Shown piece by piece: positions 1 to 64,000 of a stretch of 64,000 bases of DNA (position 1 is the stretch's first letter; each line of letters begins with the position of its first letter). Location of the stretch: contig NZ_FPCI01000002.1 in assembly GCF_900116385.1 (NCBI RefSeq), positions 1 to 64,000 on the forward strand. The letters run 5' to 3'. The notes beneath the pieces are model-generated. The model was not told where the DNA came from. It saw nothing but the letters and a program-made list of their open reading frames with translations, and searched no databases. The translations under genes and the position numbers were made by a program. The DNA is from Pseudoxanthomonas sp. YR558. Lineage in GTDB: Bacteria; Pseudomonadota; Gammaproteobacteria; Xanthomonadales; Xanthomonadaceae.

Positions 1-67
1 GACGGTGAGCCGCAGAGATAGGACCTGCCAGAAGAACTAGTGCGGCCGCCACGAAGACTCGATCCAT
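1..67 (-). CDS. Cassette 20, partial: exported protein of unknown function
   Basis: Only the first 22 codons are in the window. They begin with an ATG 3 bp from the attC core at 70-76 and read MDRVFVAAALVLLAGPISAA, followed by HR. This is a typical Sec signal peptide with a hydrophobic core and an ISA-A cleavage site. The mature protein lies outside, so no function can be given. Confidence 0.6.
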   Translation of the reverse strand, partial: MDRVFVAAALVLLAGPISAAHR

Positions 68-69
68 AG

Positions 70-129
70 ACCTAACGCCTGAATTAAGCCGACCCACGAA
101 GCGGGTTCGGCTTGAATGAATTGTTAGGG
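70..129 (-). repeat. attC site of cassette 19
   Basis: Outer cores are ACCTAAC at 70-76 and GTTAGGG at 123-129. The stem differs from its neighbours by one base (GACCCACGAAG instead of GACCCGCGAAG). Confidence 0.93.
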
Positions 130-150
130 CGCAGCAAGCCGGCCACTCCC

Positions 151-351
151 CTAGCGCCGATCACGACGCTCTGAACCCGTAAGTCGCTGAACGATCTTCT
201 CCCGGAAGCCGTCTACAAGAATCGCTCCAATAAGTAGTGCCACAACTCCAGGCGCAAAGAACCAGAGCGAAAAGTCGTAGCCGAATACCGGGAGCCCAAC
301 AAGCGCGACACCCAGCGCTACTAAAGCTAGCCCTATGTACCCAAGAATCAT
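151..351 (-). CDS. Cassette 19: small two-helix membrane protein
   Basis: This 66-residue protein has two hydrophobic segments, about residues 2-22 and 28-46, followed by a strongly basic tail ending SERRDRR. It would be an inner-membrane hairpin with a cytoplasmic positive tail. The ATG lies 10 bp from the attC core at 362. I do not recognise the family, and nothing in it suggests catalysis. Confidence 0.7.
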   Translation of the reverse strand: MILGYIGLALVALGVALVGLPVFGYDFSLWFFAPGVVALLIGAILVDGFREKIVQRLTGSERRDRR

Positions 352-361
352 TTCTTGTGCG

Positions 362-421
362 CCCTAACGCCTGAATTAAGCCGACCCGCGAAGCGGGTTC
401 GGCTTGAATGAATTGTTAGGT
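362..421 (-). repeat. attC site of cassette 18
   Basis: Cores are CCCTAAC at 362-368 and GTTAGGT at 415-421, with the standard central stem. Confidence 0.95.
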
Positions 422-805
422 GCCAGCCCGAGACGCCACAAAGGCCGCCGCTGCAGGCACCACGATCTCCTGGATAGACTCTGCACCAGTCAGAGCGACA
501 GAACAAATCTCTGCCAAGTCAGATGCGGTATCAGACCCCAGGCCATAGTGTGCTTCCGCATGCAGCAGGCTGGTTAGCAGGTCACCGGGGTAAAGCTCAG
601 CCTCAAGGAGCGGTTCGACGGTGAGTGCGCCGATGGCAAGTGGAGCCAGATGAGCTACCCCAATCCCCTGCCGCAAGCAGAAGGCGAGATCGCCTTGCGA
701 AAGATCGGATAGCTCGCACTGCCACAGTGAACGAGCCCGATCGCTTACGCCGGATCCGACGTCCGGGCGACTGGCCAAGCTTGGGTCAGCATCGATCAAC
801 CTCAT
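416..805 (-). CDS. Cassette 18: CdiI-type contact-dependent inhibition immunity protein
   Basis: This 129-residue protein carries the pattern I associate with CdiI immunity proteins of the CdiI_2 type. It has SLWQCELSDLSQGDLAFCLR, then QGIGVAHLAPLAIGAL, then a PLLEAELYPGDLL block at about residues 65-77. In that family the LW..L..L...DL...RQ.IG...L.PLA...L...PL....YPGDLL string is the conserved core. The protein would be cytosolic and bind the toxin tip of a CdiA-like effector. No cdiA or cdiB is in the window, so it would be an orphan immunity gene. The ATG is 4 nt after the GTTAGG core, and the stop codon overlaps the core of its own attC. The family call rests on recalled motifs, not on a search. 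Confidence 0.6.
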   Translation of the reverse strand: MRLIDADPSLASRPDVGSGVSDRARSLWQCELSDLSQGDLAFCLRQGIGVAHLAPLAIGALTVEPLLEAELYPGDLLTSLLHAEAHYGLGSDTASDLAEICSVALTGAESIQEIVVPAAAAFVASRAGT

Positions 806-808
806 GGC

Positions 809-868
809 ACCTAACGCCTGAATTAAGCCGACCCGCGAAGCGGGTTCGGCTTGAATGAATTGTTAGGC
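809..868 (-). repeat. attC site of cassette 17
   Basis: Cores are ACCTAAC at 809-815 and GTTAGGC at 862-868. Confidence 0.95.
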
Positions 869-1150
869 ACCATAACGCGGCGCCTCCGAGCCCCAAGTTA
901 CAGCATTGGAACTTACGTCAAGGCCGGCAACTCGCCTTAGCTCTTGCCATGGGGTGCTTGAGGTTTCGTACTCGATGATCTCGTAGGTGCGGCCGCAGGT
1001 TTGCCAGCTCGTGCAAGGTGCAACGTTTGGACGTTGGTCCCAAGGAATAGCGGCCAGCCGCCCTAACTCTGCCCAGGCTTCGTCGAGCGACGCGTACTCG
1101 CCGATCTGCTCGGCGTGGCTCTCGTCCTCGATTACGAAACACTTTGACAT
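863..1150 (-). CDS. Cassette 17: hypothetical protein
   Basis: This 95-residue protein has no signal peptide or membrane segment. It is acidic with several aromatic positions. A central stretch, PNVAPCTSWQTCGRTYEIIEY at about residues 41-61, holds two cysteines and reads like the core of a small alpha/beta fold. The ATG is 4 nt after the attC core GTTAGG, leaving no room for a separate Shine-Dalgarno sequence. I do not recognise the family. Small acidic orphan proteins in cassettes can be immunity proteins, but that is only a guess here. Confidence 0.65.
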   Translation of the reverse strand: MSKCFVIEDESHAEQIGEYASLDEAWAELGRLAAIPWDQRPNVAPCTSWQTCGRTYEIIEYETSSTPWQELRRVAGLDVSSNAVTWGSEAPRYGA

Positions 1151-1153
1151 GGT

Positions 1154-1213
1154 GCCTAACGCCTGAATTAAGCCGAGCCGCGAAGCGGCTTCGGCTTGAA
1201 TGAATTGTTAGGC
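1154..1213 (-). repeat. attC site of cassette 16
   Basis: Cores are GCCTAAC at 1154-1160 and GTTAGGC at 1207-1213. The central stem is a variant (GCCGAGCCGCGAAGCGGCTT) with compensatory changes on both arms that preserve pairing. Confidence 0.95.
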
Positions 1214-1567
1214 CGCGCGTCCACGGAGCCCAAGCTGCAATAGCCTATCCCTGAGAATTTTGAAGGCCAGCCATCCAAATATGATGGATATCGCAGCATA
1301 CGGCCATGCTTGATGGAAAGAGAAGAACGCATGATCTTTGTATGGTCCGCTACCCGCAACTGCCTGATAGAGCAGAAGCAGAACCCCTAGCAGCGCACCA
1401 AGTGCCACCAGCGACCAAAGAACGGTCATAGTCCAGTAGCGAATCGGTGCGGTCTTTCGCTTCAGGACGATGCTACCCATCACCCAGACGCGACGTGTCT
1501 CGACTGCGCCGGCGACCAAGTCAATGAGAAAGATGGCTAGGAAGAGAAGTGACAGAAATCGAAACAT
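1208..1567 (-). CDS. Cassette 16: three-helix membrane protein
   Basis: This 119-residue protein has three hydrophobic segments at about residues 4-22, 46-68 and 85-104, separated by short basic loops (KRKTAPIRY; ILRDRLLQ). It is probably an inner-membrane protein. A GGAG lies about 5 nt upstream of the ATG, so this gene, unlike many in the array, has its own ribosome-binding site. The TAA stop is formed by the CCTAAC core of its own attC. The family is not recognised. Confidence 0.68.
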   Translation of the reverse strand: MFRFLSLLFLAIFLIDLVAGAVETRRVWVMGSIVLKRKTAPIRYWTMTVLWSLVALGALLGVLLLLYQAVAGSGPYKDHAFFSFHQAWPYAAISIIFGWLAFKILRDRLLQLGLRGRAA

Positions 1568-1577
1568 TGTCTCCGCG

Positions 1578-1637
1578 GCCTAACGCCTGAATTAAGCCGA
1601 CCCGCGAAGCGGGTTCGGCTTGAATGAATTGTTAGGC
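1578..1637 (-). repeat. attC site of cassette 15
   Basis: Cores are GCCTAAC at 1578-1584 and GTTAGGC at 1631-1637. Confidence 0.95.
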
Positions 1638-1907
1638 CCCAGCCAGCGCTGTGACCGACTCGACTGTGATGCTGCCATTGAACCCCTCCGCAATGCACGC
1701 CGCGATAGCGTCCGAGAACTCGCCCGTCAGGGCAGAACCATCTGCGTCGTAGTCGTTGTCCGCTTGCAGCAGCAACCGAAAGCCGGCCCAAGAGCACTGA
1801 ACGTTCTGGTGCCAGGGCCGGTGCATGAACTCCTCAGCGATGTCACAGGCAGCGGCAGCGCCGACCTGCTCAGGAACTCCACTACAAGCAAGGACTATTC
1901 GATACAT
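1632..1907 (-). CDS. Cassette 15: hypothetical acidic protein
   Basis: This 91-residue soluble protein starts MYRIVLACSGVPEQVGAAAA. It continues with a histidine/tryptophan-rich stretch (EEFMHRPWHQNVQC) and an acidic segment NDYDADG. The ATG is 4 nt after the attC core GTTAGA. The strong net negative charge and small size are compatible with a toxin-binding antidote, but no family is recognised and no catalytic motif is evident. Confidence 0.65.
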   Translation of the reverse strand: MYRIVLACSGVPEQVGAAAACDIAEEFMHRPWHQNVQCSWAGFRLLLQADNDYDADGSALTGEFSDAIAACIAEGFNGSITVESVTALAGA

Positions 1908-1910
1908 GGG

Positions 1911-1970
1911 GTCTAACGCCTGAATTAAGCCGACCCGCGAAGCGGGTTCGGCTTGAATGAATTGTTAGGT
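1911..1970 (-). repeat. attC site of cassette 14
   Basis: Cores are GTCTAAC at 1911-1917 and GTTAGGT at 1964-1970. The left core deviates from the usual GCCTAAC. Confidence 0.95.
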
Positions 1971-2255
1971 GCCCATCGGGAAGAAGGTGAAGCCTTGGTT
2001 GGGCTTGCGCTCCGTCTCCGCGGGAACCTCATCAATGTTCTCGAAGTACACTTTTGCATCTTTCATCCGATACTTAGGCGCAACAGCTAGATCCGGATCA
2101 TTCCGTAAGAGTTCTACTACCAGCATCTCTGCCTCTTCTGCCGAGGCTGCGTCCACAAAGCGTGTGGTGTAGAAGCCGGCCGGCTGCTTGCTCCCTATCA
2201 GCTTGCCAGGAAAGTTATCTCCGCGAATGAAGCAACGAAAGACTGGCATGGGCAC
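1965..2255 (-). CDS. Cassette 14: hypothetical protein
   Basis: This protein of up to 96 residues has no membrane segment. The pattern NFPGKLIGSKQPAGFYTTRF, then VDAASAEEAE, then FENIDEVP and a GFTFF end suggests a compact alpha/beta domain. Two starts are possible: a GTG at 2255, inside the attC core, or an ATG at 2249. I prefer the ATG because most genes in the array start 3-6 nt after GTTAGG. The function is unknown. Confidence 0.65.
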   Translation of the reverse strand: MPMPVFRCFIRGDNFPGKLIGSKQPAGFYTTRFVDAASAEEAEMLVVELLRNDPDLAVAPKYRMKDAKVYFENIDEVPAETERKPNQGFTFFPMGT

Positions 2256-2360
2256 CTAACGCCTGAGTTAAGCCGGACCGCTGCGCGGCACGGCGGAGTG
2301 GTAAACGCTACCACTTAAGCCGAGCCGCGAAGCGGTCTCGGCTTGAACGAATTGTTAGGC
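2254..2360 (-). repeat. Atypical 107-bp attC site of cassette 13
   Basis: The outer cores are normal (ACCTAAC at 2254-2260, GTTAGGC at 2354-2360), but the site is 107 bp instead of 60. The extra DNA includes a perfect 7-bp inverted repeat, AGTGGTA-aacgc-TACCACT, between 2297 and 2315. It also includes a left arm (GAGTTAAGCCGGACCGCTGCGCGG) that differs from all other sites. It looks like part of one attC fused to a second attC lacking its left core, or a genuinely longer attC acquired from elsewhere. Confidence 0.85.
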
Positions 2361-2364
2361 GGCA

Positions 2365-2697
2365 CTACTCGAACGTCATCTCGAACGGGATGGTAATAGA
2401 GCGAAGTTTGCCAGAAGGTTCGTAGCGCCACGCTTTTACTGCTTGAAGAACAGCCTCTTTCCAGGCTGGATGCCCGGAAGCCGAAACAACAACGACGTTT
2501 GCAACGGTTCCGTCCCTTTGGATCGTGAGTCTGACTACTACATTTCCCCGTCTGAGCTCAGTAATGCGAGGAGCTTGAGGAGCGGGGCAAGAGATTGTCT
2601 CAGGATCGAGACCAGTGCACGTGGTCGCTTTGCCGGCCAAAGAACCGGCTGAAAAAAGTGATAGAGCCGAGAAGCCGGTAGCTGCGAGCCACTTCAT
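2365..2697 (-). CDS. Cassette 13: exported TonB_C-like domain protein
   Basis: This 110-residue protein has a signal peptide (MKWLAATGFSALSLFSAGSLAG) and a short TonB C-terminal-like module. The module has VVVRLTIQRDGTVANVVVV, then AWKEAVLQAVKAWRYEPS and a final strand IPFEMTF, which matches the W.(Y/F).P pattern of that fold. It lacks the TonB membrane anchor and proline-rich spacer, so it probably sits free in the periplasm. The open frame continues upstream through the neighbouring attC, but the ATG at 2697, 6 nt after GTTAGG, is the credible start. Confidence 0.72.
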   Translation of the reverse strand: MKWLAATGFSALSLFSAGSLAGKATTCTGLDPETISCPAPQAPRITELRRGNVVVRLTIQRDGTVANVVVVSASGHPAWKEAVLQAVKAWRYEPSGKLRSITIPFEMTFE

Positions 2698-2702
2698 GTG
2701 CC

Positions 2703-2762
2703 GCCTAACGCCTGAATTAAGCCGACCCGCGAAGCGGGTTCGGCTTGAATGAATTGTTAGGG
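2703..2762 (-). repeat. attC site of cassette 12
   Basis: Cores are GCCTAAC at 2703-2709 and GTTAGGG at 2756-2762. Confidence 0.95.
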
Positions 2763-3133
2763 CCATTGAAGCGAGGGTTTCGCCAGAGTGCAATGAACCA
2801 GAAGACAAGCCCTCCGCCCGTGGCGAGAAGCAGCGAAAACAGAGTTGTTGACAGCCCATTGAGCAAGAAGTCCTCCCAAGTTGACGTTGAGAACCACAGG
2901 AGAAGAAACAAGCTGGCGGCGGCAACTCCACCCATGATGGACTGCCACCAAGCTAGCCAACGTCTACGGATGAACAGCCAGATTATCGGAGTGCCGAAAA
3001 GAAGCATTACGGAGTAACTAATCACCAGCATTAGCCTGAACCACCACAGGGTATAGGTGTCATATGGTGGAACGAGGTGGGGAAGCTGAAGTATCAGGGG
3101 CGTTAGTAGCGCACCTAGAAAAACTCTGATCAT
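2717..3133 (-). CDS. Cassette 12: four-helix membrane protein reading into its attC
   Basis: This 138-residue protein has about four hydrophobic segments (residues 4-20, 32-54, 66-82 and 95-116). The frame has no stop before the attC, so the last 13 residues, NNSFKPNPLRGSA, are encoded by the attC itself and end at a TAA inside it. The same tail recurs in cassettes 3 and 10. The ATG is 3 nt after the GTTAGG core. The family is unknown; the context gives only an inner-membrane location. Confidence 0.68.
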   Translation of the reverse strand: MIRVFLGALLTPLILQLPHLVPPYDTYTLWWFRLMLVISYSVMLLFGTPIIWLFIRRRWLAWWQSIMGGVAAASLFLLLWFSTSTWEDFLLNGLSTTLFSLLLATGGGLVFWFIALWRNPRFNGPNNSFKPNPLRGSA

Positions 3134-3136
3134 GGC

Positions 3137-3195
3137 CCTAACGCCTGAATTAAGCCGACCCGCGAAGCGGGTTCGGCTTGAATGAATTGTTAGGC
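3137..3195 (-). repeat. attC site of cassette 11
   Basis: Cores are CCCTAAC at 3137-3143 and GTTAGGC at 3189-3195. The site is 59 bp. Confidence 0.95.
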
Positions 3196-3549
3196 CTCTC
3201 CACCGGAAAGGCCCGCCACCACAAGCTTAAGCCTTGAGACCGCCTCAGTGGAACCGAAGCGGCCGGCCGCGCGATAGCTCTCATTTGCCGCATCCGCGTC
3301 CGAGCAGGCCTTGGCAAGAATGGTCTCCGCCACTGTCTGATGGAGGGCAATGCGCGCGGCGTACCTGGCCAGCACGGCTTGACCTGCCTGATCCGACTCG
3401 TGGCCGTCCAGGGCAAATGACCAATAGAAGTTGTCGTACTCGGCGCAGAATTCAGCGAACGACACGTGTCCAGCAGCACACTCGCGCACCAGGTCATCAG
3501 AGCGATCTAGTGCCGCAAGGAGATCAATCTCTGTCGGGTACGAGTTCAT
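3190..3549 (-). CDS. Cassette 11: hypothetical mostly helical protein
   Basis: This 119-residue soluble protein is predicted from composition to be mainly helical and acidic. It begins MNSYPTEIDLLAALDRSDDL and has an aromatic patch EYDNFYWSFALDGHE near residues 37-51. The ATG is 11 nt after the attC core, and its stop codon is made by the CCTAAC core. No recognised motif. An immunity or antitoxin role is possible but unsupported. Confidence 0.65.
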   Translation of the reverse strand: MNSYPTEIDLLAALDRSDDLVRECAAGHVSFAEFCAEYDNFYWSFALDGHESDQAGQAVLARYAARIALHQTVAETILAKACSDADAANESYRAAGRFGSTEAVSRLKLVVAGLSGGEA

Positions 3550-3559
3550 GTCTTGAGAG

Positions 3560-3619
3560 GCCTAACGCCTGAATTAAGCCGACCCGCGAAGCGGGTTCGG
3601 CTTGAATGAATTGTTAGGG
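3560..3619 (-). repeat. attC site of cassette 10
   Basis: Cores are GCCTAAC at 3560-3566 and GTTAGGG at 3613-3619. Confidence 0.95.
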
Positions 3620-3876
3620 GGCAAGCCGGCATCAAGCCAGGCAGCGTCAAACTGTGCTGCAGACATGACGCTAATCTTGTTGCTCAAGTCCACTAGCTGC
3701 GAGTCAAACAGGAAGATCGCCGGCGGGATGGGCGCTCGGTGTACGGGCATGTCAGCGTCATCAAAACCTATCTCGCGCAACACGGACCCGTCAGCGCCGC
3801 ACTCTGTGACGATATGGGAGAGCCCAAATCTCTCGATGCCCTCGATCTCGCTCTTGCCCCAGCGCAGATAGATCAT
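3574..3876 (-). CDS. Cassette 10: hypothetical protein reading into its attC
   Basis: This 100-residue soluble protein starts MIYLRWGKSEIEGIERFGLS. It lacks a stop before the attC, so it ends with the attC-encoded tail NNSFKPNPLRGSA. An AAGG lies close upstream of the ATG, formed partly by cassette sequence after the core. The rest (HIVTECGADGSVLREIGFD; FDAAWLDAG) suggests a small mixed fold with no known active site. Confidence 0.6.
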   Translation of the reverse strand: MIYLRWGKSEIEGIERFGLSHIVTECGADGSVLREIGFDDADMPVHRAPIPPAIFLFDSQLVDLSNKISVMSAAQFDAAWLDAGLPPNNSFKPNPLRGSA

Positions 3877-3883
3877 CCTTGCC

Positions 3884-3943
3884 CCCTAACGCCTGAATTA
3901 AGCCGACCCGCGAAGCGGGTTCGGCTTGAATGAATTGTTAGGC
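3884..3943 (-). repeat. attC site of cassette 9
   Basis: Cores are CCCTAAC at 3884-3890 and GTTAGGC at 3937-3943. Confidence 0.95.
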
Positions 3944-4174
3944 CGACGGCCCGTGAGAAACAAACTGCAAAGGCTCTCTTTGCAAGGACCATTCTGGCAG
4001 ATAGACGCGGCCGAATGGTGGGGACAACAGCATGACGCCAGACTCCTCAACACCGATTGCCTGCATCTCCGCCGGCGTACGGACGATCAGCTCAATGGTG
4101 CCGGGTGTCTTCCCGTTCTCTAACAGTACGGAGTCTCCGATCTTCATGGTCGATCCGTCTGAGTAAGTAAACAT
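3938..4174 (-). CDS. Cassette 9: hypothetical small beta-rich protein
   Basis: This 78-residue soluble protein contains MKIGDSVLLENGKTPGTIEL near the start and GVMLLSPPFGRVYLPEWSL later. The pattern looks like a small SH3/KOW-like beta barrel, in which a GDxV....G..GxI strand pair is followed by an FG.V.lp strand. GGGAAG upstream of the ATG provides a plausible ribosome-binding site. The fold idea is inferred from residue pattern only, and the function is unknown. Confidence 0.65.
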   Translation of the reverse strand: MFTYSDGSTMKIGDSVLLENGKTPGTIELIVRTPAEMQAIGVEESGVMLLSPPFGRVYLPEWSLQREPLQFVSHGPSA

Positions 4175-4190
4175 GTCGCTTCCCGTCGCG

Positions 4191-4250
4191 GCCTAACGCC
4201 TGAATTAAGCCGACCCGCGAAGCGGGTTCGGCTTGAATGAATTGTTAGAC
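4191..4250 (-). repeat. attC site of cassette 8
   Basis: Cores are GCCTAAC at 4191-4197 and GTTAGAC at 4244-4250. The right core deviates from GTTAGGC. Confidence 0.95.
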
Positions 4251-4257
4251 GTGCCTA

Positions 4258-4551
4258 TCACAGACTCCCGCCCGAGGCCGCGAAACGTATCAGCAGAAAG
4301 GCTAACAGCACAATGGCAAGAGTAAGGGCGCATATGGCTAAACCCACGAGGAGCTTGAGATTGGTTGCCAACTGGCGCCACTTGCTTGGCTGGAGAAAAT
4401 GAAACACCCAGAAGGGCCACCACTCACCACCAGATGGTGAGTCAATTTTTTTGTGAAGATCGGGCATTTCTCTAGATATGCGGCCAGCTGAAGCCGTGGC
4501 CACTATGAAAGCGACTGCAGCAGACATCATGGCAGCAATGAGGACCATCAT
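4258..4551 (-). CDS. Cassette 8: two-helix membrane protein
   Basis: This 97-residue protein has an N-terminal hydrophobic segment (residues 2-22), a polar loop of about 40 residues with several tryptophans (SGGEWWPFWVFHFLQPSKW), and a C-terminal segment (about 68-91). The ATG is 28 nt from the attC core, the longest leader in the array, and a GTG nearer the core is followed at once by a stop. Probably an inner-membrane protein of unknown role. Confidence 0.63.
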   Translation of the reverse strand: MMVLIAAMMSAAVAFIVATASAGRISREMPDLHKKIDSPSGGEWWPFWVFHFLQPSKWRQLATNLKLLVGLAICALTLAIVLLAFLLIRFAASGGSL

Positions 4552-4579
4552 GCGTCGGTTACGAACCCCCTCAGTGCAC

Positions 4580-4639
4580 GCCTAACGCCAGAATTAAGCC
4601 GACCCGCGAAGCGGGTTCGGCTTGAATGAATTGTTAGGC
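4580..4639 (-). repeat. attC site of cassette 7
   Basis: Cores are GCCTAAC at 4580-4586 and GTTAGGC at 4633-4639. It carries CGCCAGAATT where the others have CGCCTGAATT. Confidence 0.95.
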
Positions 4640-4927
4640 CTCAGTCGACATGGCTGCACGCCAAGCGACTGTCGCCTCTTTGATGCCGGGCAAGCTATCA
4701 AAAGCGCGGGTATGGCGCTCGTGGTAGCTCGTTGGGTTATGTCGCACAAGCCTGGCCAGATCTGCAGCGTAGACCGTACCTCTACAAGAGATCTGCTCCG
4801 ACTCTTCGGGCGTGAGGTGCAAGTCGACGGAGTACAAGCCAACCGTGCCACATAGGACAGAAAGGTATAGATCACCATCGTTGTCGAAAAGCATCCACGA
4901 CCCGGACTCTTCTGCGATAACTCTCAT
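4634..4927 (-). CDS. Cassette 7: hypothetical protein
   Basis: This 97-residue soluble protein opens MRVIAEESGSWMLFDNDGDL. That reads as two beta strands with a DNDGDLYLSVLCG turn, then helices rich in acidic residues (LTPEESEQI). The ATG is 4 nt after GTTAGG. The N-terminal strand pair resembles small single-domain immunity proteins, but I cannot assign a family. Confidence 0.63.
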   Translation of the reverse strand: MRVIAEESGSWMLFDNDGDLYLSVLCGTVGLYSVDLHLTPEESEQISCRGTVYAADLARLVRHNPTSYHERHTRAFDSLPGIKEATVAWRAAMSTEA

Positions 4928-4930
4928 GAG

Positions 4931-4990
4931 GCCTAACGCCTGAATTAAGCCAACCCGCGAAGCGGGTTCGGCTTGAATGAATTGTTAGGT
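4931..4990 (-). repeat. attC site of cassette 6
   Basis: Cores are GCCTAAC at 4931-4937 and GTTAGGT at 4984-4990. One stem base differs (GCCAACCCGCGAAG). Confidence 0.95.
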
Positions 4991-5009
4991 GCTGACTCAG
5001 GAAAGTCCA

Positions 5010-5321
5010 TCAGCTGCTCCAAGCTAGGTGGCCGGCGACCAAAGTAGATAGAACCAGAATCAGGCACATCGTGCAAAGCCAGAAGCTAATGCACTGTGGA
5101 GCGGTCCGTAGCGCCTTGTTGGTGATCAGGGCATAGCCTGCGGCCGGAACAACAACAAGCATGAAAACGGAAGACAAGCCCATAAGAATCAGAAGCGGGC
5201 CTCTGAAGGGAGTGCGGAAGTCTAGGGCGACCAAGCTTGCCAGCGAGATAAGCCAAGTTCCCGATAGAGTGAAGAGCAAAGGTCGGCATCCCGACCATGG
5301 CGCGCATATCCATATCAGCAC
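5010..5321 (-). CDS. Cassette 6: membrane protein with uncertain start
   Basis: The frame encodes 103 residues with three hydrophobic segments (about 13-33, 41-66 and 80-98), typical of a small inner-membrane protein. Its only start at the 5' end is a GTG that overlaps the attC core. The natural ATG codons just downstream (5313 and after) lie in another frame and give a 75-residue non-membrane product. Either the GTG is used or a one-base change near the start has broken the gene. The membrane frame is preferred because of its composition. Confidence 0.5.
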   Translation of the reverse strand: MLIWICAPWSGCRPLLFTLSGTWLISLASLVALDFRTPFRGPLLILMGLSSVFMLVVVPAAGYALITNKALRTAPQCISFWLCTMCLILVLSTLVAGHLAWSS

Positions 5322-5379
5322 CTAACGCCTGAATTAAGCCGACCCGCGAAGCGGGTTCGGCTTGAATGAATTGTTAGGT
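5320..5379 (-). repeat. attC site of cassette 5
   Basis: Cores are ACCTAAC at 5320-5326 and GTTAGGT at 5373-5379. Confidence 0.95.
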
Positions 5380-5619
5380 GTCACGATCTGACCTCGAGAA
5401 GCCTCTCACCGCGCTGCCTATCAAGTAGATGCCGATTGCAGAGAACACCACCATCGCAAAGATCGCCGGGTATCCGTAGATACAGGAAGCTCTGCATATT
5501 GCAGCTTGCTCTGCTTTGAGTGATTGCCCGAAAGCTAGTAGCACTAAGAAAAGGCACCCTATCCCAGCAAGTAGGGCGGTGGCGTGGCCAGCAGGTGTTC
5601 CCTTCTTTGGTTGGGTCAT
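5374..5619 (-). CDS. Cassette 5: two-helix membrane protein
   Basis: This 81-residue protein has hydrophobic segments at about 14-32 and 52-71. Two cysteines lie in the loop (ICRASCIYGY) and could form a periplasmic disulfide. The open frame extends upstream across an attC, but the ATG at 5619 with a GGAG about 9 nt upstream is the sensible start. Unknown family. Confidence 0.66.
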   Translation of the reverse strand: MTQPKKGTPAGHATALLAGIGCLFLVLLAFGQSLKAEQAAICRASCIYGYPAIFAMVVFSAIGIYLIGSAVRGFSRSDRDT

Positions 5620-5636
5620 CGCGGAACTCCAGTGAC

Positions 5637-5696
5637 GCCTAACGCCTGAATTAAGCCGACCCGCGAAGCGGGTTCGGCTTGAATGAATTGTTAGGC
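5637..5696 (-). repeat. attC site of cassette 4
   Basis: Cores are GCCTAAC at 5637-5643 and GTTAGGC at 5690-5696. Confidence 0.95.
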
Positions 5697-6104
5697 CCCA
5701 TCCGACGCCCCCGGCGTACGGAAGGCCGAGCGGAGCCAGCCAGCTCCAAACAACGTCAGTACGGGACCAATGCCAAGAGTTAGGAGGCCGCCGGTGTATT
5801 GAGGCTCTCGCTCCACGAAAGTGTTGTATAGAACCCAAGCGACGATACTCAAGCCAATGCCAGCACAGGCCAGCCCGAATAAAGCCTGCGGCACCCCCAT
5901 TAGTATGCCGAGGGTGTGGATGAAAGTCCCGCGGCTTTGAGTGCTGCGGAGCTCACGCCCAAGATCAATCCAGTAGAGCACCACCAGGGGCAGACTGGCG
6001 AGGAAGAGTAGGAAGAAGAACCCGTTCTGGGTAAGCCCTACGAGCAACAGCGACAGAGGCATTGTCGCGATTGAAGCTCCGAGTTTTATCGCGGTCTTTC
6101 TCAT
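5691..6104 (-). CDS. Cassette 4: four-helix membrane protein
   Basis: This 137-residue protein has hydrophobic segments at about 9-24, 28-46, 66-93 and 106-123. The N-terminus is basic (MRKTAIKLG) and the end polar. The ATG is 4 nt after the GTTAGG core. It is probably an integral inner-membrane protein, with no charged residues inside the helices to suggest transport. Family not recognised. Confidence 0.67.
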   Translation of the reverse strand: MRKTAIKLGASIATMPLSLLLVGLTQNGFFFLLFLASLPLVVLYWIDLGRELRSTQSRGTFIHTLGILMGVPQALFGLACAGIGLSIVAWVLYNTFVEREPQYTGGLLTLGIGPVLTLFGAGWLRSAFRTPGASDGA

Positions 6105-6107
6105 GGG

Positions 6108-6167
6108 GCCTAACGCCTGAATTAAGCCGACCCGCGAAGCGGGTTCGGCTTGAATGAATTGTTAGCG
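6108..6167 (-). repeat. attC site of cassette 3
   Basis: Cores are GCCTAAC at 6108-6114 and GTTAGCG at 6161-6167. The inner core matches, as its complement, the CGCTAAC core at the 5' end of the same cassette (6635-6641). Confidence 0.95.
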
Positions 6168-6631
6168 CCCGCACCGCGATCTATGCGGATGCGTGCGCCA
6201 TTGATGATGGTGGCATGGAATGGCTCTCCTCGATAGGTGAACCGGAACGAGCTAGGGGACGACCAGCTAGAAAAGACGAAGCCGGACAACTCCCCCTTGA
6301 ATCCAAAGTGCTCAGCGAATGCAGCCAAGTCGACGGAACGAGAGGCTGCCACCTTGCTGCAGCACCCCTCAAGGCCTGTGGTAAGCGTCTCAAGAACCAA
6401 AGACTGATAGATCTCAGAGCGATAAACCACTACGCGTAGCGACTGTGCCTGAGGCGAATTGGGAGAATCAGTATCTGCAACCGAAGGAAGTGCTGCGCTG
6501 TCGCCAGCCGACATGAACTCGATGGCCGCATAGCTCGCTTTGGCTGTCACAGGGGTCAGCGAGGACTCGAATGCTTGTGCCGCCGCTAGGCAAGGCGCGA
6601 GAAGAAGGGCTGCTAGTAAGAGTGCTCTCAT
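6122..6631 (-). CDS. Cassette 3: secreted/periplasmic protein reading into its attC
   Basis: This 169-residue protein has a clear signal peptide (MRALLLAALLLAPCLAAAQA). The mature part has two adjacent cysteines (EGCCSK) and a beta-rich C-terminal half (GELSGFVFSSWSSPSSFRF; RGEPFHATIINGARIRI). It lacks a stop before the attC and ends with the shared attC-encoded tail NNSFKPNPLRGSA. The ATG is 4 nt after the core. Unknown function. Confidence 0.68.
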   Translation of the reverse strand: MRALLLAALLLAPCLAAAQAFESSLTPVTAKASYAAIEFMSAGDSAALPSVADTDSPNSPQAQSLRVVVYRSEIYQSLVLETLTTGLEGCCSKVAASRSVDLAAFAEHFGFKGELSGFVFSSWSSPSSFRFTYRGEPFHATIINGARIRIDRGAGANNSFKPNPLRGSA

Positions 6632-6634
6632 GGG

Positions 6635-6694
6635 CGCTAACGCCTGAATTAAGCCGACCCGCGAAGCGGGTTCGGCTTGAATGAATTGTTAGAG
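6635..6694 (-). repeat. attC site of cassette 2
   Basis: Cores are CGCTAAC at 6635-6641 and GTTAGAG at 6688-6694. The inner core is complementary to the CTCTAAC core at the 5' end of the same cassette (6981-6987). Confidence 0.95.
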
Positions 6695-6710
6695 CCCATG
6701 TTGGAGCGGC

Positions 6711-6977
6711 TCACGCACCGCACTTGAACTCCGCCGCAGCTACCGCCTTTTCACTAGCCTCCAGCGATCTTTCTCTTGCGGCATCTGCATTCTCCTGGGT
6801 CGGCTCAGACTCCGCTTTGTCCAAGGCATCTTGCGCAATATCTGCGGCACGATCCGCCTCATCAATAAGCCGGTCAGCTCTTGCGTTGCAGCTCTCGCCG
6901 GATGCCACACGATTGCCGTCAACTTGCGTTGCGCAGGATGCGAGTAGCAACAAGTTGATGCTCAGGAAAATTCTCAT
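6711..6977 (-). CDS. Cassette 2: small lipoprotein
   Basis: This 88-residue protein has a short lipoprotein signal, with LLLLASC as lipobox and Cys15 as the likely lipidated residue. The mature part is almost entirely helical and alanine/acid-rich (DRLIDEADRAADIAQDALDK; ARERSLEASEKAVAAAE), which suggests a coiled-coil rod like Lpp-type or entericidin-like proteins. Two further cysteines (residues 30 and 86) could form a disulfide. The ATG is 4 nt after GTTAGA. Probably anchored to the outer membrane. Confidence 0.7.
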   Translation of the reverse strand: MRIFLSINLLLLASCATQVDGNRVASGESCNARADRLIDEADRAADIAQDALDKAESEPTQENADAARERSLEASEKAVAAAEFKCGA

Positions 6978-6980
6978 GGG

Positions 6981-7040
6981 CTCTAACGCCTGAATTAAGC
7001 CGACCCGCGAAGCGGGTTCGGCTTGAATGAATTGTTAGGC
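6981..7040 (-). repeat. attC site of cassette 1
   Basis: Cores are CTCTAAC at 6981-6987 and GTTAGGC at 7034-7040. Confidence 0.95.
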
Positions 7041-7043
7041 GGC

Positions 7044-7370
7044 TCACGCATGGAACGCAAGCGCCAGAACTGGAGCTTGACCAGCCTCAACGCGTCGCCA
7101 GTTGACGAAGGCGGCGCACTCGACAAGAGCGGAGAATAGATCAGGTTGGCGAAGCTTGAAGTCTTGAGCGTGGTCAATAACAAGCGACAGCATCTGGCCG
7201 GAATCAACGTGCACAGTGGTCATGCCTGAGCTTGGATCATCCAGATATGAAAGACAGTCGATCCAGGCGTCCATGTTGCGGCCGTAGAAGGATGGGAACC
7301 CAAACGCCGTAGTGAATACGGAATGGAAGGACTCAACGTCCACGATGCTGTTTGCGTCAATTCGCATCAT
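7044..7370 (-). CDS. Cassette 1: barstar-family ribonuclease inhibitor
   Basis: This 108-residue protein matches the barstar fold: an N-terminal MMRIDANSIVDVESFHSVF strand-helix, then FGFPSFYGRNMDAWIDCLSYL at about residues 23-43. The FGFP.FYGRN.DAW.D motif contains the barnase-contacting loop of the family. Barstars bind and neutralise barnase-type RNases, so this protein would act in the cytoplasm against an incoming or neighbouring toxin. No barnase gene is present, which makes it an orphan immunity gene in the best-expressed position of the array. A GGAAG lies just upstream of the ATG. The call is firm for the family and weaker for the target. Confidence 0.78.
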   Translation of the reverse strand: MMRIDANSIVDVESFHSVFTTAFGFPSFYGRNMDAWIDCLSYLDDPSSGMTTVHVDSGQMLSLVIDHAQDFKLRQPDLFSALVECAAFVNWRRVEAGQAPVLALAFHA

Positions 7371-7382
7371 TGCTTCCGAGCA

Positions 7383-7425
7383 GCCTAACGCCTAGTAGAC
7401 CCCAAAAGCGGGGAATAACGCAGAG
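7383..7425 (-). other. Putative attI recombination site
   Basis: A single core, GCCTAAC at 7383-7389 (GTTAGGC on the minus strand), closes the array with no attC stem beside it, as expected for an attI junction. A second core-like GTTATTC (minus strand, about 7413-7419) and a CCCC-AAAAGC-GGGG inverted repeat lie within 35 bp on its outer side. The assignment comes from position and array polarity; the attI sequence itself is not conserved enough to recognise. Confidence 0.55.
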
Positions 7426-7453
7426 TATTCAGCCGCGTGCTCTGGCTCGTCAA
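7424..7453 (-). promoter_or_regulatory. Candidate cassette promoter Pc
   Basis: On the minus strand a TTGACG (-35; plus positions 7448-7453) is followed after 18 bp by AATACT (7424-7429, a weak -10). It points into the first cassette and sits just outside the presumed attI. The -35 is good and the -10 poor, so this is a candidate only. Confidence 0.4.
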
Positions 7454-7555
7454 CGGAGGATCTTTCGCACTATCAACCGCTTGGCCGTGATGTTTCTCTG
7501 AAAGAGCACGATCTGGCCACGGAATATCCGCCAATGATGCGGCGATAACGGTTTA

Positions 7556-10500
7556 TCACCCTGCTTCCGGGGCGGTATCGGTGTCCTGATCGGGAGCGGG
7601 TTGAGGGGGGGCAACGTGATGGGCGGCCAGGAACGCTCGAAGTGACGCCGGCTTCACCGGTTTGGTCAGCAACCGATAGCCGCGCTCGCGGGCTTCGCGC
7701 TTCAGCTCGTCGCGACCGTCGGCGGTGAGCAGGGCGCCGGCGATGGGGCCGGGGCTGGCGGCGCGCAGGGCGTCGAGCGTGGCCAGGCCGTCGAGGCGGT
7801 CATGCAGGTGGTAGTCGACCAGCATCACCGCGGGATGCTCGGCGATCTTCTCCAGCGCTTCGTCGACGGTGGTGGCGGAAATGACGTCCACCTGCCAACG
7901 CCCCAGCAGCGCACGCATGCCATCGATGATCTCGCGGTCGTTGTCCACGCAAAGCACGCGGAGGCCTGCCAGCGAATCGCTTGCCAGGGCCGCACGGCGT
8001 GAGGACGTGCGGCGCTCGCTGACCTGGGTGCCGCGGGGCACCACGATCGAGAACATGCTGCCGCGGTCCACCGTGCTGCGCGCATCGAGTTCGTGCTGCA
8101 GCAGGCGCGAGATGCGCTGGCAGATCGACAGGCCCAGGCCGAGGCCGCGCTCACCCCAGTCGAACGGCTGCTGGTAGCGGTGGAACTCATCGTAGATCTG
8201 CCGCATGTGGTTGTCGGGAATACCCGGCCCGGTATCCCACACCTGCAGCACCACCTGATCGCCGCGCGCGCGCATACCGATCACGATGCGGCCCTCGCGC
8301 GTGTAGCGCAGCGCATTAGCCAGGAAGTTCTGCAGCACCCGGCGCAGCAGGCGGCGATCGCTACGCACTGGAACGGCGCGCGCGTGAACGCGCAACTTCA
8401 ACCCACGGCCGGCAGCGACGGGTGCGTACTGCGCGGCCAGTTCGCGCAGGAGTTCGCCCGCATCGAAATCGGTGATCTGCGTCTGCAGACCGCCGGCGTC
8501 CAGTCGCGAGACGTCCAGCAGGCCGTCGAGCAGTTCTTCCGCCGCGCGCAGCGACGCATCCACGCGCTCGGCCAGATGTTGGCGCTCCTGCGCCTGAGCA
8601 TCGGCGCCTTGCTCGCTGTCGCGCAACGCGCTGACGAAAAGGCGCGCTGCATTGAGCGGCTGCAGCACGTCATGGCTGATCGCGGCCAAGAAACGCGTAC
8701 GCGACTGCTGCGCGTGCTCGGCGGCCTGGCTGCGTTCGGCGACGCGCTGCTCCAGCGTCTCGTTGGTTTCCAGCAGCAGCGATTCGGCGAGCTTGAAGTC
8801 GGTGATGTCGTTGTAACTGGTCACGTAGCCACCACCGGGCAGCGGCTGGCCGCGCATCTCGATCACCTGGCCATCGGCGCGGACGCGCTCGAAGATGTGG
8901 GGCGAACCGGCACGCATGTAGCGGATGCGCTTGTTGATCTGCGCATCGATGTCGCCTTCGCCCAACTCGCCGCGCTCGGCGTTGTAGCGGATCAGGTCCG
9001 CCACCGGTCGGCCCACGTATAGCATGCCCTCCGGATAGCCGAACATCTGCTGGTAGCGCCGGTTCCATGCGACCAGGCGCATCTCCGGGTCCACCACGCT
9101 GACGCCCGCGCTGATGTTCTCCAGCGTGGTGGAGAGAATCTCGCGGTTGAAACGCAGTTCCTGGCCGGCCTGGTCGAGCACCGCCACCACTTCGCCCAAC
9201 TCCATGCCCGACCCGCGCAGCACGCTGGTCAGCACGATGCGGGCAGATGCTGCGCCGATGGCCGCCGCCAACAAGCGCTCGGTGAACTGCACCCAGGCCC
9301 GGTCGGCGGGTGCGTTCGGTTGCAGTTCGCGCTCCAGCAATTGCGCCTGTTCGGCAAAGGCGCGACGGGCATGGCGCTCGCCGACGACGCGTTCGGCCAA
9401 CGTGCGCAGATCACCCACGCGCACACTGCCGGGCCATTCGCCCGCGACCAGCGCGGGACGCTGCGCATACGGATCGAGAAAAGGCGCGGCGCGCAGGCGC
9501 TCGTCGACGCCGGGACGCGAGCGCGCCGACACGATCATCATCGCGCCGGTGTTGACCAGCAGCGACCAGAACGTGCCGTGCGTCAGCGTGTCCCAGCCGC
9601 TCAGGCCGAACAGCTGCTGTGGCCGCAGCCACGTGATGCCGAACGGTCCGCTGTGCAGCCAGTGCATGTCGAACCAGCCGGCTTGCGTCATCGTGGGCAG
9701 CAGCAGCGTGTAGATCCACGTGGCGAAGCCGAGCACCATGCCGACCTCCACGCCGCGCCGGCTGGCGCCGCGCCAGTACAGGCCACCGATCAGGCCTGGC
9801 GCGAACTGCGCCACGGCCGCGAAGGCCATCAGGCCGTACGAGGCCAACGTGCTGTCGTTGCTGCTGCTGCGGTAGTAGGTGTAGGCCGTCAGCGCCAGCA
9901 GCAGGATCGCCACGCGGCGGATCCACAACACGCGCGAGGCGACGTCGGCTTCCGCATGGTGCTCGGCCCAGCCGCGACGCAGCAGCACCGGCATGATCAG
10001 ATCGTTGCTGACCATCGTGGCCAACGCGATGCTCGCCACGATGACCATGCCGGTCGCCGCCGAGAAGCCGCCCACGTAGGCGACGATGGCGAGCGCCGTG
10101 CGGCCTTCGGCCAGAGGAAGCGCCAGCACATAGCTGTCGTCGGCTACGCTGCTGCCGCCGAACAACGCCACGCCTGCCGCCGCCACCGGCACCACCATCA
10201 GCGAGAACAGCGCCAGGTAGCCACCGAACAGCCAGCGCGCCTTGCGGATATCGCCCACGTCGCTGCATTCCACCACCGCGACGTGGAACTGGCGCGGCAG
10301 GCAGACGATGGCGAGGAAGCCGAGCAAGGTCTGTGCGATGAAGCCCACCGGTGGCGCGTTCTCGAACAGCGTGCGTGCCGAATCGGTCACCCGGATCTCA
10401 TTGCCATCCAGCCACAGGTAGGCGAATACACCGACGGCGATCATCGCCACCAGCTTGACCACCGACTCCAGCGAGATCGCCAGCATCATGCCGTGGTGAT

Positions 10501-11056
10501 GCTCGGTGGCGTCGACCTGACGGGTGCCGAACAACGCGGCGAACAGCGCCATCAGCAAGGCGACGTACAGCGCCGGATCGGTGAAGAAGCCGTGCGCGCT
10601 GTCGCCGCCTTCGCCGCTGAGTACGCTCAGGCTCATCGCCACGGCCTTGTACTGCAGGGCGAGGTAAGGCACCACGCCGATCAGCGCAATCACCGTGACC
10701 AAGGCGGCCAGACGCCGCGAGCGACCGTAGCGCGAGGAGATGAAGTCGGCGATCGAGACAGTGTTCTCGCTGCGCGCGATCAGCGCCAGCCGCTCGATGA
10801 TGCGCCAGCCGAACAGCAGCAGCAGGACCGGGCCGAGATAGATCGGCAGATAGCCCAGGCCGTTGCGGACCGCGCTGCCGACCGCGCCGTAGAACGTCCA
10901 CGACGAGCAGTACACGGCCAGCGCCAGGCTGTAGACCACCGGGCGCAGCCACGGGCGGTCGGGGTACATCGGGCGGCGGTCGCCCCACCACGCCACGCCG
11001 AACAGCAGCGCGGCGTAGCCGATCGACACCAACAGCAGGATCCAGCTGGAAACCAA
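7556..11056 (-). CDS. Hybrid sensor histidine kinase with N-terminal solute-symporter domain
   Basis: This 1166-residue protein combines a sodium:solute symporter-like domain with about 12 or more helices (residues 1-500), a linker, a PAS domain (about 645-760), and a HisKA dimerisation domain with phospho-acceptor His in ISHDVLQPL near 794. A HATPase_c follows (NFLANALRY; GLGLSICQ near 982), then a receiver domain with Asp in VMLVDYHLHD near 1080 and the conserved Lys in LLTKPVKP. The layout is that of CbrA/ErcS/NahK-type kinases, which sense nutrients or transported ligands at the inner membrane. The longer open frame starts at 11266 and would overlap the next gene. I chose a TTG at 11056 because GGGGAGAGG precedes it and the hydrophobic region begins there. 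Confidence 0.88.
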   Translation of the reverse strand: MVSSWILLLVSIGYAALLFGVAWWGDRRPMYPDRPWLRPVVYSLALAVYCSSWTFYGAVGSAVRNGLGYLPIYLGPVLLLLFGWRIIERLALIARSENTVSIADFISSRYGRSRRLAALVTVIALIGVVPYLALQYKAVAMSLSVLSGEGGDSAHGFFTDPALYVALLMALFAALFGTRQVDATEHHHGMMLAISLESVVKLVAMIAVGVFAYLWLDGNEIRVTDSARTLFENAPPVGFIAQTLLGFLAIVCLPRQFHVAVVECSDVGDIRKARWLFGGYLALFSLMVVPVAAAGVALFGGSSVADDSYVLALPLAEGRTALAIVAYVGGFSAATGMVIVASIALATMVSNDLIMPVLLRRGWAEHHAEADVASRVLWIRRVAILLLALTAYTYYRSSSNDSTLASYGLMAFAAVAQFAPGLIGGLYWRGASRRGVEVGMVLGFATWIYTLLLPTMTQAGWFDMHWLHSGPFGITWLRPQQLFGLSGWDTLTHGTFWSLLVNTGAMMIVSARSRPGVDERLRAAPFLDPYAQRPALVAGEWPGSVRVGDLRTLAERVVGERHARRAFAEQAQLLERELQPNAPADRAWVQFTERLLAAAIGAASARIVLTSVLRGSGMELGEVVAVLDQAGQELRFNREILSTTLENISAGVSVVDPEMRLVAWNRRYQQMFGYPEGMLYVGRPVADLIRYNAERGELGEGDIDAQINKRIRYMRAGSPHIFERVRADGQVIEMRGQPLPGGGYVTSYNDITDFKLAESLLLETNETLEQRVAERSQAAEHAQQSRTRFLAAISHDVLQPLNAARLFVSALRDSEQGADAQAQERQHLAERVDASLRAAEELLDGLLDVSRLDAGGLQTQITDFDAGELLRELAAQYAPVAAGRGLKLRVHARAVPVRSDRRLLRRVLQNFLANALRYTREGRIVIGMRARGDQVVLQVWDTGPGIPDNHMRQIYDEFHRYQQPFDWGERGLGLGLSICQRISRLLQHELDARSTVDRGSMFSIVVPRGTQVSERRTSSRRAALASDSLAGLRVLCVDNDREIIDGMRALLGRWQVDVISATTVDEALEKIAEHPAVMLVDYHLHDRLDGLATLDALRAASPGPIAGALLTADGRDELKREARERGYRLLTKPVKPASLRAFLAAHHVAPPQPAPDQDTDTAPEAG

Positions 11057-11108
11057 CGCCCTCTCCCCGGCGCTTACGCCGTCGCCGAGTGTACTGCGTG
11101 GCGTGCGC

Positions 11109-12509
11109 TCAGGTGGCGTCCGGTCCGAGTAGTCCGCGCACCGCGGTTTCGGCCTGGCCGCGCAATTCGGGGATGGCGATGCTCTCCCACACGCAGCCGA
11201 TGCGCAGGCTACCGAGGATGAACACCCGTGGCTGCGACTCGCCGCGCGCATCGACCATCCGGCCATCGCGCGCAGCCTTCAAGCCGATGCCGTGCGGTCC
11301 GGCTTGCGCATGGCCCTTGCCGAGCAGGTCGTGCAGCAACGGGCTGCGCATGGTCTGCGCGCGCATTTCCACGCCGGTGGCGTTAACCACATAGTCGACG
11401 TCGAACTCGTCGATACGGCCGTCGCGCGCGTGCGTGCTGACGCGCAGGCGAGGGCCTTCGGCCATCACCGTATCCAGCCGGCCCCGATGCAGCCGCAGCT
11501 GGCCGCGTTCGACCAGCGCCTGCAGGCGGGCATGCACCTCGGGCGCGATGCGGTGGCGGTGCACGTCCCACTGGCGCACCACGTGGCGCAGGAAACGGCG
11601 CTGGTCCGGCACCGAAAGCGATTGCCACAACGCCTGGACGTGCGGGCGGATGCGCTCCATCGCCGATTGCCAGGGCAATCCGTCGGCCACCGCCTGCTTT
11701 GCCGCGTTGCGCAGGAAACGCATGCGCGTGCGCAGGTCCATCGCCTGCAGCGGTGCGGGGTCGTAGGTGGCGGCCGGTCCGTGGCAATGCGGGAGCGGCA
11801 GCAGGGCGTGCCGCGAGAGCACATGGATCGTGCCCGCGTGGCCGTTGTCGGCCAGGCTGAGCACCGTGTCGACCATGCTCAGGCCGGAGCCGACGATGCA
11901 CAGGTCGGTGTCGGTCGGGATCGCCTTGATCGCATCGAAATCCCATGCGGCCAGCGAACGGCCCGCCGGCAACTGCGGCGCGCCGCGCGCCGGCAGCGGT
12001 TTGGGCGTATTGCCTACCGCCAGCACGACGCCCTTCGCATGCAAGGCGCCGTGCGTTTCGAGGCGCAGGGTCGCGCCATCGGCCTCGGGGTCGAGTTCGG
12101 TGACACGGTCGTGCATCACATGCAGCGTCGCCGGGCTCGCCGCGATGGCTTCGCCCAGCCTGACGCGTAGGTACTCGCCGTAGCGCCGGCGCTCGATGAA
12201 CGCATGCGCCAGCGTGTCGCGATCGGGGCCGCCGGGCGGCGTGGTGGCCACGACGTAGTCGAGGAAGTCAGCGGGTCGGTCGTCGAACGCACTCATCCGT
12301 GCGGCCGGCACGTTCAACACGTGCTCGCCATGCGTCGTCGCGTAGGCCACGCCCTGCGCGAGCGTGTCGCGGGGCTCGATCATCACGATGCGCAGTGGCG
12401 CGGTGGCCTGGCGCAAGGCCTGCATCGCGACCAGCACGCCGCCGGCGCCGCCGCCGATGATCGCAAGGTCGCAGGGCGGCAGCGGGGCGGTCGGGGTGTC
12501 TTCGCTCAT
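11109..12509 (-). CDS. FAD/NAD(P)-binding oxidoreductase-like protein
   Basis: This 466-residue protein opens with an FAD-binding Rossmann motif (LAIIGGGAGGVLVAMQAL, about residues 15-32) and has a second NAD(P)-type motif (DLCIVGSGLSMVDTVLSL) near 200-220. The overall pattern is of the HpyO/HcpA-type FAD-NAD(P)-binding family rather than a classical disulfide oxidoreductase, since no CxxC is present. The substrate is unknown. It ends 52 bp before the kinase start on the same strand, so the two may be co-transcribed. Confidence 0.75.
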   Translation of the reverse strand: MSEDTPTAPLPPCDLAIIGGGAGGVLVAMQALRQATAPLRIVMIEPRDTLAQGVAYATTHGEHVLNVPAARMSAFDDRPADFLDYVVATTPPGGPDRDTLAHAFIERRRYGEYLRVRLGEAIAASPATLHVMHDRVTELDPEADGATLRLETHGALHAKGVVLAVGNTPKPLPARGAPQLPAGRSLAAWDFDAIKAIPTDTDLCIVGSGLSMVDTVLSLADNGHAGTIHVLSRHALLPLPHCHGPAATYDPAPLQAMDLRTRMRFLRNAAKQAVADGLPWQSAMERIRPHVQALWQSLSVPDQRRFLRHVVRQWDVHRHRIAPEVHARLQALVERGQLRLHRGRLDTVMAEGPRLRVSTHARDGRIDEFDVDYVVNATGVEMRAQTMRSPLLHDLLGKGHAQAGPHGIGLKAARDGRMVDARGESQPRVFILGSLRIGCVWESIAIPELRGQAETAVRGLLGPDAT

Positions 12510-12552
12510 ACGCCCATTGTAGCGAATGCCCCGCGTCGTCCCTGCCAGACGG

Positions 12553-13962
12553 CTACATCAGCGAGTCCGCCAGTCGCGCGATGCCTTCGCGGCTGCGCTG
12601 CCAGCCCGGCCGCCGCTGCCATGCGTCGGCCTCCACGACATCGGCGTGCGCCAGGTAGTCGGCTTCGATGGCGCGGATACGGGCCACGACACCGGCGTCG
12701 TAGCAGACCAATCCGATCTCCGCATTCAGCGCGAACGAACGGATATCCAGATTGATCGAGCCGACCAGGGCGATATCGTCGTCCACGGTCAGGTGCTTGG
12801 CGTGCAGGAAGTGCGGGCGATACAGCGCGATCTTCACCCCGCAGGCGAGCAGCTCCGCATAGTAGGACTGCTGCGCCCATGCCGTCAGCGGCTGGTTGTT
12901 GGTGGCCGACAGCACCAACTGCACGTCCACGCCCGACAGCGCCGCGATACGCAACGCGCTGAGCGTGGCATCGTCCGGCACGAAATAGGGCGTGGTCAGC
13001 ACCACCTTGCGGCGTGCCAGATGGATCAGCGCATTGACGGTGTCACGCGCGTTCTCGAACGGATACGCAGGCCCGCTGGGCAGCAGTTGCGCGGCAACAT
13101 CCTGCGGCTGCACCGACAGGTCCGGCTGCACCTCCAACCGCTCGCCGGTCTCGATGTACCAGTCGCTGGCGAACACGCCTTCAAGATGCGACACCACCGG
13201 CCCCTGCACGCGCGCGACGAGTTCGCGATTCGGGTGGCCGGGAACGAACGTCGCATCCGCGAGGTTCTGCGACCCGACGTAGCCGATGCCGTTGTCGATC
13301 ACCGCGATCTTGCGATGGTTGCGCAGGTCCATGCGGCCGCTGCGCCGCCAGCGCAGGCCGCCGGGGAGCATGTCGTGCACGATGACGCCTGCCGTGCGCA
13401 GTCGCGTGCGATACGCGCGAAGACCGCGCTTGGCACCGACGGCATCCAGCAGTACGCGGCAGGTGATGCCGCGCGCAGCGGCGTCGCACAGGGCGGAGGT
13501 CACCGCTTCGCCGACGGTGTCATCGAACATCAGGTAATACAGCAGATGGACCTGCTGCTTCGCCGCGCCGATGTCGTCGAGCAGCGCGCGCAGCGACGCC
13601 TCGTAGTCGTCCAGCAGCGCCACCGCATTGCCATGGGTCGGCATGAACGCGCCCTGGCGTTCGATCAGCGGCGCCATTTCGGCCGCGGCACCGTCGTACG
13701 GGGTCCAGCGCAGTGCGCTGAGCGGGCGCTGCTCTTCGCGGATCACATCGGAAGCGCGGGCCTGCCGTGCGACGCGTTCGCGCGACAGCCAAGGGTGCCC
13801 CAGCAGTAGGTACAACGGCAGGCCGAGCAGCGGCACGAACCCGACCAGCAGCAGCCAGCTGCGCGCGGCGGCCGGGGTGGTCCGGCTGGGGATCCACCAC
13901 AGCGCCGCCAGCCGGATCAGCCAGTCGATGATCAGCAGGGCGGTGCCGAAGGACCACTCCAT
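12553..13962 (-). CDS. cls: Cardiolipin synthase
   Basis: This 469-residue protein has two N-terminal transmembrane helices (about 5-22 and 35-55) and two phospholipase D HKD motifs. The first is HRKIAVIDNGIGYVGSQN near residue 217 and the second is HAKHLTVDDDIALVGSINLD near 387. It condenses two phosphatidylglycerols (or PG with PE) to cardiolipin at the inner membrane. The length fits the family (about 480). It lies 43 bp upstream of the FAD/NAD(P)-binding gene on the same strand. Confidence 0.9.
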   Translation of the reverse strand: MEWSFGTALLIIDWLIRLAALWWIPSRTTPAAARSWLLLVGFVPLLGLPLYLLLGHPWLSRERVARQARASDVIREEQRPLSALRWTPYDGAAAEMAPLIERQGAFMPTHGNAVALLDDYEASLRALLDDIGAAKQQVHLLYYLMFDDTVGEAVTSALCDAAARGITCRVLLDAVGAKRGLRAYRTRLRTAGVIVHDMLPGGLRWRRSGRMDLRNHRKIAVIDNGIGYVGSQNLADATFVPGHPNRELVARVQGPVVSHLEGVFASDWYIETGERLEVQPDLSVQPQDVAAQLLPSGPAYPFENARDTVNALIHLARRKVVLTTPYFVPDDATLSALRIAALSGVDVQLVLSATNNQPLTAWAQQSYYAELLACGVKIALYRPHFLHAKHLTVDDDIALVGSINLDIRSFALNAEIGLVCYDAGVVARIRAIEADYLAHADVVEADAWQRRPGWQRSREGIARLADSLM

Positions 13963-14012
13963 GCGGCGCTACCGTCGGAAGAGGATGTGCCGATTCTGCG
14001 CAGGCGCGCGGG

Positions 14013-14040
14013 CAAAAGAAAACCCGCCTTGCGGCGGGTC
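14013..14040 (-). terminator. Rho-independent terminator after rpmB-rpmG
   Basis: On the minus strand CCCGCC-GCAA-GGCGGG is followed by TTTTCTTTT, a classic intrinsic terminator. It lies 35 bp downstream of the rpmG stop and upstream of cls. Confidence 0.88.
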
Positions 14041-14074
14041 TTCGGGAAGCGTGGGCCGGGCTTTCGCCCCAGGC

Positions 14075-14239
14075 TCACTTGATCTTGCCTTCCTTGTAGA
14101 TCACGTGCTTGCGCACGACCGGGTCGTACTTCTTGATTTCCATCTTGCCCGGGGTGTTCTTCTTGTTCTTGTCCGTCGTGTAGAAGTGGCCGGTGTTGGC
14201 CGAGGAGATCAGACGGATCTTGTCGCGCTTGGATGCCAT
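14075..14239 (-). CDS. rpmG: Ribosomal protein L33
   Basis: This 54-residue protein reads [20 protein letters not shown], then [20 protein letters not shown] and ends YKEGKIK. It is the zinc-free form of L33, since no CxxC pairs are present. It binds the 50S subunit near the E site. It follows rpmB by 13 bp and shares its transcript, and the terminator at 14013-14040 closes the unit. The frame is too short for many ORF filters. Confidence 0.96.
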
Positions 14240-14252
14240 GTGTAGTTACTCC

Positions 14253-14489
14253 TCAGACCTTTTCGCCGCGGGCGCGCAGCTCGGCCAGAACGGAGTCGAT
14301 GCCGTTCTTGTCGATGGTGCGCAGGGCGTGCGCGGACACTTTCAGCTTGACCCAGCGGTTTTCGCTGGCGACCCAGAAACGGCGCTCGTGCAGGTTGGGC
14401 AGGAAACGACGACGGGTCTTGTTGTTGGCGTGCGAGACGTTGTTACCGGTCTGCACACGCTTGCCGGTGACTTGGCATACGCGGGACAT
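14253..14489 (-). CDS. rpmB: Ribosomal protein L28
   Basis: This 78-residue protein begins [20 protein letters not shown] and contains [18 protein letters not shown], the conserved core of L28. It is a structural protein of the 50S subunit. The open frame extends to 14693, but the ATG at 14489 matches the universal start of the family. First gene of the rpmB-rpmG pair. Confidence 0.97.
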
Positions 14490-14735
14490 ACGCACCTCGA
14501 TAGGTAATTGTGTCGCCCATAGCCCGGGAGACGGCGGCCCGGCGGACGGCCTGCAGGACAGGTCGGACACCACGCGATACGGTCGAAAATCGCTGCAGAC
14601 ACAAGCCGGAATCGCATTTCCGGCCGCAGATCCGGCAGTACCGGACGCAGCGAGCCGCGCATTATGCCGAGGTTTCCCTTGTGCTGCAACCACTTAGGGC
14701 GGGCGGCGGCGTTGGCCGAAGCCCGCCTGCCAAGC

Positions 14736-14816
14736 GTAGGTCGGGCCTCGGCCCGACATCGCGGCGTCTCGGCGGCTGGAAGGCCGGATGGCGAGGTGGG
14801 CCGGGGCCCACCCTAC
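14736..14816. repeat. Pair of inverted REP-like palindromes in the rpmB upstream gap
   Basis: The 330-bp gap between rpmB and the DUF885 gene holds two GC-rich imperfect palindromes in opposite orientation: GTAGGTCGGGCCTCGGCCCGAC at 14736-14757 and GGTGGGCCGGGGCCCACCCTAC at 14795-14816. Each ends in GTAGG (or CCTAC on the other strand), the head typical of repetitive extragenic palindromes in this family. The second touches the stop codon of the neighbouring gene. The rest of the gap should hold the rpmB promoter, but I see no convincing hexamers. Confidence 0.6.
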
Positions 14817-14819
14817 GGG

Positions 14820-16592
14820 TTATGGCGCGGCGGCGGCCGTCTTGGCGGGGGCCGCCTTGCTGGCGGCGATGAAGGCCCGGATCTGGCTCTCGAGTACCGG
14901 CAGGGTTACCGAACCCTGCTTCAGCACGGCGTCGTGGAAGGCCTTGATGTCGAATTTCGGGCCCAGCTCCCGCTCCGCCTCGCCGCGCAGGCGGACGATG
15001 GCGATCTCGCCCAGCTTGTAGCTCAGCGCCTGGGCCGGCCAGGAGATGTAGCGGTCCACCTCGGTGGTGACCTCGTGCTCGGACAGGGCGGTGTGGTCGC
15101 GCAGGTAGGCCAGGGCCTGGTCGCGGCTCCAGCCCTTGTGGTGCACGCCGGTGTCGATCACCAGGCGGGTGGCGCGCCACATCTCGTAGGTCAGGCGGCC
15201 GAAGTCCTCATAGGGCGTCTCGTAGATGCCCATCTCCTTGCCCAGCTTCTCGGTATACAGCGCCCAACCTTCGCCGTAGGCGGAGATGTAGTTGTCGCGG
15301 CGGAAGGCGGGCTGCTCGCCCTGCTCCTGCGCCAGCGCGGCCTGCAGCGAGTGGCCGGGCGAGGATTCGTGCAGCGTCAGCGCCGGCAGGTTGTACAGCG
15401 GGCGCGACGGCAGGTTGTAGGTGTTGAGCCAGTACGTGCCCAGGCCGCCGCGGCCGGCGGTCCAGAACGGCGCGATGTCGGCGGGGACCTCGACGATGGT
15501 GAAGCGCCCGCGTGGCAGCGTGCCGATGTACTTGCCGACCTCGCCATCGACGCGCTTTGAGATCCACGCTGCGCGGTCGAGGAGCTGCTGCGGCGTCTTC
15601 GCATAGAACTGAGGATCGGTGCGCAGGAAGGTCAGGAATTCGGCGAACGTTCCCTTGAAGCCGGTCTGCTGGATCACCTCCTGCATCTCGGCCTGGATGC
15701 GCGCGACTTCCTTCAGGCCGATCGCGTGGATCTGTTCGGCGGTCAGGTCCAGCGTGGTGTATTCGCGGATCTGCTGTGCGTAGAAATCCTTGCCGCCCGG
15801 CATCGCTTCGGCCGCCAGCGTAGTGCGGGCCTGCGGCACGTATTCGCTGCGGAAGAACGTGAGCAGCGTGGCGAACGCGGGTACGACCTGTTCGCTGATC
15901 GCCGCGCGCACGTCCTTGCGCAGCGCTTCCTGCTCGGCAGCAGGAATGTTGGACGGCATCTTCTTGTAAGGCGCGTAGAAGGTGGACTGTTCGGGGTCTC
16001 GCTGCTCGGCCACGGCGGCGATGGAGACGTCGCGCCCGTCCAGCACCGCGCGCGGCACGGTGAAGCCGCGCTTCAGTCCGCTGCGCATGTTGGCGATGTG
16101 CTGGTCGAAGTAGCGCGGCACATCGCGCAGCCGCGCGGCATAGGCGCGGTAGTCGTCGGCGGTCTTCATCTGCCGGCGCGCCATGAAGGACAGATTCGAC
16201 CAGAACGACGAATCGGAGTTGAAGGGCATCTCGTACGCACGCAGGCGCACTTCCGCCGCCAGGTTTTCCACCTGCGGGCGGTAGATCGCCAGGTTGATGC
16301 GGTTCTCGGTCGACAACTGCGCGGCGTCGATGCCATCGAGGTCTGTCAGGACCTGCTCCCACACCTTGAGGCGCGCCTGGTGCGCAGCGGCCCCAACATC
16401 GGGCAAACGGGTTTTGTCACCGCTGGTGTCGGTGTCTTCGTCGGCCTGGCCGGTCTGTTCCTGCCGCCATTTCCATTCTTTTTCGTAGAGCGCCTGAAAG
16501 CGCTGGTCGGCGTCGGAAGGGGCGAAGGCGAGCGCCTGCAGGGGCGCGAAGGCCAGCAGGAGGGCGGCGGTTCGAAGGTTCAAGGCGGGCAT
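14820..16592 (-). CDS. DUF885-family exported hydrolase (putative metallopeptidase)
   Basis: This 590-residue protein has an N-terminal signal peptide (LRTAALLLAFAPLQALAFA) and the DUF885 hallmark LHESSPGHSLQ near residue 409. The HExxPGH string resembles a zinc-binding HExxH variant, and a downstream YGEGWALYTEKLG supplies a glutamate-rich segment. Family members are annotated as carboxypeptidase-like proteins of the cell envelope, with substrates not established. It stands alone, 69 bp upstream of the parB end on the same strand. Confidence 0.82.
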   Translation of the reverse strand: MPALNLRTAALLLAFAPLQALAFAPSDADQRFQALYEKEWKWRQEQTGQADEDTDTSGDKTRLPDVGAAAHQARLKVWEQVLTDLDGIDAAQLSTENRINLAIYRPQVENLAAEVRLRAYEMPFNSDSSFWSNLSFMARRQMKTADDYRAYAARLRDVPRYFDQHIANMRSGLKRGFTVPRAVLDGRDVSIAAVAEQRDPEQSTFYAPYKKMPSNIPAAEQEALRKDVRAAISEQVVPAFATLLTFFRSEYVPQARTTLAAEAMPGGKDFYAQQIREYTTLDLTAEQIHAIGLKEVARIQAEMQEVIQQTGFKGTFAEFLTFLRTDPQFYAKTPQQLLDRAAWISKRVDGEVGKYIGTLPRGRFTIVEVPADIAPFWTAGRGGLGTYWLNTYNLPSRPLYNLPALTLHESSPGHSLQAALAQEQGEQPAFRRDNYISAYGEGWALYTEKLGKEMGIYETPYEDFGRLTYEMWRATRLVIDTGVHHKGWSRDQALAYLRDHTALSEHEVTTEVDRYISWPAQALSYKLGEIAIVRLRGEAERELGPKFDIKAFHDAVLKQGSVTLPVLESQIRAFIAASKAAPAKTAAAAP

Positions 16593-16660
16593 CCGGCAAA
16601 AGCAGAAACCGGATGGTAAAGCAGTGGTGCGCTCAGCGCTTTCCTACGAAAGGCCTGCGG

Positions 16661-17557
16661 TCAGGCACGGGTACGCAACCGCTCCAACACGCCGTCCAGC
16701 GTGTCCAGGTCGGTGTACTGGATGACCAGCTTGCCCTTGCCGCCCCGCCCATGGGCGATGGTGACGCGGGTGCCCAGGCTCTCGGAGAGTTCGGTTTCCA
16801 GCGAGGCGATGTCGGGCTGCGGCGCCGCCTTGGCGGGCTTGGCCTTCTTGCCGTTGACCGGCACCTTGCCGGCGGCGAACTGCTGCGCGCGGTGTTCGAC
16901 TTCGCGTACCGACCAGCCTTGTTCGGCGGCATCGGAGGCCAGCTTGCTGGCCAGGTCCGGCGACAGCGTGAGCAGGGCGCGGGCGTGGCCCATTTCCAGG
17001 CGACGGGCTTCGAGCAGGGCGCGGATGGCGGGCGGCAGTTCCAGCAGGCGCAGCAGGTTGGAGACCGCGGCGCGCGACCGGCCGACCGCTTCGGCGGCTT
17101 CGGCGTGGGTCAGCGAGAACTCGTTGATCAGGCGTTGCAGCGACTGCGCTTCTTCCAACGGATTGAGGTCTTCGCGCTGGATGTTCTCGATCAGGGCCAT
17201 CGCGATGACGGTGCGGTCGTCGAGTTCGCGCACCACCACCGGCACTTCGGCCAGCCCGGCTTCCTGCGAGGCGCGCCAACGGCGTTCGCCGGCGACGATC
17301 TCGAACTTGCCCGCCGACAGCTCGCGCACGACGATCGGCTGGATCACGCCCTGCGCCTTGATCGATTCGGCCAGCTCGCTGAGCTTGGACGGATCCATCG
17401 CCATGCGCGGCTGGTACTTGCCCGGTTGCAGCTGCTGTACGGGCAGCGTGCGCAACGCTTCGCCCGGCTGCGCTTCCGGCGGTGGCGTCTCGGCGGCTTT
17501 CGGGCCGAGCAGGGCTTCCAGTCCGCGACCCAGGCCGCGCTTCTTCGGGGCGCTCAT
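16661..17557 (-). CDS. parB: Chromosome partitioning protein ParB
   Basis: This 298-residue protein has the ParB/Spo0J layout: an N-terminal basic RGLGRGLEALLG, the CTP-binding motifs GERRWRA (90-96) and ENIQREDLNPLEEA (124-137), and a helix-turn-helix LTHAEAAEAVGRSRAAVSNL (149-168). A C-terminal dimerisation segment ends LERLRTRA. It binds parS and spreads as a CTP-dependent clamp to position the origin. The start codon overlaps the parA stop (TGATG), so the pair is translationally coupled. The open frame upstream to 17911 lies inside parA and is discounted. Confidence 0.95.
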   Translation of the reverse strand: MSAPKKRGLGRGLEALLGPKAAETPPPEAQPGEALRTLPVQQLQPGKYQPRMAMDPSKLSELAESIKAQGVIQPIVVRELSAGKFEIVAGERRWRASQEAGLAEVPVVVRELDDRTVIAMALIENIQREDLNPLEEAQSLQRLINEFSLTHAEAAEAVGRSRAAVSNLLRLLELPPAIRALLEARRLEMGHARALLTLSPDLASKLASDAAEQGWSVREVEHRAQQFAAGKVPVNGKKAKPAKAAPQPDIASLETELSESLGTRVTIAHGRGGKGKLVIQYTDLDTLDGVLERLRTRA

Positions 17558-18354
17558 CACGCGTGCTCCATGTGCTGCTGTTGCTTCTTGCGGTCGGCCT
17601 GGCGGCGCAGGATCTCGCCGGCCAGGCCCAGGTAGGCCACGCCACCGCGCGAGGTGCGGTCGTAGCCGACGATGCTCTGGCCGTGGCTGGGCGCTTCGGC
17701 CACGCGCACGTTGCGGGGCACGATGGTGCGGAACACCTTGTCGCCGAAATGCGTGGTTAGCTCGCCGGACACGGCGTTGGCCAGGTTGTTGCGGATGTCG
17801 AACATCGTGCGCAGCACGCCTTCGATCTCCAGGCCCGGGTTCAGGCGCGTGCGCAGCGCATCGATCGTTTCCATCAGCGCGGACAGGCCTTCCAGTGCGT
17901 AGTACTCGCACTGCATGGGCACCAGCACGGAGTCGGCGGCGGTCAGCGCATTGAGCGTGAGCAGCGACAGGGCGGGCGGGCAGTCGACGATGATGAAGTC
18001 GTAATCGCCGCGCAGGTTTTCCAGCGCACTCTTCAGGCGCTGCTCGCGGCCGTCCGAGTCCATCAGCTGGATCTCGGCGGCGGTCAGGTCGATGTTGCCC
18101 GGCATCAGGTCGAAACCTTCGGCCGTGGTGACGACGGCGGCCTTCGCCTCCACCTCGCCCAACAGCACGTCGCAGGTCGAGGCTTCGACCTCGCGCTTGT
18201 CCACGCCGCTGCCCATCGTCGCGTTGCCCTGCGCATCCAGATCGACCAGCAGCACCCGTTGCGGCGCGCGTGCGAGCGCGGCGGCCAGGTTCACGGCGGT
18301 GGTCGTCTTGCCGACTCCGCCTTTCTGGTTGGCAATGGCAATGATGCGGGCCAT
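17557..18354 (-). CDS. parA: Chromosome partitioning ATPase ParA
   Basis: This 265-residue protein has the deviant Walker A motif NQKGGVGKTTTAVNLA (residues 9-24, signature lysine at 11), Walker A' VLLVDLDAQGNAT and Walker B FIIVDCPPAL. This is the small (Soj/ParA type Ib-like) form without an N-terminal HTH. It binds DNA non-specifically when ATP-bound and drives ParB-parS movement. It lies downstream of rsmG, a common gammaproteobacterial order near oriC. Confidence 0.95.
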   Translation of the reverse strand: MARIIAIANQKGGVGKTTTAVNLAAALARAPQRVLLVDLDAQGNATMGSGVDKREVEASTCDVLLGEVEAKAAVVTTAEGFDLMPGNIDLTAAEIQLMDSDGREQRLKSALENLRGDYDFIIVDCPPALSLLTLNALTAADSVLVPMQCEYYALEGLSALMETIDALRTRLNPGLEIEGVLRTMFDIRNNLANAVSGELTTHFGDKVFRTIVPRNVRVAEAPSHGQSIVGYDRTSRGGVAYLGLAGEILRRQADRKKQQQHMEHA

Positions 18355-18468
18355 GCGAGGGCGCCTTATCGATTACGGGGTGAGTAGGGGATTATGGGGG
18401 GTCGGGAGCGGGCGTGCGAAATCATCTCAACGGACGTACCGGTCGCAGCCGGTCATCAGCCCGCTGCT

Positions 18469-18538
18469 CCACGTCGCGGTGACGTGGGCCGCTCAGTCAT
18501 ATCAAGGGGTTACACGGCGCGCACCGGTGCGGTGCGCG
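18469..18538. repeat. Two perfect hairpins between rsmG and parA
   Basis: CCACGTC-gcggt-GACGTGG (18469-18487) and CGCGCACC-ggtgc-GGTGCGCG (18518-18538) are perfect inverted repeats with 5-base loops. The second abuts the rsmG stop and could act as a T-less terminator. The first lies about 115 bp upstream of the parA start and could be an operator. Neither resembles parS (TGTTTCACGTGAAACA). Confidence 0.6.
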
Positions 18539-18540
18539 GT

Positions 18541-19197
18541 TCAGTCGCGGCGGACGACGACCATGTGGCGTTCGCCAACCAGACCGGGGACGGTCAGGGG
18601 TTCGACAGTCGCCAGGGACCAGCCGGTCGGCAGGGCCGCGATCTCGTCGTCGGGGCGCACGCCCTTCATCGCCAGCAGCGCACCGCCGGGTTTCAGCAGA
18701 TGGCCGCCGACCTCGATGATGCCCGCCAGTACGTCCAACGCACGCGCAGTGAGTGCGTCGTAGGCCTGAGGTTCGTCGAGTGCCTCGGCACGCGATTCGG
18801 CCACGCGTGCGTTGTCGAGTTTCAGTGTGCGCACGGCTTCGCGCAGGAAGCGCGCCTTCTTGCCGTTGCTTTCCACCAGCGTCACGCGCAGGCCGGGCTT
18901 GGCGATGGCGAGCGGGATACCCGGCAGGCCGGGACCGGTGCCAAGGTCGGCGAGCGCGCCGCCGTTCGTCGCCAGCGCATCCACGAACGGATGCATCGCC
19001 AGCGAATCCAGCAGATGACGGGTGACCATCTCGCGCGGGTCGCGGATCGCGGTGAGGTTGTAGGTCTTGTTCCAGCGGTCGAGCAGGGCCAGGTAGGCCA
19101 GCAGGCGCGGCGCCAGCGCATCGGCGTCGAGGCCGAGCGCGACAAGGCCGCGGTGCAGGGTGTCGCGCAGGTCGGCGGGAAAGGCGGTGTCGTTCAT
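18541..19197 (-). CDS. rsmG: 16S rRNA (guanine527-N7)-methyltransferase
   Basis: This 218-residue protein carries [14 protein letters not shown] at the start, the SAM-binding motif [16 protein letters not shown] and an ARALD segment, all typical of RsmG/GidB. It methylates G527 of 16S rRNA in the cytoplasm. The length fits the family (about 207-215). The ATG at 19197 is preferred to the upstream frame opening at 19395, which lies inside the next gene. It follows the PPTase gene by 7 bp. Confidence 0.95.
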
Positions 19198-19204
19198 CGC
19201 CGTA

Positions 19205-19822
19205 TTATCGCAGGCCTTCGCGTCGGCCCCGCGGATGCCACGCGAGCGCGGCGCGGTAGTCCGGCCGCGGCGCCCATTCGTGCAGGTGCCAGTCGTCGGC
19301 CCGTCCCAGGCTGGGGTCGCAGGCGGCGAGGCGCGGCCCATCCCCGTCCAGCACGACATGGAAACGGTGCAGCCCGAAGGAAATGCCCTGGCCATGCGCC
19401 TTCAGCACGGCCTCCTTGGTGCACCACAGGCGGACGAAGGCGAGCAGGCGCGCGTCGTCGTCGTCGAGGCCGCGGAGCCAGGTGGTCTCTTCGGGATGGT
19501 AGAAGCGCTCTGCCAGGTCCATCGCGCGTGGTCGCGGGCGCAGGCGTTCGATATCGACGCCCAGCTCGATGTCTTCGCCCAGCGCCAGCAGCAGCGCCTC
19601 GCCACTGTGGCTCCAGCCTGTTTCCAGATGGTGGAGCGGTGCAATGAAGTGCGGCCTGCCTTGCGCGTCGCGGGTGATCGGCAACGTTTCGGGAGCGAAG
19701 CCCAGCGTACGCGCCAGTGATTCGCGTGCTTGCGGTTCGCCACGTTGCCGCGGCGCATGCGGCAGCAGCCACATCGCGATACCGTCGTGGCGCCAATCGG
19801 CGGGTGCTTCGCGCCAGTTCAT
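19205..19822 (-). CDS. 4'-phosphopantetheinyl transferase (Sfp type)
   Basis: This 205-residue protein has the two magnesium/CoA-binding signatures of the superfamily: GVDIE at 88-92 and [12 protein letters not shown] at 133-144. It transfers phosphopantetheine from CoA to a Ser on carrier proteins. The size is nearer Sfp/EntD than AcpS. Carrier-protein partners are not in the window; aryl-polyene (xanthomonadin-like) or peptide synthetases elsewhere are possible. Upstream of rsmG and probably in the same operon. Confidence 0.87.
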
Positions 19823-19995
19823 GCGTGCGCACGCCGCGCGTGGTGCGACACAGCGTGCAATCCCGGCGCAACAGCGGTATCCAGCAGCGGCAAGGACGCG
19901 TCCCCCATGTGAGTTAACGGTGGTTTCACGCCGGACCGTAAAGATGCAAGCGTGCCCCGCAGCGTGGGGTTCTGTCCATCAAGGGAGGAAGCGGC

Positions 19996-20253
19996 ATGAA
20001 TTTTCTGATCTATTTGATTGTCGGCGGCGTCGCCGGTTGGCTGGCCAGCATCGTGATGAAGCGCGATGGCTCGCAGGGCATCATCCTGAACATCGTCGTC
20101 GGCATCATCGGGGGCTTCCTCGGCGGCTGGTTGCTGCCGACGCTGGGCCTGGGTCTTGGCGGCGGCTGGGTCGGCTTCCTGATCACCGCCTTCATCGGCG
20201 CCGTGGTCCTGCTACTGATCGTCAACCTGCTCAGCCGGGGTCGCGCCCGATAG
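19996..20253 (+). CDS. GlsB/YeaQ/YmgE-family stress membrane protein
   Basis: This 85-residue protein is a three-helix glycine-rich membrane protein with the family patterns YLIVGGVAGWLASIVMK, then ILNIVVGIIGGFLGGWLL and a final helix ending LLIVNLLSRGRAR. The family is induced by stress in many bacteria, with unknown mechanism. A strong AGGGAGGA ribosome-binding site (about 19983-19990) precedes the ATG. It is monocistronic: the flanking gene upstream is divergent and a terminator follows. Confidence 0.88.
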   Translation: MNFLIYLIVGGVAGWLASIVMKRDGSQGIILNIVVGIIGGFLGGWLLPTLGLGLGGGWVGFLITAFIGAVVLLLIVNLLSRGRAR

Positions 20254-20306
20254 CGGTTCCGCTGCGGCCGCGTGCGCGTTCGAGACGCACCCAAGGCCCG
20301 TGGCAA

Positions 20307-20338
20307 GAAGAAGGCCCGGCATCCGCCGGGCCTTCTTC
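20307..20338. terminator. Bidirectional terminator between glsB-like gene and exonuclease III gene
   Basis: A perfect 14-bp stem GAAGAAGGCCCGGC / GCCGGGCCTTCTTC with the 4-base loop ATCC separates two convergent genes. The A/T-containing ends give short U-rich tails in both directions. Confidence 0.8.
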
Positions 20339-20349
20339 ATTTCCGTCGT

Positions 20350-21120
20350 TCAACCGCCCAGCCGTACCCACGCCGGTGCGTGGTCGCTCGGGCGCTCCCA
20401 GGTACGCGGCTCGCGGTCGATGCCGGATTCCACCGCATGCCCGCGCAGCGCGTCGGAGACCAGGGTCAGGTCGATGCGCAAGCCGAGGTTGCGGCGCAGC
20501 CCACCCATCCGGTAGTCCCACCAGCTGTAGACGTTGGCTTCTTCGCTGTGCAGGCGGAAGGCATCGTGCAGGCCCAGCGCGTACAGCCGCTGCAGCGCGC
20601 CGCGCTCGGCGGTGGAGGTGAGGATGTGGCCGTCGTTCCAGACTTTCGGATCGAACACGTCGCGGTCGTCCGGCGCGATGTTGAAGTCGCCCATCACCAC
20701 CAGCTTCGGATGCGCCTGCAGTTCGGCGGCCAGCCAGTCGTGCACCGCATCCAGCCAGCGCAACTTGTAGGCGTACTTGTCGGTGCCCACGTCCTGCCCG
20801 TTGACCACGTACAGGTTGACGATGCGCACGTCGCCGACGGTCGCAGCGATCACGCGCTTCTGCTCATCCTCGAAACCGGGAATGCCCACCTGCACGTCGC
20901 CGATCGCTTCGCGCGACAGCAGCGCCACGCCGTTGTAGGTCTTCTGCCCGGCGAACACGCTGCGGTAGCCCAGCTCCGCCAGTGCGGTGTCGGGGAAGCG
21001 GTGGTCTTCCAGTTTGGTTTCCTGCAACCCGACGATGTCAGGCGCGAACGCGCCCAGCCATTGCGTGAGGTGCGGCAGGCGCACGTTGAGCGAATTGACG
21101 TTCCAGCTGGCGATCTTCAT
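20350..21120 (-). CDS. xth: Exodeoxyribonuclease III (AP endonuclease)
   Basis: This 256-residue protein has the Xth-family catalytic set: WNVNS (residues 6-10), LQETKLED with the metal-binding Glu, YVVNGQDVG, GDFNIAPDDRDV with the paired Asp-Asn, and the terminal RPSDHAPAWV with the catalytic His. It cleaves abasic sites and degrades 3' ends in base-excision repair. The ATG at 21120 gives the conserved MKIASWNVNS start; the frame opening at 21204 belongs to the neighbouring MFS gene. Gene symbol could be xthA or exoA in related genomes. Confidence 0.93.
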   Translation of the reverse strand: MKIASWNVNSLNVRLPHLTQWLGAFAPDIVGLQETKLEDHRFPDTALAELGYRSVFAGQKTYNGVALLSREAIGDVQVGIPGFEDEQKRVIAATVGDVRIVNLYVVNGQDVGTDKYAYKLRWLDAVHDWLAAELQAHPKLVVMGDFNIAPDDRDVFDPKVWNDGHILTSTAERGALQRLYALGLHDAFRLHSEEANVYSWWDYRMGGLRRNLGLRIDLTLVSDALRGHAVESGIDREPRTWERPSDHAPAWVRLGG

Positions 21121-21148
21121 GGCGGCGATTCTATGCCAGACCAGGCGA

Positions 21149-22708
21149 TCAGGCGCCCGAGGGTTCGTCGACGACGACGGCCCCGTGCGCTTCGCCCTCG
21201 CCATCGCGCATCAGGCGTGCGGCCATCCAGGCGGCCAGCACCATCATCGCCATGCCGAACAGGGCGATCGCGCGCATCGCGCCGGTGAAGGCGGTGCGTG
21301 CGGTATCGACGACGGCTGCGCCGGCCGCTCCGCCCAGTTCGCTGCCGACGGCAACGGCGCCACCGAGCGTGGACAATGCACGGGTCGCGTCGTTATCGGC
21401 GAGCGAGGCGGGAAGGGCGGGATCCAGCCATAGCCGGTAGGCGAGCATGCCGGCACTGCCCAGCAGGGCGATGCCCAGCGCGCCACTCAGTTCGGCACTG
21501 GTCTCGGCCAGCGCCGACGCGGCGCCCGCGCGTTCCGGCGGTGCGGTGGTGATGATCAGTTCGTTGCCGACGGTGAACACCGGCGCCATGCCCAGGCTCA
21601 TCGCCAGCATGCCGGCGATCAGGATCCACAACCCGTACGGCGGAACCACCAGCGCCGTGATGCCGAAGCCGATCGCCGCGAGCAGCAGGCCGCGCACCAT
21701 CACCCGGCGCGCGCCCCAGTGGCGTGCGAGCCGTGGCGCCAGCAGCGAGCCTACGGTGAAGCACAGCGACCACGGCACGGTCGCGACGCCGGCCTGTAGC
21801 GGCGTTAGCCCGAGCACCAGCTGCAGGTACTGGGTCATGAAGATGTACACGCCCATCATCGACAGGCCCGCGAGCGCATAGGCCACGATGGCCGCCGAGA
21901 ACGCGGGTCGCCGGAACAGCGTCACGTCGAGAAACGGATACGCCAGATGCTTCTGCCGACGGACGAACAGCACGCCGAGGGCGAGGCCGACCAGCAACAC
22001 GCCGAATCCGCGTGGATCGATGCCGAACTCCGCGATGCGCTTCAGCCCGTAGACGACGGCCAGCACCGAGAACAGCGACTGCACCATGCTGAGCGGATCG
22101 AGCTCGCCGGCGTCCGGGTCGCGGTATTCGGGCAGCAGCTTCGGCCCCAGCAGCAACAGCAGCACCATCACCGGCACCGCGGCGAGAAACGCCGCGCCCC
22201 ACCACCACCATTGCAGCAACATGCCGCCGACCAGCGGGCCGATCGCACCGCCGACCGAGAACGCCGCGATCCACACGCCGATGGCGAACTGGCGCTCGTG
22301 TTCGTCATGGAACATGTTGCGGATCAGCGACATCGTCGAGGGCGCCAGCGTCGCGCCCGCCACGCCGAGCAGCGCGCGCATCGCGATCAGCATCTCCGCG
22401 CTGCGCGAGAACGCCGCGATCACCGAGGCCGCCGCGAACGCCGCCGCACCGATCAGCAACAGCTTGCGCCGGCCGATCCGGTCGCCCAGCGTGCCCATCG
22501 TGATCAGGAAGCCGGCGACCAGGAAGCCGTACACATCGACGATCCACAGCAACTGGCTAGCGCTGGGGTCCAGTTCGGCGCTGATGGCCGGCAGCGCGAG
22601 GTTCAGCACGGTCAGGTCCATCGCATAGACCATGCAGGGCAGGGCGATGATGGCCAACCCGATCCATTCGCGGCGGGTGGCTTTAGCGGGCGGGTTCAGG
22701 GTCGACAT
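21149..22708 (-). CDS. DHA2-family multidrug efflux MFS transporter (SmvA/QacA-like)
   Basis: This 519-residue protein has about 14 hydrophobic segments, the DHA2 layout. Motif D-like MDLTVLNLALP lies in helix 1, TMGTLGDRIGRRKLLL (motif A) follows helix 2, and GPLVGGMLLQ is the motif C region. It probably exports cationic biocides or dyes in exchange for protons. It ends 28 bp from xth and follows the aldehyde dehydrogenase gene by 97 bp. No regulator is adjacent. Confidence 0.85.
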   Translation of the reverse strand: MSTLNPPAKATRREWIGLAIIALPCMVYAMDLTVLNLALPAISAELDPSASQLLWIVDVYGFLVAGFLITMGTLGDRIGRRKLLLIGAAAFAAASVIAAFSRSAEMLIAMRALLGVAGATLAPSTMSLIRNMFHDEHERQFAIGVWIAAFSVGGAIGPLVGGMLLQWWWWGAAFLAAVPVMVLLLLLGPKLLPEYRDPDAGELDPLSMVQSLFSVLAVVYGLKRIAEFGIDPRGFGVLLVGLALGVLFVRRQKHLAYPFLDVTLFRRPAFSAAIVAYALAGLSMMGVYIFMTQYLQLVLGLTPLQAGVATVPWSLCFTVGSLLAPRLARHWGARRVMVRGLLLAAIGFGITALVVPPYGLWILIAGMLAMSLGMAPVFTVGNELIITTAPPERAGAASALAETSAELSGALGIALLGSAGMLAYRLWLDPALPASLADNDATRALSTLGGAVAVGSELGGAAGAAVVDTARTAFTGAMRAIALFGMAMMVLAAWMAARLMRDGEGEAHGAVVVDEPSGA

Positions 22709-22805
22709 GGCGGTCCGTCAGAGGGCATCTTCCCGTTCGACGAACGGGAACGCCGATTCTCGACGAAGTCGCGGACAGGCGTCGCCCGCGATGTCCGCGT
22801 TGGGC

Positions 22806-24332
22806 TCAGCGGATGATGAAATCGATGAACCGTGCGACCTTCGAGTACGGCGGCTTCAGCAGGTCGCTGCCCGCGCGCCGCGGCTGCCACAACACCGGCA
22901 GCGACTTGCTCATCGCATCGAAGCCCGCGCGTCCGTGGTACGCGCCCATGCCGCTGGGCCCGACGCCGCCGAACGGCAATGCGTTGATGCCGAAATGCAG
23001 CACGGTGTCGTTCACGGTCACGCCGCCGGCGAGCGTGTTCTGCAGGATCTTCTCGACCCGGTCGCGATCGTGGCTGAAGGGATACAGCGCCAGCGGGCGG
23101 TCATGCGCGTTGATGTAGGCCAGCGCCTCGTCCAGCGAGCCGACGGTGCGGATCGGCAGGATCGGGCCGAAAATCTCGTCCTGCATCACCTTCGCGTCAT
23201 CGCCCGGCTCGAGCACCACGGCGGGCGCGAACAAACGCTGGGCACGGTCGTGGGCGGCGGCGAGTGGGATCACCTCGAGCCCGCGCTGGCGTGCGTCGTC
23301 CAGGTAGCCGTCGAGGCGCGCGAACTGACCGTCGTTGATGATGCGGGTGTAGTCGCCGGCATCGGACAGGTCGCCGTAGCGTGCGGCGACCTGGTCGCGC
23401 AGCGCCTGCACCAGCGCATCGCGCCGGCTGCGGCCCACCAACAGGACGTAGTCGGGTGCGATGCAGGTCTGTCCGCCATTGAACCACTTGCCGGTCGCCA
23501 GGCGCGCCGCGGCCTGTTCCACCGGATAGTCGTCGCAGACGATGGCAGGCGACTTGCCGCCGAGTTCCAGCGTCAGCGGGGTGAGGTTGGGCGCGGCCGC
23601 CGCCATCACCTTGCGGCCCACCGCGGTGGAGCCGGTGAACACCAGGTGGTCGAACGGCAGGGCCGCGAACGCGGCGGCCACGTCGGCGCCGCCGGCCGCG
23701 ACGGTGACGCGTTCCAGCGGAAAGACTTCCGCCAGCAGCGAGCGCAGGAACTCGGTCGTGCGCGGCGTGTGTTCGGACGGCTTCAGGTAGACGTGGTTGC
23801 CGGCGGCGATGGCCGTCGCGAGCGGGATCAGGGCGAGATTGACCGGATAGTTCCACGGCGAGATCACGCCGACCACGCCGACCGGCGCCTGCCGCACCTC
23901 CGCGCGCGCAGGCCAGAAACGCCAGCCCACGCCGACGCGCTTGGGCTTCATCCACCGGCGCAGGTGCGACGCCAGGTGGTCGATCTCGTTGAGCACCGTC
24001 ATGCCATCGGCGATCAACGATTCATGGCGCGAGCGGTGACCGAAGTCGGCAGCGACCGTGTCGGCCATTTCCGGCAGGCGACGCTTCAGCGCATCGCGCA
24101 GCCGCCGCAGATCGTCGCGGCGCTGCGCGTAGTCCGGCTTGCGGGCCTGCCAGGCCTGCCGCAGGCGTTCCAGTGTTGGCGCCAGGTCGGTCATCTGCGT
24201 ATCGCGTGGGGCGTGGCCACCGGACGGCGGCGCAGCGGGCTCGCCCCCCGCCGTGGCGGCCGTGATCGCGGCGTTGGCGGCGGTGATGGCCGCGTTCGCG
24301 GCGGTGGTGGCGGCATGCGGAAAGGTCGTCAT
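22806..24332 (-). CDS. Coniferyl-type aldehyde dehydrogenase
   Basis: This 508-residue NAD(P)-dependent dehydrogenase has SPWNYPVNL (catalytic Asn), LELGGKSPAIV (general-base Glu) and FNGGQTCIAPDYVLL (catalytic Cys). The short spacing and the YVLL after the Cys are typical of the coniferyl/fatty aldehyde subgroup (CALDH). The first 46 residues are an alanine-rich low-complexity extension with a repeated AANAAIT unit and are probably not part of the enzyme. An ATG at 24194 (MTDLAPTLERL) may be the true start, though neither start has a clear ribosome-binding site. Confidence 0.85.
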   Translation of the reverse strand: MTTFPHAATTAANAAITAANAAITAATAGGEPAAPPSGGHAPRDTQMTDLAPTLERLRQAWQARKPDYAQRRDDLRRLRDALKRRLPEMADTVAADFGHRSRHESLIADGMTVLNEIDHLASHLRRWMKPKRVGVGWRFWPARAEVRQAPVGVVGVISPWNYPVNLALIPLATAIAAGNHVYLKPSEHTPRTTEFLRSLLAEVFPLERVTVAAGGADVAAAFAALPFDHLVFTGSTAVGRKVMAAAAPNLTPLTLELGGKSPAIVCDDYPVEQAAARLATGKWFNGGQTCIAPDYVLLVGRSRRDALVQALRDQVAARYGDLSDAGDYTRIINDGQFARLDGYLDDARQRGLEVIPLAAAHDRAQRLFAPAVVLEPGDDAKVMQDEIFGPILPIRTVGSLDEALAYINAHDRPLALYPFSHDRDRVEKILQNTLAGGVTVNDTVLHFGINALPFGGVGPSGMGAYHGRAGFDAMSKSLPVLWQPRRAGSDLLKPPYSKVARFIDFIIR

Positions 24333-24381
24333 CGCCCGAGTGTATGCCTTCCCCTACGAGCGGGCGCACTACAATCCCGGC

Positions 24382-24942
24382 ATGACCGACACTCTGACCG
24401 CCCTGCGCCCCTATCTTGGCCGCTTTCCCGTCCTGGGCCCGCGGGTCTACGTCGATCCGGCCGCCACCGTGATCGGCGATGTGGAACTGGCCGAGGACGC
24501 GTCGGTCTGGCCGGGCAGCATCCTGCGCGGCGACGTCAACTTCATTCGCGTCGGTGCGCGTACCAACGTGCAGGACGGCACCATCGTCCACGTCAGCCAC
24601 CACAGCCCGTACAACAAGGCGGGCTACCCCACGCTGATCGGCGCCGACGTCACCATCGGCCACGGCACCATCATCCATGCCTGCACCATCGAGGACCTGT
24701 GCTTGATCGGCATGGGTGCCTGCATCCTCGATGGCGCCACGGTGAAGAAGTACGGCTTCCTCGGTGCGGGCGCGGTGCTAGGCCCGGGCAAGGTGGTGGG
24801 CGAGGCCGAACTGTGGCTGGGCAATCCGGCCCGCTTCGCCCGCATGCTGACCGAGAAGGAAATCGAGAGCCTGCATTATTCCGCGGGCCACTACGTGCGG
24901 TTGAAGGACCACTACCTGCAGCCGGCACCGCCAACAGCATGA
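24382..24942 (+). CDS. Gamma-class carbonic anhydrase-like protein
   Basis: This 186-residue protein is a left-handed beta-helix with hexapeptide repeats (VIGDVELAEDASVWPGSILR onward). The three expected zinc ligands are seen in HVSHHSPYNKAG and TIGHGTIIHAC. It is of the YrdA/PaaY type, which in some bacteria has CO2 hydratase or thioesterase activity. It is divergent from the aldehyde dehydrogenase gene across a 49-bp gap. The upstream open frame to 24139 overlaps that gene and is discounted in favour of the ATG at 24382. Confidence 0.88.
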   Translation: MTDTLTALRPYLGRFPVLGPRVYVDPAATVIGDVELAEDASVWPGSILRGDVNFIRVGARTNVQDGTIVHVSHHSPYNKAGYPTLIGADVTIGHGTIIHACTIEDLCLIGMGACILDGATVKKYGFLGAGAVLGPGKVVGEAELWLGNPARFARMLTEKEIESLHYSAGHYVRLKDHYLQPAPPTA

Positions 24943-24979
24943 CGGTCGCGGCGCATCCTGCGCCGCATAGGAGATCCGC

Positions 24980-25357
24980 ATGACCTGGAAACCGCGCGGC
25001 TACACCTCCGCCGCCCCCTATCTCGTCGTGGACGGCGCGCAACGCACGATCGATTTTCTCGTCGTGGTCTTCGGCGCCGAGCCGCTGCGCATGCATCCGA
25101 TGGGCGATCGCCTCGGGCATGCGGAAGTCCGCATCGACGACACCGTGCTGATGCTGGCCGACGGCATGGAAGGGTGGCCGGCCATCGCCAGCCACGTGCA
25201 TGTCTACGTGCCGGATGTCGACGTCACCTGGGCGCGCGCGCTGGCGGCGGGCGCCGAGCCGGTGCAGGCGCCGGAAGAGAAGGGCGACGGCGATCGCCGT
25301 GGCGGTTTCCGCGATGCCGGCGGCACCACGTGGTGGATCTCGACGCAGGTGGCGTGA
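24980..25357 (+). CDS. VOC-family (glyoxalase/PhnB-like) protein
   Basis: This 125-residue protein has the two beta-alpha-beta-beta-beta modules of the vicinal oxygen chelate fold: APYLVVDGAQRTIDFLVVVF with GHAEVRIDDTVLMLAD, then HVHVYVPDVDVTWARALAAG and a final GGFRDAGGTTWWIS. The length and motifs are close to PhnB-like and KatR-type VOC proteins. The substrate is unknown. GGAG about 9 nt upstream supports the start. It lies 37 bp after the carbonic anhydrase gene and may be in the same operon. Confidence 0.85.
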   Translation: MTWKPRGYTSAAPYLVVDGAQRTIDFLVVVFGAEPLRMHPMGDRLGHAEVRIDDTVLMLADGMEGWPAIASHVHVYVPDVDVTWARALAAGAEPVQAPEEKGDGDRRGGFRDAGGTTWWISTQVA

Positions 25358-25367
25358 GCAGGGGTGG

Positions 25368-26006
25368 TCAACGCGTCGGCGGCAGCCGGCGCTCGACGGT
25401 CCGCAGCAGGAACGCGGTGCCCAGCGCGGCGGCCAGGATTACCAGCAGGGTGATGCCCACCCGCCCATAGCCCAGCGTGTCGGCGTTGAGGAACGGATAC
25501 GGATACCAGCCGGTCAGCGCGCCATGCGCCATCGTGTAGGCGAGCCATGCCACCGGCCACGCGAACGCCCAGCCGACGGTACGCAGGTCGATGCGCGGGC
25601 GCGGGCCCAGCAGCAGCCAGCCCGCCAACGTCCACAGCGGCGAAAAATGATGGAAGCCGGCGTTGATCCAGCGCCCGATGCCGGTGTGCTGCACGAGTCC
25701 GGCCAACAGCGTGGCGGCCACCACGCCCGTCACCGCGATACCGAGCAGCGCGTCCAGACGCAACACCCGCCACAGGGCGCCGTCGCGTCGCGGATCGATG
25801 ACCAGGCTGACCGCAGCGGCGAGTACTAGCAGATTGCTCTGCACGGTGAAGTAGCTGAAGAACCGGAGCAGTCGGGTCGACAGCGCGGCCGGGGCGGCGG
25901 CGGTCGTCGTGTTCACGTCCTGCCCGCCGGAGACCAGCAGCACGAGCTGCGCGACGATCGTCGCGGCGACCACCAGGGCCAGGATCAGGTTCCAGGTGCG
26001 CTGCAT
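25368..26006 (-). CDS. Pr6Pr family membrane protein
   Basis: This 212-residue protein has six to seven helices with the family signature [13 protein letters not shown] (about residues 50-62), the polar [19 protein letters not shown] segment and [17 protein letters not shown]. The conserved histidines and N of the FT.QSN motif are like those of the FAR-17a/AIG1 hydrolase group, but bacterial function is not established. Its ATG overlaps the end of the upstream YkgJ-like gene by 22 bp. Confidence 0.8.
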
Positions 26007-26302
26007 ACGGGGTCTCCAGCGTGAAGCGGTCGCGGAAAGGGTGCGGTCGCCTGTTCGAGCGCCGCCAACAACGCCATCGCCTCCTGCCGGCTCGCCCCGC
26101 ACATGTCCGGCCCGGGCTTCAGCGTGCCGCAGAAGGCCGGCCTTTCCGGTCTCCCGAACAAGCGGCAGCGCAGCGCTTCATCCAGCTGCACGCACGGGAC
26201 CCCGGCCGGCTTGCCATGCGGCATGCCGGGGATCGGCGAGGTGATCGACGGCGCGGTGCAACAGGCTGCGCAGCCCGACCGGCAGGAGAAGACCGTGTCC
26301 AC
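25985..26302 (-). CDS. YkgJ-family cysteine-cluster protein
   Basis: This 105-residue protein has the cysteine pattern of the zinc/iron-chelating YkgJ family: CRSGCAACC near the N-terminus, [17 protein letters not shown], then [15 protein letters not shown]. The pattern would bind a metal or FeS centre in the cytoplasm. I chose a GTG at 26302, 7 codons ahead of the first Cys, because relatives start close to this motif. An ATG at 26359 is an alternative with 19 extra residues. Overlap with the next gene suggests coupling. Confidence 0.78.
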
Positions 26303-26449
26303 GGGGGCGGAGTGTAGTGCGGCTGGGCAAGCGTGGCGTGTCCGGCTAAAGTCGGGCATGGGGAAGGCGCATGGACCGCGGGATGCATCCGTTCAACCAC
26401 AACGATCCGATTGCGGTCATCGCGCTGTCATGCACGCGATGAACACCTG

Positions 26450-27130
26450 ATGCTGGATACCTACCGCGAAGTCGTCACGCCCGAAGGCGTCCCGCTCCAC
26501 CTGCCCGCTGCCGGCCCGGTGCCGCGCGCGCTGGCGTGGAGCATCGACCTGATGGTGCGGTTCGGCCTTCTCAGCGTGCTGGGCATGGTGTTGGCGCTGC
26601 TGGGCAAAACCGGCGAAGGCCTCTACCTGATCGGACTGTTCCTGTTGTTTTGGGCCTATCCCATCGTGCTCGAGGCCGTGTGGCAGGGGCAGACCGTCGG
26701 CAAGAAGGCGCTTGGACTGCGTGTGGTCGCGGCCGATGGCGCGCCGGTGGGCTGGCTGGCGGCGATCACCCGCAACCTGCTGCGCACCGTGGACATGCTG
26801 CCCTTCGGCTATGCCGCCGGTCTGGTGTCGTGCCTGACCGACACGCACGCGCGGCGGCTGGGCGACATGGTGGCCGGCACGCTGGTAGTCCACGCCACCG
26901 GCGAACGCGAGCATGCCCCGGCGCCGGTAAACGAGGTCTTCGCGCCGCCGGCGGGCCTGTTCCCGGAAGAGCAGGGCGCTGTCGTCGCCTTCGGCGAGCG
27001 CGCGCCGCAACTGACGCCGTCGCGGCAGGAAGAGCTCGCCAACCTCGTGGCGCCGGTCACCGGCGCGCGCGGTCAGGTCGGCGTGCAGCGGCTGTATGGC
27101 ATGGCCAACTGGTTGTTGGGGCGGCGATGA
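26450..27130 (+). CDS. RDD-family membrane protein
   Basis: This 226-residue protein has three or four hydrophobic segments. The RDD signature is adapted: an Arg in PRALAWSIDLMVRF (helix 1) and Asp residues in the helix-1 and loop positions, then WQGQTVGKKALGLRVV and RNLLRTVDMLPFGY. It is an inner-membrane protein of unknown biochemical role. First gene of the seven-gene MoxR operon; its stop overlaps the next start by ATGA. Upstream ORF extension to 26333 is not credible. Confidence 0.88.
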   Translation: MLDTYREVVTPEGVPLHLPAAGPVPRALAWSIDLMVRFGLLSVLGMVLALLGKTGEGLYLIGLFLLFWAYPIVLEAVWQGQTVGKKALGLRVVAADGAPVGWLAAITRNLLRTVDMLPFGYAAGLVSCLTDTHARRLGDMVAGTLVVHATGEREHAPAPVNEVFAPPAGLFPEEQGAVVAFGERAPQLTPSRQEELANLVAPVTGARGQVGVQRLYGMANWLLGRR

Positions 27131-28125
27131 GGCAGGAACAGTTCGTCGCCCGCCACCAGGCCGAATGGCTGGCCTTCGAGTCGTGGCTGATGGCCCGCGG
27201 CGAAAGCGCGCGGCGTGCAAGGAAGGAGCGCAACACCGGCGCGATGACCGACGAGGACGTGCCTGCGCGGTACCGCCGGATCTGCCAGCAGCTGGCGCTC
27301 GCCCGCGCACGCGGCTACAGCCCCGTGGTGGTGGATCGCCTGCAGGCATTGATGCAGCAGGGCCACGGCGTGCTGTACCGCACGCCTGCTCCACGCTGGC
27401 AGCGGGCGGCGCGCTTCCTGCTGGCGGACTTCCCGCGGTTGGTGCGCAGCGAAGCCGGCTGCATGGTCGTGGCCGCAGTGGCGTTCGTGTTTCCGCTGGT
27501 GCTGATGTTCGTGCTGCTGCAACTCCGTCCGGAACTGGTGTACAGCCTCGCATCGCCCGAGCAGGTCGCGATGTACGAGCGGATGTACGACCCCAGCGAC
27601 CCGCAGCACGCGTTGGGCCGCGAGAGCGGAACGGACTGGCAGATGTTCGGCGTCTATATCTGGAACAACATCAGCATCGGCTTGAAGACGTTCGCCGGCG
27701 GCTTGGTCGCCGGGGTAGGCGCGCTGGTCGTGCTGATCGCCAACGGCATCGGCATCGGCACCGTATTCGGCCATCTGCAGCAGATCGGGTACGGCGATCC
27801 ACTGTGGCGCTTCGTCTGCGGCCACGCGCCGTTCGAACTCACCGCGCTGGTGCTGGCGGGCGGCGCCGGCCTGCGGCTGGGACTGGCGCTGATCGCGCCC
27901 GGTCGGCACCGGCGTATCGATGCGCTGGCCATCGCCGGCGCGAAGGGGGCACGGCTGTGCCTGGGCGTTGCGTTCATGCTGCTGGTCGCGGCCTTCATCG
28001 AGGCGTTCTGGTCCTCGACGCAATCCATCCCGGCGGTGGTGAAGTACAGCGTCTCTGGTGTGTTGTGGACGCTGGTGGCGCTGTGGCTGTGCTTCGGTGG
28101 GCGCGGGGTGGTCGATGAGGATTGA
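27127..28125 (+). CDS. SpoIIM-like stage II sporulation M domain membrane protein
   Basis: This 332-residue protein has a soluble N-terminal helical part (1-115) followed by about five to six hydrophobic segments with YIWNNISIGLKTFAGGLVAG and GHAPFELTALVLAGGAGLRLG. The WNN...G...F..G and HG.(P/F)E(L)..L strings are the conserved core of the SpoIIM/DUF95 family. In non-sporulating proteobacteria these proteins occur in MoxR operons with unknown function. It overlaps the next gene by 11 bp. Confidence 0.87.
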   Translation: MRQEQFVARHQAEWLAFESWLMARGESARRARKERNTGAMTDEDVPARYRRICQQLALARARGYSPVVVDRLQALMQQGHGVLYRTPAPRWQRAARFLLADFPRLVRSEAGCMVVAAVAFVFPLVLMFVLLQLRPELVYSLASPEQVAMYERMYDPSDPQHALGRESGTDWQMFGVYIWNNISIGLKTFAGGLVAGVGALVVLIANGIGIGTVFGHLQQIGYGDPLWRFVCGHAPFELTALVLAGGAGLRLGLALIAPGRHRRIDALAIAGAKGARLCLGVAFMLLVAAFIEAFWSSTQSIPAVVKYSVSGVLWTLVALWLCFGGRGVVDED

Positions 28126-29680
28126 GGAACTCACCGTCCGCCTGCGTACGCGCTCGGGCTGGGAGGCCATCGAGCTGGGCATGGCGCTGGTGCGCCGACA
28201 TGCCGCCGCGATCTGGAAGCCGTGGCTGTGGCTGACCTTGCCGGTATTCATCGTGCTCAACCTGGGCGCGTGGTGGTTGGACATGTTCTGGCTGGCCGCG
28301 CTGCTGATGTGGTGGCTGAAGCCTGTCTTCGACCGCGTCCCGCTGTACGTCATCTCGCGCGCGGTATTCGGCAGCGTGCCCGGCACGCGGGAAACGTTGC
28401 GCGCGCAGCGCCAGTGGGGTGTACGCACGATGCTCCACCTGCTGACTTGGCGCCGGCTCAGTCCGGTACGTTCGCTGTACATGCCGATCGATTTGCTGGA
28501 AGGCGTGCAGGGCGAGCGACTGGGCCAGCGCCGACGCGTACTGGGCGGACAGGCGTACGGCACCGCCTTCCTGCTCACGCTGATCTGCCAGCTGTTTACC
28601 CTCGCGCTGGTGCTCGGTGGCGTGGTGGCGGTGCTGGTGTACCTGCCGCAGGACCTTTTGCCGGACAGCATGCAGGCGGCATTCCGCATCATGGCCATCG
28701 AATGGCCCGTGTGGCTGCACCTGGCATGGAACGCACTGCTGTGGGCGGCGGTCAGCGTGACCGAGCCGTTCTTCATCGGCGCGGGTTTCGGGCTATACCT
28801 CAATCGCCGCACGGAGATCGAAGCCTGGGACGTGGAGATCGTGTTCCGCAAGCTGCGTACGCGGCTGGCGGCCGCGGTACCGATCCTGCTCGCCGCGGTC
28901 CTGTTGGCGAGCCTGCCGGGCCAGGCCGGTGCGCAGGAACGGCATGGCGGGCCGCGCCCCCCGGCGCCGACGAAGGAAGCGCCTGCCGACGACAAGCCGA
29001 CGCCGCCCACGCTGCCGATTGTGTTCGGCGACCAGCGCGTGAACGATCGCGCGTTCCGCGATGCCGCCGATCGCGCCTATGAAGACCCGCTGTTGGACCG
29101 CAAGCGGACCGAGGGCAGTTGGGAACGACGGAAAAAGCAGGAACGGAAGAAGAGCGACTTCTCGCTGAGCGACAACCCGCTGCTGCTGGCCCTGGCCAAC
29201 TTCTTTGCCTTCATCGGCGAATGGGGCCTGTGGCTGGTGGCCGGCGTGCTGGTCCTCACGCTGCTGGCGACCGCGCGCTACTGGTGGCCGTGGATGCGTG
29301 GCATGTCGCGCGCACCCGCGCCGCATCGTGACGGTCCGAAAGTCGAGGCCCTGGTGCTCCCCGAAACCTTGCCCGACGACATCGCCGCTGCCGCGCGCGC
29401 GCTGTGGCGCGATGGCCGCCCGCGGCATGCCCTGGCGCTGCTCTACCGCGCGAGCGTGGAAAGCATGAGCGCGCGCGCCGAGATCGCATTGCCGCCGGGC
29501 GCGACCGAGGCCGAATGCCTGCGCGCCTCGCGGCGCATGCCCCGAGCCGAGGACCGTCAGGCGTTCGCGCTGATAGTCAGGGTGTGGCAGTACGCGGCCT
29601 ATGGACAGCGCCTTCCCGCCGAGCACGAATTCGATGCGCTGGTGGGTGAACTCCAGCAGCGCTATGGATGGGCGTCATGA
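28115..29680 (+). CDS. DUF4129 domain membrane protein
   Basis: This 521-residue protein has an N-terminal membrane part with about five helices (28-85, 160-185, 210-240 and 252-275), a proline-rich periplasmic segment (GGPRPPAPTKEAPADDKPTP) and a further helix near 375-395. The C-terminal DUF4129 domain has ARALWRDGRPRHALALLYRA and an acidic AEHEFDALVGELQQRYG end. DUF4129 is a helical domain often linked to transglutaminases and MoxR systems. It overlaps its downstream neighbour by ATGA. Confidence 0.85.
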   Translation: MRIEELTVRLRTRSGWEAIELGMALVRRHAAAIWKPWLWLTLPVFIVLNLGAWWLDMFWLAALLMWWLKPVFDRVPLYVISRAVFGSVPGTRETLRAQRQWGVRTMLHLLTWRRLSPVRSLYMPIDLLEGVQGERLGQRRRVLGGQAYGTAFLLTLICQLFTLALVLGGVVAVLVYLPQDLLPDSMQAAFRIMAIEWPVWLHLAWNALLWAAVSVTEPFFIGAGFGLYLNRRTEIEAWDVEIVFRKLRTRLAAAVPILLAAVLLASLPGQAGAQERHGGPRPPAPTKEAPADDKPTPPTLPIVFGDQRVNDRAFRDAADRAYEDPLLDRKRTEGSWERRKKQERKKSDFSLSDNPLLLALANFFAFIGEWGLWLVAGVLVLTLLATARYWWPWMRGMSRAPAPHRDGPKVEALVLPETLPDDIAAAARALWRDGRPRHALALLYRASVESMSARAEIALPPGATEAECLRASRRMPRAEDRQAFALIVRVWQYAAYGQRLPAEHEFDALVGELQQRYGWAS

Positions 29681-30876
29681 GCGGCGCGCGTCGCAACGGG
29701 CGTATCGTCGGCGGGGGACTGGTCGTGACGTTCGTCGTGCTGGCCCTGGTCGTGGCATGGTTCCGCCACACCTATGTGCGCGTGGAGAAGACGCTGTACC
29801 TCCCGCCGAATGGCGAGGCCGCGTACAACCCGCTGTATGCGCTCGCGCGAACGCTAGAGGCCGACGGCATCAAGGTGAATGCGCGCCAGCGCCTGATGCT
29901 GGACGACAACGCGCTGGGCGCACGCGACACACTGCTGCTCTTCAACGATCCGCGCGCGCTTTCGCCACCGGAAACGGAAGAACTGCTGGCGTGGGTGGAG
30001 CGGGGCGGGCACCTGATCGTGCGCACACCGCTCGGTTCCTACGAAGAGGATCTGGTCGAAGAAGAGGTGCCACACGCGGACCTCCTGGAACACCTCTCCG
30101 TGTGGCTGGTGGAAGAAACCCCCGACTGCGAAGCCTTCCAGGTCGAAGGTGAGGACCCTCACGTCGAGTTCTGCCGTGGTCGCCGCTTCGCATTCGACGG
30201 CGTCGTGCCGGCGCTCTCGTGGGGCGACCTCCAGGCGGGCTTCGTCTATGCGCGGATCTCGCACGGACGCGGGCAGGTCGACGTGCTGGCCGATCTCGAT
30301 TTCCTGATGAATGCCGAGCATCGCCCGGCGCTCGGCGACGCGCTCGGCACGCCGCCGAAGGGCGGCCTTCGCGACGGTCCGCATCGCGCGCTGGCGCGAC
30401 AGGTGTTGGCGCCCAACTACGGCCAGGGCACGATGCACCTCGTGTACGCCGCGCAGATGCCCACGTTGTGGCGCACTCTGCTGATCCGCGGCTGGATGGT
30501 GTGGATCCCGCTGGCGCTGGCACTGGCCGCTTGGTTGTGGATGCGCATGCAGCGCTTCGGTCCGCCGGTACCGACGCCCGCTGGCGAGCGTCGTTCGCTG
30601 CTGGAGCATGTAAGGGCCAGCGGCGAACATCTCTTTCGCTATGGGCGTGGCGTCATGCTGTACGCCGCGGTGCGCCAGGCCTTCCTGGCCCGCTTGCGCC
30701 GCCGCGACCCGGTGGCTGCTGCCCTGTCGGGCGAACCCCAGATCGAGGCGGTCGCCGCGCGCACCGGTCTGCCTGCCGAGCGCATCCGCACGGCCCTCAA
30801 CGCGCCCGCCTCGCACGACCGGAAGGCGTTCCGCGACCGTATTTCCCTGCTGATCCAACTGAGAAACCGCCTATGA
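29677..30876 (+). CDS. DUF4350 domain membrane protein
   Basis: This 399-residue protein has an N-terminal helix (about 11-29) and a soluble GATase-like alpha/beta domain (PLYALARTLEADGIKVNARQ; TLLLFNDPRALSPPETEELL; GGHLIVRTPLG). A second helix lies near 268-288, followed by a basic C-terminal region. DUF4350 is the standard partner of MoxR/DUF58 genes and may present or bind a ligand in the periplasm. The ATG at 29677 overlaps the previous stop by 4 bp; another ATG 9 bp upstream is possible. Confidence 0.83.
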   Translation: MSGARRNGRIVGGGLVVTFVVLALVVAWFRHTYVRVEKTLYLPPNGEAAYNPLYALARTLEADGIKVNARQRLMLDDNALGARDTLLLFNDPRALSPPETEELLAWVERGGHLIVRTPLGSYEEDLVEEEVPHADLLEHLSVWLVEETPDCEAFQVEGEDPHVEFCRGRRFAFDGVVPALSWGDLQAGFVYARISHGRGQVDVLADLDFLMNAEHRPALGDALGTPPKGGLRDGPHRALARQVLAPNYGQGTMHLVYAAQMPTLWRTLLIRGWMVWIPLALALAAWLWMRMQRFGPPVPTPAGERRSLLEHVRASGEHLFRYGRGVMLYAAVRQAFLARLRRRDPVAAALSGEPQIEAVAARTGLPAERIRTALNAPASHDRKAFRDRISLLIQLRNRL

Positions 30877-31874
30877 ACGACGAGACTGCCGCTGCGCCTC
30901 CCGCGCTCCCGCCGACGCCCGGCAATGCGTTGTCGGCGCGCGCCGATGCCGTGCGCGACGAGGTGTCCAAGGCCTTCATCGGCCAGGCCGACATGCTGGA
31001 CCAGATCCTGATCGCACTGCTCGCCGGCGGCCATGTGCTGATCGAGGGCGTGCCCGGGCTGGGCAAGACGCTGCTGGTGCGTGCGCTGGCGCAGGCCCTG
31101 GAACTGACCTACGCACGTGTCCAGTTCACCCCCGACCTGATGCCGAGCGACGTCAGCGGACATGCGGTGTACGACCCGAAAACCGAGAGCTTCAAGATCC
31201 GTCGTGGCCCGGTGTTCACCAACATCCTGCTCGCCGACGAGATCAACCGCGCACCGGCGAAGACCCAGGCGGCTTTGCTCGAAGTGATGCAGGAAGGCCA
31301 GGTGACGATCGAGGGCAAGTCCTTCGAGCTTTCGCCGCCGTTCATCACCCTGGCCACGCAGAACCCGGTGGAACAGGAAGGTACCTATCCGCTCCCCGAA
31401 GCGCAGCTGGACCGCTTCCTTCTGAAGGTGCTGATCGACTACCCCGCGCTGGAGGACGAGAAGCGCATGGTCGATGCGATCACCACCGGGCGCACCGCCG
31501 CCGACTTCGACCTGTCGAGGGTCAATCGCGTGCTGGGGCCGGACGACATCATCGCGATGCAGCGCGACACCGCCGCCGTGCAGGTGGACGAACAGGTGAT
31601 CGACTACGCCGTGCGCATCGTCGCGGCGACGCGCAAGTGGCCAGGCATCGCGCTGGGCGCGGGACCGCGCGGCAGCCTCGCGCTGGTGCGTGCGGCGCGC
31701 GCGCAGGCCGTGCTGCAGGGGCGCGATTTCGTCACGCCGGACGACATACGCGATATCGCGCGGCCGGCGCTGCGCCACCGCATCACCTTGGCGCCGGAAC
31801 TGCAGATCGAGGGCCAGTCGCCCGACGACGTCCTGCGCGCGCTGCTCGCCAAAGTGGACGCACCACGGAAATGA
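30873..31874 (+). CDS. MoxR-family AAA+ ATPase
   Basis: This 333-residue cytoplasmic ATPase has Walker A (IEGVPGLGKTLLVRALA, about 59-75), the MoxR insert RVQFTPDLMPSDVSG, Walker B ILLADEINRAPAKTQ, sensor 1 TLATQNPVEQEGTYPLPEAQ and a C-terminal lid (RAQAVLQGRDFVTPDDI). MoxR proteins are chaperone-like ATPases that work with VWA/DUF58 proteins in maturation of complexes and envelope stress. Coupled to DUF4350 by an ATGA overlap. Confidence 0.94.
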   Translation: MNDETAAAPPALPPTPGNALSARADAVRDEVSKAFIGQADMLDQILIALLAGGHVLIEGVPGLGKTLLVRALAQALELTYARVQFTPDLMPSDVSGHAVYDPKTESFKIRRGPVFTNILLADEINRAPAKTQAALLEVMQEGQVTIEGKSFELSPPFITLATQNPVEQEGTYPLPEAQLDRFLLKVLIDYPALEDEKRMVDAITTGRTAADFDLSRVNRVLGPDDIIAMQRDTAAVQVDEQVIDYAVRIVAATRKWPGIALGAGPRGSLALVRAARAQAVLQGRDFVTPDDIRDIARPALRHRITLAPELQIEGQSPDDVLRALLAKVDAPRK

Positions 31875-31930
31875 GCCCGCGCCGCCTCCGTCACGCCATG
31901 ACGCACGCATCGGGCAGGCCACGCACGTGA
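31871..31930 (+). CDS. Possible 19-residue coupling ORF between moxR and DUF58 genes
   Basis: A short frame starts with an ATG overlapping the MoxR stop (ATGA at 31871) and ends with a TGA overlapping the GTG start of the DUF58 gene (GTGA at 31927). It encodes MSPRRLRHAMTHASGRPRT. It bridges the only gap in an operon where every other junction overlaps. It may serve translational coupling rather than encode a functional peptide. Confidence 0.4.
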   Translation: MSPRRLRHAMTHASGRPRT

Positions 31931-33225
31931 GGCCTGCGCCGCTCCTGATCCTGCTGCTGTCCAGTTGGGGACTGGCCGGGCTCGCCGTGCCGTTCCTCGG
32001 CTGGCCGCTGTGGCATTGGCAGGTAGTCGGCGCGGTCATCGCGGTGGTGGCCGCATTCGACGCGTGGCGGCTGCACGGTCGGCCCACGCCCGAGGTGGTG
32101 CGCGAGGTCCCCGAGGCGCTGCCGCTGGGCATCGAGCGCGAGGTGGGGCTGCAATTGGAATCGCATGTGCGGCAGCGGGTAGACGTGTTCGACCTGCACC
32201 CTGGCGGTTGGCCTGCGTCGGGCCTACCGCGCCGCCTGACGTTGGCGCCGCTGTCGGCCACGCGCATCACCTACCGCCTGCAGCCAAATGCACGCGGCGA
32301 TGCCGCCTTCGATGGCGTGATGCTGCGCTTGCGGTCCCTACTGTGGCTGTGGCGGCACACACGCGTGGCCGGTGCACCGCAGCGCGTGCGGGTGTACCCG
32401 AATTTCGCGCCGCTGACGCGCTTCGCACTGTTCAGCGCCGAACAGGCGTCGCGCCTGGTGGGCGCCCACCTAAAGCGCCGGCGCGGCGAGGGGACCGACT
32501 TCCACCAGATGCGCGAGTACCGCGTAGGCGACAGCCTACGCCAGATCGACTGGAAGGCCACCGCACGTTCGCGCAAGCTGATCTCTCGCGAATACCAGGA
32601 CGAGAAGAACCAGCAGCTGGTGATGCTGATCGATACCGGCCGCCGCATGATGGCGCGCGAGGACGCGTTGGGCCATTTCGACCATGTGCTCAACGCCTCG
32701 CTGGTGGTGTCCTATCTGGCGCTGCGGCAGGGCGATGGCGTGGGCCTGCTCGCCGCCGGTGGCGACCGTCGTTGGGTGGCACCGCAGCGGGGCATGGGCG
32801 CCATCGACACGCTGTTGCGCGCGAGCTACGACTTGCAGCCGCGTGCCGTCGCCACGGATTACCTTGCCGCCGCCACTGAACTGAGCCTGCGCCAACGTCG
32901 CCGCGCATTGGTCATGCTGGTGACCAACGTCCGCGATGAGGACATCGAGGATCTGCTGGCGGCCGTGCGGTTGCTGCAGCGCCGGCACCTGGTGTGCGTG
33001 GCCAGCCTGCGCGAGACATCGCTGGACGACGCCCTCGGCCACGACGTGCGCGACCTGCAAGGCGCCATCCATGCCGGTGCCGTCGCCCGCTACCTGGAAC
33101 AGCGCACGGCGGCGCACGAAGCCTTGCGCAGTCATCGCGTGATGGTGCTGGACGTAACCACCGATGAGCTGCCGGGGGCGCTGGTGGAGCGCTACCTGGC
33201 GGTCAAGCGGGACGGCGCGCTGTAG
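31927..33225 (+). CDS. DUF58 domain protein
   Basis: This 432-residue protein has two N-terminal helices (about 3-18 and 24-43) and a beta-rich region ending VRVYPNF. The DUF58 signature GTDFHQMREYRVGDSLRQID with WKATARSRKL lies near 195-220. A VWA-like part (QLVMLIDTGRRMM, a MIDAS-like DTG) follows and the protein ends with SHRVMVLDVTTDELP. It is the usual partner of MoxR. I use the GTG at 31927 because hydrophobic sequence begins at once; there is no in-frame ATG nearby. Confidence 0.88.
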   Translation: MRPAPLLILLLSSWGLAGLAVPFLGWPLWHWQVVGAVIAVVAAFDAWRLHGRPTPEVVREVPEALPLGIEREVGLQLESHVRQRVDVFDLHPGGWPASGLPRRLTLAPLSATRITYRLQPNARGDAAFDGVMLRLRSLLWLWRHTRVAGAPQRVRVYPNFAPLTRFALFSAEQASRLVGAHLKRRRGEGTDFHQMREYRVGDSLRQIDWKATARSRKLISREYQDEKNQQLVMLIDTGRRMMAREDALGHFDHVLNASLVVSYLALRQGDGVGLLAAGGDRRWVAPQRGMGAIDTLLRASYDLQPRAVATDYLAAATELSLRQRRRALVMLVTNVRDEDIEDLLAAVRLLQRRHLVCVASLRETSLDDALGHDVRDLQGAIHAGAVARYLEQRTAAHEALRSHRVMVLDVTTDELPGALVERYLAVKRDGAL

Positions 33226-34262
33226 TGGCACGTCTGCGTGCGGCGGTGATTTCCCTGGTCGCGATGGCGATCTGCACGCGGGTTCTCGTGGCCGATGCCG
33301 CGGAGGTCGAACGCATCCAGCTACGCTCGCACGAGGCGATCCTCGAGGTCACGCCGGCGTTGGGCGGACGCGTGCTCGCCTTCGGCCTGGCTGGGCACCC
33401 GAACCTGATCAAGGTCGGCGACCCGGTCGTGTCGCAGCCGGTGCCAGACGTATCGGCGACCGCGGACGACATCGGCTACCTAGGCCACGATGTATGGCTG
33501 GGCCCCCAGAGCGACTGGTGGTCCGACCAACACGTGAATTCCGCACGTCGCGAGGCGCGTGCCGTATGGCCGCCGGATCCGTACCTCGCATTCGCGCACA
33601 CGCGAGTGGTGGCGCGGTCGCCTGACCGGCTGGTGCTGGAGGGCATCGATAGCCCGGTCACCGGCGTGCGGTTGTTGAAGTCGTTCGTCTTCGATCCTAC
33701 CGATCCGGCCACGCTCACAGTGACCGCGCTTGCGCGCAACATCCGCGACCGATCTGTCTCGCGAGATTTGTGGTTCAACACGCGCACGTCCGCCACCACC
33801 CGCGTTTACGTGCCGGTCGCCGATGCTGCCGATGTGCGCATCGAAGCCGCGGAAGCGATGGCGCCCGTCTGGCGCATCGATGCGGGCGTGTTCTCCTTCC
33901 TGCCGCCGCCGACGGCGAGCACCCTCCGCCGCGGGAAGGTGCTGTTGCAACCTTCGGCGGGATGGATGGCCGGATTCGCGCACGGCCAGGCGTTCGTCAT
34001 TCGTTTCGATCATCAGCCGCGCAGCGCCATCCATCCGCAGCAGGGACAGGTTGAGCTCTACCTCGACCACGGCGAGGACATCGCGGCCGGCCTGCTGGAG
34101 ATGGAAGTGCATGCGCCTTACCGCACGCTGGCGCCGGGCGAGGCCATGCAGGCGCGCGAACGCTGGACGGTGTTGCGGTATGACGGCGCGGATACGCCAC
34201 AGGCGCACCTTGCCTTCCTGTGCAGCCGCATGCAGCTGTGCGCCGCATCCACGGCGGAATGA
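33225..34262 (+). CDS. DUF4380 exported protein
   Basis: This 345-residue protein has a signal peptide (RAAVISLVAMAICTRVLVADA). A beta-rich domain follows, with ILEVTPALGGRVLAFGLAGH and IGYLGHDVWLGPQSDWW, features of the DUF4380 group of galactose-mutarotase-like proteins. It would be periplasmic and may bind sugar or glycan. The GTG start overlaps the DUF58 stop (TAGTG), so it is the last gene of the MoxR operon. It converges on the ThuA-like gene with a 4-bp gap. Confidence 0.8.
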   Translation: MARLRAAVISLVAMAICTRVLVADAAEVERIQLRSHEAILEVTPALGGRVLAFGLAGHPNLIKVGDPVVSQPVPDVSATADDIGYLGHDVWLGPQSDWWSDQHVNSARREARAVWPPDPYLAFAHTRVVARSPDRLVLEGIDSPVTGVRLLKSFVFDPTDPATLTVTALARNIRDRSVSRDLWFNTRTSATTRVYVPVADAADVRIEAAEAMAPVWRIDAGVFSFLPPPTASTLRRGKVLLQPSAGWMAGFAHGQAFVIRFDHQPRSAIHPQQGQVELYLDHGEDIAAGLLEMEVHAPYRTLAPGEAMQARERWTVLRYDGADTPQAHLAFLCSRMQLCAASTAE

Positions 34263-34266
34263 CGCC

Positions 34267-35043
34267 TCAGCGGGCCGCGTCGATGCCCTTGCCGGTCGCG
34301 GCCCACCAGAGCCCGCCGTACAGGTGTTCTAGGTACAACGGATCGTCGTACAACGTCGGTGTGTGGCCGAGCGCCGTTACAAACACGCGTCCACCGTCGT
34401 AACGGTGGTACCACGCGACGGGATGGTGTTCGCCCATGCCCTTGGCGGTCTGCCCGGGCCAGATGCGGGTGGGGTCGTACGTCGTTTCGTCCACGCTCAG
34501 CACGGTGCGCAGGCCGCGCGTGACGGGTGCGCTGAACTCGTACCATTCGTCCGTCCATACCCAACGCGCTGGCAGGCCGAACGCGGCGGGGAACGCAGCG
34601 TCTTCCACGCGCACGGTCGCCGTCTGCACCATCGGGTGGATGCGGAACGTGCGGCCTATCAGGCCCTCGAACCAGGGCCACTCGCCTGGCGGGTTGAAGA
34701 TCAGGGCGCGATGCACCGCGACCACGCCGCCGCCCTTGCGCACGTACGACTCGAAGTTCGCGCGCTGCGCACCCTTCAATTCATCGCCCGGCGTGTTGAG
34801 TAGCACGATGGCGGCATACGGCGACAGATCGCCATCGAAGGGCGCGCTGTTCCACGACCACGTCAGGTCGAAGCCATGCCGCTGCGCCATGCGTTCGAAC
34901 TGCGGCTTGGCGACCACGGCATAGTCGTGGTGGTAGCGGTTGGGGATGGCCACCACCAGCACCTTGAACTGGCCCTGGGCGAAGGCGATGCCGGGCAGCA
35001 GCGCAGCGAGGCAGGCGAGGAGGATCAGCAGGCGTCGGGTCAT
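34267..35043 (-). CDS. ThuA-like exported protein
   Basis: This 258-residue protein has a signal peptide (RRLLILLACLAALLPGIAFAQ) and a class I glutamine-amidotransferase-like fold of the ThuA family. It shows KVLVVAIPNRYHHDYAVV, then YAAIVLLNTPGDELKGAQRANFESYVRKGGG and a GGRVFVTALGHTPTLY end. No catalytic Cys is found at the nucleophile elbow, as usual for ThuA. The family is linked to sugar metabolism in other bacteria. The protein is exported, so it may act on periplasmic saccharides. Confidence 0.85.
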   Translation of the reverse strand: MTRRLLILLACLAALLPGIAFAQGQFKVLVVAIPNRYHHDYAVVAKPQFERMAQRHGFDLTWSWNSAPFDGDLSPYAAIVLLNTPGDELKGAQRANFESYVRKGGGVVAVHRALIFNPPGEWPWFEGLIGRTFRIHPMVQTATVRVEDAAFPAAFGLPARWVWTDEWYEFSAPVTRGLRTVLSVDETTYDPTRIWPGQTAKGMGEHHPVAWYHRYDGGRVFVTALGHTPTLYDDPLYLEHLYGGLWWAATGKGIDAAR

Positions 35044-35122
35044 GCCGTGATGCTAACGGCCGGGGCCATGCACGGCACGCGTGCAGCTATTCCGATTCGT
35101 GCCGCGGGTATGCGGTTATCGC

Positions 35123-35476
35123 CTAGGCGGGTGCGCGGGCCGCCTGCATCGCCTTGCTGGCGCCCCAGGCCAGCATCACCAGGCCCGCGGCGGACACCAC
35201 GCCAAGCAGCATGCCGACCGCACCGAACAGCGACATCATGCCGCTGATCGCGCTGTAGCCGTCGGCGGCGCTGTGGATCAGCCAGGCCTGCCAGACGCTC
35301 ATGGCGCCGCGCAGGATGGTGGCTGCCAGCATCAGTCCCGTGCCCGCCAGCGCGAGCGTGCGTCCCGGTGCAGCGGGCGCCCACATCAGTAGCATCGCGA
35401 CGCCCGCCACGCAGGCCAGCAGTTCGGGAAGCTGGTAGCCCAGCATCGTCAGCAGTTGGGTGAGGAAGCCGTCCAT
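35123..35476 (-). CDS. Four-helix membrane protein of unknown function
   Basis: This 117-residue protein has about four hydrophobic segments (10-30, 38-56, 68-85 and 88-110) with few charged residues. The start MDGFLTQLLTMLGYQLPELL is plausible, but no clear ribosome-binding site is visible. It lies 46 bp downstream of aroE on the same strand. I do not recognise a family. Confidence 0.6.
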   Translation of the reverse strand: MDGFLTQLLTMLGYQLPELLACVAGVAMLLMWAPAAPGRTLALAGTGLMLAATILRGAMSVWQAWLIHSAADGYSAISGMMSLFGAVGMLLGVVSAAGLVMLAWGASKAMQAARAPA

Positions 35477-35522
35477 GCGCTACTCCGTTCGTGATGGCTT
35501 GCAGGGGAACGCAGGCGCGCTT

Positions 35523-36371
35523 TCAATCCGCCGTCACCAGCACCTTGTCCTTGTCGCGCAACGCGGCGTAGACCGCGTCGGTTTCCGGGCGCACCCCGTG
35601 CCAGTGCTCGAAGGCCTCGGCGGCCTGTTCGACCAGCATGCCCAGGCCGTCGACGACGTCGTGGCAACCGGCGGCGCGCGCCCAGGCGAGGAAGGGGATC
35701 GCCGCCTCGCCGTAGTTGAGATCCACCGCCAGCGTGCGCGGTGTGGCCAGGCCAAAGGGTAGGGTGAACTCGCCCTGGTCCTGGCGTGCGGCCGAGGTCG
35801 CATTGATGATCAGCGAGAAGTCGCCGAGGTTGCGCAGGTCGTCCCAGTAACGCGAGTGCGCGCGGTCCGGTTCGCCCAGCGCATCGGCGAGTGCGTCGGC
35901 GCGCTCTGGCGTGCGGTTGACGATGATCAGCTCGCTGACGCCGGCATCGAGCAGAGCCGGTGCGACGCCACGCGCCGCACCACCCGCGCCGATCATCACC
36001 GCGCGTCGCGCGCGCAGGTCCAAGCCATGGCGGCCGGTGAGGTCGCGCACCAGGCCGGCGCCATCGGTGTTGTCGCCATGCCACTGGCCGTCGTTGCGTG
36101 TGAGTGTGTTGACCGCGCCGGCACGACGCGCGCGATCGGTCACCCGCGCGCAGATCGCGAACGCCGCCTCCTTCAATGGCAGAGTGACGTTGGCGCCCGC
36201 GCCGCCGTCACCGGCGAACCGGTCCAGCGTGGCGACGAAGTCGTGCGGCGCGGTGTCGATCGCCGTGTACTCCAGCGCGATGCCGACCTGCCGCGCGAAC
36301 GCCGCATGGATGCGGGGCGATAACGAATGGGCGACGGGGTGGCCGAACACGGCATAGCGATGGCTGGACAT
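35523..36371 (-). CDS. aroE: Shikimate dehydrogenase
   Basis: This 282-residue protein has the AroE substrate motif [13 protein letters not shown], the catalytic Lys in [13 protein letters not shown], Asp in [13 protein letters not shown] and the NADP motif [12 protein letters not shown]. It reduces 3-dehydroshikimate in the shikimate pathway. Length and motifs fit the family. It shares a strand with hemB upstream (159 bp gap), and the XanB2-like gene lies nearby, so the region groups genes on chorismate and tetrapyrrole supply. Confidence 0.95.
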
Positions 36372-36499
36372 GGCGCAGGACCCCGTCGTGAAGTGATGTC
36401 GGAGCAGGGACGTCCCGGGAACACAGCCGGGTCGCCACCGCGGTCGCCCGCAGTCTACCGCGCGTGGAGGCGGCAGACGTACACGTGTTGCGTCTTGGC

Positions 36500-36523
36500 G
36501 AGCCCGACGCAGGCATCGGGCTC
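36500..36523 (-). terminator. Hairpin downstream of hemB
   Basis: GAGCCCGA-cgcaggca-TCGGGCTC forms a perfect 8-bp stem 8 bp past the hemB stop. No U-run follows, so it is at best a weak or Rho-assisted terminator, or an mRNA 3' stabiliser. Confidence 0.35.
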
Positions 36524-36530
36524 GGGCCTG

Positions 36531-37866
<1,336 letters not shown>

Positions 37867-37938
37867 CGATGCGTCCTTCCGACATGGCCCGCGACGCGGC
37901 GCCTCATGTCTGCACTATGCGGATGCTGCCGTGGCGCT

Positions 37939-38958
37939 TCAAGCACCGACGCCGTGCATGCCCTCGATTTCGACCAGCAGTTCGCGGCGACAGACGTCTG
38001 CATGCAGCATCAACCACGGTACGCGTGTGCCCAGCCGCGCTTCCAGTTGTGCGGCGACGGCATCGGCGTCCGCGGCGTCGCGCACGTAGACCTTGAGTCG
38101 CGAAGTGCCATCGAGGTGCGGCGACAGCGTCGGTGCGCGCTCACGCGCCGCGCCCAGCAGGCTGTCGAGGTTGGTCAGCGTTTCGTCCAGCTGGGCGCGC
38201 AGCGAATCGGCATGCTGCGACGCATGCCCGACGATGCTTGCCGTGCCCGACAGCAGCAGGGGCACCTGCGGTGAAGGCGGCAGCAGCGCGCGCGCGAAAC
38301 TCGGCGACTGCGGGCCGTATTCGCGCGGATAGCGATAGGCGCTGACCTGACGCGGATTTTCCAGTGGCAGGCCGGGTTCGCGCGCGGCCAGCCAATACAC
38401 CTGCAGCACGCGACGACCGTCGCGGCTACCGATGGCCGTCGCCGCGGGCAGCGTGCGCGTGTCCACGTCGCCCAGTCCCTGCACACGGCCGACGCAGAAC
38501 TGTCGGTAGCGCTCGGTGTCGCCTTCGCCCAGGGTGATCGCATCGAAGTAGTTCCAGATGCGCAGCAGGTGCGGATAACCGCTATCGCGCCAGAACGCCA
38601 CCATGGCCGCATAAGCGTTCGCGCTGGCATGCAGGATGCCGCCCTCGGGCTCTTCCCACTCCATGACGCCGAACATCAGCGCGCCATCGTGGCTGTAGCG
38701 GATCGCGCCCTCGCGTCCCGTCGCCACCGGCCCGGCCGAGCGCCACACCTCGTACGGTGCCGCGGCTTCGCGCAGGGGCGACAAGGGCACGTGCAGGTAG
38801 CGGGCATCGTCGACGGCCGCCGACGACGGGGCCAGGGTGCCGAAGCCGAACACGGCCAGCGTCTCGGGCATGCCGAGCAGCGCCTGCGGCGTCGGGGCGT
38901 GGATGTAGTCGACCGCCAGCCGCTGCGGCGCGGGCGGGAGGTCGGGAGCAGAGCTCAT
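37939..38958 (-). CDS. xanB2: XanB2/Hyg5-family chorismatase (hydroxybenzoate-forming)
   Basis: This 339-residue protein has the chorismatase layout: LAVFGFGTLAP near residues 33-43, EEPEGGILHASANAYAAM, a second YjgF/RidA-like half (RYLHVPLSP; STASIVGHASQ-type strands) and the conserved acid near the C-terminus (LLVEIEGMH). In Xanthomonas XanB2 converts chorismate to 3- and 4-hydroxybenzoate, feeding xanthomonadin pigment and ubiquinone. The open frame extends to 39651; I use the ATG at 38958, near the family start. Other xan genes are not in the window. The assignment to XanB2 rather than a FkbO-like hydrolase is inferred from taxon context. Confidence 0.85.
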   Translation of the reverse strand: MSSAPDLPPAPQRLAVDYIHAPTPQALLGMPETLAVFGFGTLAPSSAAVDDARYLHVPLSPLREAAAPYEVWRSAGPVATGREGAIRYSHDGALMFGVMEWEEPEGGILHASANAYAAMVAFWRDSGYPHLLRIWNYFDAITLGEGDTERYRQFCVGRVQGLGDVDTRTLPAATAIGSRDGRRVLQVYWLAAREPGLPLENPRQVSAYRYPREYGPQSPSFARALLPPSPQVPLLLSGTASIVGHASQHADSLRAQLDETLTNLDSLLGAARERAPTLSPHLDGTSRLKVYVRDAADADAVAAQLEARLGTRVPWLMLHADVCRRELLVEIEGMHGVGA

Positions 38959-39090
38959 CGTGCGGAAAACAGGCGCATGGTCAGGGTGAAATGATAACCC
39001 GCCGCCCCGTGACGCCGCCCGATGACGGGATATGCCAGTATTCAGCCGGTGCGGCGGAAGATCGCCGCAAGGCCATCGGGAGAAGCCGCC

Positions 39091-39552
39091 ATGCCGTTCC
39101 GCATCGTCCCCATCGCGTTCGCCGTCCTGCTCCTCGCCGGGTGTGCCGGCAGTTCCAAGGTCATGCTGGGCCAGGCGCGCGCGCCGATCGATCCGGCTCA
39201 GGTGCAGATCTACCGCACGCCGCCCGCAGGTGCGCTCGAAATCGCCCAGCTCGAGTCCAAGAGCGCGGTCGGCTTCGGCACCCAAGGCCAGACCGACGCC
39301 GCGGTGGCGCGCCTGAAGCGCGAAGCCGCCGCCCTCGGCGCCAACGGTGTCGTCCTGCTGGGCGTGGGCTCCAGCGGCTCGCCGGTGGGCATGTCGGTCG
39401 GCGCCGGCAGCTACGGCCGCCACTCGGGCGGCGGCTTGAGCATGGGCATCCCGACCACCCAGAAGCAGGCCGCAGGCGTGGCGATCTACGTGCCGCCTGG
39501 CACGCCAGTGGATCCGTCCATCGTGGTGCCGGAACCGGCGCCGAAGCGCTGA
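39091..39552 (+). CDS. Exported lipoprotein
   Basis: This 153-residue protein has a lipoprotein signal peptide ending LLLAGCAGSS, with Cys as the lipidation site about residue 17. The mature part has ALEIAQLESKSAVGFGTQGQ and AVARLKREAAALGANGVVLLG, a pattern seen in Rcs-type stress lipoproteins with a YbjQ/DUF4156-like fold. A glycine/serine-rich segment precedes the C-terminal PEPAPKR. GGGAG 8 nt upstream supports the ATG at 39091. The family match is tentative. Confidence 0.72.
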   Translation: MPFRIVPIAFAVLLLAGCAGSSKVMLGQARAPIDPAQVQIYRTPPAGALEIAQLESKSAVGFGTQGQTDAAVARLKREAAALGANGVVLLGVGSSGSPVGMSVGAGSYGRHSGGGLSMGIPTTQKQAAGVAIYVPPGTPVDPSIVVPEPAPKR

Positions 39553-39562
39553 GGGGACGACG

Positions 39563-40054
39563 GTGGCGAAGTTCCCCAGGATCGAGAGCGCCTGCCCATT
39601 GCCCGCAGAACAGCAGCGCTGCATCGCGGGTTTCTGCGGTCGGTGCGGCAAGTCGGTCCAGCGCCTGGATGACCTGGATGAGGATCAGCGAGTCGCATGG
39701 ATGAAGCAGGCGGCCGGTCCCGTCTGCGTGTCCTACCGTCTCCCGCGCCCCGCGCTGGCCGGGCTTGCGGTCGCCGCGTTGCTGGCGGCCGCACCTGCAG
39801 TGGCGGGGTCGCCGGATGCCGAGCAAGGGCAAGGCGAAACGGTCGCCACCGTTGCGGATGCGCCCGACGAGGCCAATCCGCTACTGATGCTCGTGATGGT
39901 GGGCGGTATCAGCGAACCCGGCACTGCCGATTGGATTGATGACTCGGGCCTGCCGGACCTGCCGCAGCGTCACGTGGAAGGTTCGTTCGAAGCGCGCGCC
40001 GAAGGGACGACGCGGCCCGCCGCGCCCGCACCCTCCGAAGACACCGGCGCGTAA
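39563..40054 (+). CDS. Cysteine-motif membrane protein of unknown function
   Basis: This 163-residue protein starts at a GTG with GAGGGG upstream. Its N-terminal 60 residues hold a conserved-looking cysteine pattern (CPLPAEQQRCIAGFCGRCGK, then GPVCVSY) that suggests metal binding or a redox module, then a single helix (about 62-81). The C-terminal tail is acidic and low-complexity. It follows the lipoprotein by 11 bp. Its end overlaps the convergent transglutaminase-like gene by 85 bp. I do not recognise the family by name. Confidence 0.65.
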   Translation: MAKFPRIESACPLPAEQQRCIAGFCGRCGKSVQRLDDLDEDQRVAWMKQAAGPVCVSYRLPRPALAGLAVAALLAAAPAVAGSPDAEQGQGETVATVADAPDEANPLLMLVMVGGISEPGTADWIDDSGLPDLPQRHVEGSFEARAEGTTRPAAPAPSEDTGA

Positions 40055-40869
40055 GCATCCAGGATGCGCAGTTTGCGGATGCCTTCCAGCAAAGGAGGCA
40101 TGCCGGCTGGGTCGCCATCGCCCACGTGGAGCGCGATGTGGCCGGCATCGAATTCGCCCAAGCCGGCGTCGTAGCTGGTCCATCGCTGACCATCCCACGC
40201 CTGTACCCACATGTGCGGACTGAAGACGTGTGCCTGTCCGGTGAATCGGCTGGAATACGCGATGCCGGAGACCACCCGGGCGGGAATCCCGCGTGCACGC
40301 GCGGCGGCTGCCAACAGCACCGCACTTTCGGTGCAATCCCCGGACCGTGCGGCCAGCGCCTCGCTGGCGCTCATGTACTCGCCAAAGGATATGCGCCCGG
40401 TCATGTGCTCACGAACTGCGTTCGCGAGTGAGCGCATACGCAGGTGAGTGCTTCGGCCGCGCGAATGGGTTCTCGCGAATGCTCGGACGGAGGCATTCTC
40501 GCTGTCCACATACGCGTTGCCTCGGCTGTATCGGTCCAACGCGTCCGCGTCGGGTGGAGATTCTTCCCCGCAATCCCGGCAGATGCGCACCAGCACGGTG
40601 TCGCTCGCGGCGGCCACCTGTTGTTCGTACGTGCTGGGCCACGACCACGGCATGCCATCCACGCGCAATCGATACTCGATGACGCCATGCCGCGCGGCGC
40701 TCGACAGCTTGTAGGGCGAGTGGACGAGAAGGGGTTGCAGCCAGGCACGCGTACCTTCGCGTGCATCCGACGGTCGGGCTTCCTGCGCGTGGACGATGGC
40801 AGGCAGCGTCCAGACCAGCAGTGCAAGCACGATGCGATATCGCAGGTTCCCGCCGACCGCTTTCGACAC
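39970..40869 (-). CDS. Exported transglutaminase-like cysteine protease superfamily protein
   Basis: This 299-residue protein has a signal-like N-terminus (VLALLVWTLPAIVHAQ) and a transglutaminase core. Cys lies in SGDCTESAVLLAAAARARGIPARVV, His in SPHMWVQAWDGQRWTSYD and Asp in SYDAGLGEFDAGH, which completes the Cys-His-Asp triad. It would act in the periplasm as a protease or amide-modifying enzyme. I use a GTG at 40869; an alternative GTG lies 12 codons further in. It follows the Coa1-like gene by 5 bp. Confidence 0.8.
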   Translation of the reverse strand: MSKAVGGNLRYRIVLALLVWTLPAIVHAQEARPSDAREGTRAWLQPLLVHSPYKLSSAARHGVIEYRLRVDGMPWSWPSTYEQQVAAASDTVLVRICRDCGEESPPDADALDRYSRGNAYVDSENASVRAFARTHSRGRSTHLRMRSLANAVREHMTGRISFGEYMSASEALAARSGDCTESAVLLAAAARARGIPARVVSGIAYSSRFTGQAHVFSPHMWVQAWDGQRWTSYDAGLGEFDAGHIALHVGDGDPAGMPPLLEGIRKLRILDAYAPVSSEGAGAAGRVVPSARASNEPST

Positions 40870-40874
40870 GTCCT

Positions 40875-41315
40875 TCAAGGCGTGGGCGCGGTGTCGGCCT
40901 CGCCGCCCTCCAGCACGATCCGCTCGCCGCCGTCCACGTTGACGGCTAGTGTTTCGTAGCGCCACTCGCCGGCACGCTTCTCCGCGACCACGTAGAGCGT
41001 ACCGTCCGCACGCGAACCGTCGAGCGGGATCGCCAGGTCGGCTTCGCCACCCGATCCGCTGGTGCCGATGTTGCCTTGAACGAACCAGCCGGCCTGGATG
41101 GGTTCACCGAGCGCGGCGACCACCGCGGGATCGGACTGGGCGCGTTCGATCGCGTGTTGGTAGGGCGTAGAGGATTTGATGGCACCGAAGACCAGTGCCA
41201 CGATGCCGAGGATGAAGGTGGCGAACAGCGCCAGCAGCAGCGCGGCCACCACCGGCACGCACCATTTCCAGTTGCGGCCCAGCCACGTGGAGGGAGGTGG
41301 GGTCGTCGAGTGCAT
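40875..41315 (-). CDS. Coa1-like (cytochrome c oxidase assembly factor 1 family) protein
   Basis: This 146-residue protein has one N-terminal helix (about 18-46), then SSTPYQHAIERAQSDPAVVAALGEPI, the segment typical of Coa1/Tim21-like domains. A beta-rich part follows (SGSGGEADLAIPL; GTLYVVAEKRAGEWRYETL). In eukaryotes Coa1 aids cytochrome oxidase assembly; bacterial function is not established. It is upstream of the transglutaminase-like gene in the same unit. Confidence 0.75.
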   Translation of the reverse strand: MHSTTPPPSTWLGRNWKWCVPVVAALLLALFATFILGIVALVFGAIKSSTPYQHAIERAQSDPAVVAALGEPIQAGWFVQGNIGTSGSGGEADLAIPLDGSRADGTLYVVAEKRAGEWRYETLAVNVDGGERIVLEGGEADTAPTP

Positions 41316-41346
41316 GCGCGGGCTCCGGTCGTTCCCCGTTGAACGC

Positions 41347-43611
<2,265 letters not shown>

Positions 43612-43639
43612 TTATGCCGCGAACGCTCGGCGCCGGTTC

Positions 43640-44356
43640 TCAGGCCTTCGGCGCGCCCTGCCCGAACAGGTGCTTGCGCTCTTCGTCGCTGAGCGGCTGG
43701 CCGGCGTTCGGATTGACCTGCGACTTCAGCGCATACGCGCGCTGCACGGCAGGACGCGCGGCGATCTCCGCATGCCAGCGCTGCAGGGCGGGATAGGGCG
43801 TCAGGTCCAGTGGCGCCTTGTCGTAGGCGTTGATCCACGGATGCGTGGCCATGTCGGCGATGCTGTAATCGGCGCCGGCGATATAGGCATGCTTCGCCAG
43901 CTGCGTATCCAGCACGCCGAGCAGGCGTTGCACTTCGCGCGTGTAGCGATCGATGGCATACGGGATCTTCTCCGGCGCGTACACGGTGAAATGGCCGTAC
44001 TGCCCGGTCATCGGGCCCAGCCCGCCCATCTGCCACATCAGCCACTGGTTCACCGCGACCTTCTGGCGCGTGTCCGTGCCGAAGAAGCGCCCGGCTTTGT
44101 TGGCCAGGTACAGCAGGATGGCGCCGGATTCGAACACGCTGATGGGCTCTCCACCGTCGGCGGGCGCGTGATCGATGATCGCCGGCATCTTGTTGTTGGG
44201 CGAGAACGCGAGGTACTCCGGCTTGAACTGGTCGCCCTTGCCGATGTTCACCGGGACGATGCGGTAATCCAGCTTCGCGCCGGCCTCCGCCAGTTCTTCC
44301 AGCATCAGGGTGATCTTGTGGCCGTTGGGCGTGGGCCAGTAGTACAGATCGATCAT
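43640..44356 (-). CDS. Glutathione S-transferase
   Basis: This 238-residue protein has a thioredoxin-like N-terminal domain (MIDLYYWPTPNGHKITLMLE, then VPVNIGKGDQFKPEYLAFSP and NNKMPAIID, with the ISVFESGAIL glutathione-binding motif). The helical C-terminal domain has IAGADYSIADMATHPWI. The pattern is that of the YfcG/YghU nu-class group, whose members often reduce disulfides. Ser/Thr of SPN/PTPNG replaces a Cys. ATG at 44356; the upstream frame to 44416 is discounted. Confidence 0.9.
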   Translation of the reverse strand: MIDLYYWPTPNGHKITLMLEELAEAGAKLDYRIVPVNIGKGDQFKPEYLAFSPNNKMPAIIDHAPADGGEPISVFESGAILLYLANKAGRFFGTDTRQKVAVNQWLMWQMGGLGPMTGQYGHFTVYAPEKIPYAIDRYTREVQRLLGVLDTQLAKHAYIAGADYSIADMATHPWINAYDKAPLDLTPYPALQRWHAEIAARPAVQRAYALKSQVNPNAGQPLSDEERKHLFGQGAPKA

Positions 44357-44464
44357 GTCGGTTCCTCGCGGGGGAGAGCCGCAGTCTAGCGGCGGCCGCG
44401 GACTTGGCAGCGTCAAATTCGGCCGTTACCCTGCGCCATCCTTGGAAAACACTGTTCCCGGCCC

Positions 44465-45106
44465 ATGTCGCAACCTACCAACGCCCGTCTCGGCTTCCTG
44501 CCCAACCTGATCTTCGCTTCACGCTGGTTGCAGCTGCCGCTGTATCTGGGGCTGATCATCGCGCAGGGTGTCTACGTGTTCCTGTTTCTCAAGGAGCTCA
44601 AGCACCTGGTGATGGACGCGAACAGCCTCACCGAGCAGGGCATCATGCTGCTGGTGCTGGGCCTGATCGACGTGGTGATGATCTCCAACCTGCTGGTCAT
44701 GGTGATCGTCGGCGGCTACGAGACTTTCGTGTCGCGCCTGCGCCTGGAAGGACACCCGGACCAGCCCGAATGGCTGAGCCACGTGAACGCGTCGGTGCTG
44801 AAGGTCAAGCTGGCGATGGCGATCATCGGCATTTCGTCGGTCCACCTGTTGAAGACCTTCATCGGCGCGGGTGAGCTTGGCCTGCCGCTGTGCGGCTCGC
44901 CGGATCACCTCGCCTCGCTCGATGCCGTCGCAAACGCGGTGAAGGCGGGGTATGCGATGGCCGCCTCCAAGTGCACGTCGGTCACCACCACGGCGGTGAT
45001 GTGGCAGACCATCATCCACGGCGCCTTCATCCTGTCCGCGATCGGCATCGCCTATACCGACAGGATCATGAGCAACGGCGCGCCCGCCAAGCACGCCGCG
45101 CACTGA
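44465..45106 (+). CDS. UPF0114 (YqhA-like) membrane protein
   Basis: This 213-residue protein has four hydrophobic segments (about 14-40, 54-78, 108-128 and 180-198). It carries the family motifs RWLQLPLYLGLIIAQGVYVF and DVVMISNLLVMVIVGGYETF. It is longer than E. coli YqhA because of a cysteine-containing insert (PLCGSPDHLASLD; MAASKCTSVTTTAVMWQ) before the last helix. It is an inner-membrane protein of unknown function. The start is ATG 44465. Confidence 0.88.
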   Translation: MSQPTNARLGFLPNLIFASRWLQLPLYLGLIIAQGVYVFLFLKELKHLVMDANSLTEQGIMLLVLGLIDVVMISNLLVMVIVGGYETFVSRLRLEGHPDQPEWLSHVNASVLKVKLAMAIIGISSVHLLKTFIGAGELGLPLCGSPDHLASLDAVANAVKAGYAMAASKCTSVTTTAVMWQTIIHGAFILSAIGIAYTDRIMSNGAPAKHAAH

Positions 45107-45110
45107 TCCC

Positions 45111-45611
45111 GTGGCGGCCGAGGCGCTGATCCGCGACGCGAACGAGGGCGACATCGACGCCATCGTGGCGCTGAACGCGGCGGAAGTCCGCCACACCAGC
45201 CCGATGGACGCGGACAGGACGCGCGTGCTGGCGTCGTTGGCTGCCTACCATCGCGTCGCCGACGTCGAAGGCCGCGTCGCGGCCTTCCTGCTGGCGATGC
45301 GCGCCGGCGCGGACTACCGCAACGACAACTTTGCCTGGTTCGCCGCGCGCTACCCGGATTTCCTGTACGTGGACCGCATCGTCGTGGACGCGTCGGTCCA
45401 GGGCCTGCGGTTGGGCTCGGCGCTGTACGGCGACCTGTTCGCCTTCGCCCGCGCACAGGGCATCCCGCGCATCGTCTGCGAGTTCAACGTGGTGCCGCCG
45501 AACGAGCCCTCGCGCCTGTTCCATGCCCGCCACGGTTTCGTCGAAGCGGGCAGTCAATGGCTCGACGGTGGCCGCAAACAGGTCTCGATGCAGGTCGCCG
45601 AGCTCGCTTGA
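45111..45611 (+). CDS. GNAT-family N-acetyltransferase
   Basis: This 166-residue protein has the GNAT fold with the acetyl-CoA region VDRIVVDASVQGLRLGSALY (about 86-105) in place of the usual Q/RxxGxG/A. C-terminal NVVPPNEPSRLFHARHGFVE completes the fold. The substrate is unknown. The start is a GTG 4 bp after the UPF0114 stop, so the two genes form a unit. Confidence 0.85.
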   Translation: MAAEALIRDANEGDIDAIVALNAAEVRHTSPMDADRTRVLASLAAYHRVADVEGRVAAFLLAMRAGADYRNDNFAWFAARYPDFLYVDRIVVDASVQGLRLGSALYGDLFAFARAQGIPRIVCEFNVVPPNEPSRLFHARHGFVEAGSQWLDGGRKQVSMQVAELA

Positions 45612-45660
45612 GCCGTACGCCGTCTCAGGCCCTGGGCGGCGCAGGCCGTAAAATGGGCGG

Positions 45661-47853
45661 ATGGATGTCTCCCACCTGCTCGACCACCTGAATCCGGCCC
45701 AGCGCGAGGCCGTCTCCGCCCCGCCGGGCCATTACCTCGTCCTCGCCGGCGCCGGCTCCGGCAAGACCCGCGTGCTGACGCACCGCATCGCCTGGCTGAA
45801 CGAAGTTCACGGCGTACCCGCGCACGGCATCCTCGCGGTGACCTTCACCAACAAGGCCGCCGGCGAAATGCGCGCGCGCGCCGACATGCAGCTGCGCACC
45901 GGCAGCCGCGGGATGTGGATCGGCACCTTCCACGGCCTGGCGCACCGGCTGCTGCGCCTGCACTGGCAGGAAGCGAAGCTGCCGGAGACCTTCCAGGTGC
46001 TGGACAGCGACGACCAGCAGCGGCTGGTCAAGCGCGTGGTACAGGGCATGGAGCTGGACGAGGCCAAGTACCCACCCAAGCAGCTCGCCTGGTGGATCAA
46101 CGAGCAGAAGGACGAAGGCCGTCGTCCGGAGCACCTCCAGCCCGCGCCCAACGACGACTGGCTGGACGTACGCCGGCAGGTCTATGCGGGCTACCAGGAG
46201 CGCTGCGACCGCGCCGGGTTGGTGGACTTCGCGGAACTGCTGCTGCGTGCGCACGAAGTGCTTCGCGACACGCCCGCCTTGCTGGCGCACTACCGCGCAC
46301 GGTTCCGGCAGATCCTGGTGGACGAATTCCAGGACACCAACGCCATCCAGTACGCGTTCGTGCGGGTGCTTGCGGGCGACACGGGCCAGGTCTTCGTGGT
46401 CGGCGACGACGACCAGAGCATCTACGGCTGGCGCGGCGCGAAAGTCGAGAACATGCAGCAGTTCCTGCGCGACTATCCCAGCGCGCAGACGATCCGGCTG
46501 GAACAGAACTACAGGTCCAGCGCCAACATCCTGGGCGCGGCGAACGCGGTGATCGCGCACAACCCCGGCCGCATCGGCAAGCAGCTGTGGACCGATACCG
46601 GCGATGGCGAACCGATCGATCTGTACGCCGCCTACAACGAGATGGACGAAGCGCGCTTCGTCGTCGAGCGCATCCGGCAATGGGTGCGCGAGGGCGGCAG
46701 CCTGGGCGACGCGGCCATCCTGTATCGCAGCAACGCGCAGTCGCGGGCTTTCGAAGAGGCGCTGCTGTCGGAGCAGCTGCCATACCGCGTGTACGGCGGC
46801 ATGCGCTTCTTCGAACGCGCCGAAATCAAGGACGCGCTGGCCTATCTGCGCCTCGTCGCCAATCGCGCCGATGACGCCGCGTTCGAGCGCGCGGTCAACA
46901 CGCCGGCACGCGGCATCGGCGAGCGCACGCTGGATGAAGTCCGCCGGCTGGCGCGCGGCGCGCGCGTGTCGCTGTGGGGCGCGGCCATGCTGGCCACGCA
47001 GGGCACGGAACTGGCCGGGCGCGCGCGCAACGCGCTGGCTGCGTTCCTGTCGCTGGTCGAGCAACTGGCCGGCGAGACCGCGGACATGGATCTCGCCGAG
47101 CGCGTGGACCATGTGCTGGTGCGCTCGGGCCTGCGCGAGCATTGGGCGAAGGAGAGCCGCGGCGGGCTCGATTCCGAATCCCGCACCGAGAACCTGGACG
47201 AGCTCGTGTCGGTGGCCTCGCGTTTCGTGCGCCGCATCGACGACGACGAAACGACCGAAGGCATGAGCGAGCTGGTCGCCTTCCTGTCCTACGCGGCGCT
47301 GGAGGCCGGCGAAGGCCAGGTGGAGGCGGGCGAAGACGGCGTGCAGCTGATGACGCTGCACTCGGCCAAGGGCCTGGAATTCCCACTGGTGTTCCTGGTC
47401 GGGCTGGAAGAGGGCTTGTTTCCCAGCAACCGTTCGCTCGACGAGAGCGGCCGGCTGGAAGAAGAGCGGCGCCTGGCGTACGTCGGCATCACCCGCGCCC
47501 GACAGAAGCTCGTACTGACGTTCGCCGAGGCGCGTCGCCTGCACGGCCAGGACATGTACGGCATCCCGTCGCGGTTCCTCCGCGAGATTCCCGCGTCGCT
47601 GGTGAGCGAAGTGCGCCCGCGCGTGCAGGTCAGCCGCGCGGCACCGGGATTCGCCAGCCGTGCAGTCGCGGGCCACGCCAGCCTGGAGACGCCGGGCCTC
47701 AAGCTGGGCCAGACGGTCACCCATGCCAAGTTCGGCCATGGCGTGGTGACCGACTACGAAGGCAGCGGCGCGCATGCGCGCGTGCAGGTCAACTTCGACA
47801 GCGAGGGCAGCAAGTGGTTGGTGCTGGCTTACGCGAACCTGCAGGCGGTCTGA
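45661..47853 (+). CDS. uvrD: DNA helicase II (UvrD)
   Basis: This 730-residue SF1A helicase has the Q motif LNPAQREAV, Walker A LAGAGSGKTRVLTHRI, motif Ia GILAVTFTNKAAGEM, motif II ILVDEFQDTNAIQY, motif III VFVVGDDDQSIYGWRGA, motif IV RLEQNYRSS and motifs V/VI (LMTLHSAKGLEFPLVFLVGL; EEERRLAYVGITRARQKL). It unwinds DNA 3' to 5' in mismatch and nucleotide-excision repair. A C-terminal Tudor-like part (GQTVTHAKFGHGVV) binds UvrB or RNA polymerase in other UvrDs. Confidence 0.96.
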   Translation: MDVSHLLDHLNPAQREAVSAPPGHYLVLAGAGSGKTRVLTHRIAWLNEVHGVPAHGILAVTFTNKAAGEMRARADMQLRTGSRGMWIGTFHGLAHRLLRLHWQEAKLPETFQVLDSDDQQRLVKRVVQGMELDEAKYPPKQLAWWINEQKDEGRRPEHLQPAPNDDWLDVRRQVYAGYQERCDRAGLVDFAELLLRAHEVLRDTPALLAHYRARFRQILVDEFQDTNAIQYAFVRVLAGDTGQVFVVGDDDQSIYGWRGAKVENMQQFLRDYPSAQTIRLEQNYRSSANILGAANAVIAHNPGRIGKQLWTDTGDGEPIDLYAAYNEMDEARFVVERIRQWVREGGSLGDAAILYRSNAQSRAFEEALLSEQLPYRVYGGMRFFERAEIKDALAYLRLVANRADDAAFERAVNTPARGIGERTLDEVRRLARGARVSLWGAAMLATQGTELAGRARNALAAFLSLVEQLAGETADMDLAERVDHVLVRSGLREHWAKESRGGLDSESRTENLDELVSVASRFVRRIDDDETTEGMSELVAFLSYAALEAGEGQVEAGEDGVQLMTLHSAKGLEFPLVFLVGLEEGLFPSNRSLDESGRLEEERRLAYVGITRARQKLVLTFAEARRLHGQDMYGIPSRFLREIPASLVSEVRPRVQVSRAAPGFASRAVAGHASLETPGLKLGQTVTHAKFGHGVVTDYEGSGAHARVQVNFDSEGSKWLVLAYANLQAV

Positions 47854-47861
47854 TCGACCGA

Positions 47862-47875
47862 TTGATCCAGATCAC
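47862..47875 (+). promoter_or_regulatory. FNR/Anr-type operator upstream of the universal stress protein gene
   Basis: TTGATCCAGATCAC matches the FNR/Anr consensus TTGATNNNNATCAA at 9 of 10 specific positions. Its centre is 41.5 bp from the start predicted by the TGTAAT box at 47898-47903, which is the class II activator position. This supports oxygen-responsive activation. Confidence 0.68.
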
Positions 47876-47897
47876 GGCGGGCTAAGCCCGCCGGGCG

Positions 47898-47903
47898 TGT
47901 AAT
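47898..47903 (+). promoter_or_regulatory. Candidate -10 box of the universal stress protein gene
   Basis: TGTAAT agrees with TATAAT at 5 of 6 positions. No -35 is visible at 17 bp, as expected if the FNR-type site at 47862-47875 replaces it. Predicted start near 47910. Confidence 0.55.
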
Positions 47904-47932
47904 GGCCGCATCCCATCGTGATGAGGTGCGGC

Positions 47933-48379
47933 ATGTACCGGCATATCCTGATCGCCACCGACGGCTCCGAGCTGGCCGGCAAGGGCGTGGAACATGGCCT
48001 GACCCTGGCGGCGCGCCTGCAGGCGCGCGCGACCGTGCTGACCGTCAGCGAGCCCATCAACACCGGGTTCGACGACGCGCTGGGGTGGAGCGCCATCGGC
48101 ACCTCGCTGCCGGAATTCCAGACGGCCCGTGAAGAAACCGCACGCAAGGTGCTGGCGGGCGCATCCGCCCAGGCGGGCGGCATCGGCGTGGACGCGGCCA
48201 CGCTGCACGTCGCCGAGCGCTACGCTGCAGAGGCCATCGTGGAGACCGCGGAACGCCAGGGTTGCGACCTGATCGTGATGGCATCGCACGGGCGACGCGC
48301 GCTGGGGCGTCTGCTGCTGGGCAGCCAGACCAGTGAAGTGCTGGCCCGCTGCGGCGTGCCGGTGCTGGTGATCCGCTGA
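47933..48379 (+). CDS. Universal stress protein (UspA family)
   Basis: This 148-residue protein opens MYRHILIATDGSELAGKGVE and ends DLIVMASHGRRALGRLLLGS with TSEVLARCGVPVLVIR, the ATP-binding half of the fold. It is cytoplasmic and may bind ATP. The ATG at 47933 has GAGG 6 nt upstream; a GTG at 47918 and an ATG at 47921 are also in frame. The upstream FNR-like site suggests induction at low oxygen, typical for Usp genes in Pseudomonas. Confidence 0.9.
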   Translation: MYRHILIATDGSELAGKGVEHGLTLAARLQARATVLTVSEPINTGFDDALGWSAIGTSLPEFQTAREETARKVLAGASAQAGGIGVDAATLHVAERYAAEAIVETAERQGCDLIVMASHGRRALGRLLLGSQTSEVLARCGVPVLVIR

Positions 48380-48389
48380 GCGCGGACCG

Positions 48390-48698
48390 TCACCAGCCGT
48401 AGAGCTTCCAGTACACCGGCGAGATGTCGCTATTGTCCTTGCTCTTGTCCAGGCGGCCGTCGCCGTCGGAGTCGTACAGGTAATAGGGCGCGCCGCGCGA
48501 CGGCGTGACCTTGACCATGCGCAGATTGCCGCTCACGCGGTATTCCTCGATGGTGTCGCCGTTCTTCTCGGTGCGCACCGCGACCTGGGCGTTGGCGAGA
48601 TCGACGCCGGTCGGTGCGTTGGCGCCGCCGGTAGAGGCGCACCCGGCCACGGCCAGCACGCAGGACAGCAGCAGGGCGCGTTTCAGCGAGCGGGTCAT
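48390..48698 (-). CDS. DUF2782 lipoprotein
   Basis: This 102-residue protein has a lipobox (LAVAGCAST, Cys20) and a small beta domain (VRTEKNGDTIEEYRVSGNLR; MVKVTPSRGAPYYLYDSDGD) that marks the DUF2782 family. Gammaproteobacterial members sit next to polA, as here. It is probably tethered to the outer or inner membrane, facing the periplasm. It is divergent from polA. Confidence 0.85.
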   Translation of the reverse strand: MTRSLKRALLLSCVLAVAGCASTGGANAPTGVDLANAQVAVRTEKNGDTIEEYRVSGNLRMVKVTPSRGAPYYLYDSDGDGRLDKSKDNSDISPVYWKLYGW

Positions 48699-48792
48699 GG
48701 GGGCATCCTGGCGGGGGCAGTGACCGGATTATGCGCCCAACGCGTGGTGCGCGCGTGACGCCCGTCCGGGAGGCGCGGCGTAGAATGCGGGC

Positions 48793-51558
48793 ATGACACG
48801 ACTCGTACTGATCGACGGTTCCAGCTACCTGTTCCGCGCTTTCCACGCGCTGCCTCCGCTCACCAACGCACACGGCGAACCGACCGGTGCGCTGTTCGGC
48901 GTGGTCAACATGCTGCGCGCGACGCTGAAGGAGAAGCCGGACTATGTGGCCTTCGTGCTGGATGCCAGTGGCCCGACGTTCCGCGACGAGCTCTACGCGG
49001 ATTACAAGGCGAACCGTCCGCCCATGCCGGAAGACTTGCGCGCGCAGGTCGAACCCATGCGACGCATCGTCCAGGCGCTCGGCTTCCCGCTGCTGTGCAT
49101 CGACGGGGTCGAGGCCGACGACGTGATCGGCACGCTGGCATTGCAAGGTGCGGCGCAGGGGATGGAGGTGACCATCTCCACCAGCGACAAGGACTTCGCC
49201 CAACTGGTGCGTCCGGGCGTAGCGCTGGTCAATACGATGAGCGGCAGCCGTTTGGACTCCACCGAGTCCGTGATGGAAAAGTTCGGCGTGCGACCGGACC
49301 AGATCGTCGATTTCCTCGCCCTGATGGGCGATACCGTCGACAACGTGCCCGGCGTGGAGAAATGCGGCCCCAAGACGGCGGCGAAGTGGCTGGGCGAGTA
49401 CGGCACGCTCGACGCGATCATCGACAAGGCCGGCGACATCAAGGGCAAGATCGGCGAAAACCTGCGCGCCGCCTTGCCGCGCCTGCCGTTGAACCGCACG
49501 CTGGTGACCATCAAGACCGATGTGGCGCTGGACGGCGGCCCGGAGACGCTTCCGCTACGCGACCGCCATGTCGAAGCGCTGCGCGAACTCTACGCGCGCT
49601 ACGGCTTCAACCAGGCGTTGAAGGAACTTGAGGGCGGTGCGCCCGATGCGACGTCCGTCGCGGAGAAGGAGCCAGGACGAGCCCGCGGCACGGGGCGCGT
49701 CGCGCCGGCGTCGAGCGACGAAGGTCCGGTGGATCCCTCGCTGGGCGTGGCGGGCGAGTACGCGGCCGTGACCGAATCCGCACAGCTCGACGCGCTGGTC
49801 GCGGAGCTGCGCGCGGCCGACGAATTCGCGTTCGACACCGAGACCGACAGCCTCGATCCGATGCAAGCCCGTTTGGTCGGCCTGAGTTTCGCCACCGAGA
49901 CCGGCAAGGCCGTGTACGTGCCGGTCGGACACGACTATCCCGGCGCGCCGCCACAGCTCGATCGCACCCGTGTGCTGGACGCGCTCGCGCCGGTGCTGTG
50001 CGATCCGGCGAAGCGCAAGCTGGGCCAGCATGGCAAATACGACCTGCATGTGCTGCGCCGGCATGGCGTGGACGTGCAGGGCTATGCCGACGACACGATG
50101 CTGGAGAGTTTCGTGCTGAACTCCGGCAGCAACCGCCACGACATGGACAGTCTGGCCAAGCGCTTCCTCGGCTACGACACGATCAAGTACGAGGAGGTGG
50201 CTGGAAAAGGCGCCAAGCAGATCCCGTTCTCGCAGGTGGCGGTCGACGACGCCACCCGCTACGCCGCCGAGGATGCCGACATCACCCTGCGCCTGCATCG
50301 GGCGATCGCGCCCAGGCTGGCGGAGGAGCCGGGACTGGAAAGCGTGTACCGCGATATCGAGATGCCGCTGGTGCCGGTGCTGGCGCGCATCGAGGCCAAC
50401 GGCGTGAGGATCGATGGCGACGAGCTTCGCCGCCAGAGCGCCGATCTGTCCAAACGCATGCTGGCCGCGCAGCAGAAAGCGACCGAGCTCGCGGGGCGCA
50501 CCTTCAACCTCGATTCGCCGAAGCAGTTGCAGGCGCTGCTGTTCGACGAGCTCAAGCTGCCGGTGCTGGTGAAGACGCCCACCGGCCAGCCCAGCACGAA
50601 CGAAGAAGCGCTCGAGGCCATCGCCGACCAGCACGAGCTGCCGCGCGTGATACTGGAGTACCGCGGCCTGGCCAAGCTGCGCAGCACCTATACCGACAAG
50701 CTGCCGGAGATGGTCAATCCCGATACCGGTCGCGTTCACACCAGCTACCACCAGGCCGGCGCCGCGACCGGACGGCTGTCGTCCACCGATCCGAACCTGC
50801 AGAACATCCCGATCCGCACCGAAGACGGGCGCCGCATCCGCAAGGCCTTCGTCGCACCCGCGGGCCGCAAGCTGGTGGCATGCGACTACTCGCAGATCGA
50901 GCTACGCATCATGGCCCACCTGTCGCAGGACCCGGGGCTGGTGCGCGCGTTCGAATCCGGCGCCGACATCCACAAGGCGACGGCGGCGGAAGTGTTCGGC
51001 CGCAAGCTGGAAGACGTGACCGGCAACGAGCGCCGTGCCGCGAAGGCGATCAACTTCGGCCTGATGTACGGCATGAGCGCGTTCGGCCTGGCGCGGCAGC
51101 TGGGCATCGGTCGCGGTGAGGCACAGGATTACATCGCGCTCTACTTCAGCCGCTACCCGGGCGTGCGCGACTACATGGAGCGCACGCGCCAGCAGGCGCG
51201 CGAGCATGGGTTCGTCGAAACCGTGTTCGGCCGGCGGCTGTACCTCGAGTACATCAACAAGGGCACGCAGGGCCAGCGTGCGGGTGCTGAGCGCGCCGCG
51301 ATCAACGCGCCCATGCAGGGTACCGCCGCGGACATCATCAAGCGCGCGATGATCGGCGTGGACGCGTGGCTGGCCGGCCACCGCGAGCGCGCCCTGATGA
51401 TCCTGCAGGTGCACGACGAACTGGTGTTCGAGGCCGACGCGGACTTCGTTCCGACGTTGCTGGAGGAAGCGACCACCCGAATGGCGGCGGCCGCGCAATT
51501 GAGCGTTCCGCTGGTGGTGGATAGCGGGGTCGGCGACAACTGGGAAGAGGCCCATTAG
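48793..51558 (+). CDS. polA: DNA polymerase I
   Basis: This 921-residue protein has three domains. The first is a 5'-3' exonuclease (1-290, with DASGPTFRDELYADYKANRP and DDVIGTL). The second is a 3'-5' exonuclease with intact metal-binding residues (FDTETDSL; GQHGKYDLHVL; YAAEDADITLRL), so proofreading should be retained. The third is a family A polymerase (DYSQIELRIMAHLS; KAINFGLMYGMSAFGLA; LQVHDELVFEAD). It fills gaps in repair and removes RNA primers. The stop is followed by a 363-bp intergenic region with an sX13-like RNA. Confidence 0.97.
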   Translation: MTRLVLIDGSSYLFRAFHALPPLTNAHGEPTGALFGVVNMLRATLKEKPDYVAFVLDASGPTFRDELYADYKANRPPMPEDLRAQVEPMRRIVQALGFPLLCIDGVEADDVIGTLALQGAAQGMEVTISTSDKDFAQLVRPGVALVNTMSGSRLDSTESVMEKFGVRPDQIVDFLALMGDTVDNVPGVEKCGPKTAAKWLGEYGTLDAIIDKAGDIKGKIGENLRAALPRLPLNRTLVTIKTDVALDGGPETLPLRDRHVEALRELYARYGFNQALKELEGGAPDATSVAEKEPGRARGTGRVAPASSDEGPVDPSLGVAGEYAAVTESAQLDALVAELRAADEFAFDTETDSLDPMQARLVGLSFATETGKAVYVPVGHDYPGAPPQLDRTRVLDALAPVLCDPAKRKLGQHGKYDLHVLRRHGVDVQGYADDTMLESFVLNSGSNRHDMDSLAKRFLGYDTIKYEEVAGKGAKQIPFSQVAVDDATRYAAEDADITLRLHRAIAPRLAEEPGLESVYRDIEMPLVPVLARIEANGVRIDGDELRRQSADLSKRMLAAQQKATELAGRTFNLDSPKQLQALLFDELKLPVLVKTPTGQPSTNEEALEAIADQHELPRVILEYRGLAKLRSTYTDKLPEMVNPDTGRVHTSYHQAGAATGRLSSTDPNLQNIPIRTEDGRRIRKAFVAPAGRKLVACDYSQIELRIMAHLSQDPGLVRAFESGADIHKATAAEVFGRKLEDVTGNERRAAKAINFGLMYGMSAFGLARQLGIGRGEAQDYIALYFSRYPGVRDYMERTRQQAREHGFVETVFGRRLYLEYINKGTQGQRAGAERAAINAPMQGTAADIIKRAMIGVDAWLAGHRERALMILQVHDELVFEADADFVPTLLEEATTRMAAAAQLSVPLVVDSGVGDNWEEAH

Positions 51559-51732
51559 CCGCGACTGAAAACGTTTTCCCTTCCGGAACATGGGCTTGCG
51601 AAACGTTCAGGGAAACCCTGTCAGGTATATTTGTATACCGATCAGTTCAATAAACTGAATTCCTCCTGAATCTTACGGTTTTTTAACCGGAATCTTCACG
51701 AACCATCCATGTGCGGAGTGGTCATATAGCTC

Positions 51733-51860
51733 GCGACAGATGCAACGTCTGTCGCTGATCTCTCCCATCCCCTGGAGCGATCTCCCCCGGAGCGACGACC
51801 CCTCCCCAGGTCCCGCTCCCCTGGCCCCGCCGATCTCCCCCTGGTCTGCGGGGCTTTTTA
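51733..51860 (+). ncRNA. sX13: sX13-like small RNA downstream of polA
   Basis: An untranslated segment between polA and the DUF421 gene folds into three hairpins: GCGACAGA-tgcaacg-TCTGTCGC (51733-51755), CCAGG-tcccgctcc-CCTGG (51806-51824), and a terminator GCCCCGC / GCGGGGC (51824-51830 and 51848-51854) followed by TTTTTATT. The loops and linkers are C-rich (CTCCC, CCCC, TCCCCC). From memory, the Xanthomonas sRNA sX13 lies beside polA, is about 115 nt, and uses C-rich loops to bind G-rich (Shine-Dalgarno-like) mRNA sites, so location and structure agree. The 5' end is estimated; CATATAG at 51723 could be the -10. The remaining intergenic DNA (51559-51720) is AT-rich with GGTTTTTTAACC-type hairpins and no gene. 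Confidence 0.72.
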
Positions 51861-51921
51861 TTGCCTGTCGTTTGCCCCGACCTGCGCTACCGTGCGCGCA
51901 CTCCCTCCTGCCGGGTGACGC

Positions 51922-52434
51922 ATGAGCGCTCCGTTCGACCAGATGTTCCAGCTGGCCATGCCCTGGTGGGCCTTCGTGCTCCGCGCGTGCGTGGTGTACT
52001 TCATCCTGCTGGGGATGATCCGTCTGTCGGGCAAGCGCACGATGGGCCAGTTCACCCCGTTCGACATGCTGCTGGTCGTGCTGCTCGGCAACGCCGTACA
52101 GAACGCGCTGCTCGGCGAAGACACCTCCGTGGGCGGCGGCCTGCTGCTGGCGGCCACGCTCATCACCCTGAACTGGTTCGTCGGTCTCGTATCCGCTCGA
52201 TCGCCGCGGGTGGAGCGTTGGGTGGAAGGCGCGCCCGTGCTGCTGGCGCGCGACGGCCAGGTCTATCGCGACGTGCTGCGCCGCGAACTGATCAGCCGTG
52301 AGGACTTCGAGAAGGCGATGCGCGAAGCCGGCTGCCTGGACATGGCCGATATTCGGCTCGCCGTGCTGGAGAACAACGGACACATCACGCTGGTGGCGCG
52401 ACAGGATCCGAAGACCGAGGTGGGAACGACCTGA
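51922..52434 (+). CDS. DUF421 (YetF-like) membrane protein
   Basis: This 170-residue protein has three N-terminal helices (about 15-35, 46-62 and 69-90) with RLSGKRTMGQFTPFDMLLV, the DUF421 signature. The C-terminal cytoplasmic domain has LISREDFEKAMREAGCLDMADIRLAVLENNG, which matches the YetF/YcaP fold. It lies in the inner membrane and has no established function. It begins 62 bp after the sRNA terminator. Confidence 0.9.
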   Translation: MSAPFDQMFQLAMPWWAFVLRACVVYFILLGMIRLSGKRTMGQFTPFDMLLVVLLGNAVQNALLGEDTSVGGGLLLAATLITLNWFVGLVSARSPRVERWVEGAPVLLARDGQVYRDVLRRELISREDFEKAMREAGCLDMADIRLAVLENNGHITLVARQDPKTEVGTT

Positions 52435-52449
52435 GCCGCCGTCGCGGAT

Positions 52450-53379
52450 TCAGACCGCGTCGGTCAGCCAATCGCGCGGTCGCAGATAGTCGGCCAGACG
52501 CTGTTCGTCGCTGCCATCCTCCGGTGCGTAGCCGTATTCCCAGCGGACCAAGGGCGGCAGGCTCATGAGGATGGATTCGGCGCGCCCGCCACTCTGCAGG
52601 CCGAACAGCGTGCCGCGGTCGTAGACCAGGTTGAACTCCACGTAGCGGCCGCGCCGGTACAGCTGGAACTGTCGTTCGCGTTCGCCGTAGGGCGCATCCT
52701 TTCGGCGCGCGACGATGGGCAGGTACGCATCGAGGAAACCGTCGCCGACGGCGCGCAGGTAACCGAAATCGCGTTCGAAGTCCTCGCCCAGGTCGTCGAA
52801 GAACAGGCCACCCACGCCGCGCGTCTCGTTGCGATGCTTGAGGAAGAAGTACTCGTCGCACCAGCGCTTGTGGGCGTCGTAGCGCGATTGGCCGCCGTAC
52901 GGTCCGCACAGGTCGCGCGCGGTGCGATGCCAGTGCTGCACGTCTTCGTCGACCGGATAGAACGGGGTCAGGTCGAAGCCGCCGCCGAACCACCACGCCA
53001 CCGTTTCGCCATCGCGCTCGGCGCGGAAGTGGCGCACGTTCGCATGGGTTGTGGGCAGGTGCGGGTTGCGCGGGTGGAACACGAGCGATACGCCGACCGC
53101 GCGCCAGGATGCACCGGCGAGCTCGGGGCGATGCGCGGACGCGGACGGCGGCAGGCGATCGCCGGAGACATCGGAGAAGCCGATGCCGGCCTGCTCGAAC
53201 ACCGCGCCGTCGCGCAGGATGCGGGTGCGTCCACCGCCACGGATCGGCGATGCGTCGTCGGGTGCGCGGCTCCAGGCGTCTTCGTGGAAGCGCGCCCTCC
53301 CATCGGCCGCTTCGATGGCGGCGCAGATGCGGTCCTGCAGGTCGGTGAGGTAATCGCGGACGGGCGTGATGTCGTTCAT
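52450..53379 (-). CDS. hemF: Oxygen-dependent coproporphyrinogen III oxidase
   Basis: This 309-residue protein contains [17 protein letters not shown] and [18 protein letters not shown], the HemF active-site strings, and [20 protein letters not shown] at the end. It decarboxylates coproporphyrinogen III to protoporphyrinogen IX using O2 in heme synthesis. The ATG at 53379 ([11 protein letters not shown]) is chosen over 53388. It is last in an operon with the membrane protein and S9 peptidase upstream (gaps of 10 and 3 bp). Confidence 0.95.
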
Positions 53380-53389
53380 GCCGCGCATT

Positions 53390-53959
53390 CTACCGGGGCG
53401 GCTGCGTCCATCCGAACTCTACGCGCACGGCCGGACGGCACAGCTGCCACACGATCAGCGCGTGCAGCACGCCGAATACGAGAGCGGTCACCCAGGCCAT
53501 CGTCAACGACATCGCGCGCAACGACGCCAGTTCCGCCAGCAATGGCGCGGCGTCGGGCATCTGGGGCAGCCGGTCGAGCCAGGAGAACACGAGGTCGATC
53601 ACGGCGATGCCGGCGAAGTTGGCCAGCGCGCCCAGCACCATGAAGAGCACGAATCCCCACCACGCCCAAGCGCGCCGCCGAAGCAGGCCCACCGACACCG
53701 CCAGGAAGGCCACGCTCATTAAAAGGAAGACGACCGCAAGGGCGGTGATGTGGGACAACACCCACAGGGCGGATGCCGGTACCGGCTGCGTCGCGACGAA
53801 GTCGAGGAAGCGCGCGACCTCTTCGCCCCGCAGGATCACCAGTGCCGCCAGCACCTGCAGTGCCGCGTACAAGGTGGCGCCGGCGCCCACGACGATCGAC
53901 ACCTTCGCCATCACGGTGACGAAGGCGGAGCCGCTCGCGGTGGGCGATGCAGGACGCAT
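53390..53959 (-). CDS. Four-helix membrane protein of unknown function
   Basis: This 189-residue protein has four hydrophobic stretches (about 13-43, 64-90, 98-122 and 148-172), short polar loops and a final tail [15 protein letters not shown]. It sits between the S9 peptidase and hemF with gaps of only 3 and 10 bp, so it is co-transcribed. Sequence alone does not assign a family. Confidence 0.65.
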
Positions 53960-53962
53960 GGC

Positions 53963-56329
53963 TTACTTCAGGTTCTGCTCGAACAGTTTCAGCACGCGCT
54001 TGTACTCGTCCAGCCAGGAGTCCGACCGCGTGAAGCCGTGCCGTTCCAGCGGATACGCCGCCAGCTCCCAATCGTCCTTGCGCAGTTCGATCAGCTTCTG
54101 CGACAGCACCACCGAATCCTTGAAGAACACGTTGTCGTCGATCATGCCGTGCGCGATCAGCAGGTGGTCCTGCAGGCCGTCGGCGTACTCGATCGGCGAA
54201 GAGGTGCGGTAGGCCTGAGGATCCAGTTCCGGCGTATTGAGGATGTTGCTGGTGTATTCGTGGTTGTACTGCGTCCAGTCCACCACCGGGCGCAGCGCGG
54301 CGCCGGCCTTGAACACCCCGGGCGCGCGGAACAGCGCCATGAAGGTCATGAAGCCGCCGTAGCTGCCGCCGTAGATGCCGGCGCGGTCGCGATCGCCCTG
54401 CTTCTGCGCGACCAGCCACTCCAGGCCGTCGAGGTAGTCCTCGAGTTCCGGGTGGCCCATGTTGCGGTAGATGGCGGTGCGCCAGTCGCGGCCGTAGCCT
54501 TCGCTGGCGCGGTAATCGAGGTCTAGCACGATGTAGCCGCGGTCCACCAGCAACTGGTGGAACATCTGCTCGCGGAAGTAGTTGGGATAGCGCGCGGTGA
54601 CGTTCTGCAGATAGCCGGCGCCATGCACGAACATGACGATGGGATAGCGCTTGCCGGCTTCCATCGTCTTCGGGCCGTAGTACTTGCCCCACACCACGCC
54701 TGCGCCGTGGCGCGAGCGTACTTGCACGTATTCCGGCTGGATCCACTCGCGCGCCTTGAAGCCCGCGGTGCGGGTATCGGTGAGTGTGTGCACGTCGCCA
54801 CCGTCCACGCCCGTCACCGACAGCTGGGCCGGCGTATAACTGCGCGAATGGCGGACCAGCAGCTGGCGACCATCCGGCGACAGGCTGAAATCCTCCACGC
54901 CGTCGAGCGCGGTGACTTCCTTCACCTGGTTGCTGGCCAGGTCGAGCTTGCAGACCTCGTAGTCGCCTGGCCAGCTGCGATTGCACAGGAACAGGAAGCC
55001 GTTGCCGTCGGCGGTGACTTCCGGAGCGGAGACTTCCCACTTGCCCGACGTGCGCGCGCGGGGCTTTTCATTGCCGGTCGCGGTGTACAGGTGCGAGTAG
55101 CCGGATTCTTCCGACAGCAGCCACAGCGTGCGGTTGTCCGGCAGCCAACCGAACTGGTTGAAGCCCCAGTTGATCCATGCCTCGTCGGTCAGCCGGTGGC
55201 GCGGCTGCAGGCGCGCGCCGGGCAGGTCGACGGTGGCGATCCAGCGGTCCTTGTTGTCGACGGCATGCACCTGCACGGCGACCTGGCTGCCATCCGGGGT
55301 CCAGGCGATGGCACCGCCGTCGCTGTCGTTCTCCACGCGCACATCGCGCGATCCCTTCAACGGTTCCTTGCCTGCCTGCTTGCGCAGCGCAGCGAGCGGA
55401 TCGCGGTCGATCCCGGGCAGGCTGTCGAACGTCACTTCCTTGACGCTGCCGTCGGCGAGGTCGACGCGCCACAGCGTGTGCGGCACGGGGGCATTGCGGC
55501 CGACGCGGGTGCGGACTTCCTGAAATTCCTCGTAGCCCGATTCGGTCACGTACTTCGGCATCTTGCCGGCCTGTCCGGCATCGGCGCCCTTCTTGTGCGT
55601 CACCACCAGCAGCCAGCGGCCGTCCGGCGAAAGCGAGCTGTCGTCGATGTCGACCTCGGTGCCGAGGTAGATCGGTGCGGGCGCGCGGCTCGCATCGGCC
55701 TTTCGCCAGCTTTCGGCCTGCTTCTGCGCGGCTTCGCGTTGCGCGCGATCGTCGGCCAGCGTGCGGATCGTGCGCAGTTGCTGCTCGCGCAGTGCGTCCG
55801 GCTTGGGAGCGGCCAGCGGATCGCGCTCGGCCTTGAGTTCGGCGACCGTCGCCGTGCCCGCGTCGGCGGTCCAGCGATACCAGGCGTTGCCGGCGCGCCA
55901 GATCACGGCGCCGTCGCGGGCGAAGCGCGCCTGCTGCTCGGCCTCGTTGGTGCGGGTCAGCTGGGTGAGCGCCCCGCTGCGCAGGTCGCGCACGAACAGG
56001 TCGCCGTTGCGCGTGAGCAGCATGCGCTGGCGGGTGGCGTCGTAGACCGGGTTGATGGCGTCGAGACGCGCGCGCTGGTCGTCGGCGACACGGTGCGCGG
56101 CGGCGCCGTCGAGGGATTGCTCGAAGGTGTCTCGCACCACGCTGCCATCGCGCTTGAGTTCGTACTGCACCTGCTTGCCGTCCCATGCCCACCAGGCGCG
56201 CTCGACCGGCGGGCCGATCCAGTCCGGTTCGGCCATCACTTGTTCCAGCGTGAGCGGTGCGGGCGTCTGGGCGTGTGCGGCCGGCGCAAGGGCGAGCGGC
56301 AGCAGCAGGGCGAACAGGGCAGGGCGCAT
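53963..56329 (-). CDS. Exported S9-family prolyl oligopeptidase-like peptidase
   Basis: This 788-residue protein has a signal peptide ([20 protein letters not shown]), a beta-propeller region (about 60-520) and an alpha/beta hydrolase domain. Catalytic Ser lies in [17 protein letters not shown] near 658, Asp in [11 protein letters not shown] near 730 and His in [12 protein letters not shown] near 763. It is more distantly related to the DPP IV-like gene at 41347. It is exported and probably degrades peptides in the periplasm. ATG at 56329 is preferred over the frame opening at 56470. Confidence 0.92.
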
Positions 56330-56492
56330 CGGGCTTCCGTTAGTGCGAGGTGAAGGGGCGAAGAGTACCAGTCCGTCCGCGTGCCTCCCGCCGCCGATCG
56401 TCATGCCCGGCGTGATCGCGATGCGGGTTTCACGTATGCGGTATTTCCCGCACAATCCCCGCTTGTCCATCGGCAGGGCGCGAAAAGCGCGG

Positions 56493-56750
56493 ATGCAAGC
56501 CTACGTCTACAAGAGCCAGCGCAAGGCCGACACGTTCGTCTACCTGGCGACGCGCGACGATTTCGCCCGACTCCCCGAGCCGCTGCGTACCCAACTGGGC
56601 GAGTTGGCTTTCGTGCTCGAGGTTGCCCTGACGCCCGAGCGCAAACTGGCGCGGGAAGATGCCGAGGTGGTCCGGACCAACCTCGCCGCGCGCGGCTTCC
56701 ATATCCAATTCCCGCCGCAGCCCGATCCCACTGTCCTTCCCGATGCCTGA
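56493..56750 (+). CDS. YcgL domain protein
   Basis: This 85-residue cytoplasmic protein reads [20 protein letters not shown] and ends [11 protein letters not shown], the YcgL/UPF0745 signature (Y.Y.S..K...Y.YL...dF). YcgL is an uncharacterised family found across gammaproteobacteria. Its last 8 bp overlap the start of the ankyrin gene, which suggests translational coupling. Confidence 0.87.
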
Positions 56751-59700
56751 GTCCCGGCTGCAGACCCGTCACGTCGCCCTGGTCGCCTTGCTGGCAGGCC
56801 TGCTGCTGGCCGGCGCCGGTGCATGGCTGGGCGGCGTGCCGGCGGCCCTCGGTGCGTGGCTGGCGCAGCCGGTGGTGGCGCTGGGCGTGTCCTGGCTTCG
56901 CGGCACCCGCGTGCTCGCACCGTCCCGCGCCTGGCGCGAGGACTTGCCGGCATTGGGGCTGGCCTGGGCGGTAGCGTTCGCCGGCAGCGCGCTGCTGCTG
57001 GCCTGGCCACTCGCCTCGCTGCACGACAGCGGCAGCCTGCCGGCAGCATTGGGCGTGAGTGCGGTGATCGGTGTGGTGATCGTGGGCCTCTGGCGCACGT
57101 GGCCGCTGTGGCATGGCCTGGAGCGCGACGGTGGGGCGTTGGCTGCCCACTGGCGTGGGTTGGTCGAGCACGACTTCCATGCCTGGCGTGGCCTGGCGGT
57201 GGCGACGGCGTTGGCCGTGGCCATCGGCGGCGGCCTTTGCCTGGCCTGGCAAGGGCTGGTACCCGACGGCGCCCGCACCGGCCTCGCGATCGCCTATGCC
57301 CTGCTGTTGCCGCTGCTGCACCTGGGCGTGCAGCGGGTAGCGGGCGCGGGCGTGCTGCCGGTGGTCGAGATGCCGGAGCGCGAGGTGGAAACCTTCGATG
57401 CGCCCGTCGTCGAAGCCGACACAGCCCCGGACGTCGACCTGGACCAGGCCTTGTTCGAAGCGGCGCGCGCCGGGCGCGTGGATCGCGCGCTGTCGCTGAT
57501 CGAAGCCGGCGCCGATGCGCATGCGCTGCCGGCGGAGGGCTCGCGCGACCAACGCAGCCTTGGCGCGCTGGCGGCCGTGCTGCCGGACCTGCGCCTGCTG
57601 CGCACGCTGATCGCGCACGGCGTGGATCTCAACCACGCGCATGCCGGCGTCACCCCGCTGCTGGCCGCGACCCGCGACAGCTGGCATGGCCGGCCGGATG
57701 CGGTGACCACGCTGCTGGCGAATGGCGCCGACCCGCGCATCGCCGATGCGGAAGGCAACACACCGCTGCACCATGCCGCGCGCAGTTCCGACCCTGGCGT
57801 GGTCGCACTGCTGCGCGATGCGGCGGCGGAACTCGATGCGCTCAACCATGACGGCCTGACCCCGTTGGGCGTGGCCTGCATGGCCGGCAACTGGCGGCTG
57901 GCGAAATTCCTGCTCGAACGCGGCGCACGCCCGGACCCGCAGGGCGGGCAGCCGGTACTGTTGGCGGCGGCTGCGACCGAAGAAGACGATCCTGCCGGCG
58001 TGCAGTTGCTGCTCAAGCACAAGGCCAAGGTCGATGCGCGCGACGCCCAGCGCCGCAGCGCCCTGCACGAAGCGGCCTACGCCGGTCACGCCGAAGTCGT
58101 CACGACGCTGCTCGCTGCCGGTGCCGACGTGCATGCGCGCGACGCGCAGCAGCGCACGCCGTGGCTCGACGCCGCGCGCGGCGCCCGCGCCGCGGTGCTG
58201 GAAAAGCTCGCCGACGCCGGGGCGGATCGCCAGGCCACGGATGCCGAGCGTCGTAACGCATTGATGCTGGCGTGCGGCGCGGAGCAGGTATCGCCCGCGC
58301 TGGTGCGCCGCCTGCTGGAATGGGGCCTGGATCCTGCCGATACCGACGCCGCGGGCCGGCGTGCAGTCGATGCCGCGGCCGAAGCCGGGCGCTGGGCGCT
58401 GGTCTCCGCGCTCGATCCCGCCTATGCCCTGCCCAGTGCCGTGGCTGCCGCCGAGGACGAGACGCCGCCGGACCGCGCGCCGTCCGCGCTGCTGCGCGAG
58501 GGCCTGGCGAGTGGGCAGTTCGAAGGTCTCGATGCGCTCGCGCGCCTGTGCTCTCGCGAAGAGCTCGGTGCGTTGTTGCACGAAGCCGACCTGCAACGCC
58601 CGGCGCGCCTGGCATGGTTGCTCCGCAATGGTGCCGATGCAGACGTCCGCAACGCGGCGGGCGACACGCTGGCGTTCGCCCTGCTGTCGCAGGGTGCGGT
58701 GGGCGCGCCTGCGTTGGCTGCGGTGCTCGCGCGTGGCGTTTCGCCGGCCGGCGCCGGTGGCCTGGCGCGCTTCCTGGCCGCGTGCGCGGCGGACGACCAG
58801 GCGGCGCGCACGCTGGAATCCTGCGCGCTGGATCTGCTTGAACGCGGCGCCGATCCCTTCGGTGTGTCGCCGCAAGGCGATCCGGCGCTCTCGCTCGCCG
58901 TGCGGTTGGGTTGGCAGCGAGTGCTCGATCGCCTGCTCGACATCGGCGTAGACCGCGAAGCGCGCGACAGCCATGGCATGACCGCGCTGCACCTGGCGGC
59001 GGTGCTCGGTCGCGAGACCGCTCTCAAGCAGCTGATTGCGAAAGGCGCTTCCCCCGAGGCGCGTGCCGCCGACGGGCAGACACCGCTGGGCGTGGCGCTG
59101 GCCTGCGGACGTCGCGACCTGGCCGATTGGCTGGACTGGCGGATCTGGTCGCTGCCGAAGCGTGCGCTGCGACCTGCCGACCTGCCATCGGCCGCGATGA
59201 TGGGCGACCGCGACGCGGTGCGTCGCCTGCTCGACCTCGGCTTCGATGTCGATTCGCCCGATGCGCAAGGCTGCACCGCGTTGTTGCGCGCCGCCGGCGG
59301 TGGCTTCACTACCACCGTGGAGCTGCTCATCGCGCGCGGCGCCGACCCGCAGCGCGCCGCGCATACCGGCGCGACGCCGTTGTCGGCCGCGGTCAGCATG
59401 CGCCAGGCGGAGATCGTCGGTGCGCTGCTGACGGCGGGCGCGGATATCGAATACCGGCTGCCCGGTGGTGTGACCGTGCTGATGCTGGCGGCGGCCTTGG
59501 GCCTGCCCGAGATCGCCGCGCGCCTGATCACCGCCGGCGCCAACGTGCATGCCGGCGATGCGCAGGGCCTCACGCCGCTGCATTGCGCCACGCTGTACGG
59601 CTTCACGGCGCGCGAGAAGCCGCGCCTGGTCGCGCTGCTCGATACGCTGCTGTTGTCTGGCGCGGAATCGGAGCAGGTGGCTGCAGGTTCGGTCACGCCT

Positions 59701-60039
59701 TTGCTGCTGCTGTTAGGCGCGCGTGCCGAGCCGGGTACCGCCTGCGACGAAGAAGTCGTGCTGGCCGGCCTGGAACGCCTGCTCGACGAAGGCGTGTCAC
59801 TGGACGTGCAGGATCCGCGTGGCTTCGGCCCGCTGCATCTGGCCTCGCTGCACGGTTTGCTGCGCGTGGTTAGCCGCCTGTTGCGTGCCGGCGCCGATCC
59901 GGAACTGCGCGATGTGCTGAACCGCACGCCGCGTGAGATCGCGGTGATGCGCGGCTTCATCGACGTGGCGGCGGAGTTCGTGCCCGCCACACCCGGTGCG
60001 GGAGCGTCGATGGCCCGCTTCCTGCGCGATCGCAGTTGA
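56743..60039 (+). CDS. Giant membrane-anchored ankyrin-repeat protein
   Basis: This 1098-residue protein has about five hydrophobic segments in its first 210 residues. It is followed by a long ankyrin domain (about 235-1080) of 20 or more repeats of the G(N)[11 protein letters not shown]...GA pattern, for example [60 protein letters not shown] and [20 protein letters not shown]. It is probably an inner-membrane protein with a large cytoplasmic solenoid that binds proteins. The partner is unknown. ATG at 56743 follows the upstream ycgL with 8 bp overlap. The very long minus-strand open frame at 56401-59583 is its shadow. Confidence 0.88.
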
Positions 60040-60048
60040 CCTGCCGGC

Positions 60049-61842
60049 TCATCGCGCCGGCGGCGTGTCCTCGCCGGTCGCATCGGCTTCGAACAGTTTC
60101 TCCAGGTCGCTGATCGCATCGCGCGCGGTCTGAATCACCGCGCCGTCGTCGTCGTAGACCAGGTATTGCGCGCGCAGCAGTTTCTCGTCGTGCTGGCGGA
60201 AGCGGCGAGTGTGTTCGGCGGCGGTGTGCGTCGGCACGCCCAGCTCGACCAGCACCTGCTCCGCCATTTCCAGGCTCGAGCCCAGCGTTTCGCGATAGGC
60301 CTCCGCGCTCAGGTCCATCAACCGCCAGGCATGCTGGCGATTGCGCGCGCGTGCCAGCACGCGTGCCTCGGGGAACATGCGACGGATCAGGCGCGTGGCC
60401 TTGATGTTGGTGTCGGGGTCGTCCATCGCGATCACGAAGACCTTCACGTGCTGCGCGCCGGCCGAGCGCAGTAGGTCCGGGCGGGTCGGGTCGCCGTAGT
60501 AGATGCGGATGTTGCCGAAGCGGCGCAGCGTGTCCACGGTCTCGGGGCTGTGTTCAAGCGCGACGAACGGAATCTTCTGCGCCGTCAGCAGACGCGCCAC
60601 GATCTGTCCGAACCGGCCCATGCCGGCGATCAGCACTTGCGGCTGCTCGTCGGGAATCTCGTCGAAGGTGCGCGTGGTGGGTTTGGGCCGGTTCACGCCG
60701 GCCAGCAGGCGATGCAAACCGAGCAGCAACACCGGCGTGAGCGCCATCGATACGCCGACGATGGCGCTCAGCTGGTTGCGCAGTTCCGTATCGATCAGGC
60801 GCACGCGCGAGGCTTCGCTGAAGACCACGAAGGCGAACTCGCCACCCAGCCAGAGCGTACCCGCCATCAGCAGCGCGCCCTTCGGGTCGAGGCGTCCCGG
60901 CCAGCGGCCGATGCCGAACAGGACGCTGAACTTCACCGCAAGCAGCGTCAGCACACCGAAGGCGATCAGCTCGGGCTGCTTCACCACCGCGTCGAGATCG
61001 ATGTCCATGCCGACGGCGATGAAGAACAGGCCCAACAGCAGGCCCTTGAACGGATCGATCTGCGATTCCAGTTCGTGGCGGAACTCGGAGTCGGACAGCA
61101 GCACGCCGGCCAGGAACGCGCCCAGGCCCGCGCTCAGCCCAGCCAGCTGCATGAACCAGGCGATGCCCAGCACCACCAGTAGAGCAGTGGCGGTGAACAC
61201 TTCCGGCATGCGCGTGCGCGCGACCACGCGGAACAGGTGGCGCAGCACAAGCCGCCCGCCGAGGACCACGATGGCGATCGCACCGACGGCATGGAACACC
61301 ATCGTCCAGGTGAGCGTTTCGTTCTTCGCGCCGCCCAGCAGCGGAATGGCAGCCAGCAACGGGATCGCGACCAGGTCCTGGAACAGCAGGATCGCAAAGC
61401 CGAGACGCCCGTGTTCGCTGGTCAGCTCCTTGCGCTCTGACAACAGTTGCAGGCTGACCGCCGTGGACGACAGGGCCAGGCCGAGGCCGACGACGAGCGC
61501 GGTCTTCCAGTGATGTTCGAACAGCAGCGCGATGCCGCCCAGCAGCAGCGCACTGAGCAGCACCTGCAGGCCGCCGGCGCCGAACACCGGCTTGCGCATC
61601 ACCCGCAGGCGCGAGGGCGAGAGTTCCAGGCCGATGACGAAGAGCATCATCACCACGCCGATCTCGGCGGCGTTGAGGATGCGGTCGGCATCCCGCACCA
61701 GTGCCAACCCGTCCGGGCCCAGCACCACGCCGGCCACGAGGTACGCCAGTACCGCCCCCAACCCGAAACGCTTGAAGACCGGCACCGCGATCACCGCGGC
61801 CAGCAGGAACACCAGCGCCAACTCCAGACCACTACCGTGCAT
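60049..61842 (-). CDS. KefB/CPA2-type monovalent cation:proton antiporter
   Basis: This 597-residue protein has about 12-13 helices with the CPA2 pattern (KRFGLGAVLAYLVAGVVLGPDG; FVIGLELSPSRL; LGLALSSTAVSLQLLSE; FAILLFQDLVAIPLLAAIP). A C-terminal RCK/TrkA-N NAD-binding domain follows (LIAGMGRFGQIVARLLTAQKI). Close to KefB/KefC and Ybal-type exchangers of K+ or Na+ for H+. The KefC-type C-terminal tail is short. No ancillary KefF/KefG partner is adjacent. It converges on the ankyrin gene with a 9-bp gap. Confidence 0.9.
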   Translation of the reverse strand: MHGSGLELALVFLLAAVIAVPVFKRFGLGAVLAYLVAGVVLGPDGLALVRDADRILNAAEIGVVMMLFVIGLELSPSRLRVMRKPVFGAGGLQVLLSALLLGGIALLFEHHWKTALVVGLGLALSSTAVSLQLLSERKELTSEHGRLGFAILLFQDLVAIPLLAAIPLLGGAKNETLTWTMVFHAVGAIAIVVLGGRLVLRHLFRVVARTRMPEVFTATALLVVLGIAWFMQLAGLSAGLGAFLAGVLLSDSEFRHELESQIDPFKGLLLGLFFIAVGMDIDLDAVVKQPELIAFGVLTLLAVKFSVLFGIGRWPGRLDPKGALLMAGTLWLGGEFAFVVFSEASRVRLIDTELRNQLSAIVGVSMALTPVLLLGLHRLLAGVNRPKPTTRTFDEIPDEQPQVLIAGMGRFGQIVARLLTAQKIPFVALEHSPETVDTLRRFGNIRIYYGDPTRPDLLRSAGAQHVKVFVIAMDDPDTNIKATRLIRRMFPEARVLARARNRQHAWRLMDLSAEAYRETLGSSLEMAEQVLVELGVPTHTAAEHTRRFRQHDEKLLRAQYLVYDDDGAVIQTARDAISDLEKLFEADATGEDTPPAR

Positions 61843-61914
61843 GCGTCACCTCGTGGGGATAGTATGCGGCGGACGGGGCCGGAGAGGCCTACTTCCACGG
61901 AACGAGGAGGGCGT

Positions 61915-62805
61915 GTGAGGCACTCAATCGGATGGTGCAATGCGTTGGTCTGGGGTTTGTTGCTCCTGGTGTGTGCGGAACCGGTTTTTGCCCAGAGTCC
62001 ACAAGCGATCCGGAAGCAGGCTGAATCGAGCATGTTGGTGACGGGCTCGATCCTCATCGAGCGGGATGGCAGTGTCAGCGGGCTTGAAGTCGATCAGCGC
62101 GACAAGCTGCCTGACGTGGTGGCGACGCTGGTGGAGAAATCGGGTCCGGCATGGAAGTTCGAACCCGTGCTGGTCGAGGGCGAGCCCAGGAAGGTCAAAG
62201 CGCGCATGAGCCTGCTTGTGGTCGCGAACAAGCTCGAGGAAGGCGGCTATCGGGTCGGTATCCGCGACGGCTACTTCGGCAAGGACGCGATGACGCCGGA
62301 GGAGCGCCAGCAGGAGTCCGGTGCCCTCAAGGGCCTGGACATGAAGCCTCCGTCCTATCCCATGAGCGCGCTGGAAGTGGGCGCGCGTGGCACCGCCTAC
62401 GTGGTGCTGAAGATCGGGCCGGATGGCAAGGTGATGGACGCCGCGGTCGAGCAGGTCAATCTGCGGACGATCGGCAATGTCAACGAGATGAAGCGGATGA
62501 GGAGCGCCTTCTCCCGCTCCACCGTTACCGCAGCCAAGAACTGGTTGTTCTCCATGTCGGCCAATGACCTGGTCCGGGAACATGGATTCACGTTGGTGCG
62601 TGTGCCGGTCGATTATGAGTTCGCAGGCAACAGCAGGCCCTCGTATGGGCAGTGGGATGCGTACATTCCAGGACCCAGGGAGACCATACCGTGGATCCAG
62701 GACGATAGGGCCAGGGATGAGAGTCCTGAAGCGATGCTTGCGGGCGGCCTGTATGAAGTGGGCAAAGGGCTGCGTTTGCTGACGCCGCTGGGTGGAGGCT
62801 CGTAG
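61915..62805 (+). CDS. Exported TonB_C-like protein
   Basis: This 296-residue protein has a signal peptide (IGWCNALVWGLLLLVCAEPVFAQ). A first TonB-C-like module runs from SMLVTGSILIERDGSVSG to PAWKFEPVLVEGE. A second module (PSYPMSALEVGARGTAYVVL; KIGPDGKVMDAAVEQ) has the YP..A...GxxG.V signature. It lacks a transmembrane anchor, so it is not a classical TonB. The GTG at 61915 has GAGGAGG 6 nt upstream and is the clear start; no in-frame ATG gives a better signal peptide. Confidence 0.8.
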   Translation: MRHSIGWCNALVWGLLLLVCAEPVFAQSPQAIRKQAESSMLVTGSILIERDGSVSGLEVDQRDKLPDVVATLVEKSGPAWKFEPVLVEGEPRKVKARMSLLVVANKLEEGGYRVGIRDGYFGKDAMTPEERQQESGALKGLDMKPPSYPMSALEVGARGTAYVVLKIGPDGKVMDAAVEQVNLRTIGNVNEMKRMRSAFSRSTVTAAKNWLFSMSANDLVREHGFTLVRVPVDYEFAGNSRPSYGQWDAYIPGPRETIPWIQDDRARDESPEAMLAGGLYEVGKGLRLLTPLGGGS

Positions 62806-62839
62806 CCGGCACCCGTGTCCATGTGGCGGAGGCGCATGA

Positions 62840-63697
62840 TCACCCACCGCCGAAGGCTTGCAACAGATGCTTGCCGTACTTTCCCGACGGTGTGGCCGTC
62901 ACCGTCACGACCGCATAGGCAAACAGCCCGCCGGCCAACGCGAACCCTGCGACGGCCGGCCAGGCCAAGCGGCGCGGTAGCGTGATGCGCCTGTGCAGAT
63001 TGCGGATGAAGCACTCCGCCACCAGCAGGTTGGGCACGAAGAACAGGTAGAGGATGGCGTAGTCGAATGGGCCGCTGGTGTTGCCCGCGCCCATGCCGAC
63101 GCCGCCGGTGAGATCCTTCCATGCGCGGATCTCCAGGTCGAACACCCATGAGCCCAACACCATCGCGAACAACCGGATGGCCCACGCGCGATGCCGGTCG
63201 AAGCGCTTTGCGCGCGCGTGTACGAAGGCCATCGTCGCGCACAGCATCATCACCGCGCCCCAGACCGCGAACGCGATCGACGCCGCGCGCGTGTAAGCGC
63301 CGTGGGTCAGGATGAACGACAGGCCGCCCACGCCGGCCAACACGCCGGCGGTGACGTAGACACGCCCGGTCCAGCGATGCACGGCGCGGTGGCGGGCGCG
63401 GATGCGCGACGACAGCAGGATCGGCCAAGCCAGCACCAGGATCGTGCCCATTGCGAAATGCAGGCCGATGCCGAGGTTGGCGACCCAGACCTGCGCGCTT
63501 TGCATCGGCAAACCGTCCACCAGGACGCGCCATTGTTCGAAGTTGCCGGGAGTGGCGCCGGTCGCCCGGAGGACGATGTAAGCGCCGAAGGCCAGCAATC
63601 CGGCAAGCGCGACGACCTGGATGGCGCGGCCGATCCACCCGAGCAGGTATTGCCGGATGTCCGGCCGGGCGGGAAGGCGCATGCGCGTGGTGTTCAT
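62840..63697 (-). CDS. DUF2306 membrane protein
   Basis: This 285-residue protein has six to seven helices (for example 24-44, 74-96, 112-134 and 142-165) and the family strings RHRAVHRWTGRVYVTAGVLA and RHRAWAIRLFAMVLGSWVFD, each with conserved His and Arg. DUF2306 proteins are inner-membrane proteins resembling cytochrome b561-like folds; function is unknown. Confidence 0.85.
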   Translation of the reverse strand: MNTTRMRLPARPDIRQYLLGWIGRAIQVVALAGLLAFGAYIVLRATGATPGNFEQWRVLVDGLPMQSAQVWVANLGIGLHFAMGTILVLAWPILLSSRIRARHRAVHRWTGRVYVTAGVLAGVGGLSFILTHGAYTRAASIAFAVWGAVMMLCATMAFVHARAKRFDRHRAWAIRLFAMVLGSWVFDLEIRAWKDLTGGVGMGAGNTSGPFDYAILYLFFVPNLLVAECFIRNLHRRITLPRRLAWPAVAGFALAGGLFAYAVVTVTATPSGKYGKHLLQAFGGG

Positions 63698-63854
63698 CGG
63701 GTCTGTCCTGGATGGGCTGCGGACTGCTTCCGCCGCGCGAAGCGTTCCGCATAGACCGGTCCAGGTCGTTAGGCCAGGCGCAGGAAGTCATGAGGGCGCG
63801 CCTGCGGACCGCACCTATACTGGCGCGCGCGGGCATCGTCCCGCGGGGGAGCGC

Positions 63855-64000
63855 ATGCCGCAGACCGATTCCAGTCGCCTGGCGTTCGACGACGTGGTCA
63901 TCGACTTCGTTGGCCGGCGACTGTTGCGAGCAGGACGCGAGCAGACGCTGGAACCCAAGGCGTTCGCCGTGCTGGCCTTGCTGGCGGGATCGCCTGGCCG
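63855..64000 (+). CDS. Winged-helix (OmpR/CadC-type) transcriptional regulator, partial
   Basis: The first 48 residues are present: MPQTDSSRLAFDDVVIDFVG onward. They contain the typical DNA-binding start (FDDVVIDFVGRRLLRAGREQ, then LEPKAFAVLALLAG), as in CadC/ToxR-like proteins. These often carry a transmembrane helix and a periplasmic or TPR/WD40 sensor, but the rest is outside the window. GGGGGAGCGC precedes the ATG. Confidence 0.8.
   Translation, partial: MPQTDSSRLAFDDVVIDFVGRRLLRAGREQTLEPKAFAVLALLAGSPG

Follow-up and report, generated by a model that had tools for sequence, protein, structure and literature searches.

Arrays of integron cassettes without an integrase gene are commonly ascribed to off-target insertion, intI loss or rearrangement in the passages of PMC8618304 that deal with them. 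The CALINs of Xanthomonas are attC arrays that lack intI in cis and keep their position among related species, and PMC12444791, the paper on these arrays, states that IntI can mobilise CALINs in trans. The array described here also consists of attC cassettes, has no intI in cis and occupies a site kept among related species; in contrast, it is headed by a promoter-attI module, and the mentions of attI in that report give none at CALINs. Sedentary chromosomal integrons also have attI, Pc and attC cassettes, usually with one IntI per genome, but in the genome studied here the integrase lies at a separate locus from the attI-Pc platform. In the literature that was searched, we found neither a conserved integrase-less attI-promoter platform nor a barstar cassette.

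Array architecture and cassette content

Nineteen attC sites mark an integron cassette array on a contig of a Pseudoxanthomonas genome, in the window (the whole 64,000-nucleotide stretch that was analysed). These sites separate single-ORF cassettes that all share one orientation, as in an integron cassette array; every feature given below is on the minus strand. The three attC sites that were folded form strong hairpins, among them that of cassette 1 (6984..7040; DNA fold z -4.6 and -4.8) and that of cassette 13 (2250..2360), which is longer and divergent (z -7.2). An Rfam search of positions 1-12000 gave no match at gathering scores.

By hydropathy, 8 of the 19 cassettes are membrane- or signal-like. 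Hydropathy indicates membrane-like proteins for cassettes 4 (5691..6104), 5 (5374..5619), 8 (4258..4551), 12 (2717..3133) and 16 (1208..1567) and a small one for cassette 19 (151..351); cassette 6 (5010..5321), also membrane-like, has a 92% relative in the intI array of another genome (G028). Cassette 3 (6122..6631) has a hydrophobic start and no family, and its ORF runs into the attC, while cassette 2 (6711..6977) is lipoprotein-like by eye, with no Pfam family. Cassette 13 (2365..2697) encodes a TonB_C domain protein (PF03544, 6.3e-13). Pfam, NCBIfam and PADLOC assigned no family to cassette 14 (1965..2249) or to the small acidic proteins of cassettes 7 (4634..4927), 9 (3938..4174), 10 (3574..3876, another ORF that runs into its attC), 11 (3190..3549, with relatives in intI-linked and kinase-linked arrays of other species), 15 (1632..1907) and 17 (863..1150); NCBIfam and PADLOC gave no match in any of the ten window cassettes scanned. 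Only the start of a 20th cassette (1..72) is present before the contig end. The intI-bearing contig begins with this cassette start too: both arrays of this genome break at the same cassette, and the two contigs share 94 identical bases where they start. We place the continuation of the window array at the end of contig C1 on the basis of neighbouring genes recognised by eye.

The promoter-attI module behind a histidine kinase gene

A hybrid histidine kinase gene (ORF 7556..11266) reads towards the array and identifies the site at which the platform is conserved. Directly before the first cassette stand a Pc-like promoter (TTGACG-18-AATACT, 7424..7453; the scan found one, versus a mean of 0.1 in shuffles) and an attI core (GGGGTCTACTAGGCGTTAGGC, 7383..7403), in a module that reaches back to ~7465. 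No integron-integrase profile matched on this contig, and the gene upstream of the array is the kinase gene. The genome has one IntI, on another contig, and the attI core that adjoins it is identical to that of the array; both are accompanied by a TTGACG/AATACT promoter-like site. The array head thus has, in sequence, the attI and Pc of a complete integron without intI in cis, and the array falls under the definition of a CALIN (two or more attC sites without nearby intI).

The C-terminal part of the kinase was matched in 37 of 38 genomes of the genus. The same module follows the same kinase gene at 14 of the 30 loci read (37 were found), and a Pc-like site precedes all 14 kinase-linked attI sites, its second hexamer being AATACT in 11 and CAGAAT in three. 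The preliminary description had spoken of an expressed position into which cassettes can be shuffled; such a position does exist by sequence, since the barstar cassette lies first behind the promoter-attI module.

Eight genomes carry both a kinase-linked and an intI-linked array, and in five of them whole cassettes with attC are common to the two (27 pairs at ≥90% DNA identity, five pairs at 100%). The other three showed no sharing at 90%, and the contig-end cassette shared in the present genome is outside this count. Kinase-linked attI sites are also closer to the intI-linked attI of the genome they lie in than to those of other genomes (0.724 versus 0.643; 1 and 2 of 20000 shuffles, and 601 of 20000 with four genomes left out), a resemblance that could still partly reflect ancestry. 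Since whole cassettes are shared between the two kinds of array, the integrase evidently serves the kinase-linked platform in trans, as far as sequence can indicate.

Immunity families among the cassettes

Cassette 1 (7044..7370, 108 aa) is a barstar homologue, as had been read from its FGFPSFYGRN motif: the motif is present, and the Pfam Barstar profile (PF01337) scores 58.4 bits against a curated cut-off of 23.4 (E 7.3e-16). The acidic residues of barstar that contact barnase, which we take to be Asp35 and Asp39, are both aligned in the cassette protein, as Asp34 and Asp38; Asp38 is invariant in 6/6 aligned barstars, and Asp34 is replaced by Asn in two of the six. A single-sequence model was poor (pLDDT 65), and its best Foldseek matches were barstars at a non-significant E of 0.23. 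The cassette protein is 24% identical to the chromosomal barstar of the same genome and groups with other barstars, so it was rejected as a duplicate of the chromosomal copy. Relatives at 44-53% are found on plasmids of Granulicella, Burkholderia, Paraburkholderia and Deinococcus; barnase is an annotated neighbour in none of the four annotated records examined, whose gene tables are incomplete, with an unlisted 183-aa ORF preceding barstar on the Granulicella plasmid and hypothetical proteins upstream of it on the Paraburkholderia plasmid. Arrays show no enrichment of the family: they contain 1 of its 42 matches. A barstar of chromosomal-copy strength is found in 38/38 genus genomes, and three extra barstars, in genomes G007, G018 and G019, have no attC nearby.

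Cassette 18 (416..805, 129 aa) belongs to a CdiI-type immunity family, again in agreement with the preliminary description: the CdiI_3 profile (PF18616) scores 46.3 bits against a curated cut-off of 28 (E 4.2e-12). It is the only CdiI_3 match among the 38 genus genomes, and a first scan of named genomes with the protein gave no match. In sequence, the protein matches 5j5v_C, a solved CdiI, weakly (E 0.035), and the single-sequence model is poor (pLDDT 55). Neither this protein nor that of cassette 1 has a relative among the other 563 cassette proteins.

Both genes had been described as lacking a linked toxin, and none was seen in the window. PF00545 (barnase) has no match there; the genome's single match lies on a different contig, where its ORF overlaps the other barstar ORF of the genome by 4 bases, an ordinary RNase-barstar pair. 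Cassette 18 sits in a cassette and not beside cdiA in a CDI locus; judged by ORF length, the window holds no CdiA-sized gene, since no complete ORF exceeds 1236 aa and the ORF of that length is the kinase.

The small soluble proteins at 863, 1632, 3190 and 4634 had also been suggested as toxin antidotes. They are acidic (pI 4.1-5.0), but searches of Pfam at 1e-3 and of NCBIfam and PADLOC at 0.1 assigned them to no family; among the 337 soluble cassette proteins surveyed, 208 have a pI below 6, and acidity was accordingly rejected as evidence for an antidote. Two of the 19 window cassettes carry immunity names, and the expectation of further immunity families was borne out elsewhere in the genus, in cassettes with SUKH-1, Tdi1, Imm1, Imm8 and Imm32 in addition to Barstar and CdiI_3. 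At least 10 of 415 cassette-protein representatives scanned have immunity-family names, provided that none of the proteins matched two counted families (SUKH_6, with one member, was excluded for that reason) and with two of the four family tables giving the best 25 of 31 and the best 25 of 29 families; beyond this genome the figure is at least 8 of 378. Most cassette proteins scanned match nothing, and other named classes (GNAT, glyoxalase, HicA, PemK, TIR, OsmC, cupins and more, including toxins of TA pairs) outnumber the immunity names. The Pfam scan of this genome covered 37 of 41 cassette proteins (the other four are hydrophobic) and, in addition, three ORFs outside that set; an ORF at the end of contig C1 is YezG-like, just under the cut-off (19.2 versus 21.7 bits, E 0.0015). 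Within the general pool of cassettes, immunity genes recur but stay in the minority, and they are not the purpose of the array.

Interpretation and comparison with known systems

We propose a second integron platform whose promoter-proximal part lies in the window, with Pc and attI behind the histidine kinase gene and cassettes after them, and in which antidote genes are a recurrent, putatively protective minority; we consider this reading probable. The platform would have no integrase of its own, and the single intI, which has an attI of its own next to it at a distant locus, would insert and exchange cassettes at both platforms in trans, as the shared cassettes suggest. A cassette landing at attI would be transcribed from Pc, and a cell with an orphan Barstar-family gene at this site should therefore express an inhibitor without a neighbouring gene for the barnase-like RNase that it would inhibit. 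Cassette 18 would be a stored orphan CDI immunity gene, and antidote genes of either kind would protect against competitors' toxins once moved to Pc.

It is scarcely credible that the array is a dead CALIN left by an old integron after intI loss, with decaying cassettes. The lack of an integrase in cis fits such a history, and intI loss or rearrangement, both proposed as CALIN origins in passages of PMC8618304, may well be how the platform arose; however, a simple relic was rejected because attI and a promoter-like site are present in 14 genomes and near-identical cassettes are common to such arrays and intI arrays inside one genome, and the cassette ORFs of the window array are open. An endogenous RNase, such as the cell's own barnase-like protein, is an improbable target of the cassette barstar in place of a competitor's toxin. 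The genome does encode a PF00545 RNase with its own barstar, but a barstar ORF overlaps the end of that gene, a comparable barstar is found in every genus genome (the search for the RNase covered this one genome), and the cassette protein, so different from the resident one, groups with other barstars.

The preliminary description had further raised the idea of an archive of immunity genes. A dedicated archive, with most of the unnamed small acidic cassettes belonging to undescribed immunity families, is unlikely given the few immunity names, the larger total of other named classes and the 228 of 565 cassette proteins that are membrane- or signal-like by hydropathy, even though seven immunity families are found in cassettes and the YezG-like ORF may be added below the cut-off. 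Immunity families evolve fast, and profiles would therefore miss many, which counts for the archive. There is some chance, though not a large one, that the two immunity genes are passengers of a small mobile gene pool sampled for general purposes, with no selection for immunity: they have no relatives among the other cassette proteins, CdiI_3 is in 1 of 38 genomes, the immunity fraction is ~2% and barstar is not enriched. Against this, seven different immunity families occur in cassettes, barstar occupies the promoter-proximal slot, and SUKH-1 and Tdi1 have 5 of 8 and 4 of 13 genus loci inside arrays, which make up an estimated ~0.4% of genus DNA; this comparison is not length-matched, and the two families were picked since cassettes had shown them (2 of 14 loci are in arrays once those seven are removed). 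A bank of anti-phage defences, a role proposed for sedentary chromosomal integrons, is very unlikely here: of the 228 cassette proteins given to PADLOC (two of the four batches, A1 and A4), no more than five matched, including a marginal one (E 0.00098) and one of TIR-NLR type, and the ten window cassettes scanned gave no match.

If the second-platform reading is true, a platform that has a promoter and attI of its own, stays at one site in a species group (clade statements rest on kinase identity) and shares cassettes with the intI locus would mean that a single integrase can serve several arrays, each of them expressed, and the counting of integron capacity and expression would change. The occurrence of Barstar, CdiI, SUKH and Tdi1 genes as single cassettes also allows a test of whether integrons exchange immunity to antibacterial toxins in the same way as drug resistance. 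More speculatively, one integrase might serve several dispersed promoter-attI "expression slots", and the shared cassette pool might be a proteobacterial counterpart of the rAID, from which captured and stored foreign antidote genes would be moved into the slots as the lineage's acquired immunity to competitors' toxins.

Among known systems, the complex class 1 integron SGI1 likewise gives a genome a pair of attI sites, each with cassettes of its own, but in the part of PMC7056807 that describes them both are in one resistance element, whereas the second attI here is at a separate conserved chromosomal site. The T6SS orphan immunity arrays of Vibrio cholerae likewise keep orphan immunity genes without toxins; these, however, formed by displacement of effector-immunity modules, and the account of them in PMC5361080 says that no evidence points to an integrase. 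The barnase-barstar pair of the same genome has the barstar family in common with cassette 1, but has a linked RNase, is no cassette and is 24% identical in its barstar. The rAIDs of Bacteroidales (PMC12247911) are also short co-oriented gene arrays with orphan immunity genes, including SUKH and Tdi1 (the latter in AID, PMC10470768), and share with the present system a tyrosine recombinase and a repeated intergenic motif. Here, in contrast, a kinase gene precedes the array and the integron-integrase profile has no match on the contig, attC replaces the rAID motifs, and named immunity genes are a small minority (2/19) and not an array of their own. The immunity genes would thus give a general-purpose integron a rAID-like function.

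The cassette array and its platform

A cassette array (73-7403, minus strand) with 19 attC sites lies in the window, at the start of contig C2 of the 3.79 Mb genome; it comprises 19 complete single-ORF cassettes and a 20th truncated by the contig end. Three of the 19 attC sites were folded, and each gave a strong hairpin as a single strand (z -4.6 to -7.2). The cassette ORFs at 3574-3876, 6122-6631 and 2717-3133 have no stop codon before the attC and read into it; such read-through gives several cassette ORFs a common C-terminal tail, NNSFKPNPLRGSA.

The attI sequence GGGGTCTACTAGGCGTTAGGC is found upstream of cassette 1 (7403-7383), and an identical site adjoins the single intI of this genome (C1:1715-2776, on another contig). 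A sequence scan placed a promoter-like site, TTGACG-18-AATACT, upstream of this attI (7453-7424): it is the sole such site within 7000-8000 (shuffles: 0.1). The gene next upstream encodes a hybrid histidine kinase (7556-11266, minus strand), not intI. This integrase-less promoter-attI platform is itself a less expected result than the immunity genes discussed below.

The DNA behind the histidine kinase was examined at 30 of the 37 genus loci found, and the promoter-attI module is present at 14 of these 30. The second promoter hexamer is AATACT in 11 modules and CAGAAT in 3, with 0 to 3 mismatches in attI. In 13 of them the distance to the kinase match is at most 340 bases, against 1 kb in genome G019. 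An attC is present no more than 1.5 kb away in 13; in G017 the contig stops about 105 bases further along. The kinase fragments of all 14 loci share at least about 89% identity with the window kinase. The module is absent at G022, whose kinase is of this class, and at the other 15 kinase loci, all of which are 86% or less identical.

intI occurs in 26 of 38 genus genomes (single in 24, double in two), and a strict attI search (2 mismatches) returned sites in 17 of 38. Full intI accompanies 9 of the 30 attI loci examined and the kinase 11; 10 have neither within the 3 kb or less examined around each, so there are probably more integrase-less attI sites. These 10 loci are L059, L060, L061, L065, L067, L073, L075, L080, L083 and L084, two of which carry a short intI match. 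Three attI sites share one contig in G028, and the survey suggests that some chromosomes hold three or more platforms.

Orphan immunity genes among the cassettes

The preliminary description had read cassette 1 (7044-7370, minus strand) as a barstar homologue and cassette 18 (416-805, minus strand) as a CdiI-type immunity protein. Both readings are borne out by Pfam profiles: Barstar scores 58.4 bits (cut-off 23.4) and CdiI_3 46.3 bits (cut-off 28). The only other window cassette with a match at E 1e-3 or better is cassette 13, a TonB_C protein; the remainder have none at this threshold. Neither immunity protein has relatives among the other 563 cassette proteins surveyed.

CdiI_3 is present in 1 of 38 genus genomes, our own; its gene, deep in the array, is probably weakly expressed unless relocated. 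A strong barstar match is present in all 38 genomes. Barstar is not enriched in arrays: the cassette is one of 42 matches in the genus, and no attC surrounds the 33 examined of the 41 non-cassette matches. The genome's other barstar ORF is on a different contig, where it overlaps a PF00545 ribonuclease ORF at the latter's end. The cassette barstar is no copy of this second barstar; the two are 24% identical (the BLASTP alignment covers only 41 residues, 34% of them identical). Plasmid records yielded 11 matches to the cassette barstar, the best from Granulicella (53%), Burkholderia (50%), Ochrobactrum (48%), Paraburkholderia (47%) and Deinococcus (46% and 44%). In four annotated records examined, whose gene tables are incomplete, no barnase is annotated beside the barstar (a fifth record carries no annotation); one barstar comes after an AbrB-VapC pair, and that of Granulicella is preceded by a 183-aa ORF missing from the gene table.

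A survey of 24 genomes gave 575 cassettes, of which 565 contain an ORF, and clustering reduced them to 419 groups; 415 representatives (37 from our genome, 378 from others) were scanned with Pfam at E 1e-3. At least 10 of the 415 carry immunity names; the matches listed include Barstar (1), CdiI_3 (1), SMI1_KNR4 (SUKH-1; 2), Tdi1 (3), Imm1 (1), Imm8 (1) and Imm32 (1). Just under the Pfam cut-off is a YezG-like ORF located at the C1 end. Defence-type matches from PADLOC are about as frequent, with no more than 5 among 228 cassette proteins. Genus-wide, attC flanks 5 of 8 SUKH-1 and 4 of 13 Tdi1 loci, arrays making up about 0.42% of genus DNA (estimated from 1448 attC candidates). These two families were chosen because they had already been met in cassettes; with the seven loci that prompted this selection set aside, arrays hold 2 of the remaining 14 (a binomial value of 0.0016 on the basis of DNA share, which is too favourable because small genes are abundant in arrays). 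SUKH-1 and Tdi1 cassettes are adjacent near intI in G027 (C1:1693733-1694595; second and third of the stretch). In our genome, the intI-linked array carries a pentapeptide-repeat cassette (L009, 124-564; PF00805, 9.7e-17).

Four acidic cassette proteins had also been put forward as possible antidotes: they are soluble, with pI 4.1-5.0, but a pI below 6 is found in 208 of 337 soluble cassette proteins surveyed. The idea that the array may be an archive of immunity genes shuffled into the expressed position is thus only partly right: orphan immunity genes are present, one of them in the promoter-proximal slot, but the array as a whole is of a general kind.

Cassette sharing and proposed integrase service in trans

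We infer that the integrase serves the window platform in trans. Eight of the genomes surveyed for cassettes have both kinase-linked and intI-linked arrays (linkage assigned from coordinates), and in five of them whole cassettes, including attC, are common to both at 90% DNA identity or more. There are 27 pairs (19 in G024, 5 in G020, and one each in G019, G028 and G029; five at 100% identity). Some share a cassette with another pair, and two of the arrays in G024 are intI arrays. No pair at 90% or more was found between the two array types of G014, G031 or our own genome (G000). In the latter, the assembly breaks both arrays at the same cassette, with 94 bases common to the left contig ends and 95 to the right. 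By eye, the C2 end carries what we take to be lolCD-like genes, and a presumed comEC-like gene lies beside intI; judged in this way from neighbouring genes, the intI array would comprise the C2 end and C1 start, and the window array would continue at the C1 end. Duplicated cassettes occur within and between arrays in G020 (L099, L100) and G024 (L102, L109), four stretches with 26 to 49 attC sites.

Across 12 genomes, the mean identity between kinase-linked and intI-linked attI modules is 0.724 inside a genome and 0.643 between genomes. This own-genome resemblance was reached in 1 of 20000 shuffles (2 of 20000 on repeat), in 18 of 20000 without G007 and G029, and in 601 of 20000 without G024 and G031 too; the own-genome module ranks first in only 3 of the 12. 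The resemblance fits either an exchange between the platforms or their adaptation to a single integrase, and may instead reflect uneven ancestry. Under service in trans, IntI would most likely insert cassettes, whether incoming or excised, at either of the attI sites, and the newest cassette, adjoining the promoter (Pc), would be transcribed; in the window array, the cassette in that position is the orphan barstar.

Comparison with known systems

In the portions of the literature consulted (subscription journals aside), work on integrons with immunity proteins or polymorphic toxins reports no barstar or CdiI cassettes, and work on attI reports no conserved attI-promoter sites without intI; the same holds for the sections seen of PMC5361080, PMC3710099 and PMC8618304. 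From the parts of these sources consulted, Xanthomonas CALINs lie at conserved loci, without attI there (PMC12444791), 'immunity proteins' figure among effector-like cassettes (PMC11089894), and one class 1 integron has two attI (PMC7056807). The window array is not a rAID system: by the integron-integrase profile it has no recombinase in cis, and immunity genes are a minority in it. rAID of Bacteroidales is the closest working parallel to the proposed mechanism: its orphan SUKH and Tdi1 proteins are described, in the excerpts consulted, as guarding against T6SS toxins (PMC12247911; PMC10470768), and the same two families are found here as integron cassettes.
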